Assembly (NCBI GenBank): GCA_023091665.1
Contig: JALJCQ010000031.1
Span: forward strand, 310,001 to 374,000
From: Pythium myriotylum
Taxonomy: Eukaryota > Oomycota > Peronosporomycetes > Pythiales > Pythiaceae
DNA: 64,000 nt
Direction: 5' to 3'
The position numbers were made by a program, and so were the translations under genes. This document shows, piece after piece, positions 1 through 64,000 of the stretch (its first letter is position 1; each line of letters opens with the position of its first letter). The notes under the pieces are model-generated. The model saw only the letters and a program-made list of their open reading frames with translations, made no database searches and was not told the DNA's origin.

Positions 1-2262
1 CTCAGTGCGACAACGGTGAAACGCTGGTACTCCACGCACGACCCGGTTGCTAAGGCTGTTGGCCTCACGCTCGCTGTCGACGGCTGCCGCAGCGATGCTA
101 CTCATGTGACACCAGGGCGCGGACCGGATATCCAGCCGCGACTAACCCCGACGCTGGCGAAATCCGGACGTGCGGTCCTCAGAGCAGCAGCCTGCTACCC
201 ATGGGCCGCAGAAGAACGTGATCTGGTACTGCAGCTACTTTCCACCGCCGGAAGAACCACGCTTAGGAACGGTCGATGGGAAAATGGATGGTTCGTGCGC
301 GACTTCACGGCCGTCTTAAAGCCTCTCCTGGAAATACGCGCAGTCCAACGATCACGAGTGGGCAGACTAAATGTGAACGCCTTGCGCCACTCCAAGCTTC
401 TCGGCGCAGATTTATTGCTCCATCCATCGGGTCGACCGCTTCGACAAGGAGATCTCCCCAGACTTCGGATTGGTGATTCTACGATCGACGAGCTCTTGGA
501 GATTGTCTGGGTAAACGGACGTAAGCTCAAATTCCGTCTCAAGAACCAGAGTTACCCATACGGCTCACCAACCAGCTTTCGCTTATTATGTGACACGATT
601 GTTTTCTGCTACCCCGACCTACTCACTGCGATCGAGCCAGAAGAGGTCCTTCTGGAACACGGTAAGACCGAGGAGACATGGCGACTACAGACACGTGGAA
701 GTGCGGTCCATCTCATGCGGGAGCACGGCTCGCACGAAGTGGATGATCTGGGACGCGTCTCTTCGCTCCACCAAGCCGAAGGTACTGCGAGGCGAGCGTC
801 CCAACGTAGCTCCCTCAAGTTTGCTCCGCATCCAATCCTCAGCCCAGTGCTCCCCCTGTGGGGCGCTTCGCAGCTCCACTCGCGCGAAAAGATTCGAGAG
901 CTCCTCGCAAAGGCCAGAGTTCAGCGGGCACAAGCTGAGCTCGCCGCACGAGCTGACCAAGCACGGAGTACATCCACGAAGTTTGCGGATGCAATCGAAG
1001 ACGTTACGTGGGCTGCCATTCACAGACTCCCCAACAGCACGAGTTAACAGCGTTTGACTTTCCTACGTGTCAAAGGACAGTGTCTATCAGGCTGGGATCA
1101 CGTGAACAGCCGACGGGGCTGCCCTCACTGTGCCGCCGCTGGGACCAGCGGTGGTTCAGTCTATCACATCGTCTGGACCTGCAACGGGGCAGCGCGGCTT
1201 TGGGCACGGATCAGGGCTCTCTTCGCGCGGCTTGGCTTATGGTGACAACACGATCAGGCATCTAAAACTGAATTCCTTACGGCAGTCTTCAGCCTCCGGC
1301 TTCCACGAGTACCGCACAAAGTCTGGGAACAACCCTCCCTCAGCAAGTGTCAACCGCACGACGACGACGACACAAGAGGAGGTCTCTACCCAGCCCTACA
1401 AGCGGTTTGGCAGCAGTTGGTCTTGGAGACACTTGTCGTCATCATCTCTTGGCGCAATGGAGCCGTCGATCCGCAGCGAGCGTGGTCACCCACGACCGCC
1501 AACGCAATCCACAGTGCCAGGTGCCAACAAGTCCTTGAGACCCTCTCCTTCAAGTTCGCCAGACGCACAGATCTTCCCCCCTACGCGAGCGACTTAGTTG
1601 ATGAGATCCGAGGGCTTCTGCGAGGTCCTCCGGATCAGCCAGCTCTCCCACCTCTACCCAACGCACCAACCCGACTCCTCTTCTTTGCTGGAGGTACCCG
1701 AGGCAACCCGGGACCCGGCGGAGCAGGGTCGGTCGTGATCAACCTTGACCGGACGAAGAACACCCCAACAGTCCTGTGGAGTGCGGCGACGCGCCTCTCA
1801 GCGGCTTCAACAACGAACACCTGTGCAGAATACACCGGCCTGATCACCGGGCTCCAAGCCGCTAAAGAGAACCACTGGACTGGTCTTTACATTATTGGCG
1901 CCAGTGAACTGATTCTACGGCAACTACGCGACCATCGTCCGCCCAAGAACCCCACCCTTCTTTCCATCCGTCAAGCAAGAACTCTAGCGGATCAGCTCGA
2001 CGTACGAGAATGGAATCACCACCTTCGAGCGCACAACCGCATGGCCAACTCGCTCGCCAACCTCGCGGGGGAGGACAACAATACCCACGTCTTCCATCCA
2101 ACAAGCAGGCCGGGACACACCGACCTGCCCCAGCTCATCGCCTCCGACCTCCATCCCTGGCTTCTCCGCCAGGTTGACCCCTGAACGGCCGACCATAGCA
2201 CTGCGAGCTGATAGCTATTAGAGTACGTAAATCGAAACTCAATAGACTCCACCTTCTCACTC
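1..2262 (+). mobile_element. Degenerate 3' part of a non-LTR retrotransposon
   Basis: The translation from 16 to 1047 resembles the region after the reverse transcriptase in the full-length element at 21270-31163. It breaks near 1045, resumes in another frame at about 1054-1245 with a zinc-finger-like segment (SGWDH then RRGCPHC), and is followed by an RNase H segment from 1417. The 3' end near 2200-2262 carries the shared signature of a TAGCTATTAG block followed by CTCAATAGACT and a CACC-rich tail. The 5' end lies outside the window, so length and target-site repeat cannot be judged. Frame breaks and lost catalytic residues show that this copy is dead. Confidence 0.85.
1417..2184 (+). pseudogene. 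RNase H domain remnant with lost catalytic residues
   Basis: This 255-codon open frame matches the C-terminal RNase H of the full-length element (TRGNPGPGGAG core, a CAEY motif, and an RMAN segment). Three of the four metal-binding acidic residues are changed: the first Asp is Ala (FFAGG), the GDS Asp is Ala (GAS) and the final Asp is Asn (MAN). Only the Glu of AEY remains. The first codon is GTG, so it is not an independent eukaryotic gene. Confidence 0.8.
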
Positions 2263-2924
2263 ACTTCTCAGTTCCCCCCGGAACCAGATCAGGCCTAAGC
2301 AAAGAACGAATCGCTCAATCAATTCACTTCACAGTCAATGGTTTGCATTCGTTCGATTGTAAGATTCAGCACGAACAGAACTGTCCACATCGAGAGCGTA
2401 AGCCCTGGTCGACTTTTGTACAGAAACAGGCGATAATTTGAGCTTGTTTACTCGCCGTAGCGTTGCTTGCGCCCCGCACGGACTGAAACTAGCGCTTCTA
2501 TTGCCCAAATACACTGAAACTGCTGTGGCACCAAGATTGATAAAACAGATAGGATGCGTAGCGGCCAAGTTGCCTTCCGGTGCTATTTGCACTAACTTTT
2601 TCTGAATGATCACAAATTGGCAGCGGAGTCAGTTGGGTTACCCCTAAGTGAACAACTGTAACTCTGTGTTGTCGCTGCTACAGTAGCTTGCGCTCGAGGG
2701 AACAAGATAAGTATTTGCCCACTGGGGGACATGTTTTTTTTAACAAAGTCTATTGAGTTCAACTATGTAGTGAATCCTTATTCACAGTCAACAGAGGATG
2801 TTTACTGACACAAGTTATAGTTTATGTTTGCCATTGTGATGGTTTCGTTTTTAAAGCGCGGGAATACAATATCACTTGTAGAGTCATGTGCTCCCTCCAA
2901 GTCCATAATACTGGCTTCCGTTTT
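2263..2924. other. Intergenic, no gene recognised
   Basis: No ATG-initiated frame with recognisable content is seen. A short minus-strand match to the retrotransposon 3' signature (AACTCAATAGACTT, complement of 2739-2752), followed on that strand by an A run, may be a tiny element end. This is weak. Confidence 0.4.
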
Positions 2925-4022
2925 TTAAAGCTTCTGCACCGGCGAAGAAGTAATCGGTTCCAAACCCATATCAGCCCAGCCGAATGTTGGGTCTGGTACA
3001 CCACCCGCGTTCGTCCAATGCACAGATGGCTTGACATCGCGCGAGATGCTCGCGTTCATACCGATCGAGATCCACGAGAACACTCCCTCCTCCACAGTGT
3101 TGCCCAACAGCGTGTACTCCAGCACAGGGTCAAAACCAGACTCTGACACTTCCTTCAGAAATCGATCCTCCCTGTTGGTCGTCAAAGGCTGTTGGTTGGT
3201 GTTGTACGGCGCCGTCTTGAGCACCTCGCGAGACAGCTCCTCATCAAAGTACACCTGGCCGACACTCGCGACGCTAGCACCGCTGTATGTGTTGTTCTGC
3301 AACACTTTGCCACCATGTGAGACCAGAAGGTGCAGGTGGTGCGCGCGACCAGTGTAGTGGCCAGGGTACTTGGCGATGAACTGCACGAGACCGTCCTTGT
3401 CGGTCGGCGCCAGTCCGCGCATGAACGTCGTGTTGTAGTTGGAGGTGACGTTCGGGTTTCCGTTGTCCGAGCCGACAGCACCCGAGTACACTCCGGTCGA
3501 ATTGGCTCCCCAGAAATCGACGTAGTAGTTGTGCACAGGCTTGCACGTGTTGATATCGATCAACTGCAGCAGCGCGTACAAGTCGATGCCTGGCTGGTCC
3601 TCGCGAATGTCGTTGCGAATGTACTCGCCCTTGACGTAGTACGGACCCTGCGTCACGTCAGGACTCAACACACACTTGGGCGTCGAGCCAAACAATGCCA
3701 CCTTGTCGTAGCTGTGCGGCGTCACACACGAGAGACCCGTCTTGTGCTTCTTGTTGACGATGTCGGCAAGCGAGAGACGGCGGCGCTGCTCGTGGATCGA
3801 CTGGATCGCATCCAGACGACGAGCAGCCGTGCGCTCCTGCAGCTCCCGGTAGTGGGGCTCATTCGCGCACGCGGCGAGCGAGCGTTGGGCATTCGCGTGG
3901 AATTGCTTCAGCGCTTCGATCTCCGCGAGCGAGCGCTCGTGGCTTCCGCCTGGGTGGGCGAGCGTGGTAGTGCCGGCGATGGCGAGGATGGCGGTGGCGA
4001 AGATGGAGGTGAGCTGGACCAT
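2925..4022 (-). CDS. Secreted intradiol ring-cleavage dioxygenase-like protein
   Basis: A 365-residue protein starting at the ATG complement at 4020-4022. Residues 1 to about 22 form a hydrophobic signal peptide ending near LAH. A linker rich in charged residues runs to about residue 90. The catalytic-type domain follows: GPYY at 126-129 and the motif Y223-x2-R226-x2-H229-x-H231, which is the Tyr/His iron-ligand pattern of intradiol dioxygenases (catechol or protocatechuate type). Several N-x-T/S sites fit a secreted glycoprotein. Family members open aromatic rings between adjacent hydroxyls using non-haem Fe(III). The substrate cannot be read from sequence, but extracellular fungal and oomycete forms are thought to act on plant phenolics. 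Single exon, intact, transcribed away from the flanking element remnants. Confidence 0.85.
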   Translation of the reverse strand: MVQLTSIFATAILAIAGTTTLAHPGGSHERSLAEIEALKQFHANAQRSLAACANEPHYRELQERTAARRLDAIQSIHEQRRRLSLADIVNKKHKTGLSCVTPHSYDKVALFGSTPKCVLSPDVTQGPYYVKGEYIRNDIREDQPGIDLYALLQLIDINTCKPVHNYYVDFWGANSTGVYSGAVGSDNGNPNVTSNYNTTFMRGLAPTDKDGLVQFIAKYPGHYTGRAHHLHLLVSHGGKVLQNNTYSGASVASVGQVYFDEELSREVLKTAPYNTNQQPLTTNREDRFLKEVSESGFDPVLEYTLLGNTVEEGVFSWISIGMNASISRDVKPSVHWTNAGGVPDPTFGWADMGLEPITSSPVQKL

Positions 4023-5060
4023 CGGAACGGTTGTGGTAGACTGGTGCTTGGAGCTTAGTTGGTCTTGAGGTTGTTGCTTCTGGAGAGCAAATTGTAGAAT
4101 GAATGAAGCGAAGGTCTATCCAAGTGCTGGTGGCCGTTGCTGCGAGTGCTGCAGGGGGGAGTGGTGCCTCCTGCACTGGAGTGGCGATAGTGAGAGGAGT
4201 TTCCTGATGGGCGAGGATTGGTCAGCGACGAGTTTCATACAGTTTGTGATTTTACGCTTCCCACTGGGTCTGGCGGATTCTCAGATAGGAAATGATGTCA
4301 GACGGGCGGAATGTGGACCACCATTGCGCGAATCGTACAATCAACACGTATCGCAGACTGTACGTCTTCGAATCTGTATAGAAGTTTTATTTGACGGACT
4401 ACTCTCCAAGTCCATGACGTGTTGGAGGAAAAGTAGTGAGCATTCCGATCTAGTTTCGATTTAACGGTCGGTTGATCACGCTATTCCTGTGGTCAACGAC
4501 TCTCGTTGTGCCGGACGAAACTTCCTTCCATCTGTCTGTCCTCCTCGAAGTTTGCGCCCGGGTTGTTCCAAGAGATCTGGACGCTGTTAACGCTGTTGTC
4601 CTGTTGCCTCTAGTATTGTTAGAAATCAATACTACGTAGTACAATACGATACAATCGTACTGTTGATCCCCAGAATGCTTTGGTTAATGGTAAAACTGCT
4701 AGATTGAAGACGAATATCGATTCAACATCAACTCTCCCACCCACCTAACCCCGCCCCCGCTCACTGTGGAAAATGTTACAGAGAGACTATGTCCTCGCCC
4801 GATAGGCTTCAGCGTCGATTTGTCTTCGATGTAATGTCAGGAATCTCGAAACGTATAAATGGAAGGGCGAAAATCAAGGTTGGTGAAGAAGACTCATCTG
4901 ACCCGCGAGGTGCGGACTTTGCACAATGAGGTGAGGTGTCCCTCTCCACGGTGGACCACCAGATTACCCTTTCACCCACGACTCCCATGGACAGCCATGG
5001 CTGCTCAGGGGAGCGTAATCTACGCTCACATTTTAAACTCGCGGCAAGGGAAAGCATGCT
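4023..5060. other. Intergenic, upstream of the dioxygenase
   Basis: Nothing gene-like is seen. Short overlapping open frames have no recognisable content. The left part should hold the dioxygenase promoter, but no clear initiator was identified. Confidence 0.4.
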
Positions 5061-5910
5061 GGTGAAGGTGAAGTCTATTGAGCGCAATAAATGTACCCTA
5101 ATAGCTGGGGCTCTGATGCATACTCCTGTGCTTACCGTGGGTCAACTTGGCTGACAAGCCAGGGGTGTAAGTCGGAGGGCGCGAGCCGTGGCAGATCTGC
5201 GTGGCAGGTCATGCCAGTGGGATGATGGGCGCGGCTTGTGTGGCCGGAGTCCATCGCGTGTTGTGCCAGGGTGGCCGCGAGCGAGTTGTGGGCGCGTACT
5301 TGGTGTTGCCAGTGACGTACGCCGACGACATCGGTGAGGTTCCTGGCTCTGTGGTAGAGTCGCAGGAGTTTGTCGTTCTTGGGAGGTCTATAATCTCGCA
5401 GTTGACGAAGGATGGGCTCACAGTTGCCGATCACAGTTAAGCCGAACCAGCCATTAGCCTTTGCAGCTTGAAGGCCATCAATGAGGCCTTGATACTCAGC
5501 CTGGGTGGTAGTAGTCGAGGGGTCGACGATCCAGGCGGCGGAGCTCCAGAAAACAGTCGGGCTGGGACCCGCAGATGCTGTTGTGACGAGGAGGGCGCCA
5601 GCTCCACCAGGGCCGGGGTTGCCTCTCGTCCTTCCTGCGAAGAAGAGCACATTAGCTGGCTCAACGAGTGTTGTGAGTGGTTCGGTCAGTTCCTCGGTTG
5701 AATCGAGGAGATTCTTGAATCTATCAATGAGACTTTTTGCGAAGTCTGGCGTGTTATGTGCGCGATCCAGCCGATAGCGGAGCGTGTCAAGCACTCGCTG
5801 ACAACAAGTCGTGTGCATAGCCGCAGCCTGTCGATGTGACCAGGCCCGCGACTCATCGGCCATACTGTTTCTCCATCCGTTGATCACTACGAGTGTCTCC
5901 AGCACAAGTT
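5061..5910 (-). mobile_element. 5'-truncated non-LTR retrotransposon, 850 bp
   Basis: Minus-strand insertion flanked by near-identical 15-bp repeats at 5046-5060 and 5911-5925 (AAGGGAAAGCA then T or C then GCT, one mismatch), read as the target-site duplication. Its 3' end, at the left, reads on the minus strand as an AGCTATTAGGGTAC block, then GCTCAATAGACTTCACC and a repeated CTTCACC tail. The 5' end is cut inside the segment just before the RNase H domain, close to where the element at 35523-38456 is also truncated. Confidence 0.88.
5132..5905 (-). pseudogene. RNase H fragment in truncated retrotransposon, catalytically dead
   Basis: The 257-codon frame begins at a GTG inside the truncated element. 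It retains the TRGNPGPGGAG core and QAEYQG, but the first catalytic Asp is Ala (FFAGR), the GDS Asp is Asn (GNC) and the last Asp is lost (SLAAT). The frame is uninterrupted although the active site is gone. It shares the Asp-to-Ala change at FFAG with the copy at 1417-2184, while the copy at 37609-38382 keeps all four acids. Confidence 0.82.
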
Positions 5911-6464
5911 AAGGGAAAGCACGCTGTACTCATCAGATGGATGATCCTGTGCTGACGGATCATTAATTCTGTGTCAACAGTGAGCTTGCGACAATGCACA
6001 TTGGTCCTTGATCCATGTACTGTAGGAGATGGCCACGGATATCGAGTCAGGACCAAAACTTATCTTGTCCATTAAATTTCGGCGCTATCCTCTATAGCAA
6101 CATGTAGTTTTTCAGACGCCATCGCTCCGCCGAGTAGAAGACTTCGCAACGCCAGAGTCGCTAGAGCTGCAGCGCTGTTTGTGAAACGGCTCCTAAATTG
6201 AAATGGTTCATGTGCTGAACAGAACCGGTCCACATTGATCACCTGGGCACTCTTCTCGAAAAGTTTGAGAAGAATACCCAGCCATCATGACGGCTACGTA
6301 GCCAGCTGATCCTCGTGCAAAGGCGAGTTCTCGAAATTTGGGAGAGGGGGAACTGCTTCCTCCGTTTCCTTCCCTTCACGGTGTTCAATGATGCACGCTT
6401 TATCTCCGTGCTGTGGGAATCAGAATAGATTGGGCTTTCCCCACTCTTTCAACACGCATTACCG

Positions 6465-6511
6465 ACGATGGCGATGACGATGATGATGATGACGATGACG
6501 ATGATGATGGT
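6465..6511. repeat. (GATGAC/GAT)n microsatellite
   Basis: Uninterrupted run of GAT and GAC triplets. Some retrotransposon tails in this window are CAT/GAT triplet runs, so it could be a decayed tail, but no clear element end sits beside it. Confidence 0.8.
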
Positions 6512-6892
6512 GAAATCTTTTGGGGGCAAATCGCCAGTCATAAAAGCTGTGCTGACTTAGGTGTAGAGAAAAAAATCGAATGGAATTATAGCGTATCGCG
6601 GAAAGACCGAGAACCTGAACCGGATGCATCAAGACAACCTGCGGCACATGAGACTTTATCTTGGGCGATTCCTGTTCGAGCCACACTGACTGGGGACGGT
6701 TGCCTCTTCCTATTTTAGCGACGCAGTACCAGCTAGGCTGGCGCTCTTACCTCCAAAATGTGCGTTTTCTTCGAGGGGTGATCTCAGTGTGGGTGGTCTC
6801 AGCACTGCACGAGCTAAGAAATACGAGTTTGCAGCCACCTGAAGTGTGAATCTTGAAACGTCGCACAAGGACGAGGTCAAAACTGGAGCACG

Positions 6893-6960
6893 AACTAGCC
6901 TACAAACACTAGAGCGCTAGCTCGCCTACAATAACTAGAGCACTAGCTAGCCTACTTCAT
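6893..6960. repeat. 26-bp imperfect tandem repeat
   Basis: CTAGC-CGCCTACA-type units recur at 6899, 6925 and 6951 with a 26-bp period and a few substitutions, about 2.5 copies. Confidence 0.7.
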
Positions 6961-7504
6961 TAGTACTACTCTCAGAACTGATTCCAATGTATTAAATCAC
7001 TAAAGCTAGTACATTTGATGTCGTGCTCATCATGAATGAGAAAAAAAGACGGCGATCGTCGCTTCAACGTTGATCCAGCGAAGGTGACGCTGCACTTGGC
7101 GAGGAAGAACGGCTGGACGACGACAGAGTCGATAGCCTCTTGTCAGATCGACGCCGGATACAAGAGGTTGCTTTGAAAAAAAACTTCCAGCCTCGCCCCG
7201 AAGAGATCCACGTATTATTATAGGTGGACGCCTCCCATGCGGAATCGATCAAGCGGAGAACGCGCTCCAGAGGAATTGCAGGGCTTTCACTCGAGCCAAG
7301 CGGCTCAAAGCTCAAGTTGATGATATGGCGGAGAGTTTCCGTCTCACTGCAGCATTCATTTTGCATTCGCTTAACGTTCGCACCTCGAGGGATCCATCCT
7401 GTTGAAAGAACCTGGGCTCATCCCACTCGCCAACGAACACGTCGCCACTCACGGCCTCGGCAGGCTTTTCGAGATTGATCATTTCTCACCACCAACCAGA
7501 CAAT

Positions 7505-8620
7505 ACTACTATACTACGTGGGTAGTAATACTGCCCGCAATGTACTACCTCCATTCGGAAAAAGATGACCTTTTCTAAAAAAAAATTCTGCAGCGCTCCG
7601 CCTCGTTATTTTTTGCAAATAGTGACGATGGGAGGGCGGCCTTTTGGAAGCCCGCGAAAATGGAAATGGGGACAAGAAATGACAGCAAACATGGGAAAAC
7701 GACTGCACTAGTGATACTACTGCCGTGAGCGTACATGTTCCGCCATGGCATCGACTACCAGATAAAATCTCCATGATGATCAACTGCTTCTACCTCTGGA
7801 CTACGTGGCGGAGTGGTCGGTTGCGGGGCCTCCACGTCAGGCAGCGGCGCCATCTCGGGAAGATCTTCGCCGGGTGCGGCAATAAGCCAGAGAGCACGTT
7901 CGTAGGCCGCCCGGTCACAGATCATGAACGACGGGAGCTGACCGAGGTGGCGCAACAGCACACCTTTCTTGACGTGGGTGAGATGGAAGTTATTCCCACC
8001 TTCATGCAGCAGGATCTGCTGCATGACGGCTTGGAGAGTCATGGAGATCTTGTCCAGGGTCTCCCTCGAGCTGTCGGCCCACGCTCGCAACACCTCCGCG
8101 ATGACACCTCAATGCGGTCCTTCTTCTTGCGCCCGCGCTGATGCACACGAGACTGAACAAGCGCGGCGACGCGCCAGCCCATCGTCTCCTTCCCTCGCTG
8201 CCAGATTCGCTCGACCATCTTGCGGTCGAGACACAGCTCGATCGAGACCTTGAGGAGCATGCCGTGAGAGAGCTTGCCGTTATTGCTGCGGCAGAGCAGC
8301 GTCTCCCACACAGCCTGCTGCTCGGTCTGCGTGAGGTGCTTGCCGCCCATGTGATCTCGGGTCCGTGTGCTTGGGTGGGCGTCGGTGGAGTTGGTCTTGT
8401 TGGAGCCGGAGAATCGAGAAATGACTGCGCAACAAAGATCTGCATGGAGCTTGATGGCAGCATTTGAAAATGGCGCCAGTTTCGAATTTCAAATGGACCG
8501 CTACTACATAGTATCATTTTAGAGGGGGTATCACATTTGTGCCGATGAAATCCAATTGGAAAAGGTCATCTTTTTCCGAATGGAGGTAGTAGTACTACCG
8601 CCCACGTAGTATTACTACCC
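7505..8620 (-). mobile_element. Deleted Tc1/mariner-like DNA transposon
   Basis: The ends are inverted repeats. The left end (about 7505-7576) and the reverse complement of the right end (about 8556-8620) share CTACCTCCATTCGG followed by AAAAAGATGACCTTTT, plus outer TACTACGTGGG blocks. Between them lie minus-strand remnants of a transposase DNA-binding region. The body is about 1.1 kb, and no catalytic DDE/D region is seen. Family placement rests on the terminal repeats and helix-turn-helix-like segment and is an inference. Confidence 0.7.
7755..8350 (-). pseudogene. Transposase N-terminal remnant (frameshifted)
   Basis: The minus-strand frame from the ATG at 8348-8350 reads as a helix-turn-helix-like segment (LTQTEQQAVWETLL, then LDRKMVERIW) ending in a basic GRKKKDR linker. 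After a frame change near 8100 it resumes in the frame covering 7755-8093 with SSRETLDKISMTLQAV, resembling the second DNA-binding helix set of oomycete mariner-like transposases. No catalytic triad follows. It lies within inverted terminal repeats. Confidence 0.55.
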
Positions 8621-8770
8621 TGAGAAGTTCAGTGTGTGTTTGGATCTCGAAACCGCTTCGAAGTGAGCCCGAGGCCACTTCGACAAAGACCTTGCGTCGT
8701 TGCATGGACTAGATGGCCATGGGCATTTCGTCCGAGGATTGAATAGATAACCTTAGCTGAGATTTACACT

Positions 8771-11700
8771 TTAATTACTACTGATACTGGCGCTGATATT
8801 ATTCACAAGCGAAGCAGGACGCTCGGGCGAAGGCTTGGCGACAACGGACGCCACCGAGGACGCCGTGGCGGTCGACGGCGTCAACGACGAGCACGAGGAC
8901 GCCGGCAGCGTGGTCGTCGAGGCCTTGGAGCACGAGGACGAAGACGACGGCGTCGAGAGCGACGAGGACGGCAGCGGAGGCGGCAGCAGCGTCGGGAACT
9001 TGCTGTGCTTGTGCATGGTCTCCAGCAGCAGCTTGGTCGAGAGCGGCGGCGGCATGGGGGGCCCCACGGCCGACGACGGCGAGATCGTCGACGTCAGCAC
9101 CGACGAGCTCGACGCACCGCTCGCTCGAGGCCGGTCCACGGCCGACGCGAAGCCGATCGACGACGGGAGCTGGAACATTTTGTGCGGCGGCGCCACGTGC
9201 GGCTCGGGCTCGGGCTGGATAGCGTTGCTGCTCGTGCTCTCGATCGCGGGCGACGCCGACCGCACGGGCGTCTGGTAGCCGGGCGGGGCGGGCGAGGCGT
9301 TCGACGGGCGAGCGGGCGAGGGCACTGCCGACGAGCTCGAGCCCGAGCCGGCGACGAGAGACGGCGGCGGGTGCGGCAGCTGCATGGTGCCGAGCGACGG
9401 CCGCATCGGGATTACGGGCGCCGTGCCGCCCGACGTGATGGGCACGAGCTCGAGCAGCCGCTTGGTCAGCTGCAGCGACGACAGGTCCTTGTTCACGACG
9501 TAGACGAACTTGAGATCGTGGAACTTGTCCGAGGTCGGGTAGATCATCGAGCGCAGCAGCTGCGCCGTCTCGCGCTCGAGCAGACGCTCGTCCTCGAGCA
9601 TGCAGATGCGCAAGTACATCTCCTTGCGGATCGCGAAATGTAGATCGACGTACGAGTTCATCGGGATGCCCACGCCCAGCGGCGTCGTCGAGCTGGCCGC
9701 GCCCGACGACGTCGCCAGCGGCGGCGTGCGGCCGTTCAGCTTGTCGTTCTCGTGCTTGACGCTGCTGTTCTTGCTCGGCGGCGGTGCGCGGGCCTTTTGC
9801 GTGCGTCTCGCGGCGACTGGCGCTTGCGGTGCATCGATCTCGTCGCTCATGGACTGCGCGGCGACCTCGCGGAGAATGTCGAACGCGCTCAGCGAGTTTC
9901 GGTTCGACGACGAAGCCGACGACGAGGCCGACGCCGCGGCAGCCGCCGCCGCCGCCTTGGCGGTCTTGGCGTCTCGGCCCGTGACCCAGACCTTGGCGCG
10001 CGAGGCCTTCTTGGCCGGCGGCGCTGGCAGCGCGAGCGGGTCTTTCTCCACTTTGACGCGCACGGGCGCCGCCGCCGGCGACGCGTGGCGCGGCGGCGAC
10101 GACGGGCTGTTGAGCAGCGACGACACCGAGTGCCCCGAGACCTTGCGCTTGATCGTCGGCTTGTCCATCGAGAGCTCGGCCTCGCTCGGTGCGACATGCT
10201 CGGACGGCTTGGCCGCGTCTTCCGCTTGGCCGGGCGTGTCTCCGGGGGAACTGGGCTTCGCAGGGTCGTGTTTCGCGCCGGCGTCGAGCGCGGCGGCGTC
10301 GGGCAGCGGCGCCTTGCCTTCGTGGTCGTCGCCGGCGCCGTAGTGCGCATCCTTGGGCTCGGTCTTGGTCTCTTCCTCGTCGTCCTCCTCGTCGCGCTCG
10401 TCGTGCTCGTGCTCGTCGGCTCGAGGCGACGACCGCCGCTTGGCCTTGGCCTTGAGCTCGCTCTTCTTGACGGGCGACGCGGCCGGTTTTGCGTTGCGCT
10501 CCGAGCCGTTCGAGCCGCTCGAGTCGACCGAGTCGGCGCGCCGCCGCTTGCGGCTGCGGTTCTCATTCGCGACGTTCTCTTTCTCGCGCTCCGTCGCCGC
10601 CTTTCTCGCGGGCGCTTTCGACTTGAGCCGCTCGGGCTCGAGCGCGAGCTCTTCTTCCTCGCTCTCGCTCTGCACGACGGGCTTGGACGCGCGCTTCTTG
10701 CTGGGCTTGTCGTCGTCGTCGTTGCTTCCTTTCCGCCGACTGCTGCTCGTGGCCGTCGACGAGCCGGACGACGAGGCTGACAAGCCACTGGTGGTCGTGG
10801 AGGCCTGCTTGCTGGTCTTGAGACTCGTGACGGTCGTGCGCGTGCCGGCGAAGAAGCCCCTGGCGTCGTCGAGGCACGTGGGGCAGACGTAGGTCGTGTC
10901 CTTGAATCGCCCCGAGCTCTTGATGGGCGGCAGGCAGCCGATGTGGAACCAGCGGTTGCAGCAATCGCACGCGAGGCTCTCGTTGATGCGCTCGTCGTCC
11001 ATGGCGTACCAGTTGTCGAACGACTTGCTCCAGCGCAGAAAGTGGATCTTGATGCGCTCGTTCTTGGCGTCCACGTCCGTGATCACGGCGTTGTAGAGCA
11101 CTTCGTCGTTCTCCACGAGCACGCTCTGGTTCACTTTGAAGCCCGTGCTGTCGGCCTCGAGCGCCTCTCCTTTCTTGCTGCTCTTGCCGTGCGCGGTCGC
11201 CGCTGCTGCTGCTGCCGCAGCTGCCTCGGCCGTCGAGTTGAACGGCATGTGGCACTCGCCGCACTTGGCGTTCACGTCATTCGCCTCGGCGGTCTCGTCG
11301 TCGTCGTCGTCGGCCTGCTCGGCCTCGCACTTTTTGCAGCAAAAGCCGTTGGCGTTGTCGAGCTGCTCGCCGCGGGCCCTGGCGCACTTGGTGTGGAAGC
11401 CGTGGCCGCACCACTCGCAGAAGACGTCGCACTGCGCGCGGTCGCACTGCACGCAGTGGCGCTGCGCCTTGCGGAAGGCGACAAAGTCGCAGACCTGGCA
11501 GCCGCTGTTGGCCGTCGCGGCCACGCGCTTGCTGTTGGCGAGCGCCTTGGCGTTGCTGCCGAGCTCCAGCACGGCCGGGTTCCCGCACTGCTCGCACTCT
11601 TTCGACGCCGTCGGCGTGCCGCTCGAGGGCGACGAGAGCGACGAGACGCTGCTGCGCATGCTCGCGTGCGGCGCCGTGATCGTGAGCGGCGACGGCGGCG

Positions 11701-11839
11701 GCGACGCGCTGCGACGCGCGCCCGACGACGACGATGCCGACGCCGCCGACGCCGACGCGGGCGTCGCTTTCTTCTTGCGCCGCTTGGTCTTGTCCGAGGG
11801 CTTGGCGCTCTTGGAGCTGCTCGTCTTGAGGCGGCTCAT
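8771..11839 (-). CDS. PHD-finger / Tudor-knot chromatin protein
   Basis: A 1022-residue single-exon protein from the ATG complement at 11837-11839 (an upstream in-frame GTG is not used). Order: a basic Ser-rich N terminus; a Cys/His-rich zinc-binding block at about 82-171 (C-x2-C pairs, then CEWCGHGFHTKC); CGEC at 193-196; a poly-Ala run; a Tudor-knot/chromo-barrel-like segment at about 234-280 (VLVENDEVLYNAVI, HFLRWSKSFDNWY); then CDCC-x4-H-x2-C at 291-302 and a final C319-x2-C322. After about 500 low-complexity charged residues, a conserved-looking helical segment (MYLRICMLEDERLLERE) sits near residue 750. Such domains read histone tails in nuclear complexes. The partner complex is unknown. 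The Tudor-knot appears to be inserted inside a PHD finger. Confidence 0.75.
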   Translation of the reverse strand: MSRLKTSSSKSAKPSDKTKRRKKKATPASASAASASSSSGARRSASPPPSPLTITAPHASMRSSVSSLSSPSSGTPTASKECEQCGNPAVLELGSNAKALANSKRVAATANSGCQVCDFVAFRKAQRHCVQCDRAQCDVFCEWCGHGFHTKCARARGEQLDNANGFCCKKCEAEQADDDDDETAEANDVNAKCGECHMPFNSTAEAAAAAAAAATAHGKSSKKGEALEADSTGFKVNQSVLVENDEVLYNAVITDVDAKNERIKIHFLRWSKSFDNWYAMDDERINESLACDCCNRWFHIGCLPPIKSSGRFKDTTYVCPTCLDDARGFFAGTRTTVTSLKTSKQASTTTSGLSASSSGSSTATSSSRRKGSNDDDDKPSKKRASKPVVQSESEEEELALEPERLKSKAPARKAATEREKENVANENRSRKRRRADSVDSSGSNGSERNAKPAASPVKKSELKAKAKRRSSPRADEHEHDERDEEDDEEETKTEPKDAHYGAGDDHEGKAPLPDAAALDAGAKHDPAKPSSPGDTPGQAEDAAKPSEHVAPSEAELSMDKPTIKRKVSGHSVSSLLNSPSSPPRHASPAAAPVRVKVEKDPLALPAPPAKKASRAKVWVTGRDAKTAKAAAAAAAASASSSASSSNRNSLSAFDILREVAAQSMSDEIDAPQAPVAARRTQKARAPPPSKNSSVKHENDKLNGRTPPLATSSGAASSTTPLGVGIPMNSYVDLHFAIRKEMYLRICMLEDERLLERETAQLLRSMIYPTSDKFHDLKFVYVVNKDLSSLQLTKRLLELVPITSGGTAPVIPMRPSLGTMQLPHPPPSLVAGSGSSSSAVPSPARPSNASPAPPGYQTPVRSASPAIESTSSNAIQPEPEPHVAPPHKMFQLPSSIGFASAVDRPRASGASSSSVLTSTISPSSAVGPPMPPPLSTKLLLETMHKHSKFPTLLPPPLPSSSLSTPSSSSSCSKASTTTLPASSCSSLTPSTATASSVASVVAKPSPERPASLVNNISASISSN

Positions 11840-13028
11840 CGAGTCGATGGCATCCACCGGGGGGGAGGGGAGCGGAAGGGGAGGGGAGCGGAGGGGAGGA
11901 GCTCCGCGCGGCGCGAATCCGAAGACGTCCGGAAAGGCAGGTCGGCGTCCGGAAGTCTAAAGGGGCGAAGAGCGAAGAGAAGAGCGAAGTCGCGCGAGGG
12001 GATTTTTTCAAAAATGGCTCAAAGAAGAACGCAACTCACGTTGGGGCTTTTTTGGACTCAGACGGATGGATTCCCCACTACCAAACGCCTCCCCAAGGTC
12101 TTGAATTTCGAATCCAAACCACCCTTTCGCCCTAAACCTCCCAGCCCCCCCCGGTTCGGTCCAAAGTGCGGTCCGGTTCGGCAGCTGGCGGGCACATAGA
12201 GCCGCGCTGATTGGCTGCGTCGACGGTCCGCTTCGGTTGGGGTTGGGTGGTCGAGCCAGATGACGCGCAGCTGTGACGTCGCACGTGGAGCTTCAAGTGT
12301 TGGCTGGATTCGACGGCGCCTGGTTTTCGGCGACTGCCTGAGAAAAAGGGGGATGGGAAATGCACAAACAGCAACCTACGGAACTCAACAGGCGCGATCT
12401 TTACTGTTAGTAAGCCTCGGTCTTCTGGACGCCCGACGCCGTCCGGCCACCGTCCGGGGTTTTCAGGAGGGGTGGGGTGGCCCCACGTGGCTCTCGAGCT
12501 GGGCAGAAGATCGGAAGCTTGGTGTCGATCGGACACAGGACGCCGGGTCTGACCGTGGCCGGATACACAGATGGGCTGGCGCGGCTTCTTCAGCGGCACA
12601 GAGAGGGGCCAGGCGGCGCCAACCGAACCCCAAGGCGTCACGAAGGCGTGACCTCGGCGCTGACGCCGGCGAGGTGGCGGCCGGCAAAGTGGCCGCTCCC
12701 AAGTCGTCCACACTTCTAAACCGAGTGCCGGCGAGACACTTGAGTACTCTTTCCCACGAAAGTGACTGCGTACACAGACTTGTACTTGTCGGTTGTACGT
12801 ATGCGAAACGTGGTCGATACTTTTGCGCGTGCACTCCAAGGTTTTCTGTTTTATCGCGGCTAGGGTTCCAGCACTCGCGATACCATCCGGAGAAAAAAAT
12901 CGCGTTCCCCCCGTGCGGATATCATCTTTCACAACTCCATGCGGTTCCAGAGGTGCAACTGATGCCGTGTTGGGGCTTCTTTTGCCTTGACAACACCGCG
13001 AAAAAGCCCCGCGGGAAATCGCCCGAGG
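11840..13028. other. Divergent intergenic region between chromatin protein and kinase genes
   Basis: About 1.2 kb that must hold the promoters of two divergently transcribed genes. Long open frames cross it on both strands, as expected in GC-rich DNA, but none shows recognisable content or a convincing start. Confidence 0.4.
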
Positions 13029-14845
13029 ATGCTGCGCGCGCCTCCCTTCAACGACGCCGCTGACACGCGCGGACTCGTCTCCGCTGCCCACCATCCTCCT
13101 TCTTCTTCACACGTCGCCTTCTCCTCGCGGCGCCAGCTCCACCTCCACGCCTACGACCCGTCGACGCGCCGCGTCCCCTACGTCGAGACCAAGATCGGCG
13201 GCCATCCGCTGGACCACCGACTGCTTCTCCACGCCCACGCGCGCCCCCACGGCCCACTCAAGACGCTGCCGCGCGTGCTGCTGCGCCTCGGCGCGCGCCA
13301 GTCGCGCGCCTTCGACACGCCCGCGCGCGCGCCGCTCGAGTACGCGCCGACCAAGATCGGCGGCCACGCGCTCGACCACGTCCCATTCTGCGACCGCGGG
13401 TTGCCCTCACGGCCTCTCTGGGGCTTCTCACGGCCAGAAGCACGGCCAGAAGCACGGCCAGAAGCACGGGGTACGCTTCTCCACTCGCCCCGCGTGCTCG
13501 CCGAGCTCTACGCATGCAGTCGCTGCCGCCGCCTGCGCGCGTCGCCGCGCGTGCAGCTCTGCTGCGGCCACGCGCTCTGCGCCGCGTGTCTCGCGGCCGA
13601 CGATCTGCGCCACGTCGCCGCGCCCAGCTGCCTGCTCGAGTGCCGCCCGTGCGCCGACTTCGTGGCCGTCGAGGCCGTCGTCTTCCCGCCCGACCGCGTG
13701 CTGCTCGTGCGCCACGCCGACGGCGCCGCCGTCTCGCTCCACGAGCTCGCGCAGCGAGAGAAGCACGCGGCGCGCCGGCTCCGGTGGAAGACCGGGAGTG
13801 CGCTCGCGGCGCTCGCGCTCGCCGCCGCCGGCAAACTGCTCGACCTTCCTCCAAGTATTCGCACGAGCAAGAACACTGCAGAGGCTCTGGAGAGCAAGGC
13901 GGCGTTGCGGGACGCTGCCGACGCGGACGACGCGCTGGAAGGAGGAGAAACGCGCTGGAAGAAGCGCGTCGCGGGGCTCCGTGTGCCCTCCAAGCTGCTC
14001 AAGTTTTCGTTCGTGCGCACGCTCGGCGTGGGCAACTTCGCCGAGGTCATGCTCGTGCGCGACCGCAAAGGCGCGCTCTGTGTGCTCAAAGAGAGCGACA
14101 AGCTCCAGGAAGCCGTCAACGAGATCGGGCTCCTGTCCAAGATCCGCAGCCCGCACGTCGTCGAGATCCGCGAGTATTTCGTCGAGGAGATCGGCCACCG
14201 CCACTTTGCGTACATCGTGATGGAGTACTGTGACCGGGGCGATCTGCTGCAGCAGATCCAGAAGACGGGCGCGCTGAGCGCGACGGCTTTCAACGCAATC
14301 TTCCGACAGCTCTGCCTTGGACTGTCGGAGATCCACGCGAGAGGCATCATCCATCGCGATCTCAAGCCAGGAAACGTGCTGCTCACGGTGCGAAGGAAGA
14401 TGTGTTCTTTTGTTTATTGATTCGATGGGCGTTGGGAACTGACTGTTGCTTGGTGTGATTGCAGTCGGAGGGCATCGCCAAGATCGCGGATTTTGGAGTC
14501 TCGACATGTCTTGAGAGCAACTTGCTCACTCACCATGCGGCCGGCACGCTCGCGTTCATGGCGCCCGAAGTGCGACGGTATTTCGTCGGCGAAGACGTGA
14601 GCTACGACGCCAAGGCCGACATTTGGTCGCTCGGTGCGTTGGCCGTGGCCATGCTCTCGGGCGACGCCGAGCCTCGAGTCGCGACGCGAGTGGTCGACGA
14701 GGTCGTCCAGGAGCTGGTCGAGAAGTTCGCATTGAGTGATCTCCACGCGACGCTGCTGCAGCGAACACTAGACATCGATCCCCGCAAGCGACCGAACCTC
14801 GTGGAGCTTCTCGACATGGTGCCGCCCATGAACGCTCGTCTCTAG
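13029..14845 (+). CDS. RING-finger plus protein-kinase fusion, two exons
   Basis: Exon 1 is 13029-14387 and exon 2 is 14465-14845, joined in phase 0 across a 77-nt intron (ACG|GTGCGA ... TTGCAG|TCG). The product is 579 residues. The N-terminal region carries the phrase TKIGGH-x-LDH twice and a short RPEA triplicate. A RING-HC finger follows: C163-x2-C166, C179-x-H181-x2-C184-x2-C187, C205-x2-C208. The C-terminal half is a Ser/Thr kinase with glycine loop GVGNFAEV (from G333), catalytic Lys354, HRD at 442-444, DFG at 462-464 and an APE-type MAPEV, so it should be active. The kinase resembles NEK-type kinases only loosely. Ubiquitin ligase activity is inferred from the RING. It is convergent with the dUTPase gene, 75 bp away. 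Confidence 0.82.
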
Positions 14846-14920
14846 AAGAATGTTTTCTTTTTCAACAATCGTATTTATTTGATGGAATGCAAAACACAAG
14901 ACGACTTCGCTACTCTAGCT

Positions 14921-15681
14921 CTAGTTGGCGTGGGAGGACGCGAGAAAGGCGTCGAGCCACTCGACGGCCTTTTGCTCGTCGCCGTTCGCGACGTAGTCGC
15001 TGAGCGCACTGCGCAGCAGCGCCAACTGGTGCGGCGCGGCCGCGAACGCGCGCGTCTTGAGCTGCACGCGCTTGTCGTCGTCGATGGCGCCGCTCGCGAA
15101 GAGCTTCTCGAGCGCACTGAACACGACGCCGTCGTCGTGCTTGTCGGGCGAGCGCTCGCCGTCTGGACGCGCGCGCTTGAGCGGCAGCTCGACGCCCGTG
15201 GAGCCGAAGCCGCCGGCGCCGCGCTCGGTCTCGTCGATCTCGTCGACCACGTCGATCGTCGCGTACTCGATGCGCTCGAGGATGAGCTGCGCGACGCGGT
15301 CGCCGCGCTTGACCTCGAAGTCCTCGTCGGCGTGGTTGAAGAGCACGACGCCGACGTTGCCGCGGTAGTCGGCGTCGATCACGCCGGCGCCCGTGTCGAT
15401 GAACTTCTTGAGCGCGAGTCCGGAGCGAGGAGCTACGGCCAATTATAATTGCAGTTTAGTAAAAAAAGGGGAAAAAGAAGAGAAAACGACGCCAACGTAC
15501 CAACGCGCGCGTAGCAGCCGTCGGGCACGGCGATGGCGAGATCCGTCTTGACGAGGCCCTTGCCGCGCGCCGGGATGACGGCGTCGTAGGCGCTCGAGAG
15601 GTCGAAGCCCGCGGCAAGCGCCGAGCCGCGCGTCGGCAGGATGGCCAGCTCCGTGAGCTTCTTCACGCGCAGCACGCTCAT
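14921..15681 (-). CDS. DUT: Deoxyuridine 5'-triphosphate nucleotidohydrolase (dUTPase), two exons
   Basis: Exon 1 is 15501-15681 and exon 2 is 14921-15432. A 68-nt intron (GTACGTT ... CCGTAG) splits a codon, and the join recreates [11 protein letters not shown]. The 230-residue product has all five dUTPase motifs: AAGFDLSS (1), PRSGLA (2), [17 protein letters not shown] (3), [10 protein letters not shown] (4) and [10 protein letters not shown] (5, the flexible arm). It hydrolyses dUTP to dUMP and pyrophosphate, keeping uracil out of DNA and feeding dTMP synthesis, normally as a homotrimer. About 85 extra helical residues follow motif 5, which standard enzymes lack. An in-frame upstream ATG (15781-15783) would add 34 residues; I prefer 15681 because MSVLRVKKL aligns with the usual start. 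Confidence 0.93.
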
Positions 15682-15839
15682 TGTTGGCGTCGTTTTGTTT
15701 TTTTGTTTTGTTGGATCGGGTGGTTTTGTTGGAATGGCGCCAACATCATCGGCATTCGTTCGCGCCAACGCAATTCCACGCATATGATTGGGCCAACCTC
15801 GACCTTGTTATTAGCCAATAAAAACGAAGGATACATGCT

Positions 15840-16907
15840 TCACGGCTCAAGAGCTACATTCGAATTCGAACCTCGGACCTCCGGGTTGGTGTGCGGATCC
15901 CACACGCCCGGCAGCCGTGCCGCCGCGTACATGAGCGGCGTGATGTCCTCGTCGCGCACGTAGACCTTGTCGGCCCAGAAGCGCAGCAGCTTGTCCACGC
16001 GCTCGCGCCAATTCTGCTTCTCTTCGGCGTGGGTCATGCGGCTCATTGCAACTTCCAGGCCAAGCACTGTGCCCATTTCGCGGAACATGAGTCGATACGC
16101 TGCCGGCGCACCGAAGCGACCCGAGCGAAAGAGCCGCTCAATACTGTTAAGCGCGATGTCTTCGAGCTCGTGGCACCACTTGTCGCTCGGGAACCACTGC
16201 GAGAGCCACAGCGCCTCGCCGGAATCCAACGCGTCGTGGGTCGCGAACGTCGGCAGCTTGCGATCGACAAGGTGCTGCATCTCGGCGATTTCACGCTGGA
16301 GTACGTGTTTATCATTGCTTGCTTGTTGCAATAAACGGTAGGTGACTACACCGTCCATGGGGTCAAGGTTGCCTTCACTGGACACTAGCACATGCTCGAG
16401 ATCCACCGACTTCTTCCAGACCATGCGCAGCGGGCGCCAGCCGACCCCGCGGATGACGAACTTTTCGTGGGCCACTCTTGCGAGATCCACGGCCCAGTCG
16501 TTGTATTTGGCGTCTTGGCGTGCGAGCGCCATGCGATTCAGTGCGAACATCCATTTGGTCAAATAGTGGAAGTACTGCCCGTCATCCTTTTCGTCCTCCT
16601 TGCCAATGCGCAGTCCTCCAAGAGTCGGAGACGTCAGGCTAGCTCCTGGGAGCCGCTGCGTCGAGTTGCGGAAGCAACCAAGATCGTTGTGGACATCGTT
16701 GATCAATAGATCAGCTTGCTCGAGGAACTCGGCTTTTTTGTCACTCGCATAATAGAGGGAGAGATAGTTGCACACCCCAAACGCATCGCTCCACAAGTAT
16801 CGCCGGCAGCGGGCTGGAAATGCCTTCGGGGTCCACGCGGGCCCGGTGTACGGCGTGTACACGCGGTCAAGAATGGCCTTGGCACACTCCACTGGACCTG
16901 TCGCCAT
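15840..16907 (-). CDS. Conserved-looking protein of unknown function
   Basis: A 355-residue single-exon frame starting at the ATG complement at 16905-16907. No signal peptide or membrane segment. It is rich in aromatic residues with repeated helical phrases (YLWSDAFGVCNYLSLYY, YFHYLTKWMFALNRMA, GEALWLSQWF), a pattern seen in alpha/alpha-toroid proteins such as six-hairpin glycosidase-like enzymes. No catalytic motif could be assigned, so this is only a structural impression. The last dozen residues (EVRGSNSNVALEP) look less conserved and might be read-through of a lost splice site or stop. It lies 158 bp upstream of the dUTPase start and 180 bp downstream of the adaptin stop, all on the minus strand. 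Confidence 0.7.
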   Translation of the reverse strand: MATGPVECAKAILDRVYTPYTGPAWTPKAFPARCRRYLWSDAFGVCNYLSLYYASDKKAEFLEQADLLINDVHNDLGCFRNSTQRLPGASLTSPTLGGLRIGKEDEKDDGQYFHYLTKWMFALNRMALARQDAKYNDWAVDLARVAHEKFVIRGVGWRPLRMVWKKSVDLEHVLVSSEGNLDPMDGVVTYRLLQQASNDKHVLQREIAEMQHLVDRKLPTFATHDALDSGEALWLSQWFPSDKWCHELEDIALNSIERLFRSGRFGAPAAYRLMFREMGTVLGLEVAMSRMTHAEEKQNWRERVDKLLRFWADKVYVRDEDITPLMYAAARLPGVWDPHTNPEVRGSNSNVALEP

Positions 16908-17087
16908 CCTGTTGGGGAATGAGGCCTGGTGAGGAGTCAAGCACAAAAAGCGTTATGGCAGTTGACAGCGACGCGTCCCAGAGTGACCGTGTCATCGGTT
17001 CGATCTTTTTTTTTCTAGCTTGGATTATCACGCACAATCGACTTGTCTACATCCGCGTCTCTTCCCGCGGTCCAACTCCTCCAAATC

Positions 17088-19722
17088 TTACAGCACGCGC
17101 TTCATGAGCTCGGCCAACTGCGCGCCGCCCTGATCATCCTCGCCCTTGATAGTCGCGCGAAGCACACGCTCAGCCTTGTCGATCAGTGTCTCCATCAGGT
17201 ACACACTGCCTCGTGCGTCCTGAGCGTAGAAGAAGAACTTGAGCTGCGGGCCGACGTCACCCGAAGCCATGGTCATAATCGACCGAGCAGCGAAAGCGCG
17301 CTCGACGTCTGCTTGAGCAGGCACCTGCGGAACTTGAACAGCCACGGTTCCAACAACGCGGTTGTTTGTCCACTTGTTCTGGAATGTACCAGCATCCATT
17401 GCAGGGTTTGGAACAAGCTGGAACACAGGGGCTGCCGGCGCAAAGGACTGAGCTGGTGCGCCGCCACCACCAAAGTCCATGTCCAGCAAGTCCATGGCTG
17501 CTACCGCGCGTCTCTGTGGCTGCTGCTGCTGCTGCTGCTGCTGCTGGGGGACAGATGCCGGGGCGCTGTACTGCTGCTGATGGTTGGCGTAGCCTTCGTT
17601 ATCATCCTCGTCAGGCTGCTCGTTACCTTGGTCTTCTTCTTCTTCGCTCTCATCAGCGACGACAGGCAGGTGGCTGGCCGAGATGAACAGTTCGCTAGGC
17701 TTGTTGTAGACGACAGAGAGCGTGTTGAACTCCTGGAAGAGCTTCTCCTGCAGGTCAGTTTCCGTCATTTCCGCGAACACTGTAATGTCTTCATCAATCT
17801 TAAACTGAGCAACAATTGCAGCAGCTTGTTCCGTCGGCTGGCGCTCGAGGAGTCGGTAGTAGAAGAGCGCGCGGTCACGGACATCTTGGTGGTTCGAGTC
17901 GTTGATGGCAGCATTCAGCAGACGGCCAAACATGCTCTGCATCTCAGGCGGTCGCTTGAAGAACAGCTTCATCGACGCGCTGAGCAACTCCAAGTGGACC
18001 GCGGGCGAGGTCTCTTCGCTGAAGTCGTCAATGAGCTTCTCAAGCACGTACGGAGCGCGACGAATGTCCTGGCCGAACTCACCGAGCATCCACACAATCG
18101 CGGCCTTGGCCGTGGGCTGCTGGACCTGGCTGATAATGCGCGGCAGGACCGCGAGCACGTCGTGGCGCTTCTCCGGGTACTTGCGCAGCAGATCCTTCAT
18201 CACCACCAGACACTCGTCGCGTACGTAATCGAGGTTCATCTCCAAGAAGTCGACCATGGTGTCCACGATGCGGTCCTGCATCATCGACAGCGCCTGCGCC
18301 GCAGCCTGAGCAGCCGACTGCGCGCCGTACACGTCCGGTGCGTGGCCCTGGAAGTGCGGGATGGCCTCGTGGAAGTTGGTGCTGACCGCAATGTCCGAAA
18401 TCGCGCGGATCGAGCGGCGCGCGAGCTCCTGGTCCACGTCCGTGACGTATTCGCTCAGCTCCGTGACGATATCGGCGACGTTGGTCGCGTCGGCGATGAG
18501 CGCGAGGATGTCGATCTTGACGTACTTGACGTGGGTCGGCTCGTTGTAGCGCGTGTAGAACTGGCGGTAATCGCGGCCAAAGACGCGCGGGCGCTTGCCC
18601 ACGAGCAGCAGGATGTGGTGGAGCACGCAGTAGTTGAGCTCGTGCGAGCCGCCGGCCATGAGCGTGAGCAGCGGCTGGCGCAGACGCTCAAAGACCTGCT
18701 CCTGGATGGCCTCCATGCGCTGCGTGAGGTGGAAAAAGCACTTGGCGGTCGCGAGCACGACCGCGCTGTTGGAGACGCGGAGACACATCTCGAGTGTGTT
18801 CATGATCGTGAAGACTTCTTCGTCGCTCACGGGCTTGTAGCGCGCGACGATGTGGAGAATGTTACACTGGCCCCACTCGTTAAAGTCCGAGATGCGCCCG
18901 AGCAAGTGCATGACGATCTGCTGGTTGATCGCGATGCCGCCTTCGTCGGCCATGATCTCGTTGAGAGCGATGAGGCAGTTGGAGACGACCTGCGGGTCGC
19001 GGTCGCGGATCATGTTGTAGAGCGTGTCGATCATGTCGCTCTCTTTGATCAGGTCCGGGTTGAGCGAGAAGACCTTGAGGATGCCGATGACGCCCGTCTT
19101 GCGCACGTACGACGACGTGTCCGTGAGCGAGGCCTGGAGCGGGTCGTGGATGTACTCGAGGATCGACTCGAGCCGCAGCGAGCAGAGCGAGCGCAGCGCG
19201 AGCCCGCGCACCATCGGGTCTTCGTTGCGGCAGTCGTTGAGCAGCGTGTTGATGCACATGATCGCGAGCTCCGAGTTCTTCTGCGCGTAGTTGGTCAAGT
19301 AGAGGTAGACCATCTTCTTGGTGATGAGGTCTTTCGTGTCCACGCAGAGCACCATCTCGCTGAAGAGCCGCGACACGTCGATGCCGAGCGTCATGTACGC
19401 GATCACTTTCTTGATGATCTCGCGCTTGCGCTTGATGTCTTTCTCCACCGTCACTTCGCGCAGCAACTACCCATCCCACCACCAACAACACACCATGTTA
19501 GTTCACTCTGTGTCCTCTCTTCCCCTCTCTCTCTATTGAGAGCCGACGTACGTTCTTGAGCTCGTTGACTTCGCCTTTCTTCTTGTCGTCGGTAAAGTAG
19601 TTGGGCTTGCCGGCCTTGCTGGCGGCCCCGGGCGGCGGCGCGGCGCCTGGCGGGGGCGCGCCCATGCCCATGCCGGCGCCGTGGCTCGCGCCCGTCGGGT
19701 AGCTCGAGTGGCCCGGGAACAT
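17088..19722 (-). CDS. AP4B1: AP-4 complex subunit beta (beta adaptin), two exons
   Basis: Exon 1 runs 19552-19722 (or from an upstream in-frame ATG at 19792-19794). Exon 2 runs 17088-19466. They join in phase 0 across an 85-nt intron (AAC|GTACGT ... GGGTAG|TTG). The product is about 849 residues: a Gly/Pro-rich N-terminal extension, a HEAT-type adaptin trunk (KKVIAYMTLGIDVSRLFSEMV, PMVRGLALRSLCSLR), an acidic and Gln-rich hinge with a CAG-encoded poly-Q run near 17522-17546, and a C-terminal platform-like domain. The GIDVSRLF and GLALRSLCSLR phrases fit AP-4 beta better than AP-1/2 beta. It should act in cargo sorting at the trans-Golgi network. Clathrin-box motifs were not identified. Confidence 0.88.
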
Positions 19723-20515
19723 GGTGCCGCGTGGAAGTCGGATTGACGAGGAGGAGGGGGGAGGAGAGCAGGATCCAAGAGAAGGAGGGGGCATACTGGG
19801 CCTCTGCGCCGGGAATGGAGTGGACCACGTAAGATGAGGAAGGATCAGGGAATGGCTACATTTGGGGGGATGGAGAGAGAGAGAGAGAGAATGAGATAGG
19901 AGGAGGAGGGGGAGGAGGAAGGGAGGAAGGGGGCAAGTGTGTGTGTGCGATATTCTGGATCGTAGTAGTGTAGACAGTGGGTTCGTGTGACTGACGGCAT
20001 GTTGTCCGTTGAGTTGGTTTGGTGGCCTCTGTGGCCTCTGTGGGGGGGGGGGAGGGAGATCGAGAGTTCATTGCCACACGAGGAAGCATGGAAGTGGTGG
20101 TGGGGAGGTGGTCTCGGTGAACGGTCGATGGATTGCAGCAGGATGGGAGAATGTTAAATGCAGTACGTTTGGGTCGTCTTGGTGGAGTGAATCTCTCGAG
20201 CTGAGACGATGCTGACGGAGTTGACACCAAATGATGCGTCTGGTGTGCTTTTGAATGTCGTTGGGATAGTGTAGCTCAGCTGCACTCGATAAGGTCAACA
20301 GAGTCCCAGGTCACCTTTCGCGGGGCCTGAGCCCAACAGCTGCCAGCCAATGTCACTCGAGTCCGTCGGTTGCACTAGAGAACCGTCGTCCAGTAGTTCT
20401 CGGAGGAGACAGAGCCGCGGCTTCTAGAGTTGTACTCTTGATATGTAGATGATTGTCAGCGTGAGTAATTCAGCACACGCTTTTCATTCCTGGAAGACAA
20501 TGTGACGACCCGTCC

Positions 20516-20542
20516 CAGTCGGTCAAGACTCTTGACCGACTG
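20516..20542. repeat. Perfect inverted repeat, 13-bp arms
   Basis: CAGTCGGTCAAGA is followed after one base by its exact reverse complement. It lies 0.6 kb upstream of carboxypeptidase copy A. Confidence 0.9.
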
Positions 20543-20558
20543 AATACTCTTCCGACGA

Positions 20559-20579
20559 ATACTCTTGACTCAAGAGTAT
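20559..20579. repeat. Perfect inverted repeat, 10-bp arms
   Basis: ATACTCTTGA and its reverse complement separated by one base, 16 bp after the previous palindrome. Confidence 0.9.
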
Positions 20580-20788
20580 GCACTGAAACGAGGCATTACG
20601 AAGAACGTATCGGCTGGAAAACTGCGCATCTGGTGTTTTCTTGTCGCGAGCGGGTATTACAATAGATTGCCGAGAATAGTTTCGCGCATGTCGAGCAATA
20701 CGAGAAGCGAGAAATGCAGTACTGTATTCATTTCCGACACTGAAGTCAGTTATCGCGATCCCTAATCAGATTCAAGAGACGACCATTT

Positions 20789-20816
20789 TTCTGACTGTCC
20801 GCCGGGACAGTCAGAA
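20789..20816. repeat. Perfect inverted repeat, 12-bp arms
   Basis: TTCTGACTGTCC, loop GCCG, then the exact reverse complement. It lies 330 bp upstream of copy A. Confidence 0.9.
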
Positions 20817-21254
20817 TAGCAGACAGTAGACTGTGCTCAGATCGTAGAGTGGTCACAACAGTCAACACAAAGAAGGGGCGAAGCCAGGGCTGCATTTGCT
20901 TGAGGCACAACTACTTAGCACTACGCTGGATAGTTCAGTGCATTGGCGGAGGGACTTCTATTGGAATCAGTCATACACGCAACTTCCTTTTGCTCGCAGT
21001 CTGAGAACGAATAGAAAGATCAACCATGCCCAGCTCAAAGCGTCAACGAACCCTCCCCCCCCCCCACCACCGCCACCATCCAGCGCCGACATTCCCAGAC
21101 CCTCACTACACAACTTACCCTCTCGGTCGCACAGCAAGCCTCGACCATGAAGATCACACACATCTTCGCCCTCGCTACCGCCACGATCCTAGGAAGCTCC
21201 ATCGCCAACGTCGCCGCAGAGCCCAAGCAACTCTTCCACGTCACGGCACCCAAG

Positions 21255-21269
21255 GCTTCCTTCGACGCC
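21255..21269 (+). repeat. Target-site duplication, left copy
   Basis: GCTTCCTTCGACGCC, identical to 31164-31178. The second copy is fused to the element's A-rich tail and continues the carboxypeptidase frame. Confidence 0.97.
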
Positions 21270-21402
21270 TAGTTCCGAATTTGCCGGGGAGAGCGCAAGC
21301 GACCCTTCGGCTCAAGACCAAGTTCTCGAGCACAAGCTTCACGGAACGAGCTGCATCAAGTGTTCGAAAGGTCGTGGGAGGAGACGATAACTTGGAGTTT
21401 GT

Positions 21403-24400
21403 ATGAGCAGCGGCAAGAAACCGCCGCCCGAGGGCGTCGGACCGCCGCCCAGCATGCGCACGCCAAAGTCGAGGCCGACTGAAGGAGGAGAAAGAGCGGA
21501 CGTCGGCAAGCGAGCGCCAAAGAAGCAACCCCAGGCAAACCCGCCCGTGGGCTCTGCGGTGCCCACAACTCGGAAGGCATGGACAGGAGCGGAGGCATCG
21601 AGGGCACTCTTCGCCAAGACTGAACAAGTGAAAGCAATGCGACCGGTATATCCTGACGAAGTCGAATATGCGGAAGCCTATGAGAGGTGCCGTAAGAAGT
21701 ATAACGTTTTTCCCCCGGGACGACAGCGTGCGCAAACCGCAGAAGAATTTCATGACGATTTCCTGTGGAGAACCGGAGCAATCCACTTGGATGCGCTCCC
21801 AGGGCATTTCAAGCAAACGAAGACATTGAAACAACGTGTGAGGGCTTTAGCACACATGCGCAGCCGTGCGTACTCCGTATTGTACTTGCCTCCGCCGCCA
21901 GGTTTCAAATTGCGTCAACATGGTGCCAGATTCCAACTCAATGTCACCTTGCTGGGAATGAATGAAAATGGAGAGGTCACCGATCCAGTTGCGCTTGAAT
22001 TGTTGGCACATGTCAACAGCATCCACATCACGCCCACCTCGATCGAATTCTGGTTTGTTCGACCAGAAGACTCGGCGAAATTTGCGGGCAGGACTCTTCG
22101 TTTACCGGGAGGAACCGTCACCCTCCTCGCAACCGAATCCTTCACGACAGAGGATCCAGACCACGGATTCGACGACGTTGCCATGCACTTGCTTTACGAG
22201 ATCAAATTGATAGGGGGAAGTCGACTTGATCCAGAAGACATCCTCGCGATCAGTGAACATATCTGTGGGGGAATGGAAATCGTGGAACTAGACGTGGGCA
22301 GCTGCGCTACATCCTCGGAGTTAGCAGTCTTGCAAGAAACTTGCTGGACCATCACCCTTTCGACGATGAACGGACCCCCGGGCCTAGTCAATGTGAGGGA
22401 ACTTGCTGTGAAACTGGGAGATCGTGATCTGCTGTTTGGGGTGCACCAGCCAAGGCTGGCCAAATTTCCTCCGTGTCCAGTTTGTCTTCACGACTGGCAT
22501 ACAAGGCAGAAATGCCCACATAAGGAGGCCACTCCAGAGGCAGCCAGCAGACGAGAGCAACTTCGAGCACCGCGTCGACTGCTCATAGAGGTCCCCGAGC
22601 CGACTAAGTTCCCGCGGCCTCCAAAACCAGCGACACCAGCGATATACGCCGAGCAGCTGGACCGAGAATACATCCTCCTAGAACCGGAAGCGGCGAGAGC
22701 ACAAGCATCAGTGGCCAAGCTCGCGGAAGAAGCCACTGCAGCATTGCTGGAAGCCACTCGTGCACAAGCGAAGTTGGAAGCCACAGAGCGGGAGGCGCGA
22801 GAGGCGGCTGTAGCACGAGAGGTAGCAGCACAAGCTTGCAGCGGAAAGACGTCACCAACCAACCAACAAGCGGTTAGCGCCAAGGCAGAGATGAAGACAC
22901 CTGACCAGAAAGATAAGGAGGAGCTGCTCAGCAAGATCAAGACACCGGAGGCGAAGGCAACGAAGACCAAGACCAAGATCAAAGCCAGTCCAACAGCAAA
23001 ATTGCAGTCGGCCGAAGAGAGGGTAACTACTCCGAAGACGATCGCAGCGAAGGCGCTACCAGTAGCTAAGCTTACCCATGGCGGCGAAGCGGCAAAAGCG
23101 GCGACCAAGAAGCATGTAACCGTGGAGACAAGTGGAAGGGCACCAGCAAAGCAGCAGACGAGAAACACGGACAAGAAGGTCACTGAGGGCAACGATAAGC
23201 CACCAGAAGGCGCGGAGCACGACCGAACGAATCCGACTGTCAAGGAAGGCCGGGCAGAGGCACCAGGCTTGCCAGCAGGTGATGTACAGGCCGCAGGCGA
23301 TCGTCCGAGTGGGTCGCCATTTGATCCGATCCCTCCGAGCCACCCCAAACGACTTGCGAAAGTCAAAGCGAAGAAAGATACGACCCGCGCGAGAATCAAG
23401 GCCGCGAAAACTATGGCAATGGCGAGAGTCGCGGCAAAGCAGTTTACCGCAGGTATCAAGAAAGGAAAGGCGCAGAGAGACAATGGAAGAGAGGCGCAAG
23501 TCCTAGACGTCATCATGGACACGGACGAGGCGGCCGACGCAGCTGACGACGACTGCCAAGTCGACAAAGTTCGAACCCATCCACTTGGGACAAGTACAGT
23601 TGATCAGCCTAATACTACCCCGGTGGGAGAAAAGAGAGGAAGGGTAGATACAGTTGACGATCCGTCTGCAATCCGACTCACCGAGAAACCTCCGACCCGG
23701 CAAGCTCGAGCCAACACGGCCCAGGCATCAGTACATGCGCCGACAGCGGTATCTCTGCAACGAACAAAACAGCGAGCCGCGAAGCAAAAGAAGGGAGCGG
23801 AGACCAGACAGCGGCAACTCTCAGTCGCTCGGTTCCTCCAACCACAAGGCGCGCCGGCAGACGAAGGGATGGAGGTAGACGACGAAGAAAATCCGGAGGA
23901 GAACCTGGCAACGACGAAGCGAGACCTCACAGAGGAAGAGTGGAGAACTCTCAGCTTCGATGGCATCAAACAGCGACTCGGTCTACGGGAGATTACCACG
24001 CCAGCGGATGGTCACTGTCTTTACTCAGCGATCCATGCAGCGAAAGCACCCAGCTGCCCCGACGAGCTGATCAGGACCAAGACGGTAGTCAAGGAGATCC
24101 GGTGGTGGCGTCGAGAACTAGCTGCCAGACTCGGCAACAGATTCGAGGGCTTGATTCAAAATGGATCTGTCAACCTCCGCGATGCGAGCATGACCTTCCT
24201 GGGGAAGGCAGAGACCGACGAGACCACGATGCCACTGCTTTTGGCCCACTTCGAGGAGGAAGCCGCGATCTCTTGCGATCATCCGGTAGGAAGGAAATAT
24301 TGGGGAACAAGCTATCACATTGTCGCACTCGTGGATTGGGACAAAGAGCCGGTATATGTGTTTAGTGTGCTTGGAGCGGCGACCAGCGACCGTGAGTGGG

Positions 24401-25392
24401 AGGCAGTTGTGCAGCGGTACTACCTGAACGAGGACACGGGAGCAGTCTGCGTTGAAACACTATCGATTGCCGAAACGGTTGCTCAATTGCATGTCTACGC
24501 GGCGAAGAAAGTGTTGCCTCTGATTCTGGTGCTTCATCATCGCAGTGATCAAGAGGGGCTTAATACTTCACACTTTCAAACACTCCGAGTTCCAGAACAA
24601 CACTACATGAACTGGTCTGGATCCAGGCAAAGATCTAAAGCCATGGCAAAACGACTCGAGGAGGCACTGCGGCTAATCAGAGATGGGACCCTGAACCCGG
24701 TAGCAGGACACCAGCTAATGCCATCGCCTTGCCCAGACAAGCCGAAAACGAGCTCTGAGTTCGAACCTAGCATCCCGTTATCGGCAGTGCCTTCAACGGA
24801 GCCGGCTAAGATCAACTCGAAAGCTCCCGCCGGCCCCAGGACCATTGACCTGGTCTCTCCGGAAAGCCGCAGCGAAGAAAGAGCACCGACAGTCCAAGGT
24901 GGAGAGAAACAAGAAGCAGGCTTCGGACCTCCAACCCCGGCAGTCGGAATGGCTGTCAGCTTGGCGTTAGAAACTTCGCCCTCCACAGTGTTCAACTCGG
25001 CGCTCTCACAGTTGAATGCATTACCCAGCACTGGCTTGTCAGCAACTCCTCTTGATGCTGACCAACTCGGGCTGCTCATGGAACGGCTCCAAACTTCGGA
25101 AACGGTAGAGCCGGATGAACAGATCTCGCGTTTGCTTATGCAAGCTAATGCCGCCAACCGCCTGGCCTTTGCCAACTGGAAACGCGGTCAGCAAGGCCCG
25201 ACTCGCGAACTGTACAAGGACCTCGACTCACTAGATGAAGCGATAAGGGTTTATAAGACGGATGGGTTGAGGCTCGCACAGGTGGTTCGGGCTCTCCCAT
25301 ATCCCCAAGTATATCTAGCCATCCAAGCCGATACGAAGGTCATTCGATTGGGAAGGGCTTTCGCGCGAATCGGGATGGTCCAAAATGCTTAG
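21403..25392 (+). CDS. Retrotransposon ORF1: CCHC zinc knuckle and OTU-like protease
   Basis: 1329 residues from an ATG 133 bp inside the element. The N-terminal 350 residues are a globular region of unknown fold. A perfect retroviral-type zinc knuckle follows, C358-x2-C361-x4-H366-x4-C371, expected to bind the element RNA. Residues about 420-830 are Ala/Lys/Glu-rich with coiled-coil-like stretches and basic nuclear-localisation-like runs. Residues about 855-1065 resemble an OTU cysteine protease: D869-G-H-C872 with LYSAI, a YWGTSYHIVALV strand pair, and a late His in TSHFQTL (H1057). OTU enzymes cleave ubiquitin linkages. Activity here is inferred. The remaining 260 residues are low complexity, then helical. 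The stop overlaps the next ORF's start. Confidence 0.88.
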   Translation: MSSGKKPPPEGVGPPPSMRTPKSRPTEGGERADVGKRAPKKQPQANPPVGSAVPTTRKAWTGAEASRALFAKTEQVKAMRPVYPDEVEYAEAYERCRKKYNVFPPGRQRAQTAEEFHDDFLWRTGAIHLDALPGHFKQTKTLKQRVRALAHMRSRAYSVLYLPPPPGFKLRQHGARFQLNVTLLGMNENGEVTDPVALELLAHVNSIHITPTSIEFWFVRPEDSAKFAGRTLRLPGGTVTLLATESFTTEDPDHGFDDVAMHLLYEIKLIGGSRLDPEDILAISEHICGGMEIVELDVGSCATSSELAVLQETCWTITLSTMNGPPGLVNVRELAVKLGDRDLLFGVHQPRLAKFPPCPVCLHDWHTRQKCPHKEATPEAASRREQLRAPRRLLIEVPEPTKFPRPPKPATPAIYAEQLDREYILLEPEAARAQASVAKLAEEATAALLEATRAQAKLEATEREAREAAVAREVAAQACSGKTSPTNQQAVSAKAEMKTPDQKDKEELLSKIKTPEAKATKTKTKIKASPTAKLQSAEERVTTPKTIAAKALPVAKLTHGGEAAKAATKKHVTVETSGRAPAKQQTRNTDKKVTEGNDKPPEGAEHDRTNPTVKEGRAEAPGLPAGDVQAAGDRPSGSPFDPIPPSHPKRLAKVKAKKDTTRARIKAAKTMAMARVAAKQFTAGIKKGKAQRDNGREAQVLDVIMDTDEAADAADDDCQVDKVRTHPLGTSTVDQPNTTPVGEKRGRVDTVDDPSAIRLTEKPPTRQARANTAQASVHAPTAVSLQRTKQRAAKQKKGAETRQRQLSVARFLQPQGAPADEGMEVDDEENPEENLATTKRDLTEEEWRTLSFDGIKQRLGLREITTPADGHCLYSAIHAAKAPSCPDELIRTKTVVKEIRWWRRELAARLGNRFEGLIQNGSVNLRDASMTFLGKAETDETTMPLLLAHFEEEAAISCDHPVGRKYWGTSYHIVALVDWDKEPVYVFSVLGAATSDREWEAVVQRYYLNEDTGAVCVETLSIAETVAQLHVYAAKKVLPLILVLHHRSDQEGLNTSHFQTLRVPEQHYMNWSGSRQRSKAMAKRLEEALRLIRDGTLNPVAGHQLMPSPCPDKPKTSSEFEPSIPLSAVPSTEPAKINSKAPAGPRTIDLVSPESRSEERAPTVQGGEKQEAGFGPPTPAVGMAVSLALETSPSTVFNSALSQLNALPSTGLSATPLDADQLGLLMERLQTSETVEPDEQISRLLMQANAANRLAFANWKRGQQGPTRELYKDLDSLDEAIRVYKTDGLRLAQVVRALPYPQVYLAIQADTKVIRLGRAFARIGMVQNA

Positions 25393-25897
25393 TCGCCTGG
25401 CGACAGACGCACGGCTCTCAGCAGATGCCACAGTGTTCTGTACAGAGTGGGCGGTAGCCATTGACGCAGCGCCAGAGATACAGGCTACGAAGCTAGCTCA
25501 ACAGGAGGATCGGTGGTCAAGACTGAAACATCTTCTTCCAAGAAACGGCCCGAGGCTACCGCTTGACCCGGCCTACATGGGGCGGTTCGTAGCCGCCGAT
25601 GACTGGCACCGTCTCCTCGCCTTTGCTGTACTATTGCCGGAGCACCTGGGCAAGCAGTTCCGGTCAGCGTCAGTTCCAGTGTTGTGTGATGCTCTGAGCA
25701 TGTGGCTGCTCAACCAAGCAAGTCTCGACTACACGGCCGCAGCAGCGACCATGCTGAGACATCGTGAATGGGCAGTCATGGAGGCTCTCCTTTTGGGTTC
25801 CGACGGTGCGGATGAGGACCCTGCTGCTACGCAGCCTGTCGGTGCGGCGGTCAAGCCTCCTCAGGGAGACCAGGCCGGTGCACCAGACCGGAGCTAA
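25385..25897 (+). CDS. Retrotransposon middle ORF, unknown function
   Basis: 170 residues starting at an ATG eight bases before the end of the ORF1 stop (AATGCTTAG), in the next frame, so translation by reinitiation or frameshifting from ORF1 is plausible. The protein is mainly helical-looking and Trp/Leu-rich (WAVAIDAAPEIQATK, WHRLLAFAVLLPEHLG, MLRHREWAVMEALLLG). No family was recognised. Its 3' end overlaps ORF2, which is in the third frame. It might alternatively be the N-terminal part of ORF2 brought in by a second shift. Confidence 0.65.
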   Translation: MLSRLATDARLSADATVFCTEWAVAIDAAPEIQATKLAQQEDRWSRLKHLLPRNGPRLPLDPAYMGRFVAADDWHRLLAFAVLLPEHLGKQFRSASVPVLCDALSMWLLNQASLDYTAAAATMLRHREWAVMEALLLGSDGADEDPAATQPVGAAVKPPQGDQAGAPDRS

Positions 25898-28800
25898 GGG
25901 CATCCGCCGGGTGCCAGGCCCGACAGGACTCACTGCATCTGTTCGGGCCAAGGCCGCATGTAGGTCGCGCAACTACTATGCGGCCCTCGCAGAGAATTCC
26001 TGGCTCGATGACGATGACTCCGGGTACGAAGATGTCGGCACGAGATCGGAAAGTCAGCAGCGCAACCACAACACATCAACGTCCAAACAACCACGTCCCC
26101 CCTTGCGGAACATCGGCGGACTGATACTACATACCCAGAATGTTAATGGACTTGGAACAGGGGCCGCAGCAAGGGAATGGCTGGACGCCACTAGAGCGAG
26201 AGAGGACGGAAAATGCCCGGATGTGGTTTTTTGGCAAGACCACCGGACAAGTGAACAATCGGCGGAGCAACTAGCGGGAGACTACAAACGAGGGTGGGGG
26301 TTTCGGGATCTTCCAGACGCCCCCGCAAAGATGTTTTGGAAGACGTCGGGTGATAAAGCTGGCGGTGTAGCCATCCTGATACCTCCCGACTCGGCGGTTA
26401 AGGGAGCTCGTCCGCTATGGGAACCAGAGTGGAGCGGGGATCTGATCGCGGTTGAAGGGACATTTGCAAACGCGCCGATCACATTGGTGAACATTTACGG
26501 ACCCAGGAAAAAGGCGACAAGAGAACGTTTCGTCCGCAAGCTGCGCATGACGGGACGTCCACAGGGTCTAATTGTGCTCGGGGGTGACTTCAACTGTGTT
26601 TTAGACCCGGATCTGGATCGCAGTCGGCTCAACAGAGAATCTGATGGGTCGGTGGAACTCCAGGCTCTATTAGCAGAGTGGCAGCTGTTAGACACGCTCA
26701 CATCAGCTCAACTCGAAGCAACCTCGCCGAATCGACGACACGACTTCCAGGCGCGGCATCATACATTTCGATACTCGCACTCAGGAGTCCTCGAGTCAAG
26801 TCGTCTTGACCGAATCTATATTAGTACCACGGCTATCCGGCGTGTAGCGTCCATCGAAACTCGTCCTCCACCCTGCTCTAGTGATCATGACGAAGTCAGA
26901 ATGATTCTTCTTTCTTCGTCCGCACCAACTCGACCATCTAGACGAGGACGAAGACGAAGACCACGGGGAGTTCGGTATCCACTGCCATCAGGCTGTGGGA
27001 GTATCGCAAGGGACGTGACTATCCATGCCTTGGGTGAGTTGAGCACACAAGTGCAAGGCGCAGCGGCCGCGGCGACAGCGGCACTGTGGGACCCTCTAAA
27101 ACTGCGAATCAAAACGAGCATTTTGCAGGGCATAGCGGCCCATCGGAAAAAGCTCCGCCGTGCATACAAACGCCGCGTAAGGCGCACCCGAGCCGCCCTA
27201 CGCCAAGCACAAGAGACCGCGGCTAATATCGCCCAGCCCATCGAGCCCACCATCGAAGGCATCACCACAGCGTTCGAAAGCCTCACGATAGATCCCCTGG
27301 CACGCGCGCGGCGCCTTCGCTCAGAAGTCATTCGTGATGCCCAGTCACGGTCGCAACGACGTGTCCAGCGAACCTTCGCAAAATACATCGGCTCCTCGGC
27401 AGACGTAATCCGCAACTTCTTCAAGAGAGTCAGGGTAAAACCCGCCTGCGTCTCCCTAGAGGAATTGCCGCGATCCAACAATCGTGACTCTGCGGCCGAT
27501 GTCGCAGCCGCCGCGTGGAAGACAATCACCCAACGTGGACCCCTCTCAGAGAAAGCTCAAGACCTTTTCTTCGGGGACTTGTCGCCGCCAAGGGCAACAG
27601 CAGATGGCAGTCATTGGTCGGAGGCCTTCACGGAGGAGGAGGTGATGACCGCCCTGCTGGCATGCCCCAGAGGTAAAGCAGCAGGACCAGATGGCCTCCC
27701 AAATGATTGGTACCGAGACAACGCAACCCACATCGTCCCGATTCTCACCCTTATGTTCAATAACTGGTTCGACCAAGCGATCTTCCCGCCAAGCTTTCGG
27801 CAAGCGTCGATTGTATGTGTACCCAAGAACACCGCACCACGCACGGGACTGGACTTCCGCCCTATCGCGCTGTTAAACACGGACTACAAGATCTTTACAC
27901 GGCTTCTGCTTAATAGAATTTCTACCCAAGTCCCCAAGCTGGTTGCTCCCACCCAATTTGGGTTCGTGGATGGAAGGCAGGTCCACGATGCGATAGACGT
28001 ATGGACGGCTTTGCGCTCACTGGCTCGAGTTGGCCAAGTGGACTCGTCGGCGCTTGCGGTGCTGCTAGACTTCGCCAAAGCCTACGATACTCTTGATCGA
28101 CGCTTTCTCATTCTCGCCCTCAGACGACTGGGGTTTCCAACGAAGGTCATCACCGCAGTTGACCAGCTCCACATGGCAACAACAGCTACCTATCTCGCCG
28201 AAGACAGTGCCTCGGAAGACCAAGACATTCTCAACGGGATCCGGCAAGGATGTCCCCTCGCGCCTGTTCTTTTTATTCTGGCAGTCGACACGCTCTACGA
28301 GCTCCTCGCTCGTGAAAAAAGTATCCAAGGAATTCGTCTGCCGTCAGGGCAAACCGTCACGGCAGTAGGCTTCGCGGACGATACGACGGTGTATCTTCGT
28401 CACCACAAACACACACGGGCGCTCAAGGAGGCACTCGATAGGTTTGCGGCAGTCTCCGGACTCCACATCAATGTTAGCAAATGCATTGCAGCACCGCTAG
28501 GGCCGGAGGGATGGCCGACGGACGTGACAGACATCGGATTCCCAAGGATCAGGAAAGGAGAGGCAGCCAGGTTGCTGGGAGCTCAGCTCATGATATATCC
28601 AGCAGCGTCCAAGGTGTGGGAAATTGCGCTCCAGCAACTAAGAGCGAGGCACTTTGCCCAACTCAAGACCACCGATCTGCTCCAGCGAGTTCAGATTGCC
28701 CGAGCGATCATCGTCCCGAAGATCCTCTTCGTTGGCAGGCATGAATGGCCGACGGCGTCCCGGATAGCCCAGCTCCAGAAACTCGTACATCACTACGTCT

Positions 28801-31088
28801 GGCACGGTAGCTTCGTCGAAGTCATGACAGGACGCAAGGCATGGATGAGTCGCGCATCGGCAGCCCAACCCATGGCACGAGGAGGGCTGGCGGTACCCGA
28901 CCTCGCAGTGGAGTTCAAGAAGCTCAGCTTCACGACGTCGAAAAGGTGGGGACAGAGCACGGGCGACATTCGAACAGAAATAGGTCAGATTCTCCTTCAA
29001 GGGAACAGCAATTGGAGATGGGTTCCGAGGCCATCTCGGACACCACAGCCCCAGCCGCGACATGAATCCTCACTGGCAAAGACTGGCCTACGGCAGATCG
29101 ATGCCCTGGGCTCACAACCGCGCACAGAGGAAGAAACTGACGCCACGATCAGATTAATCCCGGCCTTGTGGAGCACAGCCTGTAACGTCCGGCGTTGGGA
29201 GGATGACTGGTACGTATGTGACTACTCCGAGCATCTGCTCGAACTTCGGCAGCTCCGCTCTCTCCAAGATGACACACACGGCCACGTCGATATTCACGCG
29301 TTGCTTGCAGCGAGAGTGGCTGATGACGAAATCCTTTTGCTCCAGGACGGAAGCTGCGCAACCTCGATAACCTTCAAGGCAGTCGCGAGAACACGGGACA
29401 CCATCGGGGACGCACTCGATATCAGGCCTGATAAGAACGGCACGATCTCTTTCCGCAGTAAAAGGTGCAATTTCCCGCTCTCCAGAGTGGAATCTGACCA
29501 GTTCCGGTTACTATGTGATGTCATCGTCGCCAACTATCCGGCTGTTCTCGGGCTGCATGATGACGACGACATGCTCCGAGTCGTTCCGGCAACAACAGAC
29601 GTTTGGCGCCTCCGAAGACGTGCCGGGCGCATTGACCTGCTATGGGAACCCTCACCAAACTCGCAGTTCACACTCGGGGAGGTCTCCTCCCCCAAGGATG
29701 CAGCCGCACTCATCAGGAAAACCATTGACTCACCTGGCGCGGTGGTGTTAAGCCACCCGTGGATAGGTATAGAGCGCATGATCTGGAGGAAACCGCTTGC
29801 CACCAGCCCAAGAGCGGCCCGTAAACTCCTGGAAAATCAGACGACAGCGCGTGCAGCTCAAGAAGCTCAGGCACGCGAGACACTCACGCAAAGCACAGAC
29901 CCGGTCATTCACGCAGCCCTGCAGAAGTTATCATGGAGGGAACTCGACAGAATCCCAGCCTCGTCCCATCAGCGTCTTCTCATGCGGAAGATAAAAGGGG
30001 GTAGAATCTCTGGGTGGGACAGATTGAATCAGCGCAGAGGATGCCCGCACCGTGGCGAAGGCGGAGCCGGCGGAACAATTGCACACATATTCTGGGCATG
30101 TCCGAACGCACAAGTGCTTTGGAACCAGCTCTTCAAGATATGGGATCTTGACGGCACGACCACCAAGGCAGTAGGAGACCTTCGTCAGTTCGTCTTCGGC
30201 CTCCAGCTGCACCATTTCCCAGCCCAGCTCTGGTACAGGGCAGCCTTGTCCCAGATATCCCCGGATGACGTCGACGCCATCACGCTGGTTCACGATACAG
30301 CAGCAGCGGCGTGGCAGCAGCATGTGCTCACCACTCTGGGGTGTATTTGGAGATGGCGACACAACATTGTGGACGAGGAAATCGCATGGTCCCCCGATCA
30401 AGCCGGAGTCTACCATCTAGCGGTATTGCGCGCCTCCCTGCGTGGCCTGTGCGACAGATTGCCACAGGTCCCGCGTGTTCGGGACCCCAGGTTCCATCTC
30501 ATTCAGGCACTTGGCAGACAAGGAATGGGTCCATCGTTGAGCCCAGTAGGCGGCCGACGACATGTTCTCTTCTTCGATGGTGGTTCTCGAGGGAATCCGG
30601 GACCAGGAGGGTCCGGCGCCGTTATCATCGCGGTTGACGAAGATGCCACGGCAGCGGAGATAGTGTGGAGTGCAAGCATGTCCTACGCGCGCCCCGACAT
30701 GACAAACAATCAAGCAGAATACCTCGGCCTACTTGCGGGTCTCCGAGCAGCAGCAACCAACCACTGGCAAGTGGAAGTTGTTGGGGACAGTGCACTGATC
30801 CTTAGCCAACTCCAACGTTACCGCCCACCACGGAACACAGCTCTTCGCAAACTTTACGCCCCGGCACGCCGGCTAGCAGATGCTCTCCGGATAACGGAGT
30901 GGCACCATCACCTGCGGGCATTCAACAAAATGGCCGACTCAGCAGCCAACGCAGCTATGGACTCCCACACCAGTGTGCAAGGCCCGCACACCCACCCCAG
31001 AAGCCACCACGGCAGGCTCGAAGCGTTCCTGGCCTCCGACTTCACCGAATGGCAAGCTCGCCACATACCCCGCCAACAGCTGCGGTAG
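25812..31088 (+). CDS. Retrotransposon ORF2: endonuclease, reverse transcriptase, RNase H
   Basis: 1758 residues from the first in-frame ATG (the frame is open to at least 25764). Domains in order: apurinic-type endonuclease (HTQNVNGL near 26130, GGDFNC near 26581, SRLDRIY near 26805, SSDHDE near 26878); reverse transcriptase (GKAAGPDGLPNDWY, FRPIALLNTDYKI, DFAKAYDT, GIRQGCPLAPVLF and the FADD catalytic box at 28371-28382); a zinc-finger tail near 30040 (RRGCPHR ... HIFWAC); and RNase H (FDGGSRGNPGPGG with Asp at 30576, QAEY, GDS and MAD), so all four catalytic acids are present. It should nick target DNA, prime reverse transcription and degrade the RNA template. One zinc-finger Cys is Arg (CPHR), unlike other copies here. 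Confidence 0.95.
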   Translation: MRTLLLRSLSVRRSSLLRETRPVHQTGAKGIRRVPGPTGLTASVRAKAACRSRNYYAALAENSWLDDDDSGYEDVGTRSESQQRNHNTSTSKQPRPPLRNIGGLILHTQNVNGLGTGAAAREWLDATRAREDGKCPDVVFWQDHRTSEQSAEQLAGDYKRGWGFRDLPDAPAKMFWKTSGDKAGGVAILIPPDSAVKGARPLWEPEWSGDLIAVEGTFANAPITLVNIYGPRKKATRERFVRKLRMTGRPQGLIVLGGDFNCVLDPDLDRSRLNRESDGSVELQALLAEWQLLDTLTSAQLEATSPNRRHDFQARHHTFRYSHSGVLESSRLDRIYISTTAIRRVASIETRPPPCSSDHDEVRMILLSSSAPTRPSRRGRRRRPRGVRYPLPSGCGSIARDVTIHALGELSTQVQGAAAAATAALWDPLKLRIKTSILQGIAAHRKKLRRAYKRRVRRTRAALRQAQETAANIAQPIEPTIEGITTAFESLTIDPLARARRLRSEVIRDAQSRSQRRVQRTFAKYIGSSADVIRNFFKRVRVKPACVSLEELPRSNNRDSAADVAAAAWKTITQRGPLSEKAQDLFFGDLSPPRATADGSHWSEAFTEEEVMTALLACPRGKAAGPDGLPNDWYRDNATHIVPILTLMFNNWFDQAIFPPSFRQASIVCVPKNTAPRTGLDFRPIALLNTDYKIFTRLLLNRISTQVPKLVAPTQFGFVDGRQVHDAIDVWTALRSLARVGQVDSSALAVLLDFAKAYDTLDRRFLILALRRLGFPTKVITAVDQLHMATTATYLAEDSASEDQDILNGIRQGCPLAPVLFILAVDTLYELLAREKSIQGIRLPSGQTVTAVGFADDTTVYLRHHKHTRALKEALDRFAAVSGLHINVSKCIAAPLGPEGWPTDVTDIGFPRIRKGEAARLLGAQLMIYPAASKVWEIALQQLRARHFAQLKTTDLLQRVQIARAIIVPKILFVGRHEWPTASRIAQLQKLVHHYVWHGSFVEVMTGRKAWMSRASAAQPMARGGLAVPDLAVEFKKLSFTTSKRWGQSTGDIRTEIGQILLQGNSNWRWVPRPSRTPQPQPRHESSLAKTGLRQIDALGSQPRTEEETDATIRLIPALWSTACNVRRWEDDWYVCDYSEHLLELRQLRSLQDDTHGHVDIHALLAARVADDEILLLQDGSCATSITFKAVARTRDTIGDALDIRPDKNGTISFRSKRCNFPLSRVESDQFRLLCDVIVANYPAVLGLHDDDDMLRVVPATTDVWRLRRRAGRIDLLWEPSPNSQFTLGEVSSPKDAAALIRKTIDSPGAVVLSHPWIGIERMIWRKPLATSPRAARKLLENQTTARAAQEAQARETLTQSTDPVIHAALQKLSWRELDRIPASSHQRLLMRKIKGGRISGWDRLNQRRGCPHRGEGGAGGTIAHIFWACPNAQVLWNQLFKIWDLDGTTTKAVGDLRQFVFGLQLHHFPAQLWYRAALSQISPDDVDAITLVHDTAAAAWQQHVLTTLGCIWRWRHNIVDEEIAWSPDQAGVYHLAVLRASLRGLCDRLPQVPRVRDPRFHLIQALGRQGMGPSLSPVGGRRHVLFFDGGSRGNPGPGGSGAVIIAVDEDATAAEIVWSASMSYARPDMTNNQAEYLGLLAGLRAAATNHWQVEVVGDSALILSQLQRYRPPRNTALRKLYAPARRLADALRITEWHHHLRAFNKMADSAANAAMDSHTSVQGPHTHPRSHHGRLEAFLASDFTEWQARHIPRQQLR

Positions 31089-31163
31089 AAAACAGGGTAG
31101 TACCACCCGGCTATAGGGTTCATTAAATTGCGATCCAATAGACCTCACCTTCAAAGTCAAAAA

Positions 31164-31178
31164 GCTTCCTTCGACGCC
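31164..31178 (+). repeat. Target-site duplication, right copy
   Basis: Exact match to 21255-21269, directly after the element's AAAGTCAAAAA tail. Confidence 0.97.
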
Positions 31179-33098
31179 ACCCTCGCCACCTTCAACGGAG
31201 AGCTCGATGTCTGGAGAGTGCAGCGAGCCGATGGAGACAAGGTCACGGCACAAATCTACGCCACCGAGGCTGACGTCGCAAGGTTCAAGGACATCTCGAG
31301 TTCTCGCGAAATGCTGCTCGCCAACCAAACCACGATCGTACGGGACCCCGTCAACACGGAAGAGATGCTCATCTCGCGTGCCGCCACCCGTGCGGCCTGC
31401 GCCACTTCCACACGTCGTCACCTGGAAGAACTCGCCACCACCGACAAGTACGTCAACAGTACGTTCTTCGACTGCTTCCATCAACCGTCCGAGGTGTTTG
31501 CGTTCTTCGACCAGCTCGCGGCCGAGAACCCCACCATCTTCTCCAAGATCGACAAGGTCACCACGACGTACGAAGGCCGCACCGTGCCTGGGTACAAGAT
31601 CTCAACGGGGACTGGTCGCAAGCCTTTGTACACGCAAGCGTTGATCCATGCTCGCGAATGGGTCGCGGGTAGTGCGACATTCTATATTATGGCGTCGTTC
31701 TTGGACGGTCTTCGCTCGAACGATCCAGCCATCACGTCGATCTTCAACGAGTACGAGTGGCACTTCGTGCCGATCCTCAACCTTGATGGATACCAGTACT
31801 CGTGGAATGCCAGCCCGACAAGCGCTCGTATGTGGCGCAAGAACCGCCGTCCTATCACCGGCACGACCTTTGGTGTCGACCTCAACCGAAACTACCCGCC
31901 AGCCGATTTCTGGGGCCGCAAAGCTGAGGGACCCACAGGAGAAACTTACCCAGGCGCGTCGGTTCTTAGCGAGCCTGAGACCTCAGGGTCATTCGACTAT
32001 GTCAAGGCTCTCCAGCCCTTCGGAGCGATCGACATGCACTCTGTTGCCGGTGGAATCTACCGTGCTTACGGCAACCAGCCTGATACTCCGCCGGCGCCGA
32101 TCGGACCAAAGCTCAAGGTGCTTGGTGATGCGATGGCCGCGGCTGCAGGTCGTGACTACGAGAGTGCTCTTAGCGGTGAACTGTACATTGCTTACGGCTG
32201 CTTCGACGACGCGGTTTTCCAGGTGCTCGGCAAGCCGACGTTCACAATCGAGATGGCCGGCACGGATTTTATCGAGGACGAGTCCACGATTCGTCCCACG
32301 GGTGAAAGCATGTACAGGGCTTTCATGACGTTTGCCCAAGGAATGCCAGCTTACTGGAGCGGTTTGCTCTAGCGCAAGTTCGGAAGGTTCGTCGAGGAAA
32401 TCACGTCGACCGCAGTTCAAACTGTTGGGATTTGTAATAGTTTAACTCAATAGGTTTCACTCCCATTCATTGGTGATGATTTATCATCGCTCGTCCACAA
32501 ATATATTGCATAACTATTGTGAAGGGGAAGTAGCTTGTTCAACACGAAGCATTTCCGTCCTTCATCGAGAAACGAGCGTGGGGCAAATGAGCAGTCCATT
32601 CACAGATTATGCCGGACTCGGAGAGTCGGAGCGAGAGGAATCTCCCGGTGAGTCGAGCGAAGGCTCGTAGAGGCCAGCCCAGGGATGTGGAGGGTGGGTT
32701 TTCAGCGAGCGCGACCGAGCCTGGAGGTGAAGCTGGCAGATGAGCGAGGAGCTTCGGCTCGTTGGATGTCGGCTCTGCTTGGCAAAACCGCGAATGAAGC
32801 TGCCCAACTTAACTACTCCTACGTGAGGGAAAACCTTATCCGGCTGGGAGCCGGCAGGATGAAAACCTCACACCTACGTCGAGATCTTGTCGGCGGCCAT
32901 GAATAGCCGCGTCGAGCAGTTATTCTTGGAGTTGGGGAGGAAGCAGCTGAGATGGTGCCGGCGGAGATCGTGTAGCCGTTGGCGGAGTCGTTTCTCTCAT
33001 AGCCCGGAAACCACCATTTCCGCGTTCGCTGCGCTTCCTCGGAAACCAACAAGTCGCAATCAGGCTGGTAGTATCTGTTCATATTGCATTCAAACACG

Positions 33099-33117
33099 TT
33101 GACTTTAAAAAAGTCAA
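33099..33117. repeat. Inverted repeat, 8-bp arms
   Basis: TTGACTTT, three A, AAAGTCAA. Further short palindromes (GTCGTGA-C-TCACGAC) follow within 100 bp. Confidence 0.75.
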
Positions 33118-33267
33118 ACCTCACGAGTCGTGAAGAAATTGTGATGATTAATGTGGTGGTGCTTGTCGTGACTCACGACCAGCCTCACCACACGGATATT
33201 GCATGTCTTTTGTAGTGGAGAAGTAGCTAGGTCGGCCCGAAGCCAGTTGTAATCCGGCTGGTAGTAT

Positions 33268-33328
33268 GATGATGATGAAGATGAAGTCTGTTGAGCGCAA
33301 TGAATGTACCCTAATAGCTGGAGCTCAG
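33268..33328 (-). mobile_element. 61-bp extremely truncated retrotransposon 3' end
   Basis: On the minus strand it reads CCAGCTATTAGGGTAC, then GCTCAACAGACTTCATC and a CAT triplet run, the same 3' signature as the larger copies. Flanks GGCTGG(T/C)AGTAT at 33256-33267 and 33329-33340 form a 12-bp target-site repeat with one mismatch. The paralogous spacer at 43018-43035 has a single uninterrupted copy of the site. Confidence 0.85.
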
Positions 33329-33428
33329 GGCTGGCAGTATCTGCTCATATTACAGTACAATCAAACACATTGGCGCTCAATTGGCATGCAAGAGACTCTT
33401 TTTTAAAAGAGTGGTGTCTTGTCATCGT

Positions 33429-33462
33429 GTTATCGAAGTTCATTAAAATGAACTTAGATAAC
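33429..33462. repeat. Inverted repeat, 15-bp arms, one mismatch
   Basis: GTTATCGAAGTTCAT, loop TAAA, ATGAACTTAGATAAC. The paralogous position near 43090 has only one arm (ATGAACTTTGATAC) before the shared ACAAACCCC. Confidence 0.9.
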
Positions 33463-34009
33463 AAACCCCATGATCAGTAACTTCGAATACCCCACCAATT
33501 CCAACTGCATCTGCACCGAATCGACTCATAAAGTCCTGGATCACACTGAAGGCCTGTCAAGCCCCGCACATATGGTAAGCGTTGTTGCCAAGCCCGTCTT
33601 CTTTCCATCAAGGCAAGCGGTAATTTACCGTGGTAGAGTCCCAGTGGCAGATCCCATTGGAATTTGGCTCTATCAGGCCCGGTTCCCGAAAATCCCTCAA
33701 AGTGTAATGGAGGTATCCTTGAGTGACCTACGACAAGAGCCACTACAATTGTAGCCACAGCCGTATTCACTCAAGGGGCGGCTTAGATTTCTTCTTTCCA
33801 TCAAGCGATAGAACGCGCAAACTCCACGAATAGTCCCAGGTCCTCTCGGGCTGGAATGCAACTCTGATCATACGCCACGCAAGGGTCAGTCACAGCGTTG
33901 ACCCTCAAATCTGAGTAGAGATCGTGAAATCGACTTGTTCACGTCATTGAGCATCGGCAACACGAACGCAGAACACCTGGCGCCGGATCTGTCACAAAAC
34001 ACTGCAAGG

Positions 34010-34030
34010 CACCAGCAGATTCTGCTGGTG
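34010..34030. repeat. Perfect inverted repeat, 10-bp arms
   Basis: CACCAGCAGA, one base, TCTGCTGGTG. The paralogous sequence near 43860 has only the CTGCTGGTG arm. Confidence 0.85.
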
Positions 34031-34167
34031 AGAGGAAGAGACGCACATAACCCACGCACGTGATTTGACGCGTGCGTTATTTTCCCAATGTCCGAAAGAT
34101 TAGTACAATTCAGCACATAAGAAGTGCGGGAAAAATTCGTATTCTGAGAACAAATGGAAAGACCAAC

Positions 34168-34194
34168 CTTGCCCTGCTCGATCAGCAGGGCAAG
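34168..34194. repeat. Perfect inverted repeat in copy B upstream region, 10-bp arms
   Basis: CTTGCCCTGC, loop TCGATCA, GCAGGGCAAG, 120 bp before the copy B start codon. Confidence 0.9.
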
Positions 34195-34269
34195 ATCACG
34201 CTATGAGCAGCTCAACGCGTCATCGAGCCCTCCTCCTCCAGTTCGCACCCGATATATCGCCCCAGATCC

Positions 34270-34277
34270 TCATTCTA
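34270..34277 (+). promoter_or_regulatory. Candidate oomycete-type initiator, copy B
   Basis: TCATTCTA, 37 bp before the ATG, fits the oomycete initiator core TCA-Y-T. Copy D has TCATTCTC at the aligned site; copies A (21103) and C (41543) have the weaker TCACTACA and TTACTCTA. The transcription start is not demonstrated. Confidence 0.5.
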
Positions 34278-35578
34278 CAACTCACCCTCTGAGTCGCACA
34301 ACAACTCTCAACCATGAAGATCACACACATCTTCGCCCTCGCTACCGCCACAATCCTAGGAACATCCATCTCCAACGTCGCCGCCGAGCCCAAACAACTC
34401 TTCCACGTCACGGCACCCAAGGCTTCCTTCGACGCCACCCTCGCCACCTTCAACGGAGAGCTCGATATCTGGAGAGTGCAGCGAGCCGATGGAGACAAGG
34501 TCACGGCACAAATCTACGCCACCGAGGCTGACGTCGCAAGGTTCAAGGACATCTCGAGTTCTCGCGAAATGCTGCTCGCCAACCAAACCACGGTCGTACG
34601 GGACCCCGTCAACACGGAAGAGATGCTCATCTCGCGTGCCGCCACTCGTGCCGCCTGCACCACGTCCACGCGCCGTCACCTGGAAGAGCTCGCCACCACC
34701 GACAAGTACGTCAACAGCACCTTCTTTGACTGCTTCCGCCAATCGTCCGAGGTGTTCGCGTTCTTCGACCAGCTCGCGGCCGAGAACCCCACCATCTTCT
34801 CCAGGATCGCTAAGGTGACGACAACGTACGAAGGCCGCACTGTGCCTGGGTACAAAATCTCGACGGGAACTGGTCGCAAGCCTTTGTACACGCAAGCGTT
34901 GATCCACGCTCTCGAGTGGATCGGTGGGAGCTCAACATTCTATGTGATGGCGTCTTTCTTGGACGGTCTCCGCTCGAACGACCCAGCCATCACATCAATT
35001 TTCAAGGAATATGAGTGGCACTTCGTGCCGATCCTCAACCTCGACGGCTACCAGTACTCGTGGACATCGCCATCGGCACGCTACTGGCGAAAGAACCGCC
35101 GAGTGATCAATGGTAAAACGTACGGTGTGGACCTGAACCGCAACTACCCTCCTGCCGAATTCTGGGGCCGTGGAGCCCTCAAAATGGATGACGCATCGTA
35201 TGGTGGGCCTTCAATGCTGAGCGAGCCTGAGACATCAGGGTCTTTTGCCTACGTCAAGGATCTCCAGCCTTATGGAGCAATCGAAATGCACTCAATGGCC
35301 GGTGGAGTCTATCGCCCGTACGGAAACCAGCGCGGCACACCTCCTGCCCCGATCGGACCAAAGCTCAAGGTTCTTGGCGATGCGATGGCCAGAGCTGCCG
35401 GGAGCGCGTATGAAAGCAAGCTCATCTGCAATCTGACCGTATTGTACGGCTGCTTCAGCGACGCAGTTTTCTAGGAGCTGAAAAAAACGGCGTTCTCATT
35501 GGAGCTAACCGGTCGGGACTTTACGAAGACACAGGAGCTGGACCGTTCCCAGTGCTACAAGCGGTCTGGCAACAGCTC

Positions 35579-37592
35579 TGCAGACGCGAACCTCCCTGTT
35601 GAAGATGACGCCGCCTACGCACTCCTGGAGCCAAAGATGGCTGCACGTGGACTATACTGGGGTTGCCGGGCTTTTGAGTCCCTTGAGCCGCCTACAAGAA
35701 GAACTACACGGGCGCCTTGACGTTCACGCGCTGCTCAGTGCGGTCCCAGGCGAGGACGAGTTGCTGCTTGGGGTGACGGGGTTCATCATTCCAACGCCGA
35801 TTTCCACAACTTTGCTACGCCAGCACATCGCTTCCGAGATCTCATGGAAGTGGAGTGGATGGGAGAGAACCAACTAAGGTTCAAAGCTCTGACAGGGTGT
35901 TTCCCTCTCCCAGACAAACTAGCAAGAGGTTTTCGCCGGCTGTGCGACGAGCTGGTCTACAACTACCCAGGAATACTAATTCTTCCGGCGCAACCAGAAG
36001 ACATTATCTTACGGCCACCCAGTCTAGACATATGGACACTTTCGCCTGCTCGCGAGCGATACATACTCAGGTGGAGCCCTGTGGCGGACGTACAAGTGCC
36101 TGTAGGAGAAGTCGCCTCGACAAAGGAGGCCACCCGATTGGCACAGAGGTTTCTCCATGACGTCACAGTCAGCTTCGACAGCCACCCGTGGTTGGACGCG
36201 CCACTCCGGCTATGGGCTACCGACAGTGCCCCTACTGCGCAAGCCGCCAAAGCCTTTCTCCTCCGGAAGACAAGCGCGCAAGCCCACGCAGAGCAGGCAG
36301 GAAGACAACTGCGATTGCGACAACAAGATCCGGACATCGCCGGCGCTCTCGACCTACTTCGGTGGACGGAGATCGCTCATCTGCCTGGTATCATTGACTC
36401 TCAGCGCACGCTACTTTTTCGCCTCAAGGGTGACCGTCTCAGCAAATGGGATCGGGTCCACCTACAGGTGGGCTGCCCACACTGTCCCGACCTCGGCTCC
36501 AGCGGCGGTGCCAGTGTACACGTATTTTGGTCATGCCCAAACGCGCAGCAGCTCTGGTCCCACATGCTCCAACACTGGAGTCACCTGTGGTCCACAGACG
36601 AAGCTCCAGACCCCCAGGAAGCAAAGTCGGCGTTCTTCTCCCTGTGCTTACCAGCGATGCCAGACCTGCTATGGACTCATCCGAGCATAACGCGCCTCCC
36701 TCAGCCCACGGTCGAAGCTACGATTGCCACGCATGCTGCGGTCAACGCCGCGTGGAGACAACACTCCCTCGTCGTGCTCCACACCATCTGGAGGTGGCGC
36801 ACCGCCCCTGAGAACGCCGAGGGCATTTGGTCCTCAACACAGGCCTCGGCAGTTTTGCAAACCGCGTTGGCCTCTTCGCTGCGCGATCTGCGATGGAAAA
36901 GAACAAGCATGAGCGCGGCCACCCCACATACGGCTATCGCCATCCAGCTGCTGAAGGAACCTCGCCTTACTCTCCCACGGTTCGAGATTCCCCGCATTAG
37001 TTCGGCTACGCACTACCTCCTCTTCTTCGACGGAGGCTCTCGTGGTAATCCCGGGCCGGGAGGGGCTGGAGCGGTCGTGGTTCGGGTCACGTCCGACAAC
37101 GCCCACGCCGAGGTCATTTTTTCCGCGGCCATGGCCTATGGAGACCCCACCACAACTAACAATCAGGCTGAATACAACGGCCTCGTCACCGGCCTCACCG
37201 TCGCAACGGTGAACAACTGGTTGCCTCTCTCGGTTACTGGCGATAGCATGCTCATCATCCGCCAAATGCGAACGTACACGCCTCCTCTCAACGTCACACT
37301 CCAAGTCAAGTACGCCCAGGCGCGCCGACTAGCCGACTCCCTCGGAGTCCGCAACTGGATTCATCACCCTCGAGCGGCCAATAAAATGGCCGACGCAGCA
37401 GCCAACCTCGCCATGGGCACCACCACCAGCAGTCAGACGCATCACCCGGCGGGTCATGAGCGACACCAGCATATTGCAGCCCTCCTCCCTGGAGACCTTG
37501 CCTACTGGAGAGAAGGACTCACCTAATCATGGCGACAGCCGGCTATAGGTTTCTAGATAAGCAAACCAATAGACCTCAACTGAATTGGAATT
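35579..37592 (+). mobile_element. 5'-truncated retrotransposon (inner), nested in the outer one
   Basis: Flanked by a 16-bp perfect direct repeat, GGTCTGGCAACAGCTC, at 35563-35578 and 37593-37608. Removing it restores the outer element's VWQQLVLETL frame. Length 2014 bp. The 3' end is GGCTATAGG ... CCAATAGACCTCAACTGAATTGGAATT, more like the full-length element's end than the outer copy's. It must have inserted after the outer element. Confidence 0.93.
35844..37526 (+). CDS. Truncated ORF2 C-terminal region with intact RNase H
   Basis: A 560-residue ATG frame inside the inner element; similarity to ORF2 begins earlier (about 35680) in another frame, so there is one frameshift near 35860. It contains the linker after reverse transcriptase, a zinc-finger tail with all Cys/His (VGCPHC ... 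HVFWSC) and RNase H with FFDGGSRGNPGPGG, QAEY, GDS and MAD. It has no endonuclease or reverse transcriptase, so it is non-autonomous, but the RNase H could still fold. Confidence 0.75.
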   Translation: MEVEWMGENQLRFKALTGCFPLPDKLARGFRRLCDELVYNYPGILILPAQPEDIILRPPSLDIWTLSPARERYILRWSPVADVQVPVGEVASTKEATRLAQRFLHDVTVSFDSHPWLDAPLRLWATDSAPTAQAAKAFLLRKTSAQAHAEQAGRQLRLRQQDPDIAGALDLLRWTEIAHLPGIIDSQRTLLFRLKGDRLSKWDRVHLQVGCPHCPDLGSSGGASVHVFWSCPNAQQLWSHMLQHWSHLWSTDEAPDPQEAKSAFFSLCLPAMPDLLWTHPSITRLPQPTVEATIATHAAVNAAWRQHSLVVLHTIWRWRTAPENAEGIWSSTQASAVLQTALASSLRDLRWKRTSMSAATPHTAIAIQLLKEPRLTLPRFEIPRISSATHYLLFFDGGSRGNPGPGGAGAVVVRVTSDNAHAEVIFSAAMAYGDPTTTNNQAEYNGLVTGLTVATVNNWLPLSVTGDSMLIIRQMRTYTPPLNVTLQVKYAQARRLADSLGVRNWIHHPRAANKMADAAANLAMGTTTSSQTHHPAGHERHQHIAALLPGDLAYWREGLT

Positions 37593-37608
37593 GGTCTGGC
37601 AACAGCTC

Positions 37609-38382
37609 GTGCTGGAGACGCTTGTGGTGCTCAACGCCTGGCGCAACACCAGGCCTGACGAGACCCGCGCCTGGACTCGCAACCAAGCTGCGGCGACCCA
37701 TCGTATCAGCTGCCAACGAGTGCTGGACACACTACTCTACCGCCTGGAACGGCAACCGGACCCGCCACCCCACGCGGCCGGCATCATTGCCAAGTTCTCC
37801 TCTCTGCTGGACGACGCCGGAGACCCCTCCGATTACCTCCCTGTGCTGGCGGCGCCAGCTCGCCTCCTCTTCTTCGACGGCGGCTCGAGAGGCACCCCAG
37901 GCCCTGGCGGGGCAGGGGCAGTCATCGTCGACGTCTCGACCGCACACCCTACCGCCGCGATCCTCTGGAGCTCCGCGACCAATCTGCCGGACCCACTGAC
38001 CACCAACAATCGCGCGGAATATCGAGGCCTCATAGACGGCCTCCAAGCGGCGGTGCACAACGACTGGCGCGACATTTCTGTCATCGGGGACAGCGCGCTT
38101 CTAATCCGTCAAATGCGAGAGTATCGTCCACCCCGCAACGCCCAGCTTCGCCAACTCTACACGACAGCCCGGCGCCTAGCCGATCTCGTGGGTGTCCGCC
38201 AGTGGCACCACCACGTGCGAGCCCACAATACCATGGCCGACGCCTTGGCAAACCATGCGATGGACACAAGCAACACGAGCCACGTCCATCACCCCACGGA
38301 CAGGCCCTGCCACACGGACCTGCCCCAGCTCGTCGCCTCCGACTTACAACCCTGGCTTATATGCCAAGTTGACCCACGGTAA
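37609..38382 (+). pseudogene. RNase H fragment of the outer truncated element
   Basis: Continues the outer element after the nested insertion. LETLVVLNAWRN leads into RNase H with FFDGGSRGTPGPGG, RAEY, GDS and TMAD, all four acids kept, ending QVDPR. No ATG of its own near the start. This C-terminal ending (QVDP) is shared with the copies at 1417-2184 and 5132-5905 and defines a second subfamily. Confidence 0.8.
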
Positions 38383-38795
38383 TGAGGAACGCATAGAGCT
38401 CCAGCTATTAGAGTACAGTAATTGCGCTCAATAGACTTCACCTTCATCATCATCATCGGTCGGGACTTTGTCGTGCCGGAGTCGACGATTCGCACTTCGG
38501 GGGAGGAAATGTATCGGGCATTTGTCGCGTTTGCGCAAGGCTTGAAGGCCTACTGGAGTGGTCTCTGAAACGAATATGCCGTCCGTGGAGTGGAATTTAC
38601 CGGTAAAGATGAAGGCCATTACCTGTTCGACGAAATGAATGCTGCTGTGTATTATGACAAAGGATTTCAAACTAAAACTCTGCATATCCTACGAAAGTAG
38701 ATTGCTCAGTTTTGCTCGATCTTTGCACAAAAGCCAAACGAACGTTGGGTGCGTGCTTAGTCTACTTTTTTTACATGGACCCATTTTGGTCAAGT

Positions 38796-39032
38796 CTACA
38801 ATTCCAGTGGGTCCTCTTTGGGTGGTCCGGACATAGTCGGCTCCTCGACGGCCGACTGGCTCGCAAATGCGAGACACGACATCTGCGAGACGAGCGGCAG
38901 GTGGATTTTGAACCAACATGAGCTGTTAACCAACATGAGCTGTTCAGACCCCCCAGCGGCTCCTGTTCGCAGCGTGAAGGATGAGCCAAGTGGCGCATAC
39001 ACCGGCAAGACTCCGAGGGTTTCCGCCGCCAT
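38796..39032 (-). other. Dispersed ORF-like repeat, MAAET family, copy 1
   Basis: The 78-codon ATG frame shares MAAET at its start and QSAVEEPT-SGPPKEDPL further on with the plus-strand frame at 45824-46084; nucleotide similarity continues past both ends. A 17-18-bp tandem duplication (AACAGCTCATGTTGGTT) shifts part of the frame here. The function is unknown. It may be the 5' exon of a degraded gene family or a non-coding repeat. Confidence 0.4.
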
Positions 39033-39050
39033 ACACAGCAGTAGCTATTA

Positions 39051-39098
39051 GGATGATGATGATGACAGTGAAGTCTATTGAGCGCGATAAATAGTACG
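39051..39098 (-). mobile_element. 48-bp retrotransposon 3' end inserted in an older element tail
   Basis: On the minus strand it reads GCGCTCAATAGACTTCACTG then a CAT triplet run. It is flanked by GTAGCTATTA at 39041-39050 and 39099-39108, a 10-bp duplication of the AGCTATTA block of another, plus-strand element end that continues to about 39150 (TAAATCGAATCTCAATG). Confidence 0.8.
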
Positions 39099-40022
39099 GT
39101 AGCTATTATTAGAATGGTAAATCGAATCTCAATGTACTCTCTCTACCCTCCATCAGCATGGGTTCAGAGCACCGTGGGAGTTGGAGTCTACTAGCATTTC
39201 GTGTGTGAATTCGAGTTGAGTCGACTTCTGGCCTCCTGGTGCAGTGGAGAGAAGACGATCGCTCAAGAAGCTGCACTCCCACGATTTGTGAAATATTCGT
39301 GTAAACTTATAATCTTTGTAGAATTTACAACAATACTATACACAGAATGATTTTAAATCAGTACATTAGGTCGAAGAGACTCTTCTGACCAATCCTCGGA
39401 CCAAGCCACAACCTCAAGGATTAATGAGATAGGGCGATCAGCAGCGCATCAATCGAGACTGTGTGGTGAGAGTTGGTGGTGTCGTCAAGGCTGAGCAACT
39501 AAACGTCAGCACTTCTTTCTGGAGAACAAAACATCTCCTGCAACCTTGCGTCTTGGATGGTCCTGCAGGGTGTGTGAAGTCCTGAGCAAGCGCGGTTTTC
39601 TGGAACCAAGACCTGACAGACGAGCTCCGATCATTCAAAGTTGTGACTGGGTCCAGCAGCTCGTCGGTTGGTCAAGAGTCTGTTGCTTGCGCCCTGTTCT
39701 CTGTGACCGAAGGAATGATGTACTACCACTATCTCTTCTAGAACAATTTGTCGATTAGTCTTGTTGACAGCGTGTGTAACTCATTACAAGCTTTCAGTAT
39801 CGACCGTGAAGACAATGCGGCGACTTCTCAGATCCTTGCACACATGTGGACAGCACTTGTACTAATACACTGAACCACGGAAACAGCTGGTCCCTTTCAG
39901 CCGTTGGGGCTGAGTGTCTCTTTATTTACAACTCTTTCGTGGTGTGTGTTTACCTGAAATGCCGTCCATCTGACTGTCAGTTATGCTCTCAGTTTCAGCA
40001 GTTTGAGTTAACACTCCAATTG

Positions 40023-40118
40023 CTTCTCTAGCTTGAACGTTGTGAAGACAGGGTAAGTTTAAAAAATTAATCGGTTGAAAAACTTTCCCTGTCTCCACAA
40101 CGGTCAAGCGAGAGAAGA
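40023..40118. repeat. Long quasi-palindrome at the left edge of the tandem array
   Basis: Left arm 40023-40060 (CTTCTCTAGCTTGAACG ... GACAGGGTAAGTTT) pairs with about 40078-40118, with roughly four mismatches over 38 bp. The tandem-duplication breakpoint (ACAGGG) lies inside the left arm. Confidence 0.85.
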
Positions 40119-40270
40119 GCCACGGACACAGCTTCACTCAGTTGACCCAAACATCTCGAAACGCATCAAGAAGGTGCAGCGCCCGCAAAGGAATGGCGTG
40201 GCCTCATCAGTCATACAGGCGGCAACCTTGTACCTCGAGTCTGAGAACGAATGGAAAGAACAACTCTGCC

Positions 40271-40351
40271 CTGCTCAAAGCGTCAACGAACCCTCCTCTC
40301 CCAGTCAGCAGTGTTGACTGGGAGGGGAGGGTTCGTTGACGCTTTAAGCAG
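40271..40351. repeat. Quasi-palindrome in copy C leader, 37-bp arms, two mismatches
   Basis: The left arm 40271-40307 (CTGCTCAAAGCGTCAACG ... CCCAGTCA) pairs with 40315-40351 across a 7-base loop. A second hairpin, 40356-40369 against 40374-40387 (14-bp arms, two mismatches), covers the initiator region. Both recur 582 and 1164 bp downstream. Confidence 0.92.
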
Positions 40352-40422
40352 TTTTGTAGAATGAGGATCTGGGGATCCTTACTCTACAACTTACCCTCTC
40401 GGTCGCACAACAACTCTCAACC

Positions 40423-40638
40423 ATGAAGATCACACACATCTTCGCCCTCGCTACCGCCACAATCCTAGGAACATCCATCTCCAACGTCGCCGCCGAGCCC
40501 AAACAACTCTTCCACGTCACGGCACCCAAGGCTTCCTTCGACGCCACCCTCGCCACCTTCAACGGAGAGCTCGATGTCTGGAGAGTGCAGCGAGCCGATG
40601 GAGACAAGGTCACGGCACAAATCTACGCCACAGGGTAA
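40423..40638 (+). pseudogene. Truncated M14 5' module, tandem unit 1
   Basis: ATG frame of 71 codons: signal peptide and propeptide start, ending ...YATG then TAA at the repeat junction. Possibly expressed as a short secreted peptide, or spliced onward from the CAGGGTAAGT junction; neither is shown. Confidence 0.75.
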
Positions 40639-41004
40639 GTTTAAAAAATTAATCGGTTGAAAAACTTTCCCTGTCTCCACAACGGTCAAGCGAGAGAAGA
40701 GCCACGGACACAGCTTCACTCAGTTGACCCAAACATCTCGAAACGCATCAAGAAGGTGCAGCGCCCGCAAAGGAATGGCGTGGCCTCATCAGTCATACAG
40801 GCGGCAACCTTGTACCTCGAGTCTGAGAACGAATGGAAAGAACAACTCTGCCCTGCTCAAAGCGTCAACGAACCCTCCTCTCCCAGTCAGCAGTGTTGAC
40901 TGGGAGGGGAGGGTTCGTTGACGCTTTAAGCAGTTTTGTAGAATGAGGATCTGGGGATCCTTACTCTACAACTTACCCTCTCGGTCGCACAACAACTCTC
41001 AACC

Positions 41005-41220
41005 ATGAAGATCACACACATCTTCGCCCTCGCTACCGCCACAATCCTAGGAACATCCATCTCCAACGTCGCCGCCGAGCCCAAACAACTCTTCCACGTC
41101 ACGGCACCCAAGGCTTCCTTCGACGCCACCCTCGCCACCTTCAACGGAGAGCTCGATGTCTGGAGAGTGCAGCGAGCCGATGGAGACAAGGTCACGGCAC
41201 AAATCTACGCCACAGGGTAA
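41005..41220 (+). pseudogene. Truncated M14 5' module, tandem unit 2
   Basis: Identical to the module at 40423-40638, 582 bp downstream, with its own promoter copy and hairpins. Confidence 0.75.
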
Positions 41221-41586
41221 GTTTAAAAAATTAATCGGTTGAAAAACTTTCCCTGTCTCCACAACGGTCAAGCGAGAGAAGAGCCACGGACACAGCTTCA
41301 CTCAGTTGACCCAAACATCTCGAAACGCATCAAGAAGGTGCAGCGCCCGCAAAGGAATGGCGTGGCCTCATCAGTCATACAGGCGGCAACCTTGTACCTC
41401 GAGTCTGAGAACGAATGGAAAGAACAACTCTGCCCTGCTCAAAGCGTCAACGAACCCTCCTCTCCCAGTCAGCAGTGTTGACTGGGAGGGGAGGGTTCGT
41501 TGACGCTTTAAGCAGTTTTGTAGAATGAGGATCTGGGGATCCTTACTCTACAACTTACCCTCTCGGTCGCACAACAACTCTCAACC

Positions 41587-42903
41587 ATGAAGATCACACA
41601 CATCTTCGCCCTCGCTACCGCCACAATCCTAGGAACATCCATCTCCAACGTCGCCGCCGAGCCCAAACAACTCTTCCACGTCACGGCACCCAAGGCTTCC
41701 TTCGACGCCACCCTCGCCACCTTCAACGGAGAGCTCGATGTCTGGAGAGTGCAGCGAGCCGATGGAGACAAGGTCACGGCACAAATCTACGCCACCGAGG
41801 CCGACGTCGCGAGATTCCAGTACTCTCAAACTTCTCGCGCGATGCTCTTCTCGAACCAAACGCTGATCGTGCGAGATCCTGTCAACACAGAAGAGATGCT
41901 CATCTCGCGTGCCGCCACTCAAGCTGTGTGCGCCAAGTCCACACGCCGTCACTTGGAAGAACTTGCCACCACCGACAAGTACGTCAACAGCACTTTCTTT
42001 GACTGCTTCCGTCAACCGTCCGAGGTGTTTGCGTTCTTCGACCAGCTCGTGGCCGAGAACCCGACCATCTTCTCCAAGATCGAAAATGTGACGACGACAT
42101 ACGAAGGACGTACTGTGCCTGGGTACAAGATCTCGACGGGTGCTGGTCGCAAGCCTTTGTACACGCAGGCGTTGATCCATGCTCGCGAGTGGATCGCGGG
42201 TAGTGCGACATTCTATATTATGGCCTCTTTCTTGGACGGTCTTCGCTCGAATGACCCAGCGGTCACGGCGATCTTCAGCGAGTACGAGTGGCACTTCGTG
42301 CCGATCCTCAACCTTGATGGATACCAGTACTCGTGGAATGCCAGCCCGACAAGCGCTCGTATGTGGCGCAAGAACCGCCGTCCTATCACCGGCACGACCT
42401 TTGGTGTCGACCTCAACCGAAACTACCCGCCAGCCGATTTCTGGGGCCGCAAAGCTGAGGGACCCACAGGAGAAACTTACCCAGGCGCGTCGGTTCTTAG
42501 CGAGCCTGAGACCTCAGGGTCATTCGACTATGTCAAGGCTCTCCAGCCCTTCGGAGCGATTGACATGCACTCTATTGCCGGCGGAATCTACCGTGCTTAC
42601 GGCAACCAGCCTGGTACTCCCCCGGCGCCGATCGGACCAAAGCTCAAGGTGCTCGGTGATGCGATGGCCGCGGCCGCAGGTCGTGACTACGAGAGTGCTC
42701 TTAGTGGGGAACTGTACATTGCTTACGGCTGCTTCGACGACGCGGTTTTCCAGGTGCTCGGCAAGCCGACGTTCACAATCGAGCTGGCTGACTGGAGTTT
42801 CATCGCGTCCGAGTCCACGATTCGTCCCTCGGGAGAAAACATGTACAGGGCTTTCGTCTCCTTTGCGCAGGGGTTGCCGACCTACTGGAGCGGTCTGCTC
42901 TAA
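41587..42903 (+). CDS. Secreted M14 metallocarboxypeptidase, copy C
   Basis: 438 residues, single exon, intact. Signal peptide about 1-24 (MKITHIFALATATILGTS); propeptide of the M14 activation type to about residue 120; then the peptidase domain with zinc ligands H198-A-R-E201 and H328 (DMHS), substrate-binding WRKNRR and DLNRNYP, and catalytic Glu399 in FTIEL. Spacings (127 between E201 and H328, 71 to the Glu) fit carboxypeptidase A-type enzymes, which remove C-terminal residues from peptides after propeptide cleavage. The start is the third unit of the 582-bp tandem array. The first 215 bp are the same as copies B and D; identity breaks off near 41812. Confidence 0.93.
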   Translation: MKITHIFALATATILGTSISNVAAEPKQLFHVTAPKASFDATLATFNGELDVWRVQRADGDKVTAQIYATEADVARFQYSQTSRAMLFSNQTLIVRDPVNTEEMLISRAATQAVCAKSTRRHLEELATTDKYVNSTFFDCFRQPSEVFAFFDQLVAENPTIFSKIENVTTTYEGRTVPGYKISTGAGRKPLYTQALIHAREWIAGSATFYIMASFLDGLRSNDPAVTAIFSEYEWHFVPILNLDGYQYSWNASPTSARMWRKNRRPITGTTFGVDLNRNYPPADFWGRKAEGPTGETYPGASVLSEPETSGSFDYVKALQPFGAIDMHSIAGGIYRAYGNQPGTPPAPIGPKLKVLGDAMAAAAGRDYESALSGELYIAYGCFDDAVFQVLGKPTFTIELADWSFIASESTIRPSGENMYRAFVSFAQGLPTYWSGLL

Positions 42904-43500
42904 TCGAAGCCCCAGCTGTTCTATGTGGAAGCCATAACGCAAATGACGAGTCATTTTCTCTCGTCCAAGAATAATGCATTTTTTGTAGCTTGTTCGACAC
43001 AAAACCAGTCGCAACCCGGCTGGCAGTATCTGCCCATATTCCAATAAAACACATTGGCGCTCAATTGGCATGGAAGAGACCATTCTTTCAATGAACTTTG
43101 ATACACAAACCCCATGATCAGTCACTTCGAATACCCCATCCATTCCAACTGTATCTGCACCGAATCAACTCATAGAGTCCTGAGTCACACTGAAGGCCTG
43201 TAAAGCCCCGCACATATGGTAAGCGCCGTTGCCTTACCCGTCTTCTTTCCCTCAAGGGATAGAGCGCGCAATATCCACAAGTAGCCACTCTGTCTGCAGC
43301 CTGATTAATGGGAAACGCCACAGCTGCAGAAGGCATCTACACCGGATGGATAATTTCCGCGACTCCGTCATGCCTCTGGGGGATTCATCGTGATGTATTG
43401 TGCTCGTTGATATGCATCTCCCTGCTCACCCTCGAGGAGTGAAGCAAGCCTAATATATGTGTATTAAGGGGAGTGGAGGGTGGGTTGTCGTCGGCTGAGC

Positions 43501-43554
43501 AGATCGGAAATGGTGGTGAGGCTCTCCTCGAGTGGAAACCTCCATTTCCGATCT
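43501..43554. repeat. Perfect inverted repeat, 13-bp arms, 28-bp loop
   Basis: AGATCGGAAATGG at 43501-43513 and its exact reverse complement at 43542-43554. Confidence 0.9.
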
Positions 43555-43710
43555 ATTTATAGCTCGGAAACCACCAAAGTCATCAGCGAACGCGACTCAC
43601 CATTACCTGAGCCCCGTGACCAATCTCCGGCTGAAGGATCCCCGAGATCCTTTCAGACTGGAATGCAACTCTAATATCATATGCCACCCAGCGGTCAGTC
43701 ACACTGTGAC

Positions 43711-43739
43711 GGTCGACGCTGTGAGCCACAGCGTCGACC
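43711..43739. repeat. Perfect inverted repeat, 13-bp arms
   Basis: GGTCGACGCTGTG, loop AGC, CACAGCGTCGACC. At the paralogous site (33885-33902) only the right arm is present, directly after GGTCAGT. Confidence 0.92.
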
Positions 43740-44178
43740 CTCAAATCTGATTACAGAGGTCGTAAAATCCACTTGTTCACGGCGTTGAGCATGGGTAAGA
43801 CGAACGCAGAGCTCCTTACGCCGGCTCCAGCGCCAGATCTGGTACAAAACAATGCAAGCTGGGTCTGCTGGTGAGAGGAAAAGACGCGCACAACCCATGC
43901 ACGTGAGCTGACGCTGCATTCTTTCCCAGCGTTTGAAAGATCAGCACAATATAGCACATAGAAGGTACAAGATGGTACTGATCTTCCCCTGTATGGTACT
44001 AATCTTTCGCTGTGTACCATATTCTGATGCACAGCGAAACATTCGAAGTCTGAGAACGAATGAAAAGAGCGACTCTCCCGTCCCCTGCTCAACGAATCGT
44101 AGAACCTCCACCCCCCGCCCCCGGGAACCACCGATACCCTCGACTATCCAGGATCGAATGAGCATCGAGGGTCGATCC

Positions 44179-44186
44179 TCATTCTC
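44179..44186 (+). promoter_or_regulatory. Candidate oomycete-type initiator, copy D
   Basis: TCATTCTC, 37 bp before the ATG, aligned with TCATTCTA in copy B. It sits at the edge of a set of short inverted repeats (GGATCGA/TCGATCC and ACCCTCGA/TCGAGGGT). Confidence 0.5.
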
Positions 44187-44222
44187 CAACTCACCCCCAA
44201 AGTCGCACAACAACTCTCAACC

Positions 44223-45530
44223 ATGAAGATCACACACATCTTCGCCCTCGCTACCGCCACAATCCTAGGAACATCCATCTCCAACGTCGCCGCCGAGCCC
44301 AAACAACTCTTCCACGTCACGGCACCCAAGGCTTCCTTCGACGCTACCCTCGCCACTTTCAACGGAGAGCTCGATATCTGGAGAGTGCAGCGAGCCGATG
44401 GAGACAAGGTCACGGCACAAATCTACGCCACCGAGGCCGACGTCGCAAGGTTCAAGGACATCTCGAGTTCTCGCGAAATGCTGCTCGCCAACCAAACCAC
44501 GGTCGTACGGGACCCCGTCAACACGGAAGAGATGCTCATCTCGCGTGCCGCCACTCGTGCCGCCTGCACCACGTCCACGCGCCGTCACCTGGAAGAGCTC
44601 GCCACCACCGACAAGTACGTCAACAGCACCTTCTTTGACTGCTTCCGCCAATCGTCCGAGGTGTTCGCGTTCTTCGACCAGCTCGCGGCCGAGAACCCCA
44701 CCATCTTCTCCAGGATCGCTAAGGTGACGACAACGTACGAAGGCCGCACTGTGCCTGGGTACAAGATCTCGACGGGAACTGGTCGCAAGCCTTTGTACAC
44801 GCAAGCGTTGATCCACGCTCTCGAGTGGATCGGTGGGAGCTCAACATTCTATGTGATGGCGTCTTTCTTGGACGGTCTCCGCTCGAACGACCCAGCCATC
44901 ACATCAATTTTCAAGGAATATGAATGGCACTTCGTGCCGATCCTCAACCTCGATGGCTACCAGTACTCGTGGACATCGCCATCGGCACGCTACTGGCGAA
45001 AGAACCGCCGAGTGTTCAATGGTACAGCGTACGGTGTGGACCTGAACCGCAACTATCCTCCTATCGAATTCTGGGGCCGTCAGAAACTGGCCTGGGATGA
45101 CGCAACGTATCCAGGACCTTCAATGCTGAGCGAGCCCGAGACCTCGGGGTCGTTTGCATACGTCAAGGCTCTCCAGCCTTACGGAGCAATCGATATGCAC
45201 TCTATTGCAGGCGGAGTCTACCGCCCGTACGGGAACACGCGCGACCCACCTCCCGCTCCGTTCGGACTAAAGCTCAAGGTTCTTGGCGATGCGATGGCCA
45301 AAGCTGCCGGGAGCGCGTATGAAAGCAAGCTCGTCGGCGAGCTGGATCGCGTGTACGGCTGCTTCAGTGATGCAGTCTTCCGGGAACTGAAGAAGCCGGC
45401 TTTTTCCGTGGAGCTGACTGGTCGGGACTTTGTCGTGTCGGAGTCGACGATTCGCACTTCAGGAGAGGAAATGTATCGGGCATTTGTCGCATTTGCGCAA
45501 GGCTTGAAGGCCTACTGGAGTGGCCTCTAA
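44223..45530 (+). CDS. Secreted M14 metallocarboxypeptidase, copy D
   Basis: 435 residues, single exon, intact. Same signal peptide and propeptide as copy B. Zinc ligands H198 and E201 sit in HALEW, where Leu replaces the Arg found in copies A and C (the position that in carboxypeptidase A helps bind substrate). The third ligand is H326 in DMHS, with DLNRNYP, and catalytic Glu397 in FSVEL. Zinc binding and catalysis should be kept, but specificity may differ. Its closest relative in the window is the broken copy B; the only other intact gene of the array is copy C. Confidence 0.93.
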   Translation: MKITHIFALATATILGTSISNVAAEPKQLFHVTAPKASFDATLATFNGELDIWRVQRADGDKVTAQIYATEADVARFKDISSSREMLLANQTTVVRDPVNTEEMLISRAATRAACTTSTRRHLEELATTDKYVNSTFFDCFRQSSEVFAFFDQLAAENPTIFSRIAKVTTTYEGRTVPGYKISTGTGRKPLYTQALIHALEWIGGSSTFYVMASFLDGLRSNDPAITSIFKEYEWHFVPILNLDGYQYSWTSPSARYWRKNRRVFNGTAYGVDLNRNYPPIEFWGRQKLAWDDATYPGPSMLSEPETSGSFAYVKALQPYGAIDMHSIAGGVYRPYGNTRDPPPAPFGLKLKVLGDAMAKAAGSAYESKLVGELDRVYGCFSDAVFRELKKPAFSVELTGRDFVVSESTIRTSGEEMYRAFVAFAQGLKAYWSGL

Positions 45531-45740
45531 GTTGTGTCGTGAAAGAGTGACAATGGTGATGAAGATGAAATTTGGAGACTATTTGTGTTACATCAGTTTA
45601 AACGACCATTGCTTGACTACGCAGGTAAGAAGAGGCGCGCGCAACGACACAGCGTGCTGGAGTGGAACTACTACGTAGTAATGATGAAGGCCAGAGTTCG
45701 CTCCCATGTACCAAGACACAATTTACGAAATAAAGACAGC

Positions 45741-45800
45741 TGTGGCTATTAGGTTCTTGACATAGCGATCTAATCCCAACTTCAAAGTCAAAGTCAAGAC
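45741..45800 (+). mobile_element. Short retrotransposon 3' end
   Basis: GGCTATTAGGTTC, GCGATCTAATCCCAAC and a tandem AAAGTC tail match the 3' end of the full-length element (GGCTATAGGGTTC ... GCGATCCAATAGACC ... TTCAAAGTC). No convincing target-site repeat was found. Confidence 0.65.
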
Positions 45801-45823
45801 GAATTGATTGAAGACTGCTGAGA

Positions 45824-46084
45824 ATGGCGGCAGAAACTCACCTTCGTACGCACTCCTTGTCTCATCTCTCACGCCGCGAAGCAGGGGCTACTGGAGGATC
45901 TGACCAGTTCATGTTGGTTCAAAATTCACAGGCTGCTTATATCGTAGATATTGGGTGTCTCACATTCGTGAGCCAGTCGGCCGTCGAGGAGCCGACTCCT
46001 TCCGGACCACCCAAAGAGGATCCGCTGGTATCCTGGACAAGACCAAGATGGGTCCATGTAGCAGCCTGGCCAGACGCAGACTAA
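45824..46084 (+). other. Dispersed ORF-like repeat, MAAET family, copy 2
   Basis: An 86-codon ATG frame, inverted in orientation relative to 38796-39032. Shared phrases are MAAET, ML(V)xNS and QSAVEEPT-SGPPKEDPL. Similarity also covers the downstream GGGTCCATGTA region. Whether it is translated is unknown. Confidence 0.4.
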
Positions 46085-46665
46085 GCACGTGAGACTCACG
46101 CACCCACCGTCTGTCCGCCTAACTATTGAGCAAAGGTCGTCCAAAAAATGATTCAGTACGTCTGTTGAATTCGATTTCGCACTGTGCAGACGCCGAAATG
46201 GGTCGAGTGGTCTTCCTCACTCGAATTTAATTGACCAAGTGGCCTTCCTCACTCGATTTTAATTAATTAAAAACAAGTGGCTGTCTTTCCTCAAAAAAGA
46301 CTCGGGATCTCGAGTCCCACGTGATGACGCTGGCACGACCCCAACTCTTGACGGTGGAATGTTGGCTCTGTACCCATTGCCTCTTGCGCTTACTTCACCA
46401 ACCTTCCCCCTGCCGTGTTTGGCTTGTCTCTGTGCGCATCGACCTGTTTCTGTCCGTTTGTGTTACTTCATAAACCCAAAATCCAAACGAAAACTAGGTT
46501 TAAAACCAAGGTGGAATAAACAAAAAAGTTGGATTTGGGAACACACGAGAGACCGAGTCGCACGCCAGGGGCTTCCTGGCGACTGACAGACAGCTCTTCC
46601 TCGCCCCATCCATTCGCTCCCATTCCTCCACTTGCCTCCGATCTCCAACGTTCGTCTCTTCCTGC

Positions 46666-49600
46666 ATGGACGATCTCCCCAACTCGCCCTCGGCGCCCTT
46701 CCGCCGCGGCGACGACGTGCCTACGCCACGCGCGACTCACGGGCGCTTTGTGCCCACGCTGCTGCGCAAGAACTGGCACCTCAAGAAGAAAAAGCCCCTG
46801 GCGTTGGCGCTCGAGATCCTGCTGCCCGTGCTCTACGTCGTGGTCATCGGTCTCATCAAGACAGCGACCCACGAGTACGAGGTCGCGCCGGGCTTTGCCA
46901 ACAACGACGAGCGCTTCAACCTCTTCCAGCGCTTCGGCGGCGACGGCAACAGCGTCATCGCGCCACTCTTCGCGCCCAAGTATGCGGTCCAAGAGACCTC
47001 GCTCACCGGACTGCTGCTCCACATGAGCAAGCAGTCGTTTGAGTTCGGCAGGGGATTCAAGAAGTTTGACGCCACGCTCAAGGCACAGTGCCAGCAGCAG
47101 CTCGTATACCAAGGCCGCGTCAGTCTCGACCCCACGTCGCCCTACGCACTCCCACCCGCCTGCGACGGACGTGTCTCGCCCTTCAAGCTCGCCATCGCGC
47201 CCGATGTACCCTTCACAAGACAATACTTCTACCAGACCGTAGCCAAGTGGTACCCCACCATCACGCTCAACGTCACCACCAATACGTCGATCGTCGTGCC
47301 CTCGCTCGCCGATAGCGTGGTCTTCTACGACACCGAGAAAGACCTTGAAGAGTACATCAAGTCTAAGGACTACACCGTGAACGCGAGCCAGGCGCGGATC
47401 TTCGGTGCGATCGTGTTTGACGAGTTTCCGAGCGAGTCGAAGATCGGCTCGTTCGCGCCAATCGAGTTCACAGTGCGTCTCAACGGCACGTTCATCGGGG
47501 ACAACGCCGATGCGAGATACGTGCCGCGAACAATCTACAACGACGCATCGACCTGGGAGCGGTTCCAGCGCGACATCGACACGCTCACGTACCAGCAGTA
47601 CGCGTCTGGCGGCTTCCTGACGCTGCAGACGCTGGTCGCTCGCTTTGTCAACTGCATGCCCAAGTGGGATCCTGCGACCAAGACGACGACCGGCGAGTGC
47701 CAAGTGGCAGACGCCGTCGCCAAGAGCAGCGCCGACTTGGACAAACGACTCCTCAAGACCATCACGGACGATCCGGCTGCCAAGCAAGTGATTGCAGAGA
47801 TGCTTGAAGGCAATGACAAGTCGACCGAGAAACTAACCGAGAATGTCACGTCGGTGGAGCAGTACATGTCGATGGCTGCGGCAATCGCATCGATCGAGTT
47901 TGATCTGCCATTATCAGCTGCGCAGACTGAGGCACTGGTGAAGCCACTCCGGCAAGCCCCCCAGCCGTACCTTGGCTCACTCACTTCACCATTCCCCATC
48001 GAAAAATACGACAAGTCCACGTTTTACGATACGACCGAGATCGTCTTCCCGATCTTTTTCATGCTCACATACCTCATGACGCTATCCAAGATCCTGGTCA
48101 GTCTCATCTCCGAGCGCGAGACCCGTGCGCGCGAGCTCATGAAGATCCTCGGCGTCAAAGAGTCCAGCATCGTCATCTCCTGGTACATCACCTACATCCT
48201 CATCCTCTTCCTATCCTCCATCCTTCAGGTCATCGCAGCACGCATCGGCCTCTTCGTCAGCTCCAGCGTGCTCGTCATCTTCCTCTTCTTCTTCCTCTTC
48301 AACATGGCCATCCTCGGATACGCATTCATGGTCAGCTCCGTCTTCTCCAAGGCGCGCACGGGATCCTACGTCGGCATCATCGGCTTCTTCGTGCTCTATG
48401 CTGTGTCCAACGCATTCACCGAATCATCCCCCGAGTCGTCCAAGAACATCGCCAGCTTGCTCGCTCCGTCGGCGCTGGTGTTCGCCGTACAGACGCTCGC
48501 CAAAACAGAGACCTCCCACGTCGGCATCAACTTCTCCAACATATCCACCCCAGTCAACAACTACCGCTTCAGCTCGGCTCTCTGGTTCCTCGCACTCGAC
48601 GCCGTGCTCTACACCATCATCGGACTCTACCTCGAGAAGGTCGTGCCCAAGATGTACGGCACACCAGAGAAATGGTACTTCCCCGTCAGTCCCTCCTACT
48701 GGCGCAAGCGTCGCGACCGCTTCAAGATGCCGCCACCTGCTCCTGTTACTGCTGACGATACCGGAGACGTCACCGTACCAGTCAACCCCAACATCGAGCC
48801 TGTCAGTGCCGACCTCCTCGAGCAAGAACGCACCGGAGCAGCACTGTGTGTCCAGGGCATGCGCAAGGTCTTCCCCGTGCCAGGAGGTGAGAAGGTCGCC
48901 GTCAACAACGTCCATCTCAACATGTACAGCGGACAGATCACGTGTCTACTCGGTCATAACGGCGCTGGCAAGACCACACTCATCTCCATGCTCACAGGCG
49001 TACTCCAGTCCACATCCGGCGACGCATACTTCCGTGGGCTCTCTGTTCGTCAAGACATGGACGAGATCCGCGAGTCCCTTGGGATCTGCTTCCAACACGA
49101 CGTCTTGTACCCATCTCTCACCGTCGCAGAGCACCTAGACTTCTACGCTCGCATCAAAGGGTACACGGGAGCAGAACTAGACGCCGAGATCGAGCACAAG
49201 ATCGCCGAAGTCGGACTCAAAGACAAGCGCGACGTGCTCTCCAGTGCGCTCTCGGGTGGCATGAAACGCAAACTCTCCGTCGCGATCTCACTCTTGGGCG
49301 ACAGCTCACTCGTCTTCTTGGACGAACCGACCTCCGGCATGGATCCGTACTCGCGACGCAGCACGTGGGAGATCCTCATGAACAACCGCCACGACCGTGT
49401 TCTCGTCCTCACAACACACTTCATGGACGAGGCAGACGTGCTGGGCGACCGCATCGCCATCATGGCAGAAGGAGAACTGCGTTGCTGTGGATCCCCGCTC
49501 TTCCTCAAGAACAGATACGGCGCTGGGTACAACCTCACCATCGTCAAGCAGGAAGGCTGTGACGACTCCAAGGTCATCGAGTTCGTGCTCGGCCGAATCT

Positions 49601-52600
49601 CGAGCGGTCGTTTGTTGAGCAACGTGGGAGCAGAGGTGGCGTTCCAGTTGCCGCTCGATGCGTCTGTGCACTTCCCAGAACTCTTCCGATCACTCGATGC
49701 CGAGTTGCACAGCTTGGGTTTGTTGTCGTATGGTATCTCGGTGACGACGATGGAGGAGGTCTTCATCAAGGTCGCGGAGGCAGCAGACGACGAGCATAAC
49801 CAGCAGCATACGCTGAAGAACAAGATTAAGCTCCACGAGGAAGCAGCAGATGTTCGTGCTGACACCAACTCTTCGACGTCTGAAATTGCTGCGGCGAAGC
49901 TACGACCGACGCGAGCTTCTTCCCACGACTTGTTCTGGGTTCAGTTCAAGGCGATCCTCCAGAAACGATTCCGCATCGCCAAGCGCGACAAGAAATACGG
50001 ACTCCTCAGCATCTTCCTTCCCATCTTCTGGCTCATCATGGGTCTCTCCTTGCTCCAAGCCGGCGAACTCACCAAGGTCGACCCAAAGATCACGCTCACA
50101 ACGGACGGGCTCGCGAAGAAATTACCCAACAACCAAGTCGTGGTACCAGCGTATTGTCAGACCAGTGTGGGTGACTGGTGCTCGAGCGCAATCGACCAGT
50201 CGTATTTTTCGGGTGGATCTCCTGTGGCGGTCGACGCATCCGAGATCGGAAACCCACCGTACTTGAATGATAGCCCGACGGTGTTCGGTGTCACCTATTC
50301 AAACCCGACCATCAACCACACTGACGCCACTGGTTACCTCCTGAAGTTCAGCGAAGCAGTGTACGAGCGAGGATACAAAGAGGATATCAAGAGCCAGTTT
50401 GGCGCCTTCCACGCCCACGGCGACAGCAGCGCACGAGTGATGAGCTACAACGTCATGATCAACACAACCATTCCACACGGGCTTCCGGTGTTCAAGGGGT
50501 TGATGGATCAGTCGATTTACCGCCTCTTTGCCAAGCAAGCTACTCCAAGCATCGACGTGTCATCCCTCTCCCTGAAGGTGAACAGCCATCCAATTCCACA
50601 AACGGCGTCGACGACAGCTCTTCTGTCGGGCTTCTTGTCTTTCAGCGCGTGTCTTTTCATCGCGATCGCCATGGGCTACTATCCAGCGTCAATCGTGGTC
50701 TTTCTCGTCAACGAAAGACATCCTGATCACAACTCGAAGCACCAGCAACTCGTCTCCGGGGTGAGTCTGTCAGCGTTCTGGCTTGCCAACTTCGTGTGGG
50801 ACTTCCTTGTGTATCTCGTGCCGGGGTGTGTCGCGTTGATCTTGATCCAGGCGTACGATCTGGCATCTCTCACAGGCTCAGACAAGTGTCTCCATTGTGA
50901 GAGCAACACGTTCACGACCGTGATCATCCTCTTCCTCTTCTTCGGCATTGCAATTTGCCCCTACGCGTACAGCTGGTCGTTTGCGTTCACGGAGGCGGCC
51001 TCGTCGCAGACAAAGATGATCTTGATCAACTTCCTGCTTGGTCTCGGCTTGCTGATCGTGTCATTCGTGCTCGACATGATCGACAGCACTCACGATGCCA
51101 ACCAGACGCTCAAGTGGTTCTACCGGTTCTCGCCGATCTACAGTCTCTCCAACGGTTTGCTCGATCTCACCATATTGGAAATCGTTAACAGCGGTGGCGG
51201 TGAGTTCAGGAAGGCGAGGTCATCCAACCCACTTGCTCTCGAAAACGCAGGTTACGAGATCCTCTTCCTTGCCATCGACGCTCTCATCTTCTTCGTCATC
51301 GCCATCGGCATCGACTACGCACTCACGTTCCCAAAAACAAAGGCCATGATCAACAAAGACCCACACATCCCCATCGACAACGAGACCCAGGACGTCGACG
51401 TCGCCGCAGAAGTCGAGCGAGTCGCCACCGGTCGGGCTGACGCAGACATGATCAAGCTCCAAGGCCTACGCAAAGTCTACCGCAAGGGAAACAAGGTCGC
51501 CGTCAAGAACCTCTCCTTCGGTCTCAAGCGCGGCGAGTGTTTCGGCTTCTTAGGAATCAACGGCGCAGGCAAAACCACCACCATGAAGATGCTCACGGGA
51601 GACATCGTACCCACCTCGGGTAGTGCCACACTCAGCGGCTTCGACATTCTCACTGAACAACTTGACGTACGACGCGAGATCGGATACTGTCCGCAGTTCG
51701 ACGCGCTCTTCGACTTGCTCTCCGTACGCGAGCATCTAGAGTTGTTCGCTCAGATCAAGGGCATCAAGCCCCAAGACCTCGACGCCGTCGTGCGCGAGAA
51801 GATGACGCAGCTCAACCTCCTCGACTTTGAACACAAGCTCGCCGGCAGTCTCAGTGGCGGCAACAAGCGCAAACTCTCCGTCGCCATCGCCATGATCGGC
51901 TCCCCATCCATCCTCTTCCTCGACGAGCCGTCCACTGGCATGGATCCCGTCTCGCGTCGATTCATGTGGGACGTCATCTCCGAGATCTCGACCTACAACA
52001 AGGAATCCACCGTCGTGCTCACCACCCATAGCATGGAAGAGTGCGAGGCGCTCTGCACGCGCGTCGGGATCATGGTGGGCGGCGGTCTCAAGTGCCTCGG
52101 CAGCGTGCAGCATCTCAAGAACCGTTTCGGCGATGGCCTCATGTTCGACGCCAAGCTGCTGCCTCCCTCAGCCGCCGACGTGAGTGAGCTCGCGCTGCGA
52201 CACTTCGACTCGCTCGACACACGTCTCACTCGTGAACAGCTCACGGACGCCTGCGCTCGCTGCGGTCTCGCTTCCTGGCAAGACAAGATCGTCAACACAC
52301 ACCCCACCGGCTTCACCGTCGCTCACGCGCTCGACCGCGACGGCTACGTGCTGGCGTCGACCTTCGCGACGTGGTGGCTCGGCGAAGTGCGCTACGAGTC
52401 GCTGCTGTCCTTCTTGAAAGACAACTTCGGCCACGACGTCGAGCTGCTCGAGCGCCAGAACGACTCGCGTTGGTTCAAGATCCGCGAGGACGAGTCGGTC
52501 GAGACGAAAGACTCGCGACTGCGGCTGTCGAATGTGTTCGAGGCGATCGAGAGTGCCAAGACCGCGCTGGCCGTGCGCGAGTACAGCGTGTCACAGACGA

Positions 52601-52707
52601 CGTTGGAGCAGATCTTCAACGCCTTTGCGAGCCAGCAGGCCGTGGACGAGCCGATCCCGGCGTCACCCGTGCAGCCCAAGCGGTCAGCGTCACTGATATC
52701 ATCGTGA
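46666..52707 (+). CDS. ABCA-subfamily full ABC transporter
   Basis: 2013 residues, single exon, ATG at 46666. Layout is (membrane domain, ATPase) twice. Half 1 has a hydrophobic segment at about 43-63, a large extracellular loop, and a membrane cluster at about 460-670. ATPase 1 has Walker A GHNGAGKT from 763, signature LSGGMKRKLS and Walker B with D886-E887. Half 2 repeats this, with ATPase 2 Walker A GINGAGKT from 1630, LSGGNKRKLS and D1753-E1754. Both sites look competent. The large ectodomain loops and linked halves are typical of ABCA lipid exporters. The substrate is unknown. Convergent with the focadhesin-like gene, 134 bp apart. Confidence 0.95.
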   Translation: MDDLPNSPSAPFRRGDDVPTPRATHGRFVPTLLRKNWHLKKKKPLALALEILLPVLYVVVIGLIKTATHEYEVAPGFANNDERFNLFQRFGGDGNSVIAPLFAPKYAVQETSLTGLLLHMSKQSFEFGRGFKKFDATLKAQCQQQLVYQGRVSLDPTSPYALPPACDGRVSPFKLAIAPDVPFTRQYFYQTVAKWYPTITLNVTTNTSIVVPSLADSVVFYDTEKDLEEYIKSKDYTVNASQARIFGAIVFDEFPSESKIGSFAPIEFTVRLNGTFIGDNADARYVPRTIYNDASTWERFQRDIDTLTYQQYASGGFLTLQTLVARFVNCMPKWDPATKTTTGECQVADAVAKSSADLDKRLLKTITDDPAAKQVIAEMLEGNDKSTEKLTENVTSVEQYMSMAAAIASIEFDLPLSAAQTEALVKPLRQAPQPYLGSLTSPFPIEKYDKSTFYDTTEIVFPIFFMLTYLMTLSKILVSLISERETRARELMKILGVKESSIVISWYITYILILFLSSILQVIAARIGLFVSSSVLVIFLFFFLFNMAILGYAFMVSSVFSKARTGSYVGIIGFFVLYAVSNAFTESSPESSKNIASLLAPSALVFAVQTLAKTETSHVGINFSNISTPVNNYRFSSALWFLALDAVLYTIIGLYLEKVVPKMYGTPEKWYFPVSPSYWRKRRDRFKMPPPAPVTADDTGDVTVPVNPNIEPVSADLLEQERTGAALCVQGMRKVFPVPGGEKVAVNNVHLNMYSGQITCLLGHNGAGKTTLISMLTGVLQSTSGDAYFRGLSVRQDMDEIRESLGICFQHDVLYPSLTVAEHLDFYARIKGYTGAELDAEIEHKIAEVGLKDKRDVLSSALSGGMKRKLSVAISLLGDSSLVFLDEPTSGMDPYSRRSTWEILMNNRHDRVLVLTTHFMDEADVLGDRIAIMAEGELRCCGSPLFLKNRYGAGYNLTIVKQEGCDDSKVIEFVLGRISSGRLLSNVGAEVAFQLPLDASVHFPELFRSLDAELHSLGLLSYGISVTTMEEVFIKVAEAADDEHNQQHTLKNKIKLHEEAADVRADTNSSTSEIAAAKLRPTRASSHDLFWVQFKAILQKRFRIAKRDKKYGLLSIFLPIFWLIMGLSLLQAGELTKVDPKITLTTDGLAKKLPNNQVVVPAYCQTSVGDWCSSAIDQSYFSGGSPVAVDASEIGNPPYLNDSPTVFGVTYSNPTINHTDATGYLLKFSEAVYERGYKEDIKSQFGAFHAHGDSSARVMSYNVMINTTIPHGLPVFKGLMDQSIYRLFAKQATPSIDVSSLSLKVNSHPIPQTASTTALLSGFLSFSACLFIAIAMGYYPASIVVFLVNERHPDHNSKHQQLVSGVSLSAFWLANFVWDFLVYLVPGCVALILIQAYDLASLTGSDKCLHCESNTFTTVIILFLFFGIAICPYAYSWSFAFTEAASSQTKMILINFLLGLGLLIVSFVLDMIDSTHDANQTLKWFYRFSPIYSLSNGLLDLTILEIVNSGGGEFRKARSSNPLALENAGYEILFLAIDALIFFVIAIGIDYALTFPKTKAMINKDPHIPIDNETQDVDVAAEVERVATGRADADMIKLQGLRKVYRKGNKVAVKNLSFGLKRGECFGFLGINGAGKTTTMKMLTGDIVPTSGSATLSGFDILTEQLDVRREIGYCPQFDALFDLLSVREHLELFAQIKGIKPQDLDAVVREKMTQLNLLDFEHKLAGSLSGGNKRKLSVAIAMIGSPSILFLDEPSTGMDPVSRRFMWDVISEISTYNKESTVVLTTHSMEECEALCTRVGIMVGGGLKCLGSVQHLKNRFGDGLMFDAKLLPPSAADVSELALRHFDSLDTRLTREQLTDACARCGLASWQDKIVNTHPTGFTVAHALDRDGYVLASTFATWWLGEVRYESLLSFLKDNFGHDVELLERQNDSRWFKIREDESVETKDSRLRLSNVFEAIESAKTALAVREYSVSQTTLEQIFNAFASQQAVDEPIPASPVQPKRSASLISS

Positions 52708-52841
52708 TGAAGGAACCTGGTAACGCTAGATCATACATTAGATCGATTAGGTTACTAGAAATGGCATACGTATGAATGCACAGTGACTCACTTTTTCGAA
52801 GTCTTCGTGCTTACCCAATACATTGACAGTTGTCCGTTGTT

Positions 52842-55800
52842 CTATTCGTCACTTAGCTGCTTCAGCAGTTCTCGTTCCGTGTCGACATTCAGTAGACGGA
52901 GCGGCACAGCAGTCGCGATCACGTGGAGTTCCGTCAGCACCGTCACGACCGACTTCTCAGCCTCCGCTGCGTGGGTCTGCATGGTCCAAAACCGTTGCGT
53001 TAGTGCCTGTGACGCCCCCGACCGCTCGTGGTGGTGACGTAGCAAAGCCTGAGCAGCGAGCGCCGGTAATGATCCCCGGATCGCAGCGCGCGGCAGCCCT
53101 GCGGCGTCTCCTGCTAGAATCAACGACTCGTGACCTCGTAACTGTGTCCACGTGATGATGCTTTCAGCGACATCGAAGAAGACGCGGCGTTTGAGCACCA
53201 AGCTCTCTGATGTTCCTGTCGTCTGGGCGATTCCATCCAGCAGCTCGAGCAGCCAGGCCTCGTTCACTTCGAGTGGAGTCCTCTTGCCTGATGCACCACA
53301 CACGCTGTTGGCCACGTCGGCGACGAACGCGTCCAGCACACTAGCGTCCTCGATACGAGCAAAGTCGAATTGAAGCAGCCAGCGCAGCACGACGCTCGAC
53401 GAAGTGATGACACTGAGTCTCAGTAATTCCGACAGGAGCACTCCGGTACGCCACCACGGCCACGCACTGTTTATAGACGTCGTGGTTGTCACGGCATTCG
53501 CCACTGCATCTCGCTGCGGGATCTTGGAGAGGACATCACGCGCGAATTGACGTAACAGCGACTTGCTGGCGTCACTTGTTGGAGTGAATGGCAGTTTGAC
53601 CAAGAATTGATCGAGTACGAGTGACGTCACGGACACAGCGAGATGATTCTCTTCCTGGGGAGGGGCGCCGTCTTTTGGCTTGGGCACCTCAACCAACGTG
53701 CCTGTAAAGATGATCCACTTCTCAAAGCCTCTCACGGTGGGGGCCGGCGCGCTGTCTCGATCCCAGCACTCGACTAAGGCATCAAAGACTCTAACGAGCA
53801 GCAACGTCAGTTGTTCGTCCACCAAGCGGCTTCGAGTGGTCACGAGAGCGTCAACGGCGGCTTCCACTAGTTCTGGCGAATAGTTCAGCAATCGGTCAGG
53901 TGAAATCATGTCGCTCAAGAGCAGCGATACGCCGGAGGCGTGGGACGCAGCGAGTTCGAGGCTTGCTGCTATCACTCGATCAGCTGCTGCGTAGCGACTC
54001 GCCACTCGGAGGATGAGAGATGAGAAGTCCAGAGGAAGGGGGAAGGAGCGAGCGGCGTGCGCGACGCATTTGACCGCAGACTGCGTCTCCTCGAGCACAG
54101 CTGGAACATCGTCCGCGGGGCCGCCAACTCGAAGGAACTCGAGCGTTTTAAACACGAGACTTGTTGCTGGAAGCTTGCTGATCTGTGCGTCGAAAGTCTT
54201 GTTCTTTTGAACGACAAAGAACGAGTCGGATCTGTCAGCGATCGCCGCTCGTGCCGAGGCCGCCGAGGTCGATGCAGCCAGCTGAGGGTGGTCGTACAAT
54301 ACTGAGAGGGACGTGAGAACACGCTGAACCACTGATGGCTCCCAAGCGATCTCACGATCGGCCGTAAAAGTCCACTCAGTAAGATTGACGCCAGTGGATC
54401 CATGAACAAAGTTGCTGACAGCAACGCCAAGCTCCGACGACGCCGATTCCTTCACCTTTAGTTCAACAAGTGCCACGAAGGCGTCGACAGTCGAAGTCGT
54501 GGGGATGCAGCCTATCACAGCCAGTCGCTGAATCATAAACGGTAGTACAGTCATACCTGCTGATACCTCCCCTGGGATCGAAGACTCCGCTCGCTTCTGC
54601 AAACCTGACACAAACTCCTCCACTTGACTTGAGGCGACCCGGTTGTATTTGACACTCTCGAGCAATACGGGCCCAAGTGCAACAGCCGAGTCGAGCGAAT
54701 CGTGCTGATTCCAAACGTGCTCGAGCACTAAACGCACTCGATCAAGCCACGCCAGGCGAAGAACGGATGCGAAGCAGCCAGCGAGCTGTCCAAGACCGAT
54801 TCCAGCGGCCCACGACTGAATGCCATCACCAGTGTTCTTCGCCTTGGAAGCTGCGGCGACGACCGCATCGATAGCCGAGGAAGAAGATGAGTCCGCAAAC
54901 AGATTAGTGGTGGCTGTTGCTGCCGAGTCACCAAATGTCGCTCTTAGGAACGTGGAAAGAACGAGCTGGGCGCCTCGAGCGAGACGCGAACGTCGCGCCG
55001 CGCGATCTTCTCCTTCAATAGACAGCGAACTTGCGTGGCTCATGAAGAGAACAGCGGCACCATTCAGCAAGTCAGAGTTAGAACGATCACACAATGGCGC
55101 CACACGCTGCGTTAATGCATCGAGGCTGTCGTCCGTGCATCGAGGGTGGGCCAGTGCCGTGCCGAGCAGCAAGAGTTGGAGCTCTCTGCTGTGCTTCGCA
55201 TCCTTGAACACGCGAAGCTCCTCGATCGATTGCTGGACCTGACTGCGCAGGACTGCTCTCGTTTTTGTGATGACTTTCGTGAGCGCGTCAGAGACTGGCG
55301 CAAGATCGGCGTGGAGGGCCAGAGCGCCGATCGCGAGCCAGCGCTGGACGTGCTGCGTCTTCGTCTCGACCAATTCCGATACCTGCTCGTCTACGAGAGT
55401 ACTGAGCAACCCAGCCGTGTGGCCTTCAGGTGCATCCATGGGCGTTCGAAGCAGCGCCAGTTCGTCCAAACGTCCGAAATACTTGCGTGCGAACGAGTTC
55501 CACGCTTCGACAGACTGCAAGATATACAGAAACTGCTCGCGTGTCGACGACTTGGCCTCTTCGACATAAGACGCAGTGGACGCCTCCAGCGCACTGTCCA
55601 GAACGGCCTTCATCTCGTCAACGTGGCTCATCACGAGCCGCAACCGCTTGTCCTTCCGCTTTGGCGCAGCGGTACTCGCAACAACGTTGTCCGGCTCGAA
55701 CGCCAGCAGCTTCGCGCGCCAATCTCGGTTGGCATCGATTCGTTCGAGCACCTGCTGGCGAGTCGGGATGTGTTTCTTGAGCTCTTTCGTCGCTGCAGCC

Positions 55801-58046
55801 GATACGCGATTGTCGAGTGATGCAAACGCCGCCGCGGAAGCAATCCCTGTGCCCGTGCGACTGGCACCACCAGGAGCTAGTTTCTTGCTCTCGCTCTCAA
55901 GAACTCGAGCCACAATTTTTTCAACCTCGGCTCGCACACTTGAATCTCTTTCAGTACGCAGACACATCCACACGCGGTCGACGTTCTCCTCTACATCCTG
56001 TTCCGTTAGCGATTCCTCGTCCTCGTCTTCTTCATCAGCATCAGCACCAACAAACTCCAGGCCCAGCGCCTCAAGTGAGTAGCCGTTCAACGCTGCGTAC
56101 GCTTCTTTCCTCACACCTGCGTCTCCGGCCTCAGCGTATTCCCACAATTCCGCGACCACGCGGGCACCGTACTTGGGGCTGGTTTCCGTAAAGCCGATCG
56201 CGCCGCCGACGGCGTAGAAACGACAGAGCTCCTGCTGGAAGAGTGGTTCATCGGGACACGAGATTTTATCTTTCTTGAGCATGACGAGGAAGCTCTTGGT
56301 AGCTGTCTCGTAATCGAGGCAGTCGGCCGCGCTCAGCCGTGCGACTGCTCGAACGGCCATGGCCACGACTGACACGCTATCGGCTTCGAGGTATCTTTGG
56401 ACGTCCGAGATCCATTCAACACCCGTCTCCGGGTCTTTCTCGCAGACTGCGAGGATCGTGGCCATGCGAACGAGCTCGTCGTCGCCGTCGACGTCAGTCG
56501 ATTGGAGCAGCGTTTCGAGCTGCTGGTACACACGCGAGTCCTGCTTCCACGCGAGCATTGCGAGGTGGAGCGCCTGCGACCGCAGGCCTGGCGTCTCGCC
56601 CGACGCCATGCGCTTGATGAGCCGCAGCACGATCTTCATGGTCTCGGTGGTCGTCGCCGCGAGTGACGCGAGCACTTGGAACGCGCGACTGAGCCACTCA
56701 GGGTCGCCCGGAAGCGGCTCCTGGGGACGGTGCGACGTGAGCACGACGAGCGTCGACACTAGCAGCTTGACACTGGACGGTGGCCAGTCGTAGGGCTTGT
56801 GCGCGCGGCGACGCTGCACCTGGCGGTCGAGTGCGTCGAGCGCGAGCAGGCGAATGCGACCTCGGCGATCGACGAGGCTCGCGCCGAGCTGGATCAGCAG
56901 CGTCTCGGTGGCGTTCTGGATCTCCGGGTCCTTGTCTTGGAAGAGCTTTTGCAGCCAGGCCTCGCACGCCGGCGTCGAGCCTGCGAGCGCGAGGAAGCTC
57001 GCGGCGTGGGCGTCGTCGGCGCCGTCCGCCATGTCCTTCGACTCGCTGTCGCCTGCGAACCTCGTGGCCGCGACCACATCCAGCACGCGCTGCAGCAGCG
57101 GCGCCGCGTCGGCTCCGAGCGTCGGCAGCACGTGCACGAGCGGCACGACGAGCGCCTCGACCAAGACTCGTCTCGGGGTCTCGGTCTCGTCCAGCGCCGG
57201 CAGCAGCGCTGCGAGCGTCGCGAGCACGAGGCTCTGCTCTCGCCGCGCGGCCTCGGCGTGCAGCAGCAGGCCGGCGAGCGCCACGAGCACGCGCGACGCG
57301 CCGAGCGCCGCCGGGAACGCGCGCGCGAGCTCCAGCAGCGTCTGCAGCAGCGCGACCACGGGCAATTGGCAAGTGAGCCCGTGGCTCACACGTCGCAGAA
57401 GGGCGGCCGCGAGCCGGGCCGCATCCGCGACCACGTGGTCGGCCACGACGAGGTCTGCGGCCGCGGCCGCGACCGCCGGATAGACCGCCCACGCGTCCGC
57501 GTCCGCGGTCGCGGCCAGCGGCGTGCGGACGGCCGCACGCACGAGCACGGCGGCCGCGGCCGCGCGCGCGGCGGAGGGCGCTGGTGTGGACCACGCCGTC
57601 CGCACCAGCGTGTGGACGACCGCGAGCTTGTGGACGTGGCGGCCGGAGCTCTCGAGCAGCGCCGCCGAGAGCAGCGCGCGCGCGAGCGGCAGCTTGGCGT
57701 CGTCGCTCTCGAGCGCGCTGAGCACGCCGCCGAGCACGGCCTCGTTGGCCTGGTAGACCGCGAGCAGCAGCGCCTGGCTCGCGCGGTCGCACGCGAGGCG
57801 GCGCACGAGCGTGTGGCCCACGGCCGCGGCCTTGCGCGGCGGCGTCGTGCAGACGGCCGCGACGGACCGCAGCGCCGGCAGCAGCTCCGGAGACGCGTGC
57901 GCGTCGAAGGCCTCGAGCAGCAGGCGCTCGCTCTCGGCGGCCGACGGCGTCGCCGCGAGGCGGTCGAGCACGTCGCGGAGCGCGCGCGCTGGAGCCATGG
58001 TCGGCGCGGGATCCTCTCTTTTGGTGTTGAGCAAGGAACCCACCAT
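52842..58046 (-). CDS. Focadhesin-like (RST1-like) giant alpha-helical repeat protein
   Basis: 1734 residues in a single exon from the ATG complement at 58044-58046. A second in-frame ATG at 57996-57998 (MAPARALRDVL) is an equally good start. The protein is almost entirely HEAT/ARM-like helices, with an Ala-rich N-terminal third, an acidic loop near residue 680 (DADEEDEDEE) and no catalytic motif. Length and overall organisation, including the ...RKEAYAALNGYSLEALGL segment, suggest the focadhesin/plant RST1 family, which in animals and plants links to the SKI-exosome RNA-decay machinery. This assignment was made from memory of the family and is moderate. It shares a 0.7-kb divergent promoter region with the NIPA-like gene. 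Confidence 0.7.
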   Translation of the reverse strand: MVGSLLNTKREDPAPTMAPARALRDVLDRLAATPSAAESERLLLEAFDAHASPELLPALRSVAAVCTTPPRKAAAVGHTLVRRLACDRASQALLLAVYQANEAVLGGVLSALESDDAKLPLARALLSAALLESSGRHVHKLAVVHTLVRTAWSTPAPSAARAAAAAVLVRAAVRTPLAATADADAWAVYPAVAAAAADLVVADHVVADAARLAAALLRRVSHGLTCQLPVVALLQTLLELARAFPAALGASRVLVALAGLLLHAEAARREQSLVLATLAALLPALDETETPRRVLVEALVVPLVHVLPTLGADAAPLLQRVLDVVAATRFAGDSESKDMADGADDAHAASFLALAGSTPACEAWLQKLFQDKDPEIQNATETLLIQLGASLVDRRGRIRLLALDALDRQVQRRRAHKPYDWPPSSVKLLVSTLVVLTSHRPQEPLPGDPEWLSRAFQVLASLAATTTETMKIVLRLIKRMASGETPGLRSQALHLAMLAWKQDSRVYQQLETLLQSTDVDGDDELVRMATILAVCEKDPETGVEWISDVQRYLEADSVSVVAMAVRAVARLSAADCLDYETATKSFLVMLKKDKISCPDEPLFQQELCRFYAVGGAIGFTETSPKYGARVVAELWEYAEAGDAGVRKEAYAALNGYSLEALGLEFVGADADEEDEDEESLTEQDVEENVDRVWMCLRTERDSSVRAEVEKIVARVLESESKKLAPGGASRTGTGIASAAAFASLDNRVSAAATKELKKHIPTRQQVLERIDANRDWRAKLLAFEPDNVVASTAAPKRKDKRLRLVMSHVDEMKAVLDSALEASTASYVEEAKSSTREQFLYILQSVEAWNSFARKYFGRLDELALLRTPMDAPEGHTAGLLSTLVDEQVSELVETKTQHVQRWLAIGALALHADLAPVSDALTKVITKTRAVLRSQVQQSIEELRVFKDAKHSRELQLLLLGTALAHPRCTDDSLDALTQRVAPLCDRSNSDLLNGAAVLFMSHASSLSIEGEDRAARRSRLARGAQLVLSTFLRATFGDSAATATTNLFADSSSSSAIDAVVAAASKAKNTGDGIQSWAAGIGLGQLAGCFASVLRLAWLDRVRLVLEHVWNQHDSLDSAVALGPVLLESVKYNRVASSQVEEFVSGLQKRAESSIPGEVSAGMTVLPFMIQRLAVIGCIPTTSTVDAFVALVELKVKESASSELGVAVSNFVHGSTGVNLTEWTFTADREIAWEPSVVQRVLTSLSVLYDHPQLAASTSAASARAAIADRSDSFFVVQKNKTFDAQISKLPATSLVFKTLEFLRVGGPADDVPAVLEETQSAVKCVAHAARSFPLPLDFSSLILRVASRYAAADRVIAASLELAASHASGVSLLLSDMISPDRLLNYSPELVEAAVDALVTTRSRLVDEQLTLLLVRVFDALVECWDRDSAPAPTVRGFEKWIIFTGTLVEVPKPKDGAPPQEENHLAVSVTSLVLDQFLVKLPFTPTSDASKSLLRQFARDVLSKIPQRDAVANAVTTTTSINSAWPWWRTGVLLSELLRLSVITSSSVVLRWLLQFDFARIEDASVLDAFVADVANSVCGASGKRTPLEVNEAWLLELLDGIAQTTGTSESLVLKRRVFFDVAESIITWTQLRGHESLILAGDAAGLPRAAIRGSLPALAAQALLRHHHERSGASQALTQRFWTMQTHAAEAEKSVVTVLTELHVIATAVPLRLLNVDTERELLKQLSDE

Positions 58047-58768
58047 GTAACGGTTAAGAACGGAACAGATGGCATGGGACGAGTTAACCTGTTAGTATGA
58101 CTTCACAGGTTAGAACCGCTTTTGGAGGCTGGCGGTCGGGGGCCAATTGCGGCCAGGAGTCCGGCACCTGATTCGCGCGCGAAGAGGATTTGCAAGCGTC
58201 GGGAAGAATCAGGCGAACTTGGCGGCATTCGGAACCCGGAGGGTGGAACAGCGACTAGGGGTCGTCGTGTTTTGGAGATCGTTCCGTTTTTTTTTTTTCT
58301 TTCTTTCTCTCTCTCTCTCTTCTCAAACCCGTCAACCGGTGCGCGTTTGCCGTGGTGAGAATTGCAGCACGTGGGCCGCCGACCCCTAGCCCGTTGAAGC
58401 GCTGGCGACCGTGGGACGCCCCTGACCTCGCGCGCGCGTAGAGACAGTCGCGCCATCAGCTCCGCAGCGTGTGTGACAAGAGGATGTGGTCGGTCGGAGG
58501 GCGTCAGCTCAGCCCACAGTGGAGCCAGTGATGCGCCCTAACCCCTTTGAGATTTCACGACGCAGACGGAGAAACTGGCTGATGGATTTGCCGCCCCGTC
58601 CCCCTCCGGTTGCTGCCTTCGCCCCTAATATTTTGGACGCTCTCCTCTTCCTCCTCTTTCCCCAGCGTTACTTTACCTTTTCTGCGAGCGCGAGAACAGG
58701 TCTATCGCGTGCTCGTCCGCGCAGGGTTTGGCTCGGGGACGCGCGGTCTAAACCAGGTCTAAAGCAGC
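58047..58768. other. Divergent promoter region (focadhesin-like / NIPA-like)
   Basis: 722 bp between two divergent start codons, including a T run followed by CTTT/CT microsatellite DNA at 58286-58324. No gene recognised. Confidence 0.5.
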
Positions 58769-60199
58769 ATGAAGAGCGACCTCATCGGCGGCGCCATCGC
58801 CGTGGCCGCGGCCTTCGCGTCGATCTTCGGCGTGAATCTCCAGAAATACTCGCACGACCGCGAGGAGCTCCGCGCGGTCCAGCGGCCGTACCACCTGCGG
58901 CCGCTCTGGTGGGTCGGCATGGTCTGCGTGGTCGGCGCGTCGCTCGGCGACTTCCTCGCGCTCGGCTTCGCGCCGCAGACGCTCGTGGCCTCGCTCGGCG
59001 GCGGCTCGACGATCCTCGGCAACTGCCTCATGTCGCGCTTCTGGCTCAAGCAGGCGCTCTACATCACCGACATTGTCGGCGTCGCGCTCGTCACGCTCGG
59101 CGTCGTCACGCTCGCCGCCGCCTCCGTGAGCGAGGACGGCCACTACAAGATGGACCAGATCTACGCGCTCATGGAGGCCGCGCCCTTCATCCTCTACTGC
59201 ATGGTCACCACGGCCTTTGTCATGACGCTCTATCTGCGCGTGCGCCGCTCCAAGGCGCCCGCGCTGCGCGTGGCCGCGTCCACGACCACCTCGTCCGCGA
59301 CCGCGACCACGACCCCGACCCCGTCCGAGACCGTGGCCACGCACCCCGAGTCGGTGCGGCTCGAGCCGCTGCCCAAGAAGCCTAACCACGACGACAAGGA
59401 CGACGAGCCCTCGTCGTCGTCGTCGTCGTCGTCCAAGCCCGTCCGCAGCCTCTCGACGACCACGCGGGCGCTCGCCATGTCGCCCTTCCCGTCGCCCGTG
59501 TACGGCGAGACCATCTCGCTCTCGCCGACGCGCCTCGCCGGCGAAGAAGACGACCCGAGCGACGAGAGCGACGCCTGCGAGCCCGTGAAGAAGGCCCGCA
59601 AGCTCGAGGGCGAGATCGAGAAGCACACGCTGATCATCGACCCGAAACTGCCGCTCTACTGGGCCGCCATCTCGGGCACGATCGGCGCGCAGAGCATGCT
59701 GCTCGCCAAGTGCGTGGCCGAGATGATCTCGTCGACGCTCTCGGGCGAGAACCAGTTTGTCTTTTTCGGCACGTACGTGATCATCGGCGCCATGGTCGCC
59801 ACGCTGCTCACGCAGACGCACACGCTCAACCTCGCGACCATGTCGGGCGACACCATGTCGGCCTACCCGGTCTTCCAGGCCTTTTGGATCAGCATGAGCA
59901 ACATCTCGGGCATTGTCTTTTTCCAGCAGTCGAGCGAGTTCACGTCGACCCAGTGGATGCTCTTCCCCACGGCCATCGTGCTCGTCGTCGTCGGCATGTG
60001 GCTCATCGCCAAGCACGAGAAGTTTGGCAACCGCGTCAAGTACTCGGTCGCCATGCCCATCAGCCTCAGCTCGCCGCGCCAGCACGACATCGTCGCGCAG
60101 AGCTTCGTCTTCCGCGTCTCGACGCCCCAGCGGCTCCAGGACGAGGACGACTTCGAGCCGAGCAACCAGCGGAGACGCGGCTCGGTCGACGTGGTGTAA
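58769..60199 (+). CDS. NIPA-type magnesium transporter
   Basis: 476 residues, single exon. The first helices (LIGGAIAVAAAFASIFGVNLQKYSH, WWVGMVCVVGASLGDFLALGF) and the LVASLGGGSTILGN / SRFWLKQ segment follow the NIPA pattern of nine or so membrane helices related to the drug/metabolite transporter fold. A Ser/Thr/Pro-rich, presumably cytosolic insert (about residues 165-290, with a TCG-encoded poly-Ser run near 59408-59432) splits the bundle and is unusually long. The C-terminal bundle (ISGTIGAQSMLLAKC, FFGTYVIIGAMVATLLTQ) is complete. Family members move Mg2+ at endosomal or plasma membranes; the ion here is inferred. Confidence 0.85.
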   Translation: MKSDLIGGAIAVAAAFASIFGVNLQKYSHDREELRAVQRPYHLRPLWWVGMVCVVGASLGDFLALGFAPQTLVASLGGGSTILGNCLMSRFWLKQALYITDIVGVALVTLGVVTLAAASVSEDGHYKMDQIYALMEAAPFILYCMVTTAFVMTLYLRVRRSKAPALRVAASTTTSSATATTTPTPSETVATHPESVRLEPLPKKPNHDDKDDEPSSSSSSSSKPVRSLSTTTRALAMSPFPSPVYGETISLSPTRLAGEEDDPSDESDACEPVKKARKLEGEIEKHTLIIDPKLPLYWAAISGTIGAQSMLLAKCVAEMISSTLSGENQFVFFGTYVIIGAMVATLLTQTHTLNLATMSGDTMSAYPVFQAFWISMSNISGIVFFQQSSEFTSTQWMLFPTAIVLVVVGMWLIAKHEKFGNRVKYSVAMPISLSSPRQHDIVAQSFVFRVSTPQRLQDEDDFEPSNQRRRGSVDVV

Positions 60200-60392
60200 A
60201 TCCACGTGCCTTTCACTTTTTTTTTTTCTTTAGTGCGTACCGTGGCGTGGACTGGATGTGAGATCGGGTCGAGAGAGAGAGAGAGAGATGGATGCAACGA
60301 AGAAAGACGGGCGTGTTGGTGGAAGACACTCTGGCAAATCAATATCAAAAGTCTTTATTCTACGCAAATGGTGGCTTCTTGTGGTATCCACA

Positions 60393-61562
60393 TCATGCGA
60401 GGCGGAGGAGTGTCAAGCGACTGGAGTCTTTGTATGCCCAGGCGTAGCCTTTGTACACAAAGAAGAATCGATCTCCTGCTTTGGCTTCGAAAGCTGCGCA
60501 GATTTGCGTTGACCAGGGGTAGTTTTTGTGAGCGCAACCACCCCACCAGCCTACACAGACTCCATTTACATGCAGCTCAACTGCGTACGAGTTGTGGGCA
60601 GCGTTCAGGTGGATGACATGCGCGAGCACAAAGTACGTCCCCGCGACAGCAAGCCGGATGGCTCCGTCGGGCTCAAACGCGACGGCTCGTGAGTTCAGAT
60701 CCCCACTCGACCACACCAGGTTGGCCCCTGTCTCGGCGTTGTCCTTCAACGTCGCACGAGCACAGATAAGCTTTTTGGTATCCTTTTCGATGGTCTCGAG
60801 CCGTTGCTCATACCCAGAGCGAGCCTCCTCCAGTTGCTTCTGGAGCTTGGCATTTTCCTGTCGCAGCGAGCTGATTTCGTCCCCAAAGCGCTTTTCAGCC
60901 GAGCGGATTTGCTCCGCAAAGCGCTTTTCGATCGCACAGAGTTGGTCGTCAACACGCTTTTCGAGGTCTCGTCGGTGTGTCTCATGGGCTTCGGCCAAGT
61001 CAGCCACGCGGGACGCGAGCAGATCGAGAGGTTCGCGTGGGACACGTGCGAGCGTGAACGTGTATTCGAGCCTCGCGACGAACGCTAGCACTTGGAGGTC
61101 GAACGCGACGATGAGTACGAAAGATCCATCCGAGGGCGTCGTCGAGAGCGAGCGAATCACCTTTTTCTCAGTGTCAGCTGCCGCCACTAAGGCAAGACAG
61201 TCTGCGATACGCTGCGGAAGACAACAAGGGGCTGATCTTGAGTTGAAGTGGAACGTGCGACTGACGAACAGACGAAAGCCTACCACAGCGTAGTCGGTGG
61301 CCTTGGCCTGCGGAATCGCTGTATCGATCGTCACGAAGTCTGCAACTGGAAGGTCGCTCGTCTGCCCGTGGGGAGGGATTCTCTTGACTTAGATCCAGAT
61401 GCCTGTGTTCGCCACGAGCGAGTAAACAAACCATTGTTCCTTGGAAACTTTGTCTTCGAGCCCGATGCGAAGACTGGTGTCGTCGGCAGACACGCAGAAT
61501 TTGAACTTTCTTGGGCTGCCATCGACGTCCAGATCGACGTCGCCTTGAGCTGCGAACGCCAT
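60393..61562 (-). CDS. Coiled-coil protein with C-terminal C1q/TNF-like domain, paralog 1
   Basis: Three exons by comparison with the neighbouring paralog: about 61416-61562, about 61284-61361 and 60393-61211. The 72-nt second intron (GTAGGC ... CCGCAG) is firm; the first intron's borders are uncertain. About 347 residues: an N-terminal beta-rich segment (FKFCVSADDTSLRIGLEDKVSKEQW), a conserved TIDTAIPQAKATDYAV/RIADCLALVAAAD stretch, a 100-residue coiled coil, and a C-terminal jelly-roll-like domain (VAGTYFVLAHVIHLN ... AKAGDRFFFVYKG). No signal peptide, so probably cytosolic. The C1q-like fold suggests trimerisation through the coiled coil. Function unknown. Confidence 0.72.
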
Positions 61563-61813
61563 GGTGTGAAAATGGAGGGTTGTTTCGGATATAGATACCC
61601 AAGATCCTCCCTGTTGCATCGAAACCTGAGCCAAAACCGCGGAGGTTTCGCCATGTGCTGTGCTACAATCCCATCAACTGCCGATTGGGATTGAAGAGCC
61701 AAGTTTGAGAAGCAGCGAGAATAGCGAGGGCGTGAAAACGGAAAGAGAAAGTGCGAAATCTATTATTGTCGTTGCGAGAAGCTCGAGACTGGACTGTTTG
61801 GGGGAGATCTCTG

Positions 61814-62906
61814 CTACGCCAAGCGAACAATCGTGAGGTTCGTCCTGTCTTTGAGCGGAACATCAGTGCCTTGATAAACAATCTTGATCGTGTCTCCCGC
61901 CTTTGCATTGACCACCGAGGAGATCGGAGTTGTCTGAAAACGGGGGTTCACGTCACTATCGCCGCAGTGTATGACGCGCTCATTATTGACTCGAAGCTCG
62001 ACCACGTTGTTGATTGGATGAGTGTTTGTGTGCGAGATTTGGGCGAGGACAAAGTAAGTCCCCGCGGCAGCGAGCGTGACAGTGCCATCTTTCCCAAACA
62101 AAATCGCATTTGGATCGCTGACGACGACTCCAGTCCACACAAGAAACTGCTGTGGCTGAGAGGCCTTTTTCTCGGTCACGAAGGAAAACCTAACTTGCTC
62201 CTTGCTTGGAAACGCGAAGCCACCTGCGCCGTTGACCGGGTCGGTCTTTTGGATTGCATGCGCGAAAATCTGCTCAGTAATAACTGAATCCCGCTCCTCC
62301 AACCGCATCTTGAGCGTCGAAATTTCATCACGCTGCGACTCTAGTGTTTTTTCCAAATCTGCCATGCGAGCTGTCAGCAGCTCAACTGCATCGAGTGGGA
62401 CGGGGGAGAGCGCGAACGTGTAAGCGAGTGACGCCGAGTAGTTCAGAACCTTGAGCTCGAGTGACACAACGAGTGTGCGAGATCCGTTTGGTGCCTTGCG
62501 CGATAAGTAGTGGGAGACCTTCTGTTCCGCGTCTGCTGCCACTGGCAACGCGAGGCAGTCGGCAATGCGCTGCGAGGACCTTCAGTGAGTTGACCAAACA
62601 GGAGGCAGACGGTTCGTGGATCAGCGACACCTACCAGCGCATAATCAGCAGCTTTTGCTTGCGGGATAGCTGTATCGATCGTCACGAAGTCGGGGAGAGC
62701 GAGGTCTTTTGTCCTCCTATCGATTTAATAAGTCCATCAGCGGCAACAAGCGTGCTTACTAAGCAATCGATGTACCACTGCTCCTTGGAAACCTTGTCTT
62801 CGAGCCAAATGCAAAGGGCGTCATCCGCGACCGAAACGCTGAACTTGAACTTACTGGAACTTCCGTCAATAATGAACTCGGCATCGCCTCGTCTCTCAAA
62901 GGACAT
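61814..62906 (-). CDS. Coiled-coil protein with C-terminal C1q/TNF-like domain, paralog 2
   Basis: Exons 62776-62906, 62635-62713 and 61814-62569, with introns GTACAT ... GGAG (about 62 nt, less certain) and GTAGGT ... CGCAG (65 nt, matching the paralog's position and phase 0). About 321 residues. Conserved blocks: MSF..GDAEFIIDG...KFKFSVS, EDKVSKEQW, DFVTIDTAIPQAKAADYAL, RIADCLALPVAAD, a shorter coiled coil (LEKTLESQRDEISTLKMRLEERD) and the jelly-roll (AAAGTYFVLAQISHTN, VVELRVNNERV, AKAGDTIKIVYQG). Tandem duplicate of the gene at 60393-61562. Role unknown; no secretion signal is visible. Confidence 0.75.
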
Positions 62907-63885
62907 GCCGTCCGATGCACTGGCTTGGTTTCTTGATCCAGAAGAAGCGCGAACCAAAAATGAGCAAGTGTCAATGCATCCACAACTCCGTCGGTCGACT
63001 GAGACCGAAACCACTGCGCGGTTTCGCCGCTTGATCAATCGAGTGTGGCACACACGAGGAAGTTAGGTATCCCCTGAGCCAACTGCAGCCAAAAATTGCA
63101 CCTGGCTAGCGTTCGCTGAGAGATGAATGGTTGAGGCAACATTAGCGACGAGACCCCGGCACTTTGTTAGCCCTGTCCTGTGTTTTGTAACAGTTGTGAT
63201 GATGGCAAGCATGGGATCGAGAGAGGCAAACACTACCTCACACTGCTTCAATCGATTCAACGATGATCGCAGAAATACAGAAAACATAGTATATTCCGAC
63301 GCGTGAGATACTTCGTTGGCGTGAAGAACAAGCTCAGAGAGAGAAGGAAACGCGACAGCGTCAAGAAGATCGACTGCTCCGCTTTAACCGGCCCCAGAGT
63401 GGCCTACCAAGTCGAAAAGTCACTGTCGGAGCGGACGGGTTGTTCACGGTCAATGCTTAAAATGTGAGAAGCCCGTCTCGCGTCCTCCGACCCATTTCTC
63501 GAGTACGCGAGGATGAGTTAGCTTGTTATTCGTCTCTTGCTGCCTTGCTCTCTAGCTTCCCAGTCTGTACGTCACAGTCATGTGATCAGTTTAATATTAC
63601 CTCCAACCGATTCAAAATCATCTAGGAAGTCCCGAGTGGCCTTAGTGCGGATAGTTGGAGCTGCACGAGCTAAGCCAACCGAGGCACGAATGGAGACCTT
63701 GAAACTTCGCACAAGCCGAAAAGATCGCCAGCTCGCCAACTACATTTGCACTATCGTCTCACATAACGCGTATTGTCACTACAAAGAGTACATTTTCGAT
63801 TGATGGCAGCGAGACTGATGGCCATGCCATCAGCTTGTTGAGAAATGGTATCACTTTCATTCCTTTCTCGTAGGTTTGAAGCAGC
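62907..63885. other. Intergenic between C1q-like gene and Crinkler-like gene
   Basis: Divergent promoter space. 63657-63720 shares a short dispersed repeat with about 6803-6870. TCACTTTCATTCC at 63851-63863 fits an initiator for the downstream gene. No other content recognised. Confidence 0.45.
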
Positions 63886-64000
63886 ATGGCCGAGGTGGAG
63901 CTCGAGTGCGCGGTGTATGGGGAAGGAGCTGTATTTCCCGTGAAGATCGCACGCGATGCGAAAGTGAGCGCGCTGCAGGTGGCCATCGCTGCCAGATACA
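63886..64000 (+). CDS. Crinkler (CRN)-like protein, 5' end only
   Basis: 38 codons before the window ends. The start MAEVELECAVYGEG-x-FPVKIARDAKVSALQVAI follows the ubiquitin-like header seen in Crinkler-type oomycete proteins (a short beta hairpin, Phe-Pro-Val, then a helix beginning with Val/Leu). Crinklers are host-translocated or nuclear effectors with variable C-terminal domains. The C-terminal domain is outside the window, so the role cannot be told. No classical signal peptide is seen. Confidence 0.7.
   Translation, partial: MAEVELECAVYGEGAVFPVKIARDAKVSALQVAIAARY

Follow-up and report, generated by a model that had tools for sequence, protein, structure and literature searches.

An OTU-like domain with conserved Cys and His boxes in ORF1 of a LINE retrotransposon from Pythium myriotylum

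Introduction

Some mobile elements carry proteases that deconjugate ubiquitin or SUMO, and we know of no explanation for why they do so. The LINE Dualen/RandI is reported (Kojima and Fujiwara 2005) to combine a cysteine protease with RNase H and an endonuclease of the APE type, and this protease may be comparable to the domain considered here. Dualen/RandI LINEs encode two endonucleases, unlike the present element, and nematode NeSL and Utopia LINEs have an N-terminal Ulp1-like protease (PMC4640811). NeSL and Utopia are also LINEs with a deconjugating-type cysteine protease, but theirs is Ulp1-like, their endonuclease is restriction-like, and they encode one protein (PMC4640811).

OTU domains in mobile elements are already known from DNA transposons. 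An OTU-like cysteine protease is carried by Helentrons as an additional ORF (PMC4067079), and C-terminal OTU or Ulp1 domains occur in Ginger1 transposons, where the OTU domain added to the mobile-element protein is fused to an integrase-like transposase (PMC2836005). Helentrons and Helitrons are rolling-circle DNA transposons that resemble the present element in carrying an OTU-like domain, whereas the domain described here is part of a retrotransposon ORF1. An earlier note on this DNA had called the ORF1 unusual; this holds for the location of the domain in a LINE ORF1, but not for the presence of OTU domains in mobile elements. Among the literature matches listed, seen in part and with subscription papers and Repbase records outside them, none reports an OTU domain in ORF1 of a LINE with endonuclease, reverse transcriptase (RT) and RNase H.

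Results

The window is the 64 000-nucleotide stretch of Pythium myriotylum DNA analysed here. It contains a full-length LINE insertion of 9894 bp on the plus strand (21270..31163) with AAAAA at its 3′ end, delimited by near-identical copies and flanking repeats. The 5′ boundary, at 21269–21271, is where similarity to the near-identical copies L010, L011, L012 and L022 stops, and the insertion lies between 15-bp target-site duplications (21255..21269 and 31164..31178) that match exactly. ORF1 (21403..25392, +) is followed by ORF2 (25764..31088, +; listed start GTG), which encodes an endonuclease (PF03372, 26133..26888, +, E = 7.7e-14), an RT (PF00078, 27849..28487, +, E = 1.6e-29) and an RNase H-like domain (PF13456, 30573..30956, +, E = 4.1e-16). 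The two ORFs, the domains of ORF2, the CCHC knuckle in ORF1 and the target duplication are the features of a LINE, and the layout of APE-type endonuclease, RT and RNase H is what we take to be an I-group-like architecture. The in-genome RT tree comprised 18 rows, all from the same genome.

The ORF1 frame noted earlier is present with 1329 amino acids, but it belongs to a shortened copy, since L012 has an open frame of 1501 codons, whose end is overlapped by the ORF2 frame. A one-base length change, seen near the end of ORF1 against three near-identical copies, lies downstream of the OTU part. The N-terminal part of ORF1 has a CCHC knuckle (CX2CX4HX4C, residues 358–371, 22474..22515, +), and knuckles spaced identically occur in L012, L014, L019, L021, L029, L030 and L032, in the frame that carries the OTU part. 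The OTU-like domain comes next, and in two families a further C-terminal part follows. In families 1 and 2, the domain is flanked by less conserved linkers within a very long ORF1. In family 3, the frame of locus L029 stops shortly past the domain, and none of the four long loci (L029–L032) matches ORF1 past residue 1090.

The interval 23938–24601, for which an OTU-like cysteine protease domain had been proposed, corresponds to ORF1 codons 846–1067. A sub-threshold Pfam match, a PDB profile search and hhalign place the domain at residues 867–1062 (24001..24588, +). The motifs of the earlier note, like the CCHC knuckle in the same ORF1, are all there: DGHC (residues 869–872, 24007..24018, +) with the predicted nucleophile Cys872, YWG (966–968, 24298..24306, +), which aligns with the WGG of cellular OTUs, and HFQ (1057–1059, 24571..24579, +) with the predicted catalytic His1057. 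The window domain therefore has a (D/N)GxC-type box containing the Cys, a WGG-type box that precedes a hydrophobic strand, and a His with an adjacent aromatic residue (H1057-F1058) near the domain end, all as in OTUs. A forced global profile alignment pairs the His box with the HYDSL of a cellular OTU. The presence of these boxes in OTU order, aligned to cellular OTUs, counts for an OTU-like peptidase. An Asp or Asn two positions past the His is usual in OTUs, although not universal, and here this residue is Gln. The proposed OTU catalytic core is thus borne out in the order of Cys, WG and His, but not at His+2.

A genome search with residues 846–1066 gave 49 rows from 46 loci, the three extra rows being further fragments of L016 and L017, and Cys and His were counted locus by locus across these 46. 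The Cys is present in 45/45 loci that have the box, in 43 within the alignment and in two in a neighbouring frame; L018 is without the stretch of the Cys box and hence falls outside the count. The His is found in 42 of the 43 readable loci (39 seen in the aligned rows, that of L045 on reading further, and those of L016 and L032 in another frame), and L043, with Gln instead, is the sole exception; the count leaves out L027, L031 and L052, in which the position is unreadable. These counts also favor an OTU-like peptidase. The earlier note had made its proposal depend on conservation of Cys872 and His1057, which within this genome leaves the proposal standing. Other positions vary more. The first residue of the Cys box is D in 17, N in 17, T in eight and E in one of the 43 aligned rows, so that Asp869 is Asp in only 17/43. 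Over 40 aligned rows, the residue after the His is Phe (25) or Tyr (15), and the residue at His+2 is Q (10), T (8), E (8), D (7) or K (7). In alignment A1, consisting of 26 members chosen from the 46 loci and leaving out L043, the residues G870, C872, W967, E982, P983, P1039, H1057 and R1062 are invariant; this includes the Trp of YWG, which L033 has lost and where L051 reads a stop.

The loci with Cys and His boxes span three LINE families and one Helitron-associated group. The median NG86 dN/dS is 0.092 for family 2 (7/21 pairs usable), 0.159 for family 3 (36/66 pairs) and 0.175 for the Helitron group (10/21 pairs), with dS saturated in many pairs. In family 1, all pairs other than near-copies are unusable, and the near-copies give values from 0.3 to 2.0 from very few changes. 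Since the predicted active-site residues are retained in several long-separated element families, the domain is probably of real use to the element.

In Pfam, OTU is the sole family at E ≤ 1 for a 261-residue piece of ORF1 (E = 0.0029), but its 18.6 bits, the best score obtained, are below the curated cut-off of 23.3 bits for PF02338. None of the scanned LINE or Helitron-group sequences passes this cut-off. The whole ORF1 gives E = 0.15, other representatives score below the window piece or have no match, and OTU is not matched at all when the ORF1 frames of L012, L014 and L019 are scanned in full. Among the 26 A1 members, 10 match OTU at E ≤ 1, and a competing model, Anticodon_3, matches four, with a best E of 0.0026. 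When the A1 profile was compared with the PDB, OTU entries made up 17 of the 18 matches up to E = 10; the best E is only 0.016, most matches are confined to 15–60 residues at the Cys box, and the matches include twelve viral entries that are related and so are not independent. Profiles of single families retrieved no OTU from the PDB, except that of the Helitron group as its top match (E = 0.23), and phmmer with the whole ORF1 found nothing there at E ≤ 1.

The comparison of A1 with an alignment of cellular OTUs by hhalign gave E = 2.8e-5 and a score of 43.7. The trimmed core scores 35.0. Shuffling the OTU columns 60 times gave at most 22.3, and 200 shuffled versions of the A1 columns reached no more than 29.9, so that 0/200 attain the score of the core. 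In a large protein set, no homologue was found at E ≤ 0.001 with ORF1 region 836–1090 (3235 candidates) or profile A1 (7997 candidates scored), and six were found when one of the cellular OTUs of this genome was the query. In viral_contigs, the single window protein as query found no relative. A further alignment (A3), which combined the window domain with six OTU relatives from databases, was discarded, as the boxes were out of register. A single-sequence structure model has a mean pLDDT of 39, below that of a confident fold. On the profile and conservation evidence, the OTU-like domain proposed for this ORF1 is upheld, and its resemblance to OTUs exceeds chance.

A related RT lies 0.3–8 kb downstream on the same strand for 40 of 64 merged OTU places. 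The pairing used 84 of 122 RT rows, leaving out 34 at 29–30% identity and four short rows. For these four short rows, there is no OTU place in the 8 kb upstream. Conversely, there is no OTU place upstream at 31 of 70 RT places of at least 46% identity, nor at 7 of 9 of 34–39% identity, where the OTU part may be absent, cut short or diverged. Next to a Helitron helicase in the same genome lies an OTU-like ORF that is related. By hhalign, the family 3 OTU scores 203.6 against the Helitron group, compared with 110.0 and 102.4 against families 1 and 2. These scores are not decisive for an origin of the family 3 OTU from Helitrons, because the OTU tree lacks an external root and the single sister-LINE row in it sits on a very long branch. 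If the tree is rooted at this sister LINE, the Helitron group nests inside the LINE OTUs, which is suggestive of capture by Helitrons.

Discussion

We propose that a divergent OTU-like deconjugase of the papain type lies within ORF1 in this LINE and in two related LINE families of the genome, where it would protect the ORF1–RNA particle locally, a reading that we consider about as likely as not. The Cys872–His1057 dyad, as predicted, would remove ubiquitin or a ubiquitin-like tag. The remaining ORF1, with its putatively RNA-binding CCHC part, would hold the domain on the ORF1–RNA particle, where it would strip tags off ORF1, ORF2 or host factors, and the particle would thereby be spared from turnover, to the local benefit of the element. 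Low dN/dS medians and the downstream RT count for this explanation. The variable His+2, the inconstant Asp869, the low-pLDDT model and the saturated dS count against it, as do, for the OTU assignment, the sub-cut-off Pfam scores, the weak single-family profiles and the Anticodon_3 matches. Some OTU-like enzymes are described with a reduced Cys–His dyad (PMC10318531). Compared with cellular and viral OTU peptidases of PF02338, the domain has the Cys, WG and His boxes in the same order and retains Cys and His, but it scores below the cut-off, has long insertions between the boxes, has no conserved Asp/Asn at His+2, and lies inside a LINE ORF1.

Several other roles can be weighed against the protection of the particle. 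The domain might be a self-processing protease, cutting the ~1500-residue ORF1 into a nucleic acid-binding part and others in the manner of a viral polyprotein. In families 1 and 2, its position inside a very long ORF1, with less conserved linkers on either side, would fit such a protease, and a tymovirus OTU-like protease performs both polyprotein processing and deubiquitination (PMC10318531). However, with the L029 frame ending soon after the domain and family 3 having no ORF1 match beyond residue 1090, only the N-terminal side could be cleaved off there, and we consider self-processing unlikely. Equally unlikely is a weak or dead OTU fold retained for binding ubiquitin or another protein; the lack of a conserved Asp/Asn at His+2 and the variation of the Cys-box Asp between families would fit this, but Cys and His are among the few residues kept in all groups, and binding alone would need neither.

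An active enzyme might instead act chiefly on chromatin or silencing factors of the host, such as ubiquitinated histones, to open target sites, rather than on the particle of the element. A related domain adjoins a Helitron helicase here, and the life cycle of that element is not that of a LINE; Helentron OTU proteases have been proposed to have a role in signalling chromatin change (PMC4067079). Even so, we regard this target as rather improbable. That the domain is some other conserved LINE ORF1 domain, resembling OTUs by chance, is very improbable: the Pfam score under the cut-off, the weak single-family profiles and the structure model without a confident fold speak for it, but the joint A1 profile, the shuffle controls and the three boxes in OTU order speak against it.

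More tentatively, and with some doubt on our part, an OTU-like deconjugase module may have been exchanged between LINEs and Helitrons and become a part of ORF1 in the LINEs, with both kinds of element retaining it as a functional defence against control by host ubiquitin. If true, this would be a retrotransposon with its own deubiquitinase built into ORF1. A group of LINEs that has retained an OTU-like domain over deep divergence, together with a Helitron carrying a related one in the same genome, offers a direct test system, in which it can be asked if ubiquitin limits retrotransposition and if the elements fight back.

Results

The LINE lies in a window of 57% GC and has a 1329-aa ORF1 at 21403–25392, followed by ORF2 at 25764–31088, with endonuclease, reverse transcriptase (RT), and RNase H-like domains. 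Because its near-identical copies in the genome begin to match it at one shared point, 21269–21271, and exact 15-bp repeats are found at both sides of 21270–31163, this 9894-bp segment, which ends in AAAAA, is a full-length LINE. It splits an M14 zinc carboxypeptidase gene (21147–21269 and 31164–32372), with the start and a signal-like sequence at 21147–21269 and the frame found again from 31164, 3′ of the LINE (PF00246, E = 1.8e-46 for 31164–32369). Since the LINE lies within the signal/propeptide part with an exact 15-bp target duplication, it probably inserted fairly recently and disrupted this carboxypeptidase allele. The ORF1 frame in the window is shorter than that of L012, another locus in this genome (1501 codons open), and the difference is located 3′ of the OTU-like part. 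In L012, the last stretch of the longer ORF1 frame is also covered, in a different frame, by the ORF2 open frame, which has no ATG at its start (about 5335–5471, + strand); the equivalent place in the window is about 25758–25894. ORF2 may be started by a frameshift or by reinitiation.

The earlier note had read an OTU catalytic core in ORF1, and its boxes are present: DGHC at residues 869–872, YWG at 966–968, and HFQ at 1057–1059, together with a CCHC knuckle, CPVCLHDWHTRQKC, at 358–371. The profile check bore out this reading in part, as OTU was the only Pfam family matched, but with scores under the cut-off (18.6 bits for a 261-aa piece, cut-off 23.3; 13 bits for the whole ORF1). OTU was not matched in Pfam scans of the complete ORF1 frames from L012, L014, and L019. 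A structure model made without an alignment was uninformative (mean pLDDT 39).

A single search of the genome (58.7 Mb) with residues 846–1066 gave 49 rows representing 46 loci, all of which were aligned. The expected conservation of Cys-872 and His-1057 was seen in this genome: Cys is present in 45/45 loci having the box (the box region is missing from L018), and His in 42/43 readable loci (L027, L031, and L052 are not readable). In the exception, L043, the frame is open and Gln takes the place of His. These counts are not independent, because many rows are near copies of each other; the independent point is that both residues are shared by three LINE families and a Helitron group. Families 2 and 3 and the Helitron group have just 21–30% identity to the window element, a member of family 1. 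Neighboring positions vary, the first residue of the Cys box being D17 N17 T8 E1 (43 aligned rows) and His+2 being Q10 T8 E8 D7 K7 (40 aligned rows). The dN/dS is far under 1 in families 2 and 3 and the Helitron group, with dS large or saturated in many pairs; in family 1 it is usable among near-copies only, ranging there from 0.3 to 2.0 with very few substitutions. GxC, W-C-G, and HF boxes are also present in the OTU-like sequence of a sister LINE (L059; nearby RT 36% identical to the window).

For profile comparison, 26 of the 46 loci, including the window, were selected as open, complete, and not near-duplicate. Within Pfam, OTU and Anticodon_3 were matched at E ≤ 1 by 10/26 and 4/26 of these members, with about equal best E values (0.0029 and 0.0026). 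A rescan of ten representatives gave OTU at E ≤ 10 for four (L013, L019, L020, L029); L029, of family 3, matches the central portion of the model, in the WG-box region. The alignment of the 26 had 18 matches among PDB sequences up to E = 10 (best 0.016), most spanning just 15–60 residues in the region of the Cys box. Viral polymerase or replicase entries account for twelve, which we take to be viral OTU domains; four bear OTU or ubiquitin thioesterase names, one is Lpg2248 (LotA), and the remaining one is an amidase and not an OTU. LotA is described as having two OTU domains, and 3PHU, among the twelve, as a viral OTU domain (PMC10318531). Single-group profiles gave one PDB match for family 1, one for family 2, none for family 3, and four for the Helitron group; the sole OTU among these six is OTUD3 (E = 0.23), the top match of the Helitron group.

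The 26-member alignment was also compared by hhalign with a cellular OTU alignment, composed of one OTU from this genome together with six relatives from the database, two of which are fragments that lack the Cys box. The match covers the Cys and WG boxes (E = 2.8e-5, probability 74%, score 43.7). The trimmed cores scored 35.0, against shuffle maxima of 22.3 (60 shuffles, OTU columns) and 29.9 (200 shuffles, columns of the 26-member alignment); reversed alignments scored 14.9 and 11.7. In a forced global alignment, His-1057 aligned with the cellular OTU's HY-type His. The one listed match of the host cellular OTU bearing a species name is from the oomycete Globisporangium ultimum. Two other host OTU matches, L057 and L058, share an EGNCLYHxVWQ box and look more like relatives of each other than of the L054 OTU gene; a stop interrupts the match in L058.

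Four genome searches, merged, gave 64 OTU-like places, 40 of which are followed by a related RT on the same strand. Conversely, an OTU-like sequence lies upstream of 39/70 RT places at ≥46% identity (30/46 of the long ones) and of 2/9 at 34–39%. A more distant second LINE-like RT group (34 places, 29–30% to the window LINE RT), with open frames mostly of 1385–1388 aa, seems to have amplified recently in the genome.

A group of seven among the 46 loci (L028, L034, L037–L040, L048) has no RT 3′ of the OTU-like sequence. In L028, the only one of these read at length, a 449-aa OTU-like frame (5395–6741) is upstream of a Helitron_like_N and PIF1 helicase frame (2–4459; PF14214, E = 2.8e-58; PF05970, E = 1.1e-69), both on the − strand. 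This OTU-like ORF is related to the LINE domain, with family 3 as the nearest LINE family. In the OTU tree (28 rows, no outside root), five Helitron-group loci, the sister LINE, and family 3 are on one side and families 1 and 2 on the other (support 100/99). The three LINE families are separate in the RT tree (18 rows).

Discussion

ORF1 looks modular, with an N-terminal part and CCHC, a linker, the OTU-like domain, a second linker, and a C-terminal part. The C-terminal part was not found in family 3 (0/4 of L029–L032 match beyond residue 1090), and the L029 frame stops shortly after the OTU-like domain. In the literature searched, no LINE with endonuclease, RT, and RNase H was seen to have an OTU-like domain in its ORF1. 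Dualen is a possible precedent. Helentrons are described as carrying OTU domains, with a role in transposition argued from conservation (PMC4067079); OTU domains are also known in Ginger1 (PMC2836005), and Ulp1-like proteases in nematode NeSL and Utopia LINEs (PMC4640811). We take the ORF1 domain to be a predicted, divergent OTU-like cysteine peptidase that has been kept for function.
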